DNA from: Multifurca ochricompacta
Taxonomy: Eukaryota; Basidiomycota; Agaricomycetes; Russulales; Russulaceae
Direction: 5' to 3'
Assembly (NCBI GenBank): GCA_022496185.1
Contig: WTXG01000276.1
Location: forward strand, 1-45,691
DNA: 45,691 nt
Within the stretch, counting starts at the first letter, position 1. Every line of letters starts with the position of its first letter. Below the pieces are notes generated by a model. It made no database searches. It had not been told where the DNA came from and saw only the letters and a program-made list of their open reading frames with translations. The translations under genes were made by a program, and so were the position numbers. Of the stretch, positions 1 to 45,691 are shown one piece after another.

Positions 1-721
1 ACGAGCAAGGGTCTTGGGAGACCATAGCAGAAAGGTTCAAGGATGCCTTCACAGATGGCAGGCCAAGCAGAAAGCGCCGGGAACTAAAGTCCCTCAGGAT
101 GGAAAAAGGAGAACTTGACGCATACGTAGCCAAGTTCAGAAGTGCCAACAGAGCCGGCTACGACACAGACGAGGAGGCCACGCTGGACCTCTTCTCCAGG
201 GACTACCTAACCCCCTGGTCAAGAACATCATACAGTTCCATCATCCCCATGATTGGGACACCTGGGTTGATGCTGCCCAGGGGCAACAACAAGATTACTT
301 GGACTTCCAGACACGATTTGGAGTTGACACAAAAAGGGAAAGACCAGAGATCAGTGGAAGGCCGCCTTCGGGGTCAAGCCTGCCCAGCACACCCAGCGGG
401 ACCCAAACGCTATGGACACCTCCGCAGATCGAGCCCGAGCTCGAGCAACGCTTACAGAGGATGAGCAACAAACCCTCATGAAAGAAGGACCTGCTTCCGT
501 TGCAGGGCATTGGGGCACATGTCTCGGGACTGCCCCAAGAAGGGAGCACGAGTCGCTGCCGCCACGACGGCGCCAGAACATCCTGCTCAGAATAACCCAC
601 CAACGGTGGACAAGCGGTCTAAAGAAGAAAAGCTCAGGATATATGGGCTAACATGATGAAGGAGAGTGAGGAAGTGCGCGCCCTATTAGTAGAGAAGGCA
701 TTTGCGAAAAAAGGATTTTTG
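1..721 (+). pseudogene. gypsy G1 gag (C-terminal half), frameshifted
   Basis: This corresponds to the C-terminal part of gypsy Gag (retrotransposon gag core, then a CCHC knuckle), by comparison with the intact 504-aa gag of G2. Recognisable pieces lie in successive frames: the core motif EKGELDAYVAKF (99 on), the DFQTRFGVDT stretch near 302, and a DTSADRARA stretch near 415. At least three indels separate them, and the knuckle, whose first CRNC-like half is near 490, is also out of frame with its neighbours. A run of A near 710 adds a base relative to G2 and puts the gag tail directly into the pol frame. It cannot make a normal Gag. Confidence 0.85.
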
Positions 722-850
722 TTAGGCTCAAACCCATCGGCCTGGGCGCGGAGCACTCCATGTTACCTCTGTGTATGCTAGTCGATTCAAATCGTTGAAA
801 ATACCAGTCCATTTTGAAACTACACAGAGGACGGCCGATGAGACATTTTA

Positions 851-3800
851 GTGGACTCAGGAGCCACAGACAATTTTATTCACCCACGACTACTTAGAAC
901 AATGGGTTTGGGACGGCTGGCACTTCCCCAGGAAAAGAACATTTGGAACATTGATGGAACGGCCAATCGTGCAGGGAAAATCACTCACTACACAGATCTA
1001 AGGGTCCAGGTTGGAGAAGCTACAAAAAACATTCGCTTCTTAGTCACGGATCTAGGAGACGAAGACCTTATTCTTGGATACCCATGGCTCGCTGCGTTCG
1101 AACCAAAGATCAATTGGGCGGATGCAACAATGGATAAGGAATCATACCCCACCATCATCACGTCGATAGGATATGATTACGCAGTCAGACATCCAACGAT
1201 AAAAGCTACCGGTACGAAGGAAGAAGACCCAGGCTACTGCTATGTCACCAAAGCATCAGAATTAGCTCAAAAGGCGATACAGGGGCAGGCAGAAAAAACC
1301 TACAGCGACATAGTACCGAGTACCTACCATCGGCATTGGAAGGTATTTTCCGAGGAAGAATCCCAGCGTTTTCCGCCCTCCAGACCATGGGACCATGCTA
1401 TAGACCTACTCCCGGATACACCGACTGCCATAGATTGTAAAATCTACCCACTGTCCCAGTCGGAGCAGGTGGCATTGACAGAATTCCTCGAAGAACATTT
1501 GGCAAAAGGTTACATTCGCCCCTCCAAGTCGCAGTACGCCTCGCCCTTCTTCTTCATCAAGAAGAAGGATGGCAAGCTGCGGCCGGTCCAGGATTATCAA
1601 CGACTCAATGCGTATACCGTGAAAAATGCCTACCCCCTGCCGCTCATCTCTGAACTTATCGACACTATGAGGGATAAATCCCTCTTCTCCAAGATGGACG
1701 TGCGGTGGGGCTACAACAATGTTAGAATCAGGGAAGGAGACCAGTGCAAAGCAGCATTCAAGACGAATCAAGGGTTGTTCGAACCCAACGTCATGTTCTT
1801 TGGTCTCACGAATTCGCCGGCAACATTCCAGTCTATGATGAACCACATTTTCCGCGATCTCATTCTCACTGGAGAAGTAGTGGTCTACATGGACGACATC
1901 CTGGTAGCTACCCCAGACAATTTAGACCACCATCGAGACCGAGTGCACCAGGTACTGGACATACTACGAGAACATGACCTGTATCTCAAACCAGCTAAAT
2001 GTTCCTTCGAACAACGGAGTGTTGAGTACCTAGGAGTCATCCTGGAAGGAGGACAAGTGCGTATGGACCCCATTAAAGTACAAGGAATTCGAGAGTGGCC
2101 AGTGCCAACTTGCGTCAAAGATGTCCGGTCATTCATTGGATTCTGTAACTTCTACCGACGATTCGTCAAGGGATTTTCAGGCATAGCGCGGCCACTGAAC
2201 GACCTACTGAAAAAGGATGTACTATGGTATTGGGGTGCAACACAGCAGCACGCATTCGAGCAGATTAGGGATCTTGTCGGGTCAGAACCAGTACTCATCC
2301 AGCCAGATCTGAGTCGCCCCTTCGAACTAGAGGTGGACGCCTCTCACTTTGCGAACGGGGCAGTGTTATATCAGAGAGATGCCACACAAATACTTCACCC
2401 GGTAGCATACTACTCTGAAACCTTCTCCTCAGCCGAACGAAACTATGACATCTGGGACAGAGAGCTTTTGGCCATAGTCAAAGCATTGCGGCATTGGCGA
2501 CCCTATCTGGCAGGAACCTCGCACAAGACCATCATCCACACTGACCATTCCAATCTATTGTATTGGAAAGAACCCCACAAAATCAGTCGGCGCGTGGCAC
2601 GCGAGGTCTTGGAGTTGGAGGAGTATAACTTCACATTGAAACATATTGCAGGAAGCCAGAACGCCAGAGCAGATGCCTTGTCACGAAGGCCGGATATGCA
2701 TACAGGAGAGGACGACAATAATGACATCACCGTCCTCCCAGAAGAGGTCTTCGCAAAATCGGCCGTGGTCAGTCTCCACGACATGGACCTTTGGGCACAA
2801 GTTTCCCAGAATATGAACCAAGACCTGTGCCTATCATGGGCTGACGCTCATAATTTAAAGAAGATTGACGGTCTTTGGTGGAAAGACGGGGATCGACTCG
2901 TTGTCACCGGTGGCGACAACATTAAGAGGGGGGTGATCCATTTTCATCACGACCTTCCCTCTGCTGGCCATCCAGGTATCGCCAACACCTACGCCCTGGC
3001 CAAAAGAGACTATTGGTGGCCCAACATGAAAAAGGACATTGAAAACTACGTACAAGGATGTGCCTCATGCCAAGCAAACAAGGTGAACACGCACCCGAAG
3101 ATCCCACCAATGTACCCCATCACTCCTATTGCATCGACCCCATTCCAGACCATCGCCATGGACTTCATTGTCAAGCTGCCCAAATCACAAGGCTTCGACA
3201 CCATCCTCACAATTACAGACCATGATTGCTCCAAAGCGGCTCTCTTTATCCCCTGTAACGAAACCATCACAGCCGAAGGAGTGGCAAAGCTCTACCTAAA
3301 CCATGTATACCGCCACTACGGGCTCCCCAAGAAGATTATCTCTGACAGGGATACTCGTTTCACATCGGCATTTGCAAAGGCCCTATGCAAAACATTGGAC
3401 ATCACACAGAATATCTCTACGGCATACCACCCCCAAACGGATGGACAGTCGGAACGGACAAACCAGTGGCTAGAGCAGTACCTCCGATTCTGGTGCAACA
3501 GCAGGCAAGATGACTGGGCAGAATGGCTATCGACCGCGGAATTCGCCCATAACTCGTGGCCCAATGGCACGACAAAAGCTACCCCTTTTTCCCTTATCAT
3601 GGGCTGGACCCCACGCACCACATGGACAGATAAGCCCGTCAACACCCCGTCAGTAACCGAAAGGATAAGCCAATGGGAGGAACTGCGACAATCGGCCAAT
3701 GAGAATCTGGTAAAGGCGCAACAACTTCTGATAGCACGGCCAAGCATGTTCACACCTTATCGGACCAATGACTGGGTATGGCTCGAGGGCAGGAACATTC

Positions 3801-4201
3801 ACACGTCACACCCCTCGGCCAAACTAGCGCCCCGACGTCACGGACCCTTCCAGATCACAAGGAAGCTGTTGGATGTGTCATACGAATTGAAACTGCCGCC
3901 GAAATGGAAGATCCACCCAGTCTTCCATGCCAAGCTTCTGACCCCTTACAAGGAAACCTCCATTCACGGAGAAAACTTCCCAAGACCCCCGCCTGACCTT
4001 ATCGATGGCGAAGAAGAGTGGGAAGTGGAACGTGTTCTAGACTCCAAGCGACAAGGCCGAGGGCGCAAATTGCACTACCTAATCAAGTGGAAGGGATTCC
4101 CAGACTCTGACAACTCGTGGGAATCAGCCGGAGATATCTTTGCCCCGGACCTTATCTCGGAGTTCCACATCCGACATCCAGAAGCACCCAAGAATGCTTA
4201 A
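851..4201 (+). CDS. gypsy G1 Pol polyprotein (PR-RT-RNase H-IN-chromodomain)
   Basis: Open frame of 1116 codons coding for the reverse transcription and integration machinery. The aspartic protease motif DSGA is at residues 2-5; the frame upstream is broken by a one-base loss just before it, so the natural N terminus (seen in G2 as ~75 more residues) is missing. The RT catalytic motif YMDD is at 346-349. RNase H follows (ELEVDASHF region), then the integrase HHCC zinc domain from ~699, and a DD35E core at D771, D832 and E868 with exactly 35 residues between the last two. The C terminus (~1054-1112) is a chromodomain (YLIKWKGF core), the hallmark of chromoviruses, which in known cases guides integration to marked chromatin. 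The stop lies 77 nt before the ATG of the next ORF. Confidence 0.95.
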   Translation: MDSGATDNFIHPRLLRTMGLGRLALPQEKNIWNIDGTANRAGKITHYTDLRVQVGEATKNIRFLVTDLGDEDLILGYPWLAAFEPKINWADATMDKESYPTIITSIGYDYAVRHPTIKATGTKEEDPGYCYVTKASELAQKAIQGQAEKTYSDIVPSTYHRHWKVFSEEESQRFPPSRPWDHAIDLLPDTPTAIDCKIYPLSQSEQVALTEFLEEHLAKGYIRPSKSQYASPFFFIKKKDGKLRPVQDYQRLNAYTVKNAYPLPLISELIDTMRDKSLFSKMDVRWGYNNVRIREGDQCKAAFKTNQGLFEPNVMFFGLTNSPATFQSMMNHIFRDLILTGEVVVYMDDILVATPDNLDHHRDRVHQVLDILREHDLYLKPAKCSFEQRSVEYLGVILEGGQVRMDPIKVQGIREWPVPTCVKDVRSFIGFCNFYRRFVKGFSGIARPLNDLLKKDVLWYWGATQQHAFEQIRDLVGSEPVLIQPDLSRPFELEVDASHFANGAVLYQRDATQILHPVAYYSETFSSAERNYDIWDRELLAIVKALRHWRPYLAGTSHKTIIHTDHSNLLYWKEPHKISRRVAREVLELEEYNFTLKHIAGSQNARADALSRRPDMHTGEDDNNDITVLPEEVFAKSAVVSLHDMDLWAQVSQNMNQDLCLSWADAHNLKKIDGLWWKDGDRLVVTGGDNIKRGVIHFHHDLPSAGHPGIANTYALAKRDYWWPNMKKDIENYVQGCASCQANKVNTHPKIPPMYPITPIASTPFQTIAMDFIVKLPKSQGFDTILTITDHDCSKAALFIPCNETITAEGVAKLYLNHVYRHYGLPKKIISDRDTRFTSAFAKALCKTLDITQNISTAYHPQTDGQSERTNQWLEQYLRFWCNSRQDDWAEWLSTAEFAHNSWPNGTTKATPFSLIMGWTPRTTWTDKPVNTPSVTERISQWEELRQSANENLVKAQQLLIARPSMFTPYRTNDWVWLEGRNIHTSHPSAKLAPRRHGPFQITRKLLDVSYELKLPPKWKIHPVFHAKLLTPYKETSIHGENFPRPPPDLIDGEEEWEVERVLDSKRQGRGRKLHYLIKWKGFPDSDNSWESAGDIFAPDLISEFHIRHPEAPKNA

Positions 4202-4278
4202 AAGGACTGCCCCAAACCCCCCACCGATTCCCCCAGTACATGCTCCCACAGCAACGTCCTACAACTATCGAATCCATC

Positions 4279-5478
4279 ATGTCTTTCATCGCTGCCAACG
4301 CCGCCATTGACGCTTTCGCCGCTACCACAGTAGTTGTCGAGAACTTCCCTTCCGCGCACCCTTCCACACGTCCCTCCTCACCCATTGACTACGAGGCCGC
4401 CGAAGCCCGGGTCAAGAACCAGTCTCCCAACCCTAACGACGACTTTAAACACTGTGAAGAACCACATCCAAATGACCTGATAGGTATGGAGTCGGATGAC
4501 GAGGTCCCCGAATTTCCCTTCTTCATTAACAACCCGAACTCCTCCACGTACTACCCGTTGGAGATCACCATGGGTGACGGGACAGTTGCGATCGCCAAAT
4601 ACATTTTCTACACCAACAGAGGGATGGATGTGGCCGGATGCATGAAGAAGGACGGCCCTGTTTATGGAGCTCCGGTATATCTGGAGGAAAGGTACACTGG
4701 TCGTCTGCATCACACCATGACCGACGAACAGCTGGGGCACCTGGCTGCTGAAGATTCGCGGGCTTTCGCCATCGATGAGGTGTTGAGTGACATGCAACTT
4801 CCGTGTCTCAAAGCCGAGGTAATGAGACTGCGGAAGAACCTAACCTTGCGCAAAACACTCAATCAACAATATAAAGAGCACGCGAAGATGATGGCCCGGC
4901 TGACCAATGGGATGTTCCAGGTCGAGCAGGAATTGGTGGAGATTCGAAAGAGGCTGGAAAAGGGGGATGCTTATCAGACAATTGCAGAAAGGTACGCCGA
5001 CACATATGCCCGGCCCCTACCCCCACGATCATTGGGGGCTGCTCCCGTGTTGCTGCCGAATCGGTTTGAGATGCCGCGCATGCATGAGAACCCTCGAGGC
5101 GAGACATGCTGGCGTTGTGATAGTAAGTATCACATCAGCTGGAACTGCCCCCTCAATCGCAAATGGTGTCGGCATTGTCGCAGCAACCTGCACTGGAGCA
5201 GGTTCTGTATCTTCCATTGACTGGGAGTCGCCCCAACGATCAGCAACCCGTCCGCATGGTGTGGCAAGTGCCTGCGTCATAATGCAGGGCATCGAGAACT
5301 GGACTGCCCGGTCCATGATCTGTGCCGCATGTGTGGTCGACGCGGCCCCTATGGGTTCCTCCGTACTCACCAATGCCCCCAAGACGAGGACAAGGAGAAT
5401 TATACAATGGATGATCGTAATGTAGCTGACGACTACTTGGAGTTGGTACAAGATGATGACGGTACGAGTCGTTTCTAG
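4279..5478 (+). CDS. gypsy G1 ORF3: post-pol zinc-knuckle protein, one internal TGA
   Basis: I do not recognise this as a standard gypsy gene. ATG at 4279 opens 313 codons to a TGA at 5218-5220; the same frame then continues, conserved with G2, to TAG at 5476-5478 (399 codons in all), so the TGA is probably a nonsense mutation. Visible parts: Ser/Pro/acidic N terminus; a helical, charged segment at ~176-238 that could form a coiled coil; then two perfect CCHC knuckles (C277-C280-H285-C290 and C297-C300-H305-C310). Beyond the TGA come two looser Cys/His clusters (~328-343 and ~349-366). The frame is also open upstream to 4117, overlapping the pol end, but the pol-ORF3 frame relation differs in G2, so a separate start is more likely than frameshifting. 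The role is unknown; nucleic-acid binding is an inference from the knuckles. Confidence 0.8.
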
Positions 5479-5495
5479 CCGGGTCTGCTAGAACC

Positions 5496-5509
5496 AGAAG
5501 AGGGGGTGA
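5496..5509 (+). other. Polypurine tract of gypsy G1
   Basis: AGAAGAGGGGGTGA directly abuts the 3' LTR start (TGTTACG at 5510) and lies 17 nt after the ORF3 stop. The same tract occurs in G2 (reverse strand, 37188-37201). It is the expected primer site for plus-strand synthesis. Confidence 0.85.
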
Positions 5510-6095
5510 TGTTACGACCTCTACCATCCGTCCCCGTTTTCTTTCACCTTCCCAACGACGACCCCTCCTTGCCACCCACCTTACACTTCTCGATCACGTC
5601 CCCATCGTGGGATCCGTCACATGCCTTGCTTCCATCCCCATGACTCGCTTTATATCTGTTGACGTGATGTTTACTTATGTTTGACTCCTTATCTTCTTAT
5701 CATCTTATCTTTACGACCGGACACTTACTTAATACCCTATCAGAAGCTAGACTTTACGCTGTCCGCTTCCGTATATTCGGGCCCACTTGACTCCGTATCC
5801 TTATCTCGTAGACGCCTGTTGAGTTACGTATATAAGTCCACTGTAGCTACGCTGTAGACCCCAGACTCGACTTATTGAATACATCGGTGTTTGTCTTCTG
5901 GACTCTCCCTTGATCCTTTGACTCGTCTGTCTCAGTGCTTTCGGCACTTTCCGCTTAACATCGTCTTAGGGAACAGCCCCTTCGACTTTGACTCTTTCCC
6001 TTGGAACTCCAAGAGGCCTTATTGGTCTCTTATCTGAAACCCTAGAACCACGCTGTCGCACAAGTCGTGCAGAACGTCTCACACCGGACGTAACA
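5510..6095 (+). repeat. 3' LTR of gypsy G1 (586 bp)
   Basis: It starts TGTTACG and ends CGTAACA, a perfect 7-bp terminal inverted repeat. It is homologous along its length to the LTRs at 36603-37187, 43485-44071 and 44065-44642. It is preceded by the polypurine tract and followed directly by copia coding sequence. Confidence 0.95.
5829..5873 (+). promoter_or_regulatory. TATA box and predicted RNA start of gypsy LTR
   Basis: TATATAA at 5829-5835 is followed, 34 nt from its first T, by AGACTCGACTT at 5863-5873. That 11-mer is the reverse complement of the primer-binding site seen in G2 and G3, so by analogy with Tf1-type self-priming it should be the very 5' end of the genomic RNA. The same 34-nt spacing recurs in every gypsy LTR in the window. 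Confidence 0.75.
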
Positions 6096-6096
6096 T

Positions 6097-7695
6097 TCTT
6101 CCAGACTTGGGCACATGGAGTTGCTATATGCCGCAGGTGTCTCTTACAGAGACCCCCTGACTTTTCAGGAGGCAATGCAGTCTGACAATGCCAGTGAATG
6201 GCTTGAGGCATGTAAATATGAAATTGATGCCTTAGATAAACTTGATGTGTGGCACCTTGAGGATCTTCCAAAAGGAAGAAAGGCTGTCAAATCTAAATGG
6301 GTTTTTAAGCTGAAACCAGATGGACGGTTTCGTGCTAGGCTCGTGGCAAAAGGGTTCACCCAAGTAGAAGGAGTGGACTTCGACGAAACTTTCTCTCCAG
6401 TCGCCAGATTTGAATCTCTTAGATTATTACTAGCACTAGCTATGCTAGAGGATTGGGAAATCCACCAGATGGATGTCAAATCGGCATTCCTACATGGCGA
6501 TCTGGATGAAGAGATATATATGGAGCAACCAGTTGGTTTCGTCATTGCTGGTCAAGAGTCCAAAGTTTGTAGGCTACAAAAAGCATTATATGGCCTCAAA
6601 CAAGCTTCCCGAGCATGGAACCTACAATTCCATGCAGTTCTTAATGAACTGGGCTTTACTCAGACGTACTCTGATGCAGGAGTATATGTGTTTCATCATA
6701 AGGAGGGGGATGATTCACTCTATGTCATTCTCTATGTAGATGACATTACTATACTTGGATCTTCCAATGATAAGATAACATGGCTGAAGTCATCACTATC
6801 TAATTGATATGAGATGACTGACTTGGGAGAAATCCAGTCGTACCTTGGAGTTAACATCACCAGGGATCGTCCTAACAAGACACTGGAAATTGATCAAGCA
6901 GCCTACGTTTTATCTATTATTGAGAAGTTTGGGATGAGGGATTCCAACCGAGTATATACTCCTCTTCCCTCTGGCGCTGATGTACATCTGGTCAAGTTTG
7001 AAGGCCAGGCATCTGCTTCTGAAATAAAGAAGTACCAACAGCTGATGGGGTCACTGCTATGGGTGCAGATTGGAAGCAGACCCGATATCAGTTTTGCTGT
7101 GGCATGCCTTAGCCAATATGCTTCCAACCCCTCCCAAGATCATATGCGACTTGCAAAATATGTCTTAAAGTATCTTAATAGTACAAAAGACTGCAAGTTG
7201 CGGTATTCTGGAGGGAATGGGGAGAGTGGCCTTCATGGCTTTGCAGATTCCTCATGGGGAGATCAAGAGGACTGCTGCTCTACCTCGGGCTACATGTTTT
7301 TCTTAGCAAATGGTGCCATTTCATGGTGTTCCAGAAAGCAGAAAACAGTAGCACAGTCCACCACTGAGGCTGAATATATGAGCCTCTCTGAGGCTGCTAA
7401 TCAGGCAGTGTGGTATAGGACTTTTATGGAGGAATTAGGGTATGAGGTATCCTCCCCTATACTACTCCATTGTGACAATAAGGGTGCCGTGGATTTGGCA
7501 TTAAACCCAGTCACAGGAAGGCGGTCAAAGCATATTCCAATCAAGTACCATGCCATTAGGGGGTACGTTGAATTGCACATAATTGAGTTAGTGCGAACCC
7601 CCACAGGTGAGATGCTGGCAGATGGCTTCACTAAGTCTCTACCAAAAGCGTCGTTTGAAACCATGGTTAATGGACTTGGACTTATGCTGAAATGA
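6097..7695 (+). pseudogene. copia A pol: RT and RNase H, one in-frame TGA
   Basis: C-terminal Pol of a copia element, reading in one frame from 6097 to a TGA at 7693-7695. RT motifs present: VKSKWVFKLKPDG, QMDVKSAFLHGDL and the catalytic YVDD (LYVDDITILG, near 6740). RNase H motifs: GFADSSWGD, QSTTEAEYMSL and HCDNKGA. A single TGA at 6805-6807 splits the frame just before YEMTDLGE in the RT connection region; the identical codon is TGA in copia B (22219-22221). In copia 3 the matching codon is CAC. Everything else in this stretch is open. It is either a shared inactivating CGA-to-TGA change or, less likely, a tolerated stop. Confidence 0.88.
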
Positions 7696-7981
7696 GAAGA
7701 GCTGGAATCTGGAAACTTTGTATACCAGTTTCACTTTCCCACCATGCCATATGAGTACATTGTCGACCTCGAGAGTGATGCAAGTGGTGTGTACAAAGTA
7801 GATATGTCAAGCATTCAGCTTGCATAAGCGAATCTACAACTCGTATGCAAAACTCACAAACCGCGCTCGAGAGTTAGAGACGTTGGATCTCTGGCTGGCA
7901 ATATGCTCATTTAATTGTGATGACAGTGTGCTCATCCAACTCATTTCCCATCCATGACCAGATGCCTTCAGCATGGAGGGA
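7696..7981 (+). other. copia A 3' untranslated region and purine tract
   Basis: Non-coding stretch between the pol stop and the 3' LTR. It shares a CTCGAGAGTGATGC block (7768 on) with copia B (23153 on). It ends in GCATGGAGGGA (7971-7981), the probable plus-strand primer tract directly before TGTTGAAC. Confidence 0.75.
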
Positions 7982-8480
7982 TGTTGAACACAGAAGATGT
8001 TCGGTGATGCTTCAGGCATCAGGTGATTAGATTAGCTGCTTTGTAGATTAGATTAGATTCCGGAGTTTTGGACTTTTACCATATCTTTATTACTTTCTTT
8101 CTCACATTCCACAGTAGCTGACTGATGCACTATGTAACATGTGATTTCTGTAGTGGCCAATGGCCTTTCTCCCTCATGTTTATTGTTTGGACTTTGTCCG
8201 GCACTTGTGGACTTATTCCCAGTGCACAGACCATCCCTTGGATAGTATATAAGGGTGTCTGTTTTGTCTCTTCCACTTCAGAGTTTCTTCAACCTCTGAA
8301 GTGTAAGTTCTACTATACTTTCTATCATACCTTTGACTAACTGTCTCTTGTAGATAACTTGTCTTTCTAGGTCAGTAGAATAGTAATTAAGAGTTTCTTC
8401 AACCTCTGAAGTATAACTTGTCTTTCTAGCCTAACCCGCTAACCTTACAGTCAGTATGCTGCGCACATGCCTGTTTCACA
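7982..8480 (+). repeat. 3' LTR of copia A (LTR a, 499 bp)
   Basis: TGTTGAACACAG...CCTGTTTCACA, preceded by a purine tract. It contains a TATA box, an intron-like segment and an intronless second copy of the leader, described in the next entry. It is homologous to the LTRs starting at 15129, 16199, 16805, 20648, 23307, 24780 and 35981. Confidence 0.95.
8246..8429 (+). promoter_or_regulatory. LTR a leader: TATA, exon1-intron-exon2, then intronless copy
   Basis: TATATAA at 8246-8252. Exon1 is 8280-8302 (starts AGAG, 34 nt after the first T of the TATA box). An intron-like segment is 8303-8353 (51 nt, GTAAGT...TTGTAG, with CTAAC as a candidate branch site). Exon2 is 8354-8370. After a 19-nt spacer, 8390-8429 repeats exon1+exon2 exactly with the intron missing: 40 of 40 bases match. 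The spacer plus second copy (8371-8429) is itself bounded by GT and AG. Splicing is inferred, not shown. Confidence 0.85.
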
Positions 8481-8560
8481 ACCCATACCCGCAGTGATGG
8501 GTACAGGTATGGGTATGGGTACCAACGAGTATACCCCAGGGTTACCCCTGCCAATCACTA
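8481..8560 (-). repeat. (TACCCA)n-family repeat, reverse copy
   Basis: In reverse this reads AGTGATTGGCAGGGGTAACC, then CTGGGG, TTGGTACC and (CATACC)-type hexamers, the same order as at 8984-9135 and at 16783-16804 + 23804-24107. It abuts the copia A LTR at 8480. The class is unknown; no coding sequence is visible. Confidence 0.65.
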
Positions 8561-8983
8561 CCTGTATCAGGAAAATGACATTTGCTAGCATGACTAGAAT
8601 GGCTAGAATGGCTAGAATGGCTAGGGTGCCAGATTGTATTTACTATATGTGGGAATAGTGCAGCATGAATCAATGCTAGGGCTGTGCACCATACCTGTAC
8701 CTCATGGTATGGACAGGTCCATAGTATGGTTGCCATACCTGTGCTGTACCAAGCTCAAGTCAATGTTGAGACAGACAGTAGACAGGTATGGAAAATGCCA
8801 TCCAAACTGTCAAAAAAATGGCCATTGACAGCATTAGATGGCATGGACAGCATGGACTGAATGAGCTTTAATCTTATCATTAAGCCACCAAAACTCCCCC
8901 ACTATAGTAGTATCTTTACCTATTTAGATAGCAGATAAGTGTTAGCTAAATATGGTAAAGATAAGAGATAAGATTAGTGAATG
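8561..8983. other. Non-coding interval with short repeats
   Basis: No gene is seen. It holds three tandem copies of a 9-bp unit CTAGAATGG (about 8594-8623) and a CCATACCTGTACC-rich patch (8688-8790) that resembles the sequence left of gypsy G2 (36575-36602). Confidence 0.5.
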
Positions 8984-9135
8984 CCAGGGGTAACCCTGGG
9001 GTGTCTTTGTTGGTACCTGTACCCATACCCATACCCATCACTGTGGGTATGGGTAAACTCATGGGTTACCCATGTGAATGCATGCAAGGTCTTTACTTGC
9101 ATCACACATTTCAGATATCTGGCCCAGGACATCCT
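8984..9135 (+). repeat. (TACCCA)n-family repeat, forward copy
   Basis: Contains GCCAGGGGTAACCCTGGGG, TTGGTACC, a run of TACCCA hexamers and inverted GGGTAT hexamers that can fold back, then the ACTTGCATCACACATTTCAG block shared with 23927 and 26386. It is cut at ~9135, where an AACCAG-rich segment begins. Confidence 0.65.
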
Positions 9136-9345
9136 TAGTGTTTAAAGGTCTGGTTGCCCTAACTGAAAAAGCAACTGGAACTGGACCAGATGTGACCAAA
9201 TGCAACCAGACCACTGGTTGCAGTTGCCCAGATTCTGTGACTTATCAGTTGCTGGTTGCATGCTATTACAGAATATTGAAAGACCAATGGAAACCAGTTT
9301 AGACTGGTTGCAACCAGTCTATTTCCATATATGGCATAGCACAAA
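9136..9345 (+). repeat. AACCAG/GGTTGC-rich inverted-repeat end, left
   Basis: Starts TAGTGTTTAAAGGTCTGG; the inverse CCAGACCTTTAAACACTA occurs at 12850-12867. Between them both ends are full of degenerate ACTGGTTGC/AACCAGT words. It could be the terminus of an old DNA transposon, possibly hAT-like by its GTGTTTAAA end, but I found no matching 8-bp target duplication and no transposase. Confidence 0.4.
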
Positions 9346-9432
9346 ATCCACAGCCATGGGAATACCCAACTCACAGATCTGAGTCATCCAGTGGAAATTC
9401 CTGTGGACTCCTAAACTGGAAAGAAATGGCCA

Positions 9433-9517
9433 AAATTGGGGATTGAACCCAAGGCCTCCAGTCAGAGCCATGTCTACACACACACACTCCCACTCCAACC
9501 ACTGAGCCACACAGTCT
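9433..9517 (-). repeat. tRNA-like (SINE head-like) sequence, left copy
   Basis: On the reverse strand an A-box-like TGGCTCAGTGG (9499-9509) and a perfect B box GGTTCAATCCC (9438-9448) are about 50 nt apart, with a 5-bp T-arm stem TTGGG/CCCAA. The acceptor stem is not convincing, so this is not called a tRNA gene. A near copy in the opposite orientation is at 12516-12597. Both are preceded by an AT-rich palindrome and TTGTGTG. Confidence 0.5.
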
Positions 9518-9559
9518 CACTACTAAAACCACACAATATATATTATATATGGTTATTAA

Positions 9560-11159
9560 GAGTATTATTAGATGTGTATCCTAAGTATTGTGAACACATT
9601 TTGTTGATGTGACAGTTTGTGACACATTTGTGATAATTTATCTGCTTAGTGCAACACTTGCATTTCTGGTCTCAATCTCCAGTGGAGATTCACATGGCTA
9701 GCCATTATACTGAGCATTCTACCTTACTTACAAGACACTAGAGTACATGTATTTAAACAGGACATTTGGAAAGACAGACCTCCAGCAGGGCCTATTGCCA
9801 CTGCTTCAACTTGCTTCTTGCACACATGCCCCTCTTGAACCTTGACCATGGCTCTTGTAGTTCGCTTTGACACTCTTGAATCAATTTGTTTTTGATAGCC
9901 TTGACCTTGAGCCTTGATCCTGGCCCTCTGTGGTTCACCTTGATACTGTGACTTGACTGATCCTTGACAGTCTCAACCTTGACCTTGCATGCACTCCATA
10001 ACTTGAGGGACTGCAGCTTGAATGACCTTGACACAGCAAAGACCTGGCTGTGACATTAAAACAGACTTCTCAGAACTTATAAACAAAAGAACTCACCCAA
10101 ACCTGCAAGGTGACGACAATGCGTCCCATTGCCTGAATCCCTGACCAACAACGTTGTCACACACAGGTCCTTTGGTGTGTGTCGGTTTGGGTTTGGGTCA
10201 GGGTCACAAGGTAATCAAGGTATGCAAGTGTCAAGTCAAGTCAAGACATCACAGTGTGCGGCTGGTGTGGATCAAGGCAACAAGTCTGAATGTCGTGTGT
10301 GAAGTCAGGGTGTTCAGATAGCAAGGCAAGAGCCTTTGCTGGAGCTACTGGTGAGCCAAACCCTCTCAAGTCACATCTTGGAAGAGGGCTGAAGGGACTT
10401 CCTAAGGACCTTTGATTGGTACAAGGAGAACAGACTTGGTCTGTCCTTGGATTTATTGTAGTCCTTAAACACAATGTAGCTACTATGAAGTCATAGTCTA
10501 GAGTCTTGTACAAATGATATCATACTAAGTCACAATGGTCATGACATCAACTATGAGATCATACTAGGGTCACAAGGTCTATGACATCAACTATGAGATC
10601 ATCAATCAGATGACATGGGAGTTGAATCCCTTGTCCAGACTATGGCCATCAGATAAGTGGATCTGATAAGGTATACAGTGAAAGAAAGGGGCATAGAAGA
10701 CAAAAAAAGAGAGAAAATGCGAAATACTAGCAAGAAAGTGTCACAGACATCTTCTTCTGTGTGAGAGCCCAGATGCCTTCAACAGATGATGCGTCCCATT
10801 GCCCAAATCCCTGACCAATGACATCTTCTGCACAAGAGCCCACAGATGCCTTCAACAGATGACATGTCCCTCAAGTACCAGTTGCCAACCTGAAACCTAC
10901 AAGACCAATCAGTAACACAGAGCCTTGAAAGAATCTCACCTGTAAACCGAAACCACTTTACACTTCTCACAAGTGACTCCCTGACTGAGAGTGACCCACA
11001 CGACGCCAAACCACCAAACCCTGACTTCTTACTTGAACCCCGACTGGAAGCAAGACTGCTCCAGGAATCTTCATTGACATCCATCGACATGAACCTTGCA
11101 ACCATGGCAACCTCCTTCCCATTCGTCCTTCCCATATGACCAGCTGACAACATGGACCC
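9560..11159. other. Non-coding interval, degenerate repeats
   Basis: No gene is recognised. 9830-10035 is rich in CTTGAC/TTGACC words. A ~30-bp sequence around GCGTCCCATTGCC is duplicated (about 10118-10150 and 10789-10818). A 26-bp TGACATCAACTATGAGATCA-type unit repeats at ~10541 and ~10582. Short open frames here have no recognisable motifs and I treat them as chance. Confidence 0.5.
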
Positions 11160-11559
11160 AGAGCTAAAAGCAAATGTGCACCAGTTAGAGCTTCGTGAAG
11201 AGAATGTACCTTTTAGAGGATATTGGATCCCCTACCGACATATGTGCCTCACAATCAATGTCTACCAAGGAACTTGGTACCATGTCCATCCTAAAACACC
11301 TAGGACAGATTGAAGCTATTAGAATAGTCCCAAATGAAACCAGATTCAACGCACCTGATTCCTCCAGAACCCCACTAACCAAACATATCCTCCATCTGTA
11401 TTTGAAGCACTACCAGCAAAGTGAACCTGGACCTGATGCTGACCATATTTCATGAACCCTGACCTAGACAACAACAGCAATCAGCTAACCCAAAAGACCC
11501 AGATGGAGAATACACCAACTTACTAGTAACCATGACACCCCAAAGATGAAATGACCAGA
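11160..11559 (+). other. Unassigned stretch upstream of gag relic
   Basis: An 86-codon open frame (11195-11455, starting MKRMYLLEDIGSP) and broken reading frames run toward the gag relic at 11560. It may be the N-terminal part of the same decayed gypsy gag, but I recognise no motif. Confidence 0.3.
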
Positions 11560-11845
11560 GGACGAATAGAAGGGGTACCACCCCCATTCTTTGACAGAAA
11601 GTGAGGAGAGGCAGAGCATTGGTGGGCTCAAGTAGAACTCCACATCTTCCTGAATAGCCAAGCAACAGCCATAAAAGGCGAGATCTCCAGAATATCGTAT
11701 GTGTTGGCCCTAATGAGAGGACCCAAGATTAGCCAATGGGTGATGGAGCAGACACAGTGGCTAGCCAATGTAGCCCATGCCAGAATTCAAGAGCTGCACC
11801 TGTGGGAGAAATTCCAACAAGCATTTCAGGTGGCATTCACCAGAT
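11560..11845 (+). pseudogene. Decayed gypsy-type gag fragment
   Basis: One frame reads PPPFFDRK, stop, then GEAEHWWAQVELHIFLNSQ, SYVLALMRGPKISQWV and LWEKFQQAFQVAFT. This is the usual order of the retrotransposon gag core (P-FDG--EEA--WW--VE, then AL-LMRG, then W--F---F). One in-frame TGA (11611-11613) interrupts it. It is not from the same family as G1-G3. Sequence similarity stops at ~11845, where the 56-bp repeat array starts, so the rest of the element is lost. This is a relic only; family placement beyond Ty3-type gag is not possible by eye. Confidence 0.6.
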
Positions 11846-11847
11846 TG

Positions 11848-12460
11848 TATTAGATGTATATCCTAAGTATCTAATTAATTGTGAATGCATTTTTGATCTT
11901 ATCACTTGTATTATCTATGTTGAACCAAACAAAGATACTGGTACAGACATTCCAGGATAGCAGTCTGATCAAAAATGCATTCACAATTAATTAGATACTT
12001 AGGATATACATCTAAGTGATAAGATTAAAAATGCATTCACAATTAATTAGATACCTAGGATATACATCTAAGTGATAAGATCAAAAATGCATTCACAATT
12101 AATTAGATACTTAGGATATACATCTAAGATAATACAGGTGATAAAAAACATGTTCACAATTAATTAGATACTTAGGACATACATCTAAGTGATAAGATCG
12201 AAAATGTGTTCATAATTAATTAGATACTTAGGATATACATCTAAGTGATAAGATCAAAAATGTGTTCACAATTAATTAAATACCTAGGACATACATCTAA
12301 GTGATAAGATCGAAGACGCATTCATAATTAATTAGATACTTAGGATATACATCTAAGATAATACAAGTGATAAAAAATGCATTCACAATTAATTGGATGC
12401 TTAGGATATACACCTAAGTGATAAGATCAAAAACATGTTCACAATTAATTAGACACAAGT
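11848..12460 (+). repeat. 56-bp AT-rich tandem array with one inverted unit
   Basis: Nine forward units built on ACAATTAATTAGATACTTAG...ACATCTAAGTGATAAGATC run from ~11968 to ~12460. The first unit (about 11850-11911) is inverted and separated by ~56 bp of other sequence. Units differ by a few substitutions, mainly C/T and G/A. A related sequence (TTAGATGTGTATCCTAAGTA) lies at 9568-9587. Confidence 0.85.
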
Positions 12461-12515
12461 GATAAAATCAACTTTGCATAACCCTATATATAATATATTG
12501 TGTGATTTTACTAGT

Positions 12516-12597
12516 GAGGCTGGGTGGCTCAATGGTTAGAGCACCAGACCAAGTGTGTACCTGGAGGTCTTGGGTTCAATCACAGATGCTGCCATTT
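12516..12597 (+). repeat. tRNA-like (SINE head-like) sequence, right copy
   Basis: A-box-like TGGCTCAATGG (12525-12535), D-stem GCTC/GAGC, and B-box-like GGTTCAATCAC (12573-12583). It is preceded by TATATAATATATTGTGTG, as is the left copy at 9433-9517 in reverse. The acceptor stem does not pair, so it is not a functional tRNA gene as far as I can tell. Confidence 0.5.
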
Positions 12598-12689
12598 ATT
12601 TTCTGGCATGCTCTTTGATAAATGTCATCCTCATTATAATATGATTATTACTACACTACTATACCCCTATTACATAATTTTCATATTGT

Positions 12690-12868
12690 AGGACTGGTTC
12701 AGACCAGTTGCAGACCGGCAACCAGACTGAAAAGGACCATTTTTCAGTCTTTAGGCAGTCTGGTCCAGTTATCTGGACATAAGGTACAACTGGCAACCAG
12801 TTGCAGTTGCTGGTTGTGTCCCATTATGGTCAAAAAACCAGACTGGACCAGACCTTTAAACACTAGTT
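12690..12868 (-). repeat. AACCAG/GGTTGC-rich inverted-repeat end, right
   Basis: Mirror partner of 9136-9345: it ends in CCAGACCTTTAAACACTA (12850-12867) and is full of CTGGTTGC/AACCAG words. Confidence 0.4.
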
Positions 12869-12914
12869 AACTTAGCATAATTGCATGAATTGCAATAAAA
12901 AGGGGAATGATTGT

Positions 12915-14322
12915 CTATTAGATGCAGTCCAGTGACTGCATGGCTGCAAATCAAAGTGCAAATTGTGTCCACTGAGATGTGACCAAGTCACTTGTGGAGT
13001 GTGGGAAGATCTACTTCTTCCAGTATAGCTGCTGCCACAGTCAGATTTGAATGCTTGACTTTGTACAATCCATTTGCATTTGCCACTATACTGCCAATTT
13101 GAAGTCCTTTTTCATTTTTGATATTGCAACAACTACCTTGGAAGGATACTGAATATCCTGCACTTGTGATGCATCCTATGGATACAATGGTAAGCGGAAT
13201 GTCTGGCACATGCAAGATATCATGCAAGATAATCAGAGTAGTCAATGTTCCATTAGGCACTTCAATCTGAAGATTGCCAGTACCAATGGCATAGAAAAAT
13301 CACTTGTCAGCAGTGCTAATTGGTTGAGGGGGAATGGGCTGATAGGAGAGGAATCAATGATGAAAAGGGGAAATGTGCTGTGAGGCACCAGAATCATAAA
13401 GCTTGGCTTCACAGGTACTTGCTGCATTTGCCGTTTCTTGTACTGATGAATTATTTTGCTCTTCAAAGCTTGTTGTTTCGACAGCCCAGGATTCAATGTC
13501 TGTCATTGTCTTGTCTGTGTTCTCTGTTGCTACAGCAGCATTGTCATTGTTGCTCTTGTTTTTCTTTGGCCCTTGGCCTTCTTTCCCTCCTCCTCTGGCC
13601 CAGCATTCCACTTTAACAAGCCCTTTCTTGTGGCAGTTAAAGCATTTGATTTCTCATTTCTTCTTCTTCTGCTGGGTTCTTGCCATGAATGCCTCATCTT
13701 GAGGCATTTTTCAGAGGAGTTGACATTCATACATGTTAAGGGTGGTACATTTTACAGCAGCTGGGGTTACGACTTGGTTATTCACATTGTACAATGTCAT
13801 GAGGGATTTGATAGGACTGTCATAGGATGGTGGTAGGGATCCTGAGATAATGGCAACATATTCAAGGTTGTCTACAACTCTGCCAATAGATGCAAGCTTC
13901 TCTTGCATCTCATCCAGCCTGTCAAGGTGAGTTCAAACATTATCTTCCTCACCACATTTTGTATTTTGGAATTTTCTTCCCAGGTCTACCATCAAGCTAC
14001 TTGATTGTCCCTCAAAAAGTGTCGTTAAAATGTCCCACACCACTTTTGCATGCATAGCAGTCTTTATTCAATTAAAGACTGTGTTGGGTATGGATGCAGC
14101 AATAAGCTGCTTGACAATAGCTCTGTCCACTGCCCATTTTTGCTCAGGGGTAAGTCCATCAACTGTGCCTGCATTGACATAACTTGCTGTGGGATTTTCA
14201 TTGATAAGAAGCGGCAACAAGCCCTTCATATCAATGATCCATTTCATGTGGTCTCAGTATGTGATCCAGTTGGATCTGTCTGCTGCTAACTTGATAACAT
14301 TGAGTTTAAGGTCATCAGCCAT
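12915..14322 (-). pseudogene. copia E gag-protease relic
   Basis: The reading begins MADDLKLNVIKLAADRSNW, a typical copia gag (UBN2-type) start. It continues with EGQSSSLMVDLGRKFQ, a GSLPPSYDSPIKSL segment, and a zinc knuckle CFNCHKKGLVKVEC whose histidine is replaced by Leu. Then come protease YDSGASQHISPF and a pre-integrase segment (LGHIS). At least five in-frame stops and some frameshifts are visible. It is a separate family from copia A/B, D and 3. Gag starts ~55 nt after the primer-binding site. The loss of the knuckle histidine and the stops show it is long dead. Confidence 0.8.
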
Positions 14323-14372
14323 AATGAAAGAGTGTAGTGCAAATGACGCAAGTAAGTTTCGAGTTTATTTAG

Positions 14373-14392
14373 CAGCAGCAGGGCCCATAACC
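14373..14392 (-). other. Primer-binding site of copia E
   Basis: Reverse strand GGTTATGGGCCCTGCTGCTG, directly after a CA end. It is identical over 16 nt to the sites after the 5' LTRs of copia B and copia 3. It matches the anticodon arm of initiator Met-tRNA (GGGCCCAUAACC), the priming mode known from Drosophila copia. Confidence 0.75.
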
Positions 14393-14707
14393 TGATAAGA
14401 TTATGGGGGGCCAAATAGGGGTATGCATGTGTAAATCTTTTTGAAGGAAAAAGAATTCAATACTTTTCTCTGGATTCATTATTTGCTTTTTCAAGCCTTT
14501 TTTTATACAATTTACACTACAGTTAATTTCAATACAAGTATAAGAGTTTTGTAAATAGGGGTTAAGTAAATGAGACATTTTGTCTTGTGACTTTTCAATT
14601 TTGTTGCACTTGTATCAGTTAGATAAAATAATCAAAATAAAATAAACATTTATCTCTTGTAACTGTAAACTTTTAACCACAGAGTCTGTAGAATCAAATG
14701 TGAGACA
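14393..14707 (-). repeat. Probable 5' LTR of copia E (outer end uncertain)
   Basis: AT-rich sequence between the primer-binding site and a possible TGTCTCAC start at ~14707 (reverse). There is no second copy in the window to confirm the boundary. Confidence 0.4.
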
Positions 14708-15128
14708 CAAACAAGATCAAAGTTCATTGCCCCTGAGGGGTGCACCAAAAATTAATTGTTCTAGCCAAAGGCTAGAACTTTTGATGACTGTGGTGTGCTT
14801 TTGCACTCCTCCAGGTCACCAATGGATTGTAATCCATCAATCTGCCTCTGACTCCTGTGGGAATGTTCCTGCACCCAACCTGACCTTGTGGGACTTAGCC
14901 CACATGACTATGCTTTTGATAGGACTTATTCCTATCATGGACTTTATGACTGGTGGCTTATCTGCCATTGGTAGATATGGACTCTGACTCTGATTGGCTA
15001 CAGATTGACCTGTTACAGTACTTAAGATGCTGTAGACAGTTTGTAGGACCTTAGATTTAACCTCTTGGGACTTCAGCCCTTGAGCATGTAGATCCAGAAT
15101 CCAGAGAGGGGAGGACCATCTGTCTCCC
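14708..15128. other. Non-coding interval with strong hairpins
   Basis: No gene is seen. It holds a perfect 9-bp hairpin GTTCTAGCC-AAA-GGCTAGAAC (14758-14778) and, 26 nt before it, CCCCTGAGGGG. These resemble structured ends of a small mobile element, but no partner was found. Confidence 0.5.
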
Positions 15129-15628
15129 TGTTGAACACAGGAGATGTTCAGTGATGCTTCAGGCATCAGGTGATTAGATTAGCTACTTTGTAGATTAGAT
15201 TAGATACCGGAGTTTCAGACTATTTACACTATCTTTATTACTTTCCTTCTCACATTCCGCAGTAGCTGACTGATGCACCATGTAACATGTGATTCCTGTA
15301 GTGGCCAATGGCCTTTCTCCCTCTATTTGTTGTTTGGACTTTGTCCGGCACTTGTGGACTTATTCCCAGTGCACAGACCATCCCTTGGAAGTGTATATAA
15401 GGGTGTCTGTTTTGTCTCTTACACTTCAGAGTTTCTTCTACCTCTGAAGTGTAAGTCGTCCTCTCTACTATCTCACTACCTCTAGACTAACTCTGTATAT
15501 AGAACTTGTCTTTATAGGTGTGTAGTATAGTAATATAGAGTTTCTTCTACCTCTGAAGTAACTTGTCTTTATAGCCTAACCCGCTAACTTTCCACAGTCA
15601 GTATGCTGCGCCACATGCCTGTTCCACA
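15129..15628 (+). repeat. Solo copia LTR b (500 bp), target duplication CTCCC
   Basis: TGTTGAACACAG...GTTCCACA flanked by CTCCC at 15124-15128 and 15629-15633. Leader structure: TATATAA 15394-15400; exon1 15428-15450; intron-like 15451-15502 (GTAAGT...TATATAG); exon2 15503-15517; intronless second copy 15537-15574, which matches exon1+exon2 at all 38 positions. Confidence 0.93.
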
Positions 15629-16198
15629 CTCCCTGCATTCACCACCTTTCTGAGAGGGACCTTGCTGTTTCTGACAGTGAGTGTGCACCTTGATAGACCC
15701 TGACCCAGAGGCATTGCTGCCCTGGTTTTCCCTCTTGACCCAGATGCTGCTGTCAGCTCTGGTTTCCCTTTGACCTCAGCTTCAGTCCTTTGCCATGCCT
15801 TCAGCACTTGGGCTGAGCCTTCAACCTCTGCTCTGACTTCAGTCCACCTGGGAGCACTGTCTGCACTGTGGCTGAGTTATGACTTCCTTCACTCTGACTG
15901 TGACCTCAGTCTGTCTGTTGTGCCTCTGGCACAGCAGCCAGGTCTTGCCCCACTCACAGGCCTTAGGGGATTAGCTCCCTTTGGCCTACTCATCCCATCT
16001 CCCTCCACACCTGGTTATGGTGCATCCCCTTTTGATTTTGTTGAGGCTAGGCTGTAAGTTCAGCTTGTTGAGCTGACCTCACTGAGGATCTTTGAGACTG
16101 CTAGTGGACCCATGCTGGATTGTGCACGTCACACATGATATGCCCTGCTGAGTGTAACATGGATGATGCACTGGCTCTGTGACTTCCTGCATGGGTCC
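15629..16198. other. Non-coding C/T-rich interval
   Basis: No gene is recognised. The 95-codon open frame at 15770-16057 is low-complexity and shows no motif. TGACCTCAG-type words recur. Confidence 0.45.
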
Positions 16199-16544
16199 TG
16201 TTGACATGGGATGTGTCTGGAGATGCTTCAGGCATCTGAGTTTTGGTTTAGCTGTCTGATTAGGTTAGATTAGATCTCAGAGTATCGGACTTTTTATGTT
16301 ATCCTTATTACATTTCTTTCACATGTTACTCAGCAGCTTACTGATCCACTTAGTAATCATAGTTTACATGTGATTCTCCACTGGCCAATGGCCTTTATCC
16401 TTCTCTGTTTGTTGTCTGGCACTTGTGGACTTATTCCCAGTGTGCACAGACCATTTCCCCTGGCCCCCATGGGTATATAAGGGTGTCTGTTTCATCCTCT
16501 ACACTTCAGAGTTTCATTCACCTCTGAAGTTTCTACTTTACTTA
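16199..16544 (+). repeat. Truncated copia LTR c, splice donor lost
   Basis: It starts TGTTGACATGG and matches the other LTRs through TATATAA (16474-16480) and exon1 (16508-16530). Directly after exon1 the five bases GTAAG expected at the donor are absent. Homology ends at ~16544, where another repeat starts. Confidence 0.8.
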
Positions 16545-16780
16545 TGTTACAACCCTACTCTTTTCCTGACCCTCACACTGCACCTCCCTTTTTCACCACA
16601 CTTGACTGTCCATTCCCCTGCTCCACCATCTCTTGACCACTTTGGCCCCAGAACCCAGATGCCTATGGCCTTGTGCCTAGGACCTTTGACCTGATGCCCT
16701 TGGCTTGCTGCCTTGGGACCTTGCCTGATGCCTGTGACATGATGCTCACAGGACCCCTCATGTTACAACCCTTGCCCAGC
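16545..16780 (+). repeat. Dispersed repeat, shared with 35831-35980
   Basis: It starts TGTTACAACC and contains CTAGGACCTTTGACCTGATG, followed by CCCTTGGCTTGCTGCC; the same words occur at 35831-35980. It may be a piece of another LTR family. No coding sequence. Confidence 0.55.
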
Positions 16781-16782
16781 AA

Positions 16783-16804
16783 CTAGTGATTGGCAGGGGT
16801 AACC
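16783..16804 (+). repeat. (TACCCA)n-family repeat, left piece split by copia B
   Basis: AGTGATTGGCAGGGGTAACC ends at the copia B insertion. The continuation (TAACTCTGGGGTATCC...) is at 23804, giving a TAACC/TAACT target duplication with one mismatch. Confidence 0.8.
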
Positions 16805-17301
16805 TGTTGACACGCTATGTGTCTTGAGGTGCTTCAGGCATCTAGGTTAGGGTCTAAGCTGTGCAAGATTAGATTAGATATTGATTCGGAGTTTCGGACT
16901 TTTTACCATATCATTATTACTTTCTTTCTCGTGATGCGCAGCAGCTGACTGATGTACCTTAGTAATCCTGTATAGCATGTGATATCTTACTGGCCAATGG
17001 CCTTTGTCCCTCAGTAGATATTCTAGCGCATTCCATTGCGCACAGACCATCCCTTGAGTAGTATATAAGGGTGTCTGTTTCATCTCCTACACTTCAGAGT
17101 TTTCTTCACCTCTGAAGTGTAAGTCCCAGTCTCTCTACTTACTACCTTACCTATAACTAACCGTCTCTTGTAGATAACTTGTTTCTAGGTGTGTAGTATA
17201 GTAATACAGAGTTTTCTTCACCTCTGAAGTATAACTTGTTTCTAGCCTTACACGCTAACTTCAAACAGTCAGTATCACTGCACACACATGCCTGTTCATC
17301 A
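16805..17301 (+). repeat. 5' LTR of copia B (LTR d, 497 bp)
   Basis: TGTTGACACGC...CTGTTCATCA. Leader structure: TATATAA 17062-17068; exon1 17096-17118; intron-like 17119-17173 (GTAAGT...TTGTAG, with CTAAC inside); exon2 17174-17188; intronless copy 17208-17245, an exact 38-base match. Confidence 0.95.
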
Positions 17302-17321
17302 GGTTATGGGCCCTGCTGCTC
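17302..17321 (+). other. Primer-binding site of copia B
   Basis: GGTTATGGGCCCTGCTGCTC starts directly after the 5' LTR. It is complementary to the anticodon arm of initiator Met-tRNA rather than to a tRNA 3' end. Confidence 0.8.
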
Positions 17322-18237
17322 ATTACTGACCTGGCGTTCTTTTGATCACAGTCCAACACAACTTTCCAAGCTCAACAAAGCTTCAAAAGTTTCCATCCCA
17401 ATAAACTTTTCCTTGTGAGCTTCATTTTCACCTTTTTGCCCTTAACTGTCCACAAGGTGGTGTGCTTTATGTGCCCACCTTGATCTGTTTGGCTAGCCCT
17501 TTCTCAAGGGTTCTTGCAAAAGGTGACGAGGGACCCTTCGTGGGTGAAACACCTTAAGCTCCTCATGTGTGCCCTAAGTAAATAGTGTTCATAGTTGTAG
17601 CTGGGTTTTCGTCCCATAGATAGTTTTAGTAGGCCACTTGCCCAGAAGGCTTGAGGCTTTAGGTCTGGTCAATGCTTGGCTTGATCTGTAAGCCGGGTTT
17701 AGCCACCCACTGGTAGAGTTTAGGGTCTAGAACAAGGCATGGGTAGTCACTCCCATGACGCTTGGGCTCGATACAAGTAGGCCACACTACTATAGTATAT
17801 ACACAGTAGCTAGAGGGTTTTGTCTCTGGGCAGAAGTATTCGCTGCCATGTTGTGGGGGTTTGCCCCACCAGAGGAAACCCAATAGTCTACTACAGTCAT
17901 GGCCCCAATCATCTAGGGCTTAATCATGGACTCCACCACCAGCACTAGAGGAAGGGCTCTATACCCTTTGTCTCTATGTGGAACTTGTGGTTGGCTCCTC
18001 CATGACATGACTCCCCTTCTATTTACACAGTATCTGCCTGATGTGGCTTTGGGATCTGTAGTAGAATGGGGTTAGACAGCTTCACTATACTACTTAGAAG
18101 TCACACATCAGAGGCAGGACTTTTTTAAGTTCTGAAGCATAGCGCCACAGATTGGATGGGCCCTCTTAAATGAGACCTGGACAACTGGTTCTAACTGCTC
18201 CTTGGAACCAGGATCAAATTTTTACAAAATCATCTCA
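17322..18237 (+). other. copia B untranslated leader
   Basis: About 900 nt between the primer-binding site and the gag ATG, with no recognisable protein. It is long for a leader and might hold a further intron, which I cannot establish. Confidence 0.5.
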
Positions 18238-21200
18238 ATGGCAAACATTGTCTTCCCCTCAACCTTCAAATTCGATAAGCTCGATGGCTCCAACTGGCCA
18301 CAGTGGTCAGTGTCTTTCACCACCCTACTTAGGATTAATGGCATGAGAAGGCACATCACACATGATGGACCAGAATATGCCAATCCCCCGGTCCAGAAGG
18401 ATGATGAGAAGGAGGCGGATTACCAGGCAAGATTTGCCGCCTGGAGCGAACCCATAATCCAAGAATGGAGTAGGGTTGAAGAAGTATTGATGGGTTTACT
18501 GGTGCTGGTCGTTACCAGCGAAGTTTATTCTCAGGTTGCCTCTGATAGGAAGTATCTGTCAGTCTGCTCAAAGTATGAGCAGCTGGAGTCCTTGTATGGC
18601 ACTGTGGGTAGCATGGCCACCTACAATTTGTGGTGCTCAGTTTCATCCTTCTGTTTGGAGGAAGGCAAACCATTTAGGCCCCAATTGCAGCGTGTGCTAG
18701 ATGCTAGGAATACCCTGAAGGAGAATGGGATGGAGGTCTCAGACCTTCAGATGAGCTTTATTTTGCTCCAGTCCCTTCCCCCATCATACAGTGCCATTGC
18801 TGGCTCAATCCTGGCTTCAGGTCCTCCTGAATGCCTTTCCCCTCAGGACCTCATTCAGAGGTTCCTAAATGAGGAAAGCCGACTTGCTGGCCCCGCAGGA
18901 AGTGGTGTTGGGGCTGCCCTTAACAAGGCAGCCCACGTCAACAAAAACGAAAATAAAAAAGTTCAAATTATCACGCCACAACCTGCAGGTGCATCATCGT
19001 CCAATGATGTCACCTGCTTCTACTGCCAGAAGCTGGGCCACAAGGCAAATGAATGTCAGCAGAGGAAACAGGATCGGCAGAATGCCACTGCTGGAAAAAA
19101 GGGCAACCAGAGGAAGGTGCAAGGCGCCAGTATACCATCATCTTCCCACCAAGTAGCTACAATAGTTAATGGTAGTGGAAGAATACAGGAGGTGCATGAG
19201 ACACCTCACATTAAACTTTATACTTTGCATACGACTGAGGAAATCTTTCAAGATGATGGATTTGCCTGGATGATGGATAGCGGTGCCACCACCCACTTCA
19301 CACCCTTTGAGTCAGATTTCTATGAATATCTGCCTCATTCGGGACATACTGTCACAGTGGCAGATGGAACTGTGGTCCCAATAGAAGGAGTAGGAAGCGT
19401 TCACATAAGGACCAATAAAAATTATATATTGGAACTTAACAACGTTTTCTACATGCCATCTGCAGGAAATCGCATCTTATCAACAAGTCATATCACAAAT
19501 AGAGGTGGTATGGTCTTATTTGATCAGTACAATGTCACAATAGAGTATAAAGGACAAAGAATAGCGGAAGGAATCAAGGCTGGGGATCTCTACTGGATCC
19601 AAGGGTCCATAGTGGATAAACCAACCGCTGCCCTGAATACTGCATCAACCAGCCTTGATACCTGGCATCTCAGAATGGGTCATATGTCTAAACAAGCCCT
19701 AAAGAGATATGCTCCTGAGGCCGTAAAAGGCCTCAGTCTAAAAAATAGCCAAGAGGAAGTAAAGCCTTGTCATGGCTGTGAAATGGGAAAATCCCATTGC
19801 CTTCCTTTCCCTCCCTCTCATAAGCGGGCTTCAGCACCTTTGGAGGTCATTCATAGTGATCTAGTTGGTCCACTCCAATGTACCTCAATACAAGGGAATT
19901 TATATTTCGCCACTTTCATAGATGACTTTAGTTGTAGTGCTATTGTTGTTCCAATGAAAGCAAAACATTACTTCAAATTGGTCTTTGCGAGTGTTAAGGC
20001 ATTCTTAGAAAATAAAACTAGTAACAAAATAAAGACCTTACACACAGACTGTGGTGGCGAATACATTAATAATGAACTGAAGTCCTTGCTAAGTGAGGCT
20101 GGCATAGAGCATAAACTTACAATGCCATATTCTCCACAACAGAATGGAAGAGCTGAAAGGTTCAATAGAACTATAATGGAAAAAGCCACTAGCATGCTTC
20201 ATCATGCTGGGCTTTCTCTTGGCTTTTGGGAGTGTGCTGTTTCTACAGCATGTCACATATATAACAGAACTCCCATCCATTCCAATAAGTGGAGGACACT
20301 GCTGGAGCTTCTGGTTGGGGACATACCAGATGTCTCTTATTTTAAAGTCTTCGGTTGTGAAGCATATTATCATGTTCTGGAAAACAAGCAGCAAAAATTG
20401 GACCCTAAAGCCAAAAAAGCTGTCTTTGTTGGGTATGAGCCAAATAGCAAAGGCTACACCCTATGGGATAGACATACCCGGTCCTTTGTTTCGTCCAGAG
20501 ATGTGACATTTAATGAAGAATCCTTCCCATCCCGCTCTGTAATGGACAACAGAGATAAAGCAAAGGAACAAGTTGTTCCAGTAGAAGGAGGGTCTGTCCA
20601 ACCCTCACCAGCAATAGCCACAGTTCCTCAGGATCCTGAGTATAAGGTGTTGACACAGGACGTGTCTGGAGATGCTTCAGGCATCTAAGGTTCGCTTCAG
20701 CTGTAGATTAGATTAGATTAGATTTCGGAGTATCGGACTTTTTATGTTATCTTTATTACATTTCTTTCTCACCTTACTCAGCTGATTAGTGATGGACTTA
20801 GTAATGCGCAGTAAGCATGTGATATCTCTTTGGCCAATGGCCTTTATCCCTCACTGTTTATTATCCGGCACTTGTGGACTTATTCCCAGTGTGCACAGAC
20901 CATTTCCCCTGGCCCCTATGGGTATATAAGGGTGTCTGTTTCGTCCCTTTCACTTCAGAGTTCTTCTAACCTCTGAAGTGTAAGTCCCATTTACTTTACT
21001 CTCTACTTCCTTTAGACTAACGCTCTATGTAGTACTTGTCTTTTCTAGGTCAGTAGTGTAGTAATATAGAGTTCTTCTAACCTCTGAAGTTACTTGTCTT
21101 TTCTAGCCTCACCGCTACTAACCACAGTCAGTATAACCAGCAGCATGATTGTTTGACATAAGGATACCAAGGTTGAGGAACAGGAGGTAGTGGAGCCTCC

Positions 21201-23103
21201 TCAAATAAATCCTGAGCCTACCACACCCAATAATGAAGTCAACACACACACAGACACTATTTATCAGACACCACCATCCCAAATAATGGAACCCTCCCAA
21301 CTCCCCACAAGAACTCGTGCCATTAGAAAGTCAACAAAAAAGGCTAAAGGCAAACTTTCCCAACCAGTCTTTACTAGGGAAAGTCCATGCTCTGAATGAT
21401 GATCTGTGGCCATACAAGAAGATTTAGATCTTGATATTGTTATGCCAAAACGTTCACGTTGTCTGAATCCTCGCTTTTACAATGAGGATAATGCAGAGTT
21501 TGTGCAAGGTTCAACCAGACTTGGGACCATGGAGCTGCTAAATGCCGCTGGTGTCTCTTATAGAGACCCCCTGACTTTTCAGGAGGCAATGCAGTCTGAT
21601 AATGCCACTGAGTGGCTTGAGGCATGTCAATATGAGATAGATGCCTTAAAAAAGTTAAATGTGTGGCACCTTGAGGATCTTCCTGAAGGAAGAAAGGCAG
21701 TCAAATCTAAATGGGTTTTTAAGCTGAAACCAGATGGACGGTTTCATGCTAGGCTTGTGGCAAAAGGTTTCACTCAAATAGAAGGAGTGGACTTTGATGA
21801 AACATTCTCCCCAGTCGCCAGATTTGAATCACTTCGTTTATTACTAGCATTAGCTGCACTAGAAGATTGGGAAATCCACCAGATGGATGTCAAATCGGCA
21901 TTCCTACATGGCGATCTGGATGAGGAGATTTATATGGAGCAACCTGTTGGTTTCATCATTGCTGGACAAGAGTCCAAAGTTTGTAGGCTACAAAAAGCAT
22001 TATATGGCCTCAAACAAGCCTCCCAGGCATGGAATCTTCAATTTCATGTGGTTCTTAATGAACTGGGCTTCACTTGGATGTACTCTGATGCAGGAGTATA
22101 TGTGTATCATCACCATGGGGGGGATGATTCACTTTTCGTCATTCTTTATGTTGATGACATCACTATACTTGGATCTTCAAAAGATAAGATAACATGGCTG
22201 AAGGAATCTCTATCTAGCTGATATGAGATGACTGACTTGGGAGAAATCCAGTCATATCTCAGTGTTAACATCACCAGAGATCATCCTAACAAGACGCTGG
22301 AAATTGATCAGGCAGCTTATGTTTTGTCTATTCTTGAGAAGTTTGGGATGAGGGATTCCAATCCAGTATACACTCCCCTACCAGCCAGCGTGGATGCGCA
22401 TCTGGTCAAATTTGAAGGCCAAGCATCTACTTCAGAAATAAAGAAGTATCAACAGCTAATGGGGTCACTGCTATGGGTGCAGATTGGAAGCAGACCCAAC
22501 ATTAGCTTTGCTGTTGTGTGCCTTAGTCAATATGCTTCCAATCCTTCACAACATCATCTGCACCTAGCAAAGTATGTTCTAAAGTACCTAAATGCTACTA
22601 TGAACTACAGGGTGCGATATTCTGGAGGGAATGAAGGGAGTGGCCTTCATGGCTTTGCAGATTCCTCATGGGGAGATCAAGAGGACTGCCACTCCACTTC
22701 AGGCTACGTCTATATGCTTGCAAATGGAGCCATATCCTGGTGCTCTAGAAAGCAAAAGACTGTAGCACAGTCCACCACTGAAGCTGAATACATGAGCCTA
22801 GCTGAGGCTTCTAACCAGGCTGCGTGGTATAGGACATTTATGGAGGAATTGGGATATGAAGTCACTTCACCCATACAACTCCATTGTGACAATAAGGGAG
22901 CCATAGACTTGGCATTAAACCCTGTCACAGGAAGGCAGTCAAAACACATACCAATAAAGTACCATGCAATCAGGGAGTATGTTGAATCACATCTAATCGA
23001 TTTAGTGCGAACTCCCACTGGTGAAATGCTGGCAGATGGCTTCACAAAGTCTCTACCAAGAGCATCACATGAAAACATGGTTACTAAACTTGGACTTGTA
23101 TGA
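18238..23103 (+). pseudogene. copia B gag-pol polyprotein, interrupted
   Basis: ATG at 18238 (MANIVFPSTFKF) starts a single gag-pol frame. Gag (UBN2-type) is followed by knuckle CFYCQKLGHKANEC from ~C260, protease DSGA at ~347, a pre-integrase WHLRMGH...CHGC module, and a DD35E integrase core at D541, D604 and E640. RT has QMDVKSAFLHGDL and YVDD (~22150), and RNase H has GFADSSWGD and QSTTEAEYMSL. Three kinds of break are seen: solo LTR e inserted at 20648-21158 between integrase and RT; two adjacent TGA codons at 21397-21402; and a TGA at 22219-22221 in RT, the same codon as in copia A. All sit in one frame once the LTR is ignored. The TGAs look like CGA (Arg) mutated at CpG. The copy is inactive. 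Confidence 0.92.
20648..21158 (+). repeat. Solo copia LTR e (511 bp) in copia B pol, duplication TAAGG
   Basis: TGTTGACACAGG...GTTTGACA with TAAGG at 20643-20647 and 21159-21163. Leader structure: TATATAA 20923-20929; exon1 20957-20979; intron-like 20980-21032; exon2 21033-21048; intronless copy 21068-21106, an exact 39-base match. Confidence 0.95.
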
Positions 23104-23306
23104 GCATGTTGTCAACCTCAAATGTGACACAAGAAGTGTCCATATTCTCGACCTCGAGAGTGATGCGAGTGTGTGACTGAATGCGTTTCAGTTTGCATAA
23201 CACACTTCAGATCACTCCTCTCCTCTCGTCAACTCACTCTCACACCTTCTAATTGGCAATGTGCTCATTTAACTCATTTTGACCTGATGCCTTAATCATG
23301 GAGGGA
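23104..23306 (+). other. copia B 3' untranslated region and purine tract
   Basis: Non-coding. It ends ATGGAGGGA (23298-23306) directly before the 3' LTR and shares a CTCGAGAGTGATGC block with copia A. Confidence 0.75.
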
Positions 23307-23803
23307 TGTTGACACACTATGTGTCTTGAGGTGCTTCAGGCATCTAGGTTAGGGTCTAAGCTGTGCAAGATTAGATTAGATATTGATTCGGAGTTTCGGA
23401 CTTTTTACCATATCATTATTACTTTCTTTCTCGTGATGCGCAGCAGCTGACTGATGTACCTTAGTAATCCTGTATAGCATGTGATATCTTACTGGCCAAT
23501 GGCCTTTGTCCCTCAGTAGATATTCTAGCGCATTCCATTGCGCACAGACCATCCCTTGAGTAGTATATAAGGGTGTCTGTTTCATCTCCTACACTTCAGA
23601 GTTTTCTTCACCTCTGAAGTGTAAGTCCCAGTCTCTCTACTTACTACCTTACCTATAACTAACCGTCTCTTGTAGATAACTTGTTTCTAGGTGTGTAGTA
23701 TAGTAATACAGAGTTTTCTTCACCTCTGAAGTATAACTTGTTTCTAGCCTTACATGCTAACTTCAAACAGTCAGTATCACTGCACGCACATGCCTGTTCA
23801 TCA
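23307..23803 (+). repeat. 3' LTR of copia B (LTR f, 497 bp)
   Basis: Near-identical to 16805-17301, with the same leader structure: TATATAA 23564-23570; exon1 23598-23620; intron-like 23621-23675; exon2 23676-23690; intronless copy 23710-23747. Confidence 0.95.
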
Positions 23804-24107
23804 TAACTCTGGGGTATCCTTGTTGGTACCCATACCCATGCCCATACCCATACCCATAGTGACGGGTATGGGTAACCTGCAGGTTACCCATGGGTCACCC
23901 GTGAAAATGTGTGCAAGTTCTTTACTTGCATCGTGCATTTCAGATACCTGGCCTGGGCCTTCCCAGACCAAGAAGATACACAATGCATTCATTTGTGGCT
24001 GCTTAAGATTCCTCAATGACTCTTATTTTATGTTCAGAAGATTAAGATAATTCATTATTCCATTTTTATTTTATTATTCTGCTTTCAATTTTATACAAGC
24101 ACAACTA
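23804..24107 (+). repeat. (TACCCA)n-family repeat, right piece
   Basis: Continues from 16804. It has TACCCA/TGGGTA hexamers (23826-23880), then ACTTGCATCGTGCATTTCAG, GGCCTGGGCC and a T/A-rich tail ending in a TA dinucleotide, into which the Tc1 palindrome inserted. Confidence 0.75.
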
Positions 24108-24779
24108 CAGTGGGTCAAAAAACTGTCCTGATGTTTGCACCATTTCTAGTATTCACTCTATAGCACCTCAGCATTTAGGAATCTGGTTATGGTGTGGCTG
24201 TATGTCTGAAAGCCCTGCTTCCTGGCTACCATGCCCAATTTGGATCAAAGAAATTGGCCATGATATAAGCATTTTATGATCAAATCAAATCAATCAATCA
24301 TCGGGACGGTTTTTGACCCACATTTTAAATCCACTATCTGCCCAATTACTCCTTTTTTTCACCCCTTTTTGCCTTGGTAACTCCTTGGATCCTTTTAGTC
24401 ATCCTTTCTATAACCTTTTGCCATCATTCTGGTGCATTTTTATTCCACTCCTCCACCACCCTCTCCCACAACTCAGGTATCCCCTTGACTGGTTAAGAAC
24501 CTTCTTCAGATCCACCCAGAGGTGTCCAATGGGGCTAATATTTCAAGGGATTGGGCTATCCATACCAGGCTTCAATATTCCTGTCTTAAAACTGCTGGCT
24601 TGCCTTCTTGGAATTGTGTTTTGGGTCATTGTCCCACTGAAACATGCTTTCACCCTCCACCATTTCTTACTTTTCAAACCTTTCCACCACTCCGCCATCC
24701 AAAATATCACAGTACTGGCATGGATTCATGATCCCCTAAACCCCTGTAAGCATTCCTAGTCCATTCCACCCCATACAAG

Positions 24780-25280
24780 TGTTGAACACAGAGATGTTCG
24801 GTGATGCTTCAGGCATTAGGTGATTAGATTAGCTACTTTATAGATTAGATTAGATACCGGAGTTTCAGACTATTTACATTATCATTATTACTTTCTTTCT
24901 CACATTCCGCAGTAGCTGACTGATGCACCATGTAACATGTGATTCCTGTATTGGCCAATGGCCTTTCTCCCTCTGTTTATTGTTTGGACTTTGTCCGGCA
25001 CTTGTGGACTTATTCCCAGTGCACAGACCATCCCTTGGAATTGTATATAAGGGTGTCTGTTTCGTCTCTTACACTTCAGAGTTTCTTCTACCTCTGAAGT
25101 GTAAGTCGTCCTCTCTACTATCATCACTACCTTAAGACTAACTCTGTATATAGAACTTGTCTTTATCTAGGTGTGTAGTATAGTATAATAGAGTTTCTTC
25201 TACCTCTGAAGTAACTTGTCTTTATCTAGCCTTACACGCTAACCACACAGTCAGTATGCTGCGCACATGCCTGTTTCACA
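24780..25280 (+). repeat. Solo copia LTR g (501 bp) in the palindrome, duplication ACAAG
   Basis: TGTTGAACACAG...GTTTCACA with ACAAG at 24775-24779 and 25281-25285. Leader structure: TATATAA 25044-25050; exon1 25078-25100; intron-like 25101-25153; exon2 25154-25170; intronless copy 25190-25229, an exact 40-base match. Confidence 0.95.
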
Positions 25281-25349
25281 ACAAGACCAATACCATAAGT
25301 TCTTCCTCCTCCATGCTTGACTGTCAGGGTGGTGGTTCTGTCAGAGGGT

Positions 25350-25960
25350 GGTTACCATGAAACTTGGACAGTGGATGACTGGAAAAGGATCTTGTGGTCA
25401 GGTGAGACTATAATGAACAGAATTGGTTCAGACAGAAGGAGCTACACTTGGGAAAAATAAGGGAGAACCACCCTCTGACAGAACCACCACCCTGACAGTC
25501 AAGCATGGAGGGGGAAGAACTTATGGTATTGGTCTTGTATGGGGTGGAATGGACTAGGAATGCTTACAGGGGTTTAGGGGATCATGAATCCATGCCAGTA
25601 CTGTGATATTTTGGATGGCGGAGTGGTGGAAAGGTTTGAAAAGTAAGAAATGGTGGAGGGTGAAAGCATGTTTCAGTGGGACAATGACCCAAAACACAAT
25701 TCCAAGAAGGCAAGCCAGCAGTTTTAAGACAGGAATATTGAAGCCTGGTATGGATAGCCCAATCCCTTGAAATATTAGCCCCATTGGACACCTCTGGGTG
25801 GATCTGAAGAAGGTTCTAACCAGTCAAGGGGATACCTGAGTTGTGGGAGAGGGTGGTGGAGGAGTGGAATAAAAATGCACCAGAATGATGGCAAAAGGTT
25901 ATAGAAAGGATGACTAAAAGGATCCAAGGAGTTACCAAGGCAAAAAGGGGTGAAAAAAAG
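25350..25960 (+). pseudogene. Tc1-like transposase relic
   Basis: Broken reading frames give pieces typical of a Tc1 DDE transposase: a WTVDDWKRILW-like start of the catalytic region, TIMNRIGSDRRSYTWEK, a VKHGG-like segment, LVWGGMD, and FQWDNDPKHNS, which holds the second catalytic Asp of the DDE triad. The WPAQSPDLNPIE-type segment expected after it is unrecognisable except for PHWTPLGG. Several stops and indels break it, and the DNA-binding N-terminal third is missing. The left arm carries an inverted copy of the C-terminal half, so the element cannot encode a complete enzyme. Confidence 0.75.
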
Positions 25961-26205
25961 GAGTAATTGGGCAGATAGTGGATTTAAAATGTGGGTCAAA
26001 AAACCGTCCCGATGATTGATTGATTTGATTTGATCATAAAATGCTTATATCATGGCCAATTTCTTTGATCCAAATTGGGCATGGTAGCCAGGAAGCAGGG
26101 CTTTCAGACATACAGCCACACCATAACCAGATTCCTAAATGCTGAGGTGCTATAGAGTGAATACTAGAAATGGTGCAAACATCGGGACAGTTTTTTGACC
26201 CACTG

Positions 26206-26959
26206 TAAAATACAGTATACAGAGATGATTAGATAGGATGTTATAGAACATTGATGAAAAGCCTGTCAGATAACCACACAGAATGCAAAATAATTTGATG
26301 AACACATAGACATTGGCAGGGGTAACCCCTGGATAATTGTTTTGATACCTGGGTTACCCATGAATTGAAATGCATGCAAGTTCTTTACTTGCATCACACA
26401 TTTCAGACATCCAGCCTGGGACATCCCAGTCAAGGAGATATGCACTTAGACACAACACATTCATTTATGGCTACTCAAGATCCCTCAAAGATTCCTATTT
26501 TATGTTCATAAGATTAAGATAATTTATTATTCCATTTTTATTTTATTATTCTGGTTTCAATTTTATATGAGCGTGACTGTTCTTTGTGTTTCTGCACATT
26601 TTGGATAAATGGCCTGGGCCATCCCAGTCAAGGAGATAAGCACTTGGACACAACACGTTCATTTATGGCTACTCAAGATCCCTCAAATATTGTTGGTTTA
26701 TGTTCAGAAGATTAAAAGGATCCTTTATTTACATTATTATTTTATTATTCTGCTTTCATTTAATACAAGTGCGACTGTCCTGGTGCATTTAAGTCAACCT
26801 TCCTTAATAGGAAGGAGGTCAGACCACCATGCAATGCAATGTAGTCGCTGCCCCATGCAGCTTGTAGATACATGTGGGCCTTGTTTCAGTAAAGTAATTT
26901 GATAATTTGATTATATTATAGTCTAAAGTAGTCTAGAGAGTATTTTAGATAGTGCCAGA
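26206..26959 (+). repeat. (TACCCA)n-family repeats, two further partial copies
   Basis: 26311-26590 and 26600-26790 share GGCAGGGGTAACC (first copy only), the ACATCCCAGTCAAGGAGATA block, a TTCATTTATGGCTACTCAAG block and a T/A-rich tail; both resemble 23804-24107. 26800-26822 holds a CCTTCCT/AGGAAGG hairpin. No gene is seen. Confidence 0.65.
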
Positions 26960-27269
26960 TGTAGCGAGCTATAAATGCGTAGCTCAGTCTTTGGAATAGA
27001 AAGACTGTATGATTTGTTAATACCTATAAATGCGTAGCTACACAATGAATCAGTAAAGTAATAATGTAGCTGTAACACAGAGAGTACTGACCTCAGTCTT
27101 TGGAATAGAAAGACTGAGGTTTCTAACTACGCTACTGAGTCTTTATGATAAAGGAAAATTGCACGACCTGTGTGCTCTGAATATTGTGTTGCGTTGATAC
27201 GGTAGTGATCGAACTCGGGCCGCCATCTCCGGTATCAATTGATTGCGTGCTATGGCTGCACTTCCAACA
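26960..27269 (-). repeat. 3' LTR of copia D (310 bp)
   Basis: Reverse strand TGTTGGAAGTGC...GCTACA. It carries the same intron/intronless-copy arrangement as the A/B LTRs, although the sequence is unrelated. Confidence 0.95.
26969..27150 (-). promoter_or_regulatory. copia D LTR leader: TATA-like, exon1-intron-exon2, then intronless copy
   Basis: On the reverse strand: TATCATAAA (27150-27142); 34 nt after its first T, exon1 27116-27092; intron-like 27091-27038 (54 nt, GTCAGT...GTGTAG); exon2 27037-27024; 16-nt spacer; then exon1+exon2 joined at 27007-26969, matching all 39 positions. Exon1 is itself a hairpin (CAGTCTTT/AAAGACTG). The spacer plus second copy is bounded by GT and AG. Confidence 0.82.
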
Positions 27270-27276
27270 CGCCCCC

Positions 27277-30200
27277 TTAGCCTGCACGCTGAACTCCCAT
27301 CGCGTCTACGAACTTCTCGTGTTTCTCGCGGACAAGGCCCTTTGTCAACACGTCGGCAAGTTGCTCTTCCGTCGGCACATATTTCAATTCAATGACTTGG
27401 TTTTCGCACATGTGCCTCAAGAAGTGATGCCTTATCTCGATGTGTTTGGTGCGATCATGGAACTCGGGGTTTCGGGCAACGGATATTGCAGATTGATTGT
27501 CCATGCAGAGGGTTGTTGGTGAGTCGCTTTTCTGGTGGATCTCAGCTAGTAACCGACGTAACCAGACAGCTTCTTTTGCAGCATGAGCTCCAGCAATATA
27601 CTCGGCTTCAGTGCTCGATAGTGCAATGGATGGTTGCTTCTTAGAGCTCCAGCTAATGGCTCCTCCAGCAAGTAGGAAAACAAAACCCGATGTGGACTTC
27701 CGATCATTCACGTCACTGGCCCAGTCAGCGTTGACATAGCCGTACAGCTCAGTTCCCTTAGGTGCGTCAGGTTTGAAGACAAGCTTCGCGCCGCTCGTAG
27801 CTCTAAGGTAACGGAAAGCGCGGTTTAGAGCTTGCTGATGCTCTTCCCCAGGGTTCGCAGCATGCCTCCCGAGCACTGCAATAGTGTATGCTAGGTCAGG
27901 ATGGGTGCCGAGCATAGGGTACATCAAGGCGCCGATTGCTTGCTGGTACCTTTTGACGTCAACTGTTGGTGAGTCGAGTTTCCTTAGATGCTCGTTTGCG
28001 AGGGTGGGGGTGCTAATGGGTCGCACGTCGGATTTGCCAAAACGTGTCAAGATTTCTTCGATATATTTTTCTTGGGAGAGCGCCATCCATCCGGCCTCGC
28101 AGTTGCGCGTGATGTGCATCCCAAGAATCCAGGTGATTTCGCCCAGGTCAGTCATCTCATAGGCATTTCCGAGTGCCTCTTTGTCTTCATTGATCTCCTT
28201 TAGGTCCTTCGACACCATGGTGATGTCGTCAACATAGAGAGCAATGATAGAGGACTTTGCGTTTCTGTGGTGGACGAAAACTGCATGGTCGGCTTCGGTG
28301 CATTGGTATCCTATGTTTTCAAGCTTAGCTCTGATGTCTTGATACCAGACGCGGCCACCTTGCTTTGTTCCGTAGACCACCTTGATAAGTCGGAGTACCA
28401 TCCCCTTGGGAACGTCAAAACCGGGAGGTGGCTCCATGTAAATTTCTTCCTTTAGTTCGCCATTCAGGTATGCTGACTTCACATCCATTTGGTGAACTTC
28501 CAGGTTGTATTCAGTCACTAGTGCGAGGATTGCGCGAAGCGATGCAAACTTTGCCACTGGGGCGAATGTTTCATCATAGTCGACTCCCTCGACTTGAGTG
28601 AATCCCTGTGCGACGATACGAGCCTTGTGCCTCAAGACCTCTCCAGTTGGCCCACGCTTCGTGCGGAACACCCATTTGCTGCCAACCACCTTGCGCCCTG
28701 TGGGACGTTCGACGACTTCGTACACTCCCATGGCCTCGAACGATCGCATCTCTTCCTGGCAAGCAGCTTCCCATTCGCCGGCGTCGAGTCGCGCCATAGC
28801 TTCTTTGAAGGTGCGTGGGTCACTTGCTAACTCAGGTTGTGCGATGTTGGCTTGCTCTGTAGGGTTCCCTTTTGTTTTGTAGGAACTAACAGAGTAACGA
28901 GGGTCATCGTCGCAGATAGGGGGGCGCGTGGTTCGCTTTGGTCGGGTGGTGATAGGCGTTGGTGTCGATGTCGGTGCGGATGCGGGGGTCTCTGTGAGTG
29001 CACTTTCTACTTCGCTGTCACTACTTTGCTGAAGTTGGCTAGGGTTTTGCACTGGTGTATTAGGTAGCGGCTCTATAATGTTTTCGTTTTTATCGCCCTC
29101 ACTGGGCTCTGTATCGTCGAATTCGATGACGACTCTTTCACTGGCTGGCCCCCCTTCATTGAATACGACGTCGCGCGACTCGTAGAAACGGCCCGTTGGG
29201 CAATGCACTAGACGATAAGCTTTGCGACTCTGAGCATACCCCAAGAATGTGCACAAGATGGACCGCGCACCGAGCTTGGTGCGATACTTCGCTGGGATGT
29301 GCACAAACGCTCTGCAGCCGAAAACACGCAAACGGGAAACGTCAGGTTTATTGCCACTCCAAGCTTCATCAGGGGTGGAGTCCTCCAGGGCGCGGGTGGG
29401 TGTGACATTGTGCAGATAAGCTGTGTACTCTAAAGCGTCGTACCAGTAAGTGTCAGGCAAATCCGCATCAATGAGCATCATCCGGACTTTATCGAGAAGC
29501 GTCCGGTTCATGCGCTCTGCGACTCCATTATGCTGAGGTGTGTCCGGCGTCGTCATTTCGTGTTTGATGCCTTTGTCTTGTAGGAACCTCTGGGCCATGG
29601 TGGCGATGTATTCGCCCCCTCCATCCGTGCGCAGCACTCTTACTCGCTGACCTGTTTCGACTTCTGCGTGAGCTACGAAGCGTTGTAGATGGTGAGTCAC
29701 TTCGGATTTTTCGCGCAGGCCGGTGACAAAAACTCGTCGGGACTTATCATCCACCCAGGTGACGAAATATTCAAATCCTTGGTGAGATCGTCGCGGCATC
29801 TTGCCACAGACGTCCGAGAAGATTCGCCCTAGGACTTGGGTTGATCTGGTCCCAGTGTCCCTCTGGATCTCAGTACGTGTTTGCTTCCCTTTGAGGCACG
29901 GTTCGCAGAGGACAGGTGGACTGGTTTTTGAGGTAATGTCCATCCCCTTAACCATCCCCTTTCGCATCATTTGGAGAACAGCATCGACATTTAGATGGCC
30001 GAGGCGGCGGTGCCAGGTGTGTAGGTCAGCTTTCGCCACTGAGTGTCTTGCGACCAAAGCTACGTCATTATCCTCGGCTCCTTCAACTGGGAAAACATCG
30101 ACCTGAGTGATCTGGACTCTCTCCGGAGCTACGGTGCGGGCATCCATCGTGTAGAGGTTGCCTTCGAGGTGGCCCTCACAGGTAAGCACTCCAGTCTGAC

Positions 30201-30345
30201 TGTAGATCTGACAGGAGTTCTTGGTAAAATGCACATCGGCTCCGCGACTGGCAAGTTGGGCAACAGATAACAAGTTTCCGTGCAGTTCTGGGACATATAG
30301 GACATCTTGGAGAATGGCATCACTCCACTTTCCATTTGCCGTCAT
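27277..30345 (-). CDS. copia D Pol (protease end, IN, RT, RNase H)
   Basis: Open frame of 1022 codons in the same frame as the upstream gag-protease ORF, separated only by TGA at 30348-30346. Residues from the front: end of the protease domain (LQDVLYVPELHGNLLS), pre-integrase WHRRLGH...CEPCLKGK, and a DD35E integrase core at D178, D241 and E277 with exactly 35 residues between the last two. RT has QMDVKSAYLNGEL and YVDD at 704-707. RNase H contains YGYVNADWA, where residue 872 is Asn; relatives usually have Asp there (YVDADW), a likely catalytic position, so RNase H may be damaged. The TAA stop overlaps the purine tract, 7 nt from the LTR. Confidence 0.95.
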   Translation of the reverse strand: MTANGKWSDAILQDVLYVPELHGNLLSVAQLASRGADVHFTKNSCQIYSQTGVLTCEGHLEGNLYTMDARTVAPERVQITQVDVFPVEGAEDNDVALVARHSVAKADLHTWHRRLGHLNVDAVLQMMRKGMVKGMDITSKTSPPVLCEPCLKGKQTRTEIQRDTGTRSTQVLGRIFSDVCGKMPRRSHQGFEYFVTWVDDKSRRVFVTGLREKSEVTHHLQRFVAHAEVETGQRVRVLRTDGGGEYIATMAQRFLQDKGIKHEMTTPDTPQHNGVAERMNRTLLDKVRMMLIDADLPDTYWYDALEYTAYLHNVTPTRALEDSTPDEAWSGNKPDVSRLRVFGCRAFVHIPAKYRTKLGARSILCTFLGYAQSRKAYRLVHCPTGRFYESRDVVFNEGGPASERVVIEFDDTEPSEGDKNENIIEPLPNTPVQNPSQLQQSSDSEVESALTETPASAPTSTPTPITTRPKRTTRPPICDDDPRYSVSSYKTKGNPTEQANIAQPELASDPRTFKEAMARLDAGEWEAACQEEMRSFEAMGVYEVVERPTGRKVVGSKWVFRTKRGPTGEVLRHKARIVAQGFTQVEGVDYDETFAPVAKFASLRAILALVTEYNLEVHQMDVKSAYLNGELKEEIYMEPPPGFDVPKGMVLRLIKVVYGTKQGGRVWYQDIRAKLENIGYQCTEADHAVFVHHRNAKSSIIALYVDDITMVSKDLKEINEDKEALGNAYEMTDLGEITWILGMHITRNCEAGWMALSQEKYIEEILTRFGKSDVRPISTPTLANEHLRKLDSPTVDVKRYQQAIGALMYPMLGTHPDLAYTIAVLGRHAANPGEEHQQALNRAFRYLRATSGAKLVFKPDAPKGTELYGYVNADWASDVNDRKSTSGFVFLLAGGAISWSSKKQPSIALSSTEAEYIAGAHAAKEAVWLRRLLAEIHQKSDSPTTLCMDNQSAISVARNPEFHDRTKHIEIRHHFLRHMCENQVIELKYVPTEEQLADVLTKGLVREKHEKFVDAMGVQRAG

Positions 30346-31473
30346 TCAGACATGGATGCGACCGATCCCGGTGCCGAGGATACTGCTGTTGTCGCCTAAG
30401 ACAATTTTTACTGGATTGGTGAGTGTTTTGAAATTGAAAAACCAGTTCCGATGGGAGCACATGGTACGTGATGCTCCGGAGTCGATGATCCATCGCTGAT
30501 TGAGATCGATGCATGATGATAGGGCTTGTAGCACTTTGAACAGGAGTATGGGGCCGTCCCCTTGCGGTGCACTGTCGCTGGCAGGTGCCTGGCCTCCAGT
30601 AAATGCGACTTTGGCTGTAGCGTTTGGGGGTTTCTGCGTATCATCTCCGGTGCTGCTCGCTTTGGCCTCATTTTCCTTCTCCAGTTTCCAACACTCTTCC
30701 ACCACATGGCCACGCTTCTTACAGTGAGTGCAGCGTTTCTTTGTCTTCTCCTCTTCTGACTTTTCTTTTCCCTTTTTAGCTGTATTTGCTGAGCGCGCGA
30801 AGTAAGCGGTCACTCCAAGGCCCGATTCTTGAACGCGGCATTGTTCATCGAGAATTATTTGTGACTTGACATGCTCAACGGTAAGGGAAGAGGGGTTGGC
30901 TGTAGAAAGGATGGTTTTTAGAGTGGATAGGGAGGTTGGGAGTGAGGAGATGATTGCGAAAGCGACGAGCTTGTCATCCAGTGGCAAGCCGATGTTGGAT
31001 ATGGTATGGGCAGCCCTGACAATGGCATTTATCTGGGGCTCAAGGGATTCTGTGTCCGAGAGGGTGGAATGGAATACGTCATTGATAAGGTAAACGATCT
31101 TCTGTTCTCCTTTGCCTTCATAACGGACTGATAACTTCTCCCAGCATTCCTTGGCCGTCTTCGCGTACAGGACTGTACTCAGGGGTTCGTCCTTGAGCGT
31201 CAACGATATTTGTGCTTGTGCTTCGCTATCTTTGAGTGCCCATTCCTCCTGTTCTTCAGGAGGTGCTGTGGCATCTGGCTGAGGCTCTGATCCATCAACC
31301 ACAGACCACAATCTTTGCAGTTTCAGGACCATCTGAACTCTGTACTTCCAGAATGTGAAGTTTCCACCATCGTCTTCCAAGTGAGGTATGTCATATTGAC
31401 GTGCTCCTTTTGAGTTTGCCGCAGATGCTGCTGCTGCTACTTTGGGTGCCGCTGCGCTGGTCGGGGAACTCAT
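30346..31473 (-). CDS. copia D Gag and start of protease, ends at in-frame TGA
   Basis: ATG at 31473 opens 375 codons. The Gag core (UBN2-type) has FWKYRVQMVLKLQ, AKECWEKLSVRYEG and IISSLPTSLSTLKTIL segments. A CCHC knuckle CTHCKKRGHVVEEC lies near residue 250. The protease motif DSGA starts at D331. The frame stops at TGA 30348-30346 inside the protease domain and resumes immediately as MTANGKWSDAIL, so this is one polyprotein with a nonsense codon, probably CGA to TGA. A deliberate gag/pol stop with readthrough is possible, but its place inside protease makes that unlikely. The start lies ~50 nt after the primer-binding site. Confidence 0.93.
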   Translation of the reverse strand: MSSPTSAAAPKVAAAASAANSKGARQYDIPHLEDDGGNFTFWKYRVQMVLKLQRLWSVVDGSEPQPDATAPPEEQEEWALKDSEAQAQISLTLKDEPLSTVLYAKTAKECWEKLSVRYEGKGEQKIVYLINDVFHSTLSDTESLEPQINAIVRAAHTISNIGLPLDDKLVAFAIISSLPTSLSTLKTILSTANPSSLTVEHVKSQIILDEQCRVQESGLGVTAYFARSANTAKKGKEKSEEEKTKKRCTHCKKRGHVVEECWKLEKENEAKASSTGDDTQKPPNATAKVAFTGGQAPASDSAPQGDGPILLFKVLQALSSCIDLNQRWIIDSGASRTMCSHRNWFFNFKTLTNPVKIVLGDNSSILGTGIGRIHV

Positions 31474-31523
31474 TGCTTAGAGTGTGGTGGTTTTCTGTCT
31501 GGTGTGTTCTGATTTGATTTAGA

Positions 31524-31543
31524 GCAACTCAGGTCTCATAATC
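31524..31543 (-). other. Primer-binding site of copia D
   Basis: Reverse strand GATTATGAGACCTGAGTTGC directly after the LTR. GATTATGAGAC is complementary to the anticodon arm of fungal elongator Met-tRNA as I recall it from yeast (GUCUCAUAAUC). This differs from the initiator Met-tRNA match of the other copia families. Confidence 0.6.
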
Positions 31544-31853
31544 TGTAGCGAGCTATAAATGCATAGCTCAGTCTTTGGAATAGAAAGACTGTATGATTTG
31601 TTAATACTTATAAATGCGTAGCTACACAATGAATCAGTAAAGTAATAATGTAGCTGTAACACAGAGAGTACTGACCTCAGTCTTTGGAATAGAAAGACTG
31701 AGGTTTCTAACTACGCTACTGAGTCTTTATGATAAAGGAAAATTGCACGACCCGCGTGCTCTGAATATTGCGTTGCGTTGATACGGTAGTGATCGAACTC
31801 GGGCCGCCATCTCCAGTATCAATTGATTGCGTGCTATGGCTGCACTTCCAACA
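31544..31853 (-). repeat. 5' LTR of copia D (310 bp)
   Basis: Same structure as 26960-27269. Exon1 31700-31676, intron-like 31675-31622, exon2 31621-31608, intronless copy 31591-31553. Exon2 and its second copy differ by two C/T-type changes here. Confidence 0.95.
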
Positions 31854-32081
31854 CCAGACTGGCAGAATTGGTCATGCATTGATAAAACAGGTGCATCATG
31901 ATTTTCAAGAAGTGGATCACTGATAACACTTTTATTTTACATTGCACTGTTGATCTGCTTTGATATTTCATATGATAATACTAGAACATATTTAAAGATA
32001 CCCTATAGAATACATCAGACGAGATCTTTTATTTTTGTGGCTGCAGATGTGTTTTATCTTAGAATTTCTACTGATCTTGTC
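31854..32081. other. Non-coding flank
   Basis: AT-rich; no gene or repeat is recognised. It ends in TTGTC, the target duplication of the next LTR. Confidence 0.5.
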
Positions 32082-32676
32082 TGTTACAAACCCTGCTATG
32101 TCATCTTGTTTCCTTTTTCCTTTCACGTGATGTGCTGTTTGGCCCCATTTATCCTTTGTTGATCATATTTGCAACTTTCTTTGTACCTATTTGTCCCTTA
32201 TCTCTGACTCAGGCTGTGCTTATCTCTGACTCGTACTTTACACAAGGACTCTTACATATTTTCCCACCAGAATCGCGACTATACTGGATTCATCTATGTA
32301 TATTCTCACCTGGCCCACCTTGATTCCATTCCCCATTTGGCTAGATTATGACTTTGTTGATACATCGAGTATGTTACTCCAATTCAGACTCTGACCTCTA
32401 TTACGTATATAAGGCCTGTCTAGATAGCCTGTATGCCTTAGACTTGACTTCTTAATCAACTTGGTGCATTACCTTCTGGGTGATCCTAAGACCCGACTCT
32501 TGAATTGTCTCAGTGCTTCTGGCACTCTTCCGCTCACCAGTACTAAGGGATTAGCTCCTTGGTATTGACTTCTCATCCAATCTCCATGCACTTGAAAGAC
32601 AGGGCACACTTGACTTCGTAGTTTTGCTATGCAACCTCATCACATGTTGTGATGAATGCCCGCACCAGGCGTTACA
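32082..32676 (+). repeat. Solo gypsy-related LTR (595 bp), duplication TTGTC
   Basis: It starts TGTTACA and ends ...GCGTTACA, flanked by TTGTC at 32077-32081 and 32677-32681. It is a diverged relative of the G1-G3 LTR. TATATAA at 32406-32412 is followed 34 nt on by AGACTTGACTT (32440), one base different from the G-family 11-mer. The GTCTCAGTGCTT block (32506 on) is shared. Confidence 0.85.
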
Positions 32677-32681
32677 TTGTC

Positions 32682-32811
32682 AATGCATGATTGGTGCCTA
32701 TACCTGCCAAACCTGCCATGCAGGTACAGGTTTCCACGGGTTGGGAGCTGTATACCCATACCCGTACCCAGCAAAACCCATGGTGCTTACCCACACGGGT
32801 ATGAAAACCCT
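32682..32811 (+). repeat. (TACCCA)n-type repeat remnant
   Basis: ATGATTGGTGCC, then CATACCCGTACCC and inverted CACGGGTATG words. It sits between two solo LTRs. Confidence 0.5.
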
Positions 32812-33389
32812 TGACAATCACTACCAGCAACCCTCTTTTCTTTACTCTTCCTAACATGAATCCTTCTCTTCTGCCTACATTACATTTTCTGATCATGTCC
32901 CCTTCCTGGGACCCCTCACATGCTTTGCTTCCATCCCCATGACTGCCTTTGGACTTGTTGACTCAATGTTTGCTTATGCTTGTTCCCTTATCTCCTTATC
33001 TTTATGACCAGACACTTACTTAATTCCCTATCAGAAGCCAGGCTTTATGCCATCTGCTTTTGTATATTTGGGCCCACTTGACTCTGTGATTCTTATCTCT
33101 TAGACACCCACCTGATTATGTATATAAGCCCACTGTAGCTACACTGTAGACCTCAGACTCAACTTATTGAATACATTGGTGTTTGTCTTCTGGACAAGTC
33201 CCTTGAACTTCAGAATTAGTCATCTTGGTGTTTCTGACACCTTTCCAATTACCATTGTCCCAAGAGCTTTTGGCCTCTAAGACTTTGACTCTTCCTGACT
33301 CTTCCAAAGGGTCTATTGATGATCCTTTTCCCTGAACCAAAGAACACCAAAGCACACACCATGCAGAACATCCCACACCAGATGTAACA
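32812..33389 (+). repeat. Solo gypsy LTR of the G family, heavily CpG-depleted
   Basis: It aligns along its length to the G1-G3 LTRs, from about 32812 to ...CCAGATGTAACA at 33389 (CCGGACGTAACA in the others). TATATAA is at 33121-33127 and, 34 nt on, AGACTCAACTT (33155) replaces AGACTCGACTT. Most CpG sites of the young copies are TpG or CpA here. No clear target duplication; the left boundary is approximate. Confidence 0.85.
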
Positions 33390-33487
33390 CCTCACCCTTG
33401 ATACCTACACCTGACTCACTGATAGTTCCACTACTGTGCTGATGGCTGCATTCCCCTTTCCCCTGATGCTTGGCCTCTGTCTTGGCC

Positions 33488-33694
33488 TGTTGAGCCGGTA
33501 ACGGATCAGAGTTGGCCGGACCGGATCAGAGGTGACCAGTGTTGGCAGTGCAAGATGATATTTACACTCATTTATTATGATTAAGTACATTCCTTATGAT
33601 CACAGCACAGCAGTCTTTACAGTATTTAAGAACAGTATTTTTATATCTTACAATGCAGTTGTTTTGACCAGATTTATCAGGCTGCGTTTCCACA
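33488..33694 (+). repeat. 5' LTR of copia 3 (207 bp)
   Basis: TGTTGAGCCGG...GTTTCCACA, followed directly by the primer-binding site. Unlike the A/B and D LTRs, I find no intron or spliced-copy duplication in it. Confidence 0.95.
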
Positions 33695-34340
33695 GGTTAT
33701 GGGCCCTGCTGGGCGTAACTAAATTATCCAGAAGAAGATCGACATTTATTACACAAGCTTCCTTTTCAGAACACGCACACTTGATATCTCCCGGAAAAGG
33801 CAAGCCTCTGTTACTTGTGAAACCCTATTCCCCGGCTCCTGGAACCGGTGGATCGGTGTAGACTGGGCCCTTCACCGGGCTTCGCGCGAGCTGTGCGAGG
33901 GAGCGTGGCGACGCTGAAGCATGTGTGAGCAATTCCTAATAGGGACTGGACCCTTTGTGGGTTCAGAGCGTACAGTTGGATACATCAGGGTTTGATCGGT
34001 CTTCACGATCTGGGTCTGACAGCTCCTTTCTGTTTCGGAACAATGGTGAGCCGTCCATTCGTTCCAATCAATCCTGGCCATTACATTCCCTATGGCTGTC
34101 CCTACTCAAGCTCAAGGGGAGGTCGATCCGCCAAGGACGCCATCCCCGGTTGCTATACAGCAAACCTCAAGTTCTGGTAATACAGTCTAGACTATCCCGC
34201 CTTCACGCCCCGCAATGCAAGAGCCCCCACCCCGTGCACCGCAAAACCGGATTCTCCAGATTCAGCGGACCGTTGTCCCCATTTTGGAGGACGCGCCCCC
34301 CTCGGAGACTGCCTCGCAGGAATCCAGGTGAGGATGGGCA

Positions 34341-35512
34341 ACTCGGGCAACATGCTTTGCTTGCGGCGGCTGCATATCGTGATCCGCTCACATCGATAAA
34401 GTCTGACTATGCTAGCGACTGGCAGGACGCGTGCCAATATGAAATGGACGCACTAGCCAGAAATGGAACTTGGACACTGGTGGACTTACCGGCCGATCGG
34501 AAGGCTGTGAAGTCCAAGTGGGTTTTCAAGCGCAAAGCTGATGGACACTTTCGCGCGTGCTTGGTAGCTAAGGGATTCACACAGATTCAGGGAATTGACA
34601 TGATGAAATGTTTTCTCCAGTAGCCCGGTTCGAGTCATTGGGACTGTTACTAGCGTGGGCCGCGCTAGGGGATTGGGAGATCCATCAAATGGACGTCAAG
34701 TCAGCGCTCCTGAACGGACTACTGGATGAAGTAATATACATGGAGGGTTTCATCATCGGGCCAGACGGACAAAGTATGCCTACTCAAAAAGGCAGTTTAC
34801 GGACTCAAACAAGCCTCACGCGCATGGAACTCACAATTCCATGGAGTTCTAATTGGAGCTCGGCTTCACGCACACCCTTTCTGATGCCGGGGTATCCGTG
34901 CGTCGTCGCCAAGACGGGGAGGGTACAGCAATTATAATCCTCTATGTCGACGACATCACTATTTTAGGTGATACTCTCAAGGAGGTTAACCGGATCAAGG
35001 AGATCTTATCTAAGCACTATGAAAGGATGGATCTAGGTGAGATCGACTCATATCTGGAAGTTCAGATCACGCGCGACAGATCCATCACACGTCTGGAAAT
35101 TGATCAATCACGGTACATTGGAGAGATCGTTGCACGCTTTGGTATGGCGGATGCAAACCCCGCGCGCACACCACTCCCTGCTGGGGCAGATGTCCACTTG
35201 GTAAAGCACACTGAACAGGCTACTCAAACAGAGATCACACATTTTCAACAAATAATTGGGAGCCTGCTGTTTGTGCAAGTTGGGACCCGCCCATTCATTT
35301 CTTTTGCTATAGCACGCCTTGCGCAGTATGCAGCAAACCCTTCCTCGCAACATCTACAACTTGTCAAGTACGTACTGGGTTATCTAAACCGTACAGCTGA
35401 TCTTCGGCTATACTACGATGGAGTGTGCGGAAACGGTCTTGTTGGCTATTCAGACTCCAGCCTTGGAGACAATGCCGATGACTTTCCATTCTACATTTTT
35501 TCTCCTTGCTGA
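34341..35512 (+). pseudogene. copia 3 RT/RNase H relic
   Basis: Begins in the region before RT (YRDPLTSIKSDYASDW), with KAVKSKWVFKRKADGHF, then a frameshift near 34600 before MFSPVARFESL, QMDVKSALLNGLL and a further frameshift near 34750-34870. It is then open from 34853: LYVDDITILGD (catalytic YVDD), LSKHYERMDLGEIDSYL and RNase H start GYSDSSLGDNADD, ending at 35512 with most of RNase H missing. Gag, protease and integrase are absent. At the codon that is TGA in copia A and B this copy has CAC (His). Confidence 0.88.
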
Positions 35513-35579
35513 CTCAGGGATCTTATGGATTTCGTCTCTGGATTAGGACTACTCTAGGATTGTCTTAATCACGGGGGGA

Positions 35580-35786
35580 TGTTGAGCCGGTAACAGATCA
35601 GAGTTGGCCGGACCGGATCAGAGGTGACCGGTGTTGGCAGTGCAAGATGATATTTACACTCATTTATTATGATTAAGTACATTCCTTATGATCACAGCAC
35701 AGCAGTCTTTACAGTATTTAAGAACAGTATTTTTATATCTTACAATGCAGTTGTTTTGACCAGATTTATCAGGCTGCATTTCCACA
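35580..35786 (+). repeat. 3' LTR of copia 3 (207 bp)
   Basis: Near-identical to 33488-33694, preceded by a G-rich purine tract and followed by TGGCC. Confidence 0.95.
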
Positions 35787-35830
35787 TGGCCAGCATCTGT
35801 ACCCTATCCCTGTGGCTGACACCCATGGGA

Positions 35831-35980
35831 TCTGTTACAACCCCACTCTTTTCTCTGGTCTCTCCTTGGCACTACACTGTCTCCTGACCCTTGGCTTTGC
35901 AACTCTACACTCTGATGTCTATGGCCTTGGGCCTAGGACCTTTGACCTGATGCCCTTGGCTTGCTGCCTTGGGACCTTTC
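35831..35980 (+). repeat. Dispersed repeat, shared with 16545-16780
   Basis: TGTTACAACCC start and the same CTAGGACCTTTGACCTGATG block as at 16545-16780. It ends at copia LTR h. Confidence 0.55.
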
Positions 35981-36482
35981 TGTTGAACACAGAAGATGTT
36001 TGGTGATGCTTCAGGCATCAGGTGATTAGATTAGCTACTTGTAGATTAGATTAGATACCGGAGTCTCGGACTTTTTACACTATCATTATTACTTTCTTTC
36101 TCACATTCCGCAGTAGCTGACTGATACACCACATAACATGTGATTTCTGTATTGGCCAATGGCCTTATTCCCTCTTGTTTATTGTTTGGACTTTGTCTGG
36201 CACTTGTGGACTTATTCCCAGTGCACAGACCATCCCTTGAAGAGTATATAAGGGTGTCTGTTTTGTCTCTTACACTTCAGAGTTCCTTCTATCTCTGAAG
36301 TGTAAGTCCTATCTACTCTACTCTCTACTTTCCTTAGACTAACGCTTTATATAGTACTTGTCGTTTCTAGGTCAGTAGTGTAGTAATATAGAGTTCCTTC
36401 TATCTCTGAAGTTACTTGTTGTTTCTAGCTTAACCCGCTAACAACCTACAGTCAGTATGCTGTGCCTCATGCCTGTTTCACA
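35981..36482 (+). repeat. Solo copia LTR h (502 bp), no target duplication
   Basis: TGTTGAACACAG...GTTTCACA. Leader structure: TATATAA 36245-36251; exon1 36279-36301; intron-like 36302-36354; exon2 36355-36370; intronless copy 36390-36428, 38 of 39 matching (one C/T). The flanks CTTTC and ATCCA do not match, so it may derive from recombination between two elements. Confidence 0.92.
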
Positions 36483-36602
36483 ATCCATTTCTTTATTGCT
36501 TTTAGCTTCTTGCTCATGCTACCTAGCTCAACTTTATTTTCTTTAGTAATACCATCTACTACCGTATACCGTAAAATGGCCATACCGTACCCGTACTGTA
36601 CC

Positions 36603-37187
36603 TGTTACGTCCGGTGCGGGACGTTCCACACGACTTGTGTGACAGCTCGATCTATGGATTTACGTAGGAAGTCAATAGGACTTCCTGGAGTTCGGGTGAG
36701 GTGAGTCAAAGTCCAAAGGGCTGCCCTTGAGACAATGTTGAGCGGGAAGTACCAAAAGTACTTGAGACAAACGAGTCAAAGTTCCAAAGGAGATGTCCGG
36801 AAGACAAGCACCGATGTATTCAATAAGTCGAGTCTGAGGTCTACAAGGTAGATACAGCGGACTTATATACGTAAGTAAACGGGCGTCTATGCGATAAGGG
36901 ACTAGGATCAGGTGGGCCCAAATATACGGAAGCGGAGGGCGTAAAGCCTAGCTTCTGATAGGGTATTAAGTAAGTGTCCGGTCATAAAGATAAGGAGATA
37001 GCGAGATAAGAGAGCAAACATAAGTATACAGTCGGTCAACAGATACAAAGCAAGTCACGGGGAGGGAAGCAAGGCACGTGAGGGGTCCCAGGACGGGGAC
37101 GTGATCTGGAAGTGTAAAGTAGGCGGTAAAGAGGGGTCGTCGTTGGGGAGGGTGAAGAAGACAGGGAGAGAGGGTAAAATTGTAACA
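36603..37187 (-). repeat. 3' LTR of gypsy G2 (585 bp)
   Basis: Reverse strand TGTTACAATT...CGTAACA. The 11-mer AGACTCGACTT (reverse) is at 36835-36825. It is preceded by a CCATACCGTACCCGTAC patch like that at 8688-8790. Confidence 0.95.
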
Positions 37188-37218
37188 TCACCCCCTCTTC
37201 TGGTTCTAGCAGACCCGG

Positions 37219-38415
37219 CTAGAAACGACTCGTACCGTCATCATCCTGCACCAAGTCCAGGTAATCGTCAGCTACATTACGATCATCCAGTGTGTAATTC
37301 TCCTTGTCTGAATCTTGCGGACATTGGTGGGTGCGAAGGAATCCGTATGGGCCGCGCTGCCCACACGATCGACACAGATCATGGACTGGGCAGTCCAACT
37401 CACGATGTCCCGAGTTGTGGCGGAGGCACTTGCCGCACCATCCTGACGGGTTGACGATCGTCGGGGCGACTCCTACGCGGCGAAAGATGCAGAAACGGCT
37501 CCAATGAAGGTTGCTACGACAATGTCTGCACCACTTGCGGTTGAGAGGACAATTCCAGCTGATGTGATATCTGCTGTCACATCGCCAGCACGTCTCTCCC
37601 CGTGGGTTCTCGTGCATGCGCGGCATCTCGAACCGATTTGGTAGTAGTTGCGGGGCAGCCCCAATGATCGTGGAGGGAGGGGCCGTGCATACGTATCGGC
37701 GTACCTTTCGGCGATGGTCTGGTACGCATCCCCTATTTCCAGCCTCTTTCTGATTTCCACCAACTCCTGCTCTATCTGAAACATCCCATTGGTCAACCTC
37801 GCCATCATCTTCGCATGTTCCTTGTACTGTCGATTGAGTGTCGTACGCAACGTCAGGTTCTTCCGCAGTCTCATTACCTCTGCTTTGAGACGCGGAAGGC
37901 GCATATCATTCAATACCTCGTCGATTGCAAAGGCACGGGAGTCCTCGGCAGCCAAGTGCCCGAGCTGTTCATCGGTCATTGTGTGGTGTAGGCGTCCTGT
38001 ATACCTTTCTTCCAAATAGACCGGAGCCCCATAGACAGGGCCACCCTTCTTCATACATCCCGCGACGTCCATCCCTCCGTTGGTGTAGAATATGTACTTG
38101 GCAATGGCAGTGGTTCCGTCTGCCATGGTGATCTCGAGAGGGAAGTACATAGAGGAGTTGGGATTGTTAGAATGAAAGGAAATTCGGGTACTTCGTCATC
38201 CGACTCCATGCCCAGCAGATCATTCGGGTGCGGCTCTTCGCTGTGTTCAAAGTCATCATTGGGGTTGGGGGATTGGTTTTAACTCGTGCTTCGGCTACTT
38301 CATAATCAATGGGGGACGACGGGCGTGTAGAGGGATGAGCGGATGGGAAGTTCTCGACAACTACGGTAGTGGCAGTGAAGGCGTCGACGGCGGCGTTGGC
38401 AGCGATGAAAGACAT
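37219..38415 (-). pseudogene. gypsy G2 ORF3 (zinc-knuckle protein), frameshifted
   Basis: Homologue of the post-pol ORF in G1. ATG at 38415 starts MSFIAANAAVDAF. Two or three indels split it into pieces (to ~38167, ~38150 to ~37650, and 37626-37219). The C terminus is complete and better preserved than in G1: knuckles CWRCDSRYHISWNC and CRHCRSNLHWSRFC, then CGKCLRHNSGHRELDC and a CRSCG cluster, ending TAG 13 nt before the LTR-proximal purine tract. The knuckle block differs from G1 by a single Lys/Arg change. The pol stop to ATG distance is 76 nt here against 77 in G1. Confidence 0.85.
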
Positions 38416-38491
38416 GATGGATGATTCAGTGGTAGGACGTTGCTGTGAGAGCATGTACTGGGGATTTTGTGTGGGGGGGAAGTCGCTCCTT

Positions 38492-41400
38492 TTAACTGTC
38501 TTTGGGCGCTTCTGGATGGCGAGCATGGAACTCCGAGATAAGGACTGGAGCAAAGATATTTCCGGCCGGCTCCCACGAGTTGTCGGAGTCTGGGAACCCT
38601 TTCCACTTAATGAGGTAATGCAGCTTGCGCCCTCGGCCTTTATGTAACGAGTCTAGAATCCGTTCCACTTCCCACTCTGCTTCTCCATCGATAAGGTCAG
38701 GGGGAGGTCTTGGGAAGTTCTCCCCATGAAGGGTCGTTTCCTTGTAAGGCGTCAGAAGTCTGGCATGGAAGACCGGATGGATTCTCCATGTGGGTGGGAG
38801 CCTGAGTTCGTATGACACATCTGACAGCTTCCTCGTTATCTCGAATGGTCCGTGACGTCGGGGCGCTAGCTTGGCAGTTGGGTGTGACGTATGAATGTTC
38901 TTCCCTTCCAGCCAGACAAGATCATGGGTCTGATAAGGTGTGAATTTCGATGGTCTGTCTGATAGGACCTTTTGTGCCTTCAGCAGGTTCTCATTGGCCG
39001 ATTTCCGGATCTCTTCCCATTGGCCGATACGCTGCGAAGCTGTGGGCACGTTCGTGGACTTCCTGGTCCAGGTAGTTCGTGGCGTCCATCCCATGATAAG
39101 TGAAAATGGGGGGGTCTTAGTGGTGCCATTGGGCCAGGAGTTATGTGCAAATCAGCCGTCGCTAGCCAATCAGCCCAGTCATCCTGTCGTCCATTGCACC
39201 AGAACCGAAGATATTGCTCAAGCCACTGGTTTGTCCTTTCTGATTGTCCATCTGTCTGTGGGTGATAGGCTGTCGAGATGTTCTGGTTATGTCTAGAACT
39301 TTGCAGAGTGCTTGGCAAACGCGGAGGTGAAACGCGGGTCGCGGTCTGAAATGATCTTTTCAGGGAGGCCATAATGTCTGTAGACGTGATCAAGGTAGAG
39401 TTTGGCCACTCCTCTGCTGTAATGGATTCGTTGCAAGGTATAAATAACGCTGCCTTTGAACAGTCATGATCTGTGATGGTCAAGATAGAGTCAAAGCCTC
39501 GGGACGTGGGGAGTTTACGATGAAGTCCATGGCAATGGTTTGGAATGGTTGTGAGGTCGTGGGTGTGATTGGGAATGGTGCCGGTGGATGCGGGTGCGTG
39601 TTTACTTTGTTGGCTTGGCACTCTGCACATCCTTTCACGTAGTCTTCACGTCCTTCTTCATGTTCGGCCACCAGTAGTCTCGCTTGGCCAAGGCGTATGT
39701 ATTGGCAATGCCGGGTGTCCAGCAGAAGGGAGGTCGTGGTGAAAATGGATCACCCCCCTTTAATGTTGTCGCCACCGGTGACAACGAGACGATCCCCGTC
39801 TTTCCACCACAAGCCGTCGATTTGCTTCAGGTTGTGGGCCTCTACCCAAGATTGGCATAACTGCTGATTCATGTTCTGTGACACTTGTGCCCATAGGTCC
39901 ATGTCATGGAGGCTTACGACCGCTTGCTTTGCGAAAACCTCTTCTGGGAGTACCGTGATATCGCTATTGTCCTCTTCTCCACTACTAAAATCGGGTCGTC
40001 TTGACAGGGCATCTGCGCGTGCATTGCGACTTCCTGCATATGTTTCAACACGAAGTTGTATTCCTCTAGCTCTAGGACTTCGCGGGCAACCCTTCGGCTG
40101 ATTTTATGGGGTTCCTTCCAATAGAGTAGGTTGGAGTGGTCGGTATGAATGATGGTTTTGTGAGGCGTTCCTGCTAGGTACGGTCGCCAATGTCGTAGCG
40201 CTTTATAATAGCAAGCAGCTCTCTATCCCAGATATCATAATTTCGTTCTGCTGGTGAGAATGTCTCCGAATAGAAGGCGACTGGGTGGAGTAGTCCCGCC
40301 ACATCCCTCTGATTCAGTACAGCGCCATTGGCAAAGCGGGATGCGTCGACTTCGAGTTCAAAGGGTTTCTTCAGATCTGGCTGTAGAAGGACTGGTTCTG
40401 AGCCAACAATGTCGCGGATCTGTTCAAAGGCTCGCTGTTGCTCCTCCGCCCAGTGCCAAGGCACGTCCTTCTTTAACAATCCATTTAGTGGTTGGGCGAT
40501 CCCTGAAAATCCTTTGACAAATCGTCGATAGAAGTTGCAAAACCCAATGAAGGATCGCACATCCTTGACACACGTGGGTGTAGGCCATTCCCGGATTCCC
40601 TGTACTTTTATCGGGTCCATTCGTACGTGTCCTCCTTCTAGGATGACTCCCAGATACTCAACACTCCGTTGTTCGAAGGAGCACTTGGCTGGTTTGAGGT
40701 ACAGGTCATGTTCACGCAGGATATCTAGTACTTGGTGTACTCGTTCTCGATGATGGGTCAGGTCGTCTGCGTAGCCACTAGTATGTCATCCATGTATACC
40801 ACCACTTCACCAGTAAGGATGAGGTCACGGAAGATGTGGTTCATCATAGACTGAAAGGTGGCAGGCGAGTTGGTAAGACCAAAAAACATGACGTTCGGCT
40901 TGTAGAGCCCTTGGTTGGTCTTAAACGCTGCCTTACACTGGTCTCCCTCTTTGATCCGAATATTGTTGTAACCCCAACGGACGTCCATTTTGGAGAATAA
41001 GGACTTGTCCCTCATAGTGTCGATGAGTTCTGATATGAGTGGCAGTGGGTAAGCGTTTTTCACAGTATGGGCATTTATCCGTCGGTAGTCTTGTACAGGT
41101 CGAAGTTTGCCGTCCTTCTTTTTGATGAAGAAAAATGGCGACGCATATGGTGATTTCGACGGACGAATGTACCCCTTGGCAAGATGTTCCTCGAGGAATG
41201 TCGTGAGCGCTGCTTGTTCTGCCTGGGACAGTGGGTAGATTTTACAGTCAATCGCTGCTGGGGTATCAGGTGTGAAATCAATGGCATGGTCCCATGGCCG
41301 CGCCGGGGGAAAGCGTTGCGATTCCTCCTCCGAGAACACCTTCCAATGCCGGTGGTATTCTTTGGGCACTACCTCATCGAAGGTTCTTTCAGTATGTCCT

Positions 41401-42029
41401 TCCACTGCTTTCTGCGCTAGTTCTGATGCTTTGGTAACGAAGCAACAGCCTGGATCCTCCTCTATCCTTCGCACTGCCGAGTGTCGAGCTGCATAATCAT
41501 ACCCCATTGACGTGATGAGGACAGGGTAGGAATCTTTGTCCATGGTCGCATCACTCCAGTTGATTTTGGGTTCGAATGCGGCAAGCCAGGGGTATCCCAA
41601 AACTAAATCTTCTTCACCGAGGTTGGTGACTAGGAACCGTATGACTTTCGTCCTTTCCCCTACTTGGACACTAAGGTCGGTGTAGTGTGTGATTTTTCCC
41701 GCTTGGTTGGCAGTTCCATCAATATTCCAGATATTCTTTTCCTGAGGGAGTGCCAGCATCCCTAATCCCATGGTCCTTGCCATTCGCGGGCTGATGAAGT
41801 TATCGGTGGCTCCTGAGTCGATCAGGATGTCACGATCGGCCGTCCTCTGTGTAGTCTCGAAATGTACTGGTATTTTCAACGATTTGAAGCGACTAGTATA
41901 CACAGAGGTTACATGTAGTGCTCGTGCCCAGGCCGATGGGTTTGAGCCAATCAAAAATCCTTCTTTGCAAATGCCTTTTCTACGAGAATGGCTCGCACTT
42001 CCTCGCTTTCCTTCATCATGTTGGCCCAT
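38492..42029 (-). pseudogene. gypsy G2 pol, several frameshifts
   Basis: 42029-40758 is open for 423 codons: protease LIDSGATDNFI, then RT to YMDDILVATQ, where a one-base loss shifts the frame. 40620-40174 carries ELEVDASRFANGAVL (RNase H) to a second one-base loss. Integrase is spread over 39671-38980 with further indels (zinc-domain [23 protein letters not shown]). 39094-38492 has the end of integrase and an intact chromodomain (YLIKWKGF). It overlaps the gag end by 79 nt in the -1 frame, so a -1 frameshift presumably made Gag-Pol in the ancestor. I see no perfect slippery heptamer; the nearest is the T run at ~41953-41958. Confidence 0.9.
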
Positions 42030-43465
42030 ATTTCTTGCGCTTTCTCCTCCTTCGTCGTCGTTTTCTTATTGACAGTTGGTGGGTTGTTGCGGACAGGTGT
42101 AACAATTGCTTCTGCCGCGCGTACTCCCTTCTTCGGGCATTCCCTCGACATGTGCCCTTGTGCTTTGCAGTGAAAGCACCGCCCTTCCTTCATCAACGTC
42201 TGTCTTTCATCTTCTGTAAGGGCGACCCGTGCTCTGGTTCTGTCAGCAGAGGTATCCATTGCGTTCGGATCCCTCTGACCAGTATGTGTGGGCTTAATCC
42301 CAAAGGCGGCCTTCCATTGGTCGCGGGTCTTTCCCTTCCTTGTATCAACTCCAAAGCGTGTCTGGAAGTCGAGATAATCTTGCTGCTGTCGTCGGGCAGC
42401 GTCAACCCATGTATCCCAGTCATTGGGATGGTGGAACTGGATAATGTTCTTTACCAGAGGGTTGGGCAGCCCCTGGGAGAAGAGGTCCAGTGTTGCCTCT
42501 TCGTCTGTATCATAACCGGCCCTGTTGGCCAAACTTCTGAACTTTGCTACATAGGCGTCCAGCTCTCCCTTCTCCATTTTCAGAGCTTTTAACTCTCGGG
42601 CTGCCTTCTGCTTGGCCTGCCCGTCCGTGAACGCGTCTTTGAACCTCTGGGCGATAGTTTCCCAGAGGCCTTCGCTAGTGGTACGACGACCACTCTCAAT
42701 CTGTTCGTTCAGCCATTCCAGCTGTTCCATCGTCCAGTCGTCTACTGCCTCTCCTCGAATTAATGACAGAAAGAGGTTGGCGCGCTGGAAGGGGTTGATG
42801 ATTTGGGGGACATCGTGATTAAAGTTTTTGAAAGTGGTGAACTCTAACATAAACTTTTTGCTTTGTGATCGGTCCCCTGTGAATGTCTGTGGTAGTACAC
42901 CTGATAGACGTCCTGACGGTGGGGGAATGTTCGGGGGCAGCATGGCTGGGGGCGGTGGCGGGGGGGGAGCTGGGTCTGGGAGCTGGGCAGCAATGGTGGA
43001 CATTCTTTGGTGAAACGGGGTGACAGTGTCGGTAGACTGTATGGAGATCTGGGGAGTTGTCAAAGCAGGGGCTCTGGACGTGGCAACTCCGGGTGCAACT
43101 GGGGTGGTAGTCGACGCTAATACCAGTGCTTCTTCACTATGTTCTTCTACGTACTCTTCTGGTTCAGAGTCCGTGATGATGGCCGGGGGATTTTCTCTCC
43201 ACGGTCCTAGTCCAAATTCAGGTGGGGCGGGTCCTGTAGTAACCCAAGAGTGTCGGCTATCCGAGTATCGGATACGATACCAAACTCTCTTTTCGTCATC
43301 GTATTCTACCGGTTGGTATCTTCCGTCATGATAGACGTAGTATCCAAACTCGGACTCAAAATCTTTCCAGGTGGCAGAGCCAAGTACTTGCTGTGAAAGA
43401 TTATGCTCGTCTCTGCGTTCGATGAGTTCTTCTCGAAAGAGGGTCTGACTGCGGCTGGAAGCCAC
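41951..43465 (-). CDS. gypsy G2 Gag (504 aa), no AUG at the conserved start
   Basis: Open frame encoding the retrotransposon capsid. Parts in order: a conserved N terminus (ASSRSQTLFREELIERRDE), an acidic and Pro-rich linker (~100-180) with a poly-Pro run, the gag core (NLFLSLIRGEAVDDW, EKGELDAYVAKF), and a CCHC knuckle CFHCKAQGHMSREC near 438. It ends AFAKKDF at 41951. 43465 is GTG, not ATG. No AUG occurs between the predicted RNA start and this point, and the first in-frame Met is ~150 codons in. The N terminus is nevertheless conserved with G3, so non-AUG initiation or an unseen leader intron is needed. It is the only intact gag of the family here. Confidence 0.9.
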   Translation of the reverse strand: MASSRSQTLFREELIERRDEHNLSQQVLGSATWKDFESEFGYYVYHDGRYQPVEYDDEKRVWYRIRYSDSRHSWVTTGPAPPEFGLGPWRENPPAIITDSEPEEYVEEHSEEALVLASTTTPVAPGVATSRAPALTTPQISIQSTDTVTPFHQRMSTIAAQLPDPAPPPPPPPAMLPPNIPPPSGRLSGVLPQTFTGDRSQSKKFMLEFTTFKNFNHDVPQIINPFQRANLFLSLIRGEAVDDWTMEQLEWLNEQIESGRRTTSEGLWETIAQRFKDAFTDGQAKQKAARELKALKMEKGELDAYVAKFRSLANRAGYDTDEEATLDLFSQGLPNPLVKNIIQFHHPNDWDTWVDAARRQQQDYLDFQTRFGVDTRKGKTRDQWKAAFGIKPTHTGQRDPNAMDTSADRTRARVALTEDERQTLMKEGRCFHCKAQGHMSRECPKKGVRAAEAIVTPVRNNPPTVNKKTTTKEEKAQEIWANMMKESEEVRAILVEKAFAKKDF

Positions 43466-43471
43466 GATGAG

Positions 43472-43482
43472 AGACTCGACTT
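43472..43482 (-). other. Self-primer binding site of gypsy G2
   Basis: Reverse strand AAGTCGAGTCT, two bases after the LTR end. It is the perfect reverse complement of the predicted RNA 5' end AGACTCGACTT in the LTR (reverse, 43718-43708), 34 nt after the first T of TATATAA (43752-43746). Confidence 0.75.
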
Positions 43483-43484
43483 GA

Positions 43485-44071
43485 TGTTACGTCCGGTGCG
43501 GGACGTTCCACACGACTTGTGTGACAGCTCGATCTATGGATTTACGTAGGAAGTCAATGGGACTTCCTGGAGTTCGGGTGAGGTGAGTCAGAGTCCAAAG
43601 GGCTGCCCCTTGAGACAATGTTGAGCGGAAAGTACCAAAAGTACTTGAGACAAACGAGTCAGAGTTCCAAAGGGGATGTCCGGAAGACAAGCACCGATGT
43701 ATTCAATAAGTCGAGTCTGAGGTCTACAAGGTAGATACAGCGGACTTATATACATAAGTAAACAGGCGTCTATGCGATAAGGGACTAGGATCAGGTGGGC
43801 CCAAATATACGGAAGCGGAGGGCGTAAAGCCTAGCTTCTGATAGGGTATTAAGTAAGTGTCCGGTCATAAAGATAAGGAGATAGCGAGATAAGAGAGCAA
43901 ACATAAGTATACAGTCGGTCAACAGATACAAAACGAGTCACGGGGAGGGAAGCAAGGCACGTGAGGGATCCCAGGATGGGGACGTGATCTGGAAGTGTAA
44001 AGTAGGCGGTAAAGAGGGGTCGTCGTTGGGGAGGGTGAAGAAGACAGGGAGAGAGGGTAGAAATTGTAACA
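43485..44071 (-). repeat. 5' LTR of gypsy G2 (587 bp)
   Basis: Reverse strand TGTTACAATT...CGTAACA. Its outer 7 bp (TGTAACA on +, 44065-44071) are also the start of the G3 LTR. Confidence 0.95.
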
Positions 44072-44642
44072 CTCTTCCCGTCTTTTTCTTCCTACCCAAC
44101 GACAACCCCTCTTTGCCGCCTACCCTACATTACCAGATCACGTCTCCATCGTGGGATCCGTCACGTGCTTTACTTCCTTCCCGTGATTGACTTTGTCTCT
44201 GTTTGTCTCGCTTTGTCTATGATTGACTCCTTTTTCCCTTATCTCTTATCCCTTATCGTACGACCGGACACTTACTTAGTTCCCTATCAGAAGCTAGGCT
44301 TTATGCCCTTTGCTTTTGTATATTTGGGCCCACATGACTCCGTTCTCTTATCTCGTAGACGCCCATTCGATTACGTATATAAGTCCACTGTATCTACAAT
44401 GTAGACCTCAGACTCGACTTATTGAATACATCGGTGTTCGTCTTCTGGACTTCCCCTTGAAACCTCTGACTTGATCGTCTCAGTGCTTTGGGCACTTTCC
44501 ACTTAACATTGCCACTCGGGAACAGCCCCGTTGGCTTTGACTCACCCACTTACACTCCAAGAGGCCTTATTGGTCTCTTATCTGAACATACGAACAAAGC
44601 TGTTGCACAAGTCGTGCAGAACGTCTCACACCGGACGTAACA
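44065..44642 (+). repeat. 5' LTR of gypsy G3 (578 bp)
   Basis: TGTAACACTC...CGTAACA. It contains TATATAA 44376-44382 and AGACTCGACTT 44410-44420, 34 nt from the first T. Its first 7 bp are shared with the end of the G2 LTR. Confidence 0.92.
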
Positions 44643-44644
44643 TC

Positions 44645-44655
44645 AAGTCGAGTCT
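44645..44655 (+). other. Self-primer binding site of gypsy G3
   Basis: AAGTCGAGTCT, two bases after the LTR; an 11-of-11 reverse complement of 44410-44420, the predicted RNA 5' end. This is the arrangement of Tf1/sushi-type self-priming. Confidence 0.78.
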
Positions 44656-44661
44656 CTCACA

Positions 44662-45691
44662 GTGGCTTCCAGCCGCAGTCAGACCCTCTTCCGGGAAGAA
44701 CTCATCGAACGCAGAGACGAGAATAATCTTTCACAGCAAGTACTTGGCTCTGCCGCCTGGAAAGATTTCGAATCCAAGTTTGGATACTACGTCTATCATG
44801 ACGGAAGATACCAACCGGTAGAATACGACGAAGAGAAGAGAGTTTGGTATTGTATCCGATACTCGGACAGTTGAAACTCTTGGGTTACAACCAGACCTGC
44901 CCCACCTGAATTTGGATTAGGCCCGTGGAGAGAAAATCCCCCGGCCATTGTCACGGACTCCGAACCAGAGGAGTACGTAGAAGAACATAGCGAAGAAGCA
45001 CTGGTATTAGCATCATCTACAGCCCCAGTTGCACCCGAAGTTGTCACGTTCAGAGCCCCTGCTTTGACAACTCCCCAGATTTCTATACAATCCACCGACA
45101 CTGTCACCCTGTTTTACCAGAACATGTCCACCATTGCCGCCCAACTTCCAGACCCCGCCCCACCAGCCCCAGTGGCGGCACCACCAAATATTCCTCCCCC
45201 GTCCGGACGATTATCAGGAGTGCTTCCCCAAACATTCACTGGGGACCGCTCACAAAGCAAAAAATTCATGTTGGAGTTCACAACCTTTAAAAACTTCAAC
45301 CATGACGTCCCGCAGATTGTCAACCCTTTTCAACGAGCCAATCTGTTCCTTTCCCTGATTCGGGGGGATGCGGTTGACGACTGGACCATGGAACAGCTGG
45401 AATGGCTGAATGAACAAGTCGAAAGTGGGCGTCGTACCACTAGTGAAGGTCTTTGGGAGACCATCGCTGAGCGGTTTAAGGATGCCTTCACGGATGGGCA
45501 GGCCAAGCAGAAGGCAGCCCGGGAGCTAAAGTCCCTCAGAATGGAGAAGGGAGAACTTGACGCGTACGTCGCCAAGTTCAGAAGTCTAGCCAACAGAGCC
45601 GGCTATGACACAGACGAAGAGGCAACGTTAGACCTCTTCTCACAAGGATTACCCAACCCCCTTGTCAAAAATATTATTCAGTTTCATCACC
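44662..45691 (+). pseudogene. gypsy G3 gag, one nonsense codon, runs off window
   Basis: Same frame as the intact G2 gag, starting at GTG 44662 (ASSRSQTLFREELIERRDE). TGA at 44872-44874 interrupts after RYSDS; G2 has CGA (Arg) at this codon. I read every codon after it to 45691 and the frame stays open, including VDDWTMEQLEWLNEQ, the EKGELDAYVAKF core motif and LPNPLVKNII at the edge. The CCHC knuckle would lie beyond the window. As in G2 there is no AUG at the conserved start. A single CpG-type transition inactivates an otherwise good gag. Confidence 0.88.

Follow-up and report, generated by a model that had tools for sequence, protein, structure and literature searches.

Long terminal repeat (LTR) elements are thought to require an unspliced genome for reverse transcription, and an ordinary copia LTR contains a single R between U3 and U5. 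Unlike such LTRs, a copia LTR (LTR a) within the 45,691-nt stretch of Multifurca ochricompacta DNA analysed here (contig WTXG01000276.1; hereafter the window) has R twice, once with a predicted intron and once without it, which raises the question of how the spliced form of a leader comes to stand in DNA beside the unspliced one and what keeps it there. As listed in Table 1, the two forms of the leader in LTR a corresponded as the original prediction had claimed, exactly to the base, with 23/23 matches in exon 1 and 17/17 in exon 2. The gap that separates them was indeed a clean GT-AG gap: it cannot be slid along the alignment, and GT-AG is its sole placement. Further, exon 1 was confirmed to begin 34 nt past the first T of TATATAA, and the border of copy 2 together with the spacing from the TATA box points to an RNA start at position 8280. 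LTR a is likely the 3' LTR of a truncated copia copy; a piece of RVT_2 lies upstream of it (6115-6807).

Table 1. Coordinates of the LTR features in the window (ex1 and ex2, exons 1 and 2; TSD, target site duplication).
Feature	Positions	Strand	Remarks
LTR a (TGTTGAAC...TTTCACA)	7982..8480	+	ends from TG..CA and relatives
TATATAA box, LTR a	8246..8252	+
Exon 1, copy 1, LTR a	8280..8302	+
Predicted intron 1, LTR a	8303..8353	+	GTAAGT...CTAAC...TTGTAG, 51 nt
Exon 2, copy 1, LTR a	8354..8370	+
Spacer, LTR a (GTCAGT...TTA)	8371..8389	+	19 nt; begins with second donor-like GT; final base is the hypervariable position
Copy 2, LTR a: exon 1 fused to exon 2, intron-free	8390..8429	+	40/40 match
Predicted intron 2, LTR a: spacer plus copy 2 (GTCAGT...CTTTCTAG)	8371..8429	+	weak branch point
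CCTAACCCGCTAACCTTACAG region, LTR a: acceptor-like site past copy 2	8430..8459	+	motif in 102/109
Predicted hairpin, LTR a	8270..8307	+	5' arm 8270-8283 (mostly U3), 3' arm 8294-8307 over 5' splice site; fold and accessibility
Unit in solo LTR 15129-15628	15428..15574	+	ex1 15428-15450, intron 15451-15502, ex2 15503-15517, copy 2 15537-15574; TSD ctccc
Unit in 5' LTR 16805-17301	17096..17245	+	intron 17119-17173, copy 2 17208-17245
Unit in solo LTR 20648-21158	20957..21106	+	intron 20980-21032, copy 2 21068-21106; TSD taagg
Unit in 3' LTR 23307-23803	23598..23747	+	intron 23621-23675, copy 2 23710-23747
Unit in solo LTR 24780-25280	25078..25229	+	intron 25101-25153, copy 2 25190-25229; TSD acaag
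Unit in LTR 35981-36482	36279..36428	+	intron 36302-36354, copy 2 36390-36428; one exon-2 mismatch between copies
Family 2, 5' LTR 31853-31544	31553..31699	-	ex1 31699-31676, intron 31675-31622, ex2 31621-31608, copy 2 31590-31553; two exon-2 mismatches
Family 2, 3' LTR 27269-26960	26969..27115	-	ex1 27115-27092, intron 27091-27038, ex2 27037-27024, copy 2 27006-26969
Family 2 gag (30346-31473) and pol (27277-30345)	27277..31473	-	Retrotran_gag_2, rve, RVT_2

The same form was found, again as claimed, in six further LTRs of the window (TATATAA at 15394, 17062, 20923, 23564, 25044 and 36245), which with LTR a belong to what we call family 1; another family-1 LTR in the window, at 16474, was without it, exon 1 there continuing into other sequence. 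An exact scan for the form, with the tandem array at 11.96-12.46 kb masked, gave 6 and 1 matches on the two strands, and 0 were obtained when the window was reversed or complemented and in 50 random Markov-1 windows. The unmasked minus strand yielded additional spurious matches, all within the 56-bp tandem array, and TATATAAGTCCACTG-type sites elsewhere in the window showed no leader duplication in the scan. The paired LTRs at 16805-17301 and 23307-23803, which have TG...CA ends, differed at 3 of 497 positions and are flanked by taacc and taact; three solo LTRs of the window have 5-bp TSDs (Table 1), and no TSD was found at LTR a or at the LTR with TATATAA at 36245. The window also encodes gag and integrase domains (18202-20688) and RVT_2 (21406-22221).

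The anatomy was not confined to family 1. Family 2, an element on the opposite strand whose two LTRs are 98% alike, encodes PF14223 in 30346-31473 and PF13976, PF00665, PF25597 and then PF07727 in 27277-30345, and its LTRs run from exon 1 through GTCAGT...GTGTAG to exon 2, then through a spacer whose first letters are GT to the fused exons 1 and 2, after which the LTR ends; the form was present in 22/22 family-2 LTRs read. Among 12 stretches downstream of other RVT_2 genes, seven had the form, two of them belonging to family 1 and the other five to families 3 and 4; the five stretches without it comprised one that truncated the LTR, three in which no LTR was seen, and L150. With the five that had the form counted in, a larger sampling of families 3 and 4 gave it in 25/26. 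In gag, integrase upstream of RVT_2, paired TG...CA LTRs and 5-bp TSD these elements are like Ty1/copia (Pseudoviridae), as they are in a putative priming site directly after the 5' LTRs (GGTTATGGGCCCTG, putatively complementary to the anticodon region of initiator tRNA-Met). When one LTR region per family was compared by blastn, family 1 and family 2 matched neither each other nor families 3 and 4 at E 0.01, the latter two being 73% alike across 226 nt; by this comparison three LTR groups of apparently unrelated sequence have the same plan. We note that mismatches between the copies in families 2 and 3 (L161-L163, L180, L183, L184 and L190) are for the most part changes of CG to CA/TG, the pattern that deamination of methylated C would leave once an element has inserted.

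A protein search returned 68 gag relatives; two protein queries and one alignment against viral contigs found no relative, and prokaryote genome contigs contained one distant copia, on a 7.5-kb contig and without the architecture. Every locus with the architecture comes from one genome, searched over 53.8 Mb in 605 contigs. Genome-wide, the U3 anchor TATATAAGGGTGTCTGTTT (at most 1 mismatch) occurred at 1666 sites, the exact intron-bearing form (hairpin plus GTAAGT) at 1428, and exon 1 fused to exon 2 right behind U3 (collapsed LTRs) at 37. For family 1 we sampled 125 distinct LTR starts, 112 of which passed the script, a fraction that is biased as a frequency because the sample was partly selected, L138-L148 having been chosen from the intron-bearing list and L001-L008 by likeness to LTR a, and the collapsed loci L039-L068 excluded. 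Read by eye, the 13 sample rows without a script match comprised three collapsed LTRs (L072, L119 and L137), eight interrupted or cut LTRs, and two in which the form was present with a 1-base difference in exon 1 (L084) or a shortened copy 2 (L091). The two copies were compared in 109/112 LTRs, those with clean exon-2 ends.

Intron 1 began with GTAAGT in 111/112 LTRs, was 49-57 nt long, and had a branch point matching CTRAY in 109/109, at 11-14 nt before its 3' end, exact CTAAC occurring in 100 LTRs versus 8 in shuffles. It thus has the GT-AG ends, the branch point and the typical length of a spliceosomal intron, and the leader is predicted to be spliced in the RNA. Its short length and CTRAY branch point would fit a fungal intron. 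A second boundary, missing from the original prediction, lies at the end of exon 2: in 101/112 LTRs the homology of copy 2 ended exactly at a GT of copy 1 (GTCAGT, GTGTGT or a like donor), and the remaining 11 had an earlier mismatch (8), a different last base of exon 2 (2) or a cut copy 2 (1), the GT after exon 2 of copy 1 being kept in all 11. In families 2-4 the letters after exon 2 are as a rule GTATTA, GTAAAC and GTAAAG, respectively; because GTA also follows copy 2 in families 3 and 4, making the match 3 nt longer than exon 2, the GT-AG rule was used there to set the border. Spacer and copy 2 together form a 56-62-nt GT...AG segment with its AG at the end of copy 2. As the homology breaks off at a GT donor, removal of two introns from the leader would yield copy 2 followed by U5. 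The chief soft spot of this two-intron reading is the weak branch point of predicted intron 2, for which CTRAY was found in 31/109 LTRs and YTNAY in 66/109.

Just past copy 2 lies CTAAC...CAG/TCAGTA (slash, possible splice junction), a strong-looking 3' splice site present in 102/109 LTRs. Splicing from the second donor to this site in the template was considered and rejected: a fusion of exon 2 to TCAGTA was present in 0/109 LTRs and in 0 of the fetched loci. Although the site is the better acceptor, its use would delete sequence that is kept in the fetched loci, so that it is either unused in the template or misread.

The two copies of the leader did not diverge as independent sequences would. 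They were identical in 100/109 family-1 LTRs and differed in 9/109, with 11 differences in total compared with a mean of 633 (minimum 537) in 1000 random re-pairings; among the 54 distinct leaders there were 7 differences compared with 336 by random pairing. The mean difference of a copy was 0.13 from its own partner and 2.07 from its nearest relative by intron 1, and exon 2 was 24% different between LTRs. Consistent with this, close LTR pairs, which overlap so that the changes counted are not independent events, had 24 leader changes that appear in each of the two copies; of the 3 unmirrored changes, 1 affected copy 1 and 2 affected copy 2. Agreement within LTRs and difference between LTRs thus indicate that copy 2 has been renewed repeatedly, and not inherited from one old event. 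One ancient insertion of cDNA from a spliced leader (or a tandem duplication, with an intron acquired afterwards by the first copy), followed by plain inheritance, would be the simplest history and accounts for the clean GT-AG difference in any single LTR. However, it predicts independent divergence, against which stand 11 differences where 633 would be expected and mirroring of changes by 24 to 3, and an appeal to recent clones of a few masters is contradicted by the 54 distinct leaders; we regard this history as hardly credible.

Renewal would have to run from copy 1 to copy 2, because copy 2 could not supply the intron. An RNA start at copy 2 was ruled out, as it could not keep the copies alike. 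Chromosomal gene conversion between the two direct repeats is a conceivable agent of renewal, short direct repeats ~110 nt apart being able to convert, and the 37 collapsed LTRs could be deletions between the repeats. Conversion should, however, at times move the intron into copy 2, and an intron donor in copy 2 was seen at 1 of the 1109 sites matching the copy 2 pattern genome-wide; it should also at times strip the intron from copy 1 while leaving copy 2, and a pattern search of the fetched loci found no such case. Conversion further leaves unexplained both the stop of homology at the GT donor and the hypervariable base at the copy 2 border (see below), and it appears very unlikely as the cause.

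The extent of homogenisation bears on a further alternative, namely that intron 1 alone is spliced and the reverse transcriptase slips between the 40-nt leader repeats, losing the spacer and one repeat. Reverse transcriptases are well known to delete sequence between direct repeats, and the poor branch point of predicted intron 2 is easily accommodated by such slippage. Slippage would nevertheless retain the 3' part of the old exon 2 in copy 2, whereas identity of the copies extended to a point 4 nt short of the exon-2 end in 107/109 LTRs (60 in shuffles), and the border of copy 2 was the GT donor in the families read. LTRs with three copies would also be expected, and none was present among the 112, the one row with three exon-1 units consisting of two abutting LTR pieces. 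On this evidence we consider slippage quite unlikely, and retain the reading in which two introns are removed from the leader.

The border of copy 2 carried a second mark. The base before copy 2, which is the last base of the spacer, differed in 16/57 close family-1 pairs (0.28 per site, compared with 0.037 in the intron and 0.025 in the rest of the spacer) and the base before copy 1 in 0/57, so that the former changes ~6-11 times faster than intron or spacer sites at three cut-offs. The base before copy 2 was T in 79 LTRs, C in 22, A in 5 and G in 3, whereas the base before copy 1 was C in 109/109, and genome-wide a base other than C preceded exon 1 at 1 intron-bearing site versus 1428 with C. 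In families 2-4 (18, 10 and 12 distinct LTRs), for which the comparison concerns the base mix and not rates of change, T/C or T/C/G stood before copy 2 and C alone before copy 1. We infer that the variable base is the landing place of the 3' end of the strong-stop cDNA; it may derive from an untemplated added base or from an RNA start that varies by one base. Some of the contrast between the two borders could reflect selection to keep the C at the start site in front of copy 1, and the excess over intron sites would remain. The collapsed LTRs, which had C and no other base before exon 1 (37/37), count against frequent addition of a variable extra base to the cDNA.

A variable base at the join, and a copy 2 equal to the spliced leader, would likewise be predicted if the same cycle proceeded by end-to-end transfer, with the RNA ending at the spacer and the strong-stop cDNA joined there without landing on copy 2. 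Such a transfer would be free of homology although a homologous copy 2 is available, and the spacers have a steady length of 17-21 nt, the types listed being without a terminal A-tract; we judge it unlikely. Landing of the cDNA on copy 2 is the form of transfer that we favour.

A cycle of this kind needs one LTR to be spliced and the other not, and a difference between the two was found in the predicted RNA fold. In all four families the tail arm of U3 (CACTTCAG or CCTCAGTC...) is predicted to pair with exon 1 and to reach over the start of the donor. In five test stretches from the four families, the predicted hairpin energy was -15 to -20 kcal/mol with the U3 arm and -0.8 to -4.9 kcal/mol when the fold began at the RNA start; predicted donor accessibility was lower with U3 in 83/99 family-1 LTRs and in 15/18, 9/10 and 12/12 LTRs of families 2-4, respectively, the drop in family 1 being moderate (0.32 to 0.18) and absent in 16/99. 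The predicted hairpin spans the presumed RNA start and needs transcribed U3 to cover the donor; it could in this way prevent splicing of the 3' LTR, and it probably decides which LTR is spliced.

We consider it likely, on comparison of the sequences, that the intron-free copy is remade in each round of replication by spliced-leader cDNA landing on it at first-strand transfer. Transcription from the 5' LTR would begin at exon 1, leaving the donor free at the 5' end of the RNA, and both intron 1 and intron 2 (the spacer plus the old copy 2) would be removed to give exon 1-exon 2-U5. RNA of the 3' LTR would contain U3, whose tail is predicted to pair with exon 1 and would mask the donor, so that this LTR would stay unspliced and copy 2 would be kept. 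Copy 2 would then act as the 3' R: the spliced strong-stop cDNA would pair with it, and synthesis would continue across the spacer, exon 2, intron 1, exon 1 and U3. The new LTR would combine an intron-bearing copy 1 from the parent 3' LTR with a fresh copy 2 and U5 from the parent 5' LTR. In such a cycle copy 2 would guard the intron against loss and supply a usable R despite the spliced 5' end of the RNA. A tempting addition is that the T/A-rich spacer might contain a poly(A) signal that would function at the 3' end of the RNA and be lost by splicing from its 5' end. With rather less assurance, we also hold it probable that terminal redundancy is achieved through host splicing, such that the 5' R arises only after two introns are out, the 3' R is the stored intron-free copy, a U3-gated hairpin separates the two, and the spliced 5' end is re-recorded each round at nucleotide precision. 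The original proposal, that cDNA of a spliced RNA 5' end was built into the LTR, thus stands as regards the clean loss of the intron from copy 2, with GT-AG ends and a branch point; it is amended in that the event appears to recur in each cycle and not to be a single one, and it had missed the second intron boundary and the hairpin.

Two pairs of loci bear on the parental origin of the copies. L099 and L100 are on one strand with ~6 kb between them, as are L126 and L127, and each pair has a common mismatch between copy 1 and copy 2; L100 is followed by the priming site and L099 by flank, and L126/L127 are arranged likewise. By position, each pair is probably the two LTRs of one element. A mismatch common to both LTRs of a pair was probably present at integration, as in a mosaic of parental LTRs, in which copy 1 would come from the parent 3' LTR and copy 2 from the parent 5' LTR. 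The collapsed LTRs read had U3-exon 1-exon 2-U5 without spacer or second copy in 30/30 cases (e.g. L054, L066 and L067). Among them, L043/L044 and L066/L067 lie on the same strand ~13 kb apart, with the priming site after one and flank after the other; as each pair looks like the LTRs of a single element, collapse can precede integration, and both landing of cDNA on copy 1 and repeat deletion fit such pairs.

Parts of this plan have counterparts in known systems. In foamy viruses, U1 bound at the 5' donor suppresses polyadenylation in the 5' LTR and the packaged genome is unspliced, whereas the cDNA transferred here appears to be spliced. A foamy virus study (PMC3694450) places the major splice donor in R and finds that 13 nt of U3 before the RNA start, as present in the 3' LTR, change the fold, leaving the donor with fewer free bases than it has at the RNA 5' end. 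The LTRs described here are similar in having a donor inside R and, by prediction, U3-dependent masking of that donor. They differ in that the foamy virus LTR has the donor alone, whereas here the LTR contains a whole predicted intron together with the spliced product of that intron-bearing leader, kept as a second copy, and in that masking in foamy virus serves poly(A) choice (PMC3694450) whereas here it would set which LTR keeps the intron. BARE and Drosophila copia have partly spliced RNA, with internal introns and with the spliced RNA used for translation, and the BARE paper states that retrotransposons must avoid reverse-transcribing spliced RNA (PMC3735527). Partial splicing is common to those elements and the present ones; here, the spliced 5' end would be the very part that is copied. 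The Ty1 RNA branch (lariat) model, as described in PMC1266399, invokes a 2'-5' bond and splicing-type chemistry at first strand transfer and, unlike the LTRs here, involves neither an intron nor a stored spliced copy.

The portion of the open-access literature on LTR introns and spliced copies that was covered, with subscription journals mostly outside its scope, describes no such LTR; the word intron is absent from the main text of a survey of fungal copia elements (PMC5445492) and occurs once in a Laccaria survey (PMC3411680). Our comparisons indicate that the spliced 5' end would be what gets copied, and recurrently so, in unrelated LTR families. If this is true, splicing is part of strand transfer and host splicing is part of the copying cycle, and an intron persists in the LTR although the RNA is spliced and reverse transcribed. 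The DNA would then record at base resolution both the RNA start and, in the variable base, the strand-transfer junction; the strong-stop end, the extra base and the contributions of the parental LTRs, usually matters for biochemistry, would be readable from DNA.

The window also contains other elements. A Ty3/gypsy pol with a chromodomain lies at 851-5220. An array of the 56-bp unit (11967-12453) is followed by a tRNA-like body at 12487-12700 (A/B-box-like by eye, GGGTGGCTCAATGGTTAGAGCACC...GGTTCAATC), together a SINE-like unit, and a similar combination of array and tRNA-like body is present in L154. Lastly, at L005 an LTR end abuts another LTR piece that starts exactly at the second donor (GGTCAGTAG...), a junction that is perhaps a nested insertion at that donor.
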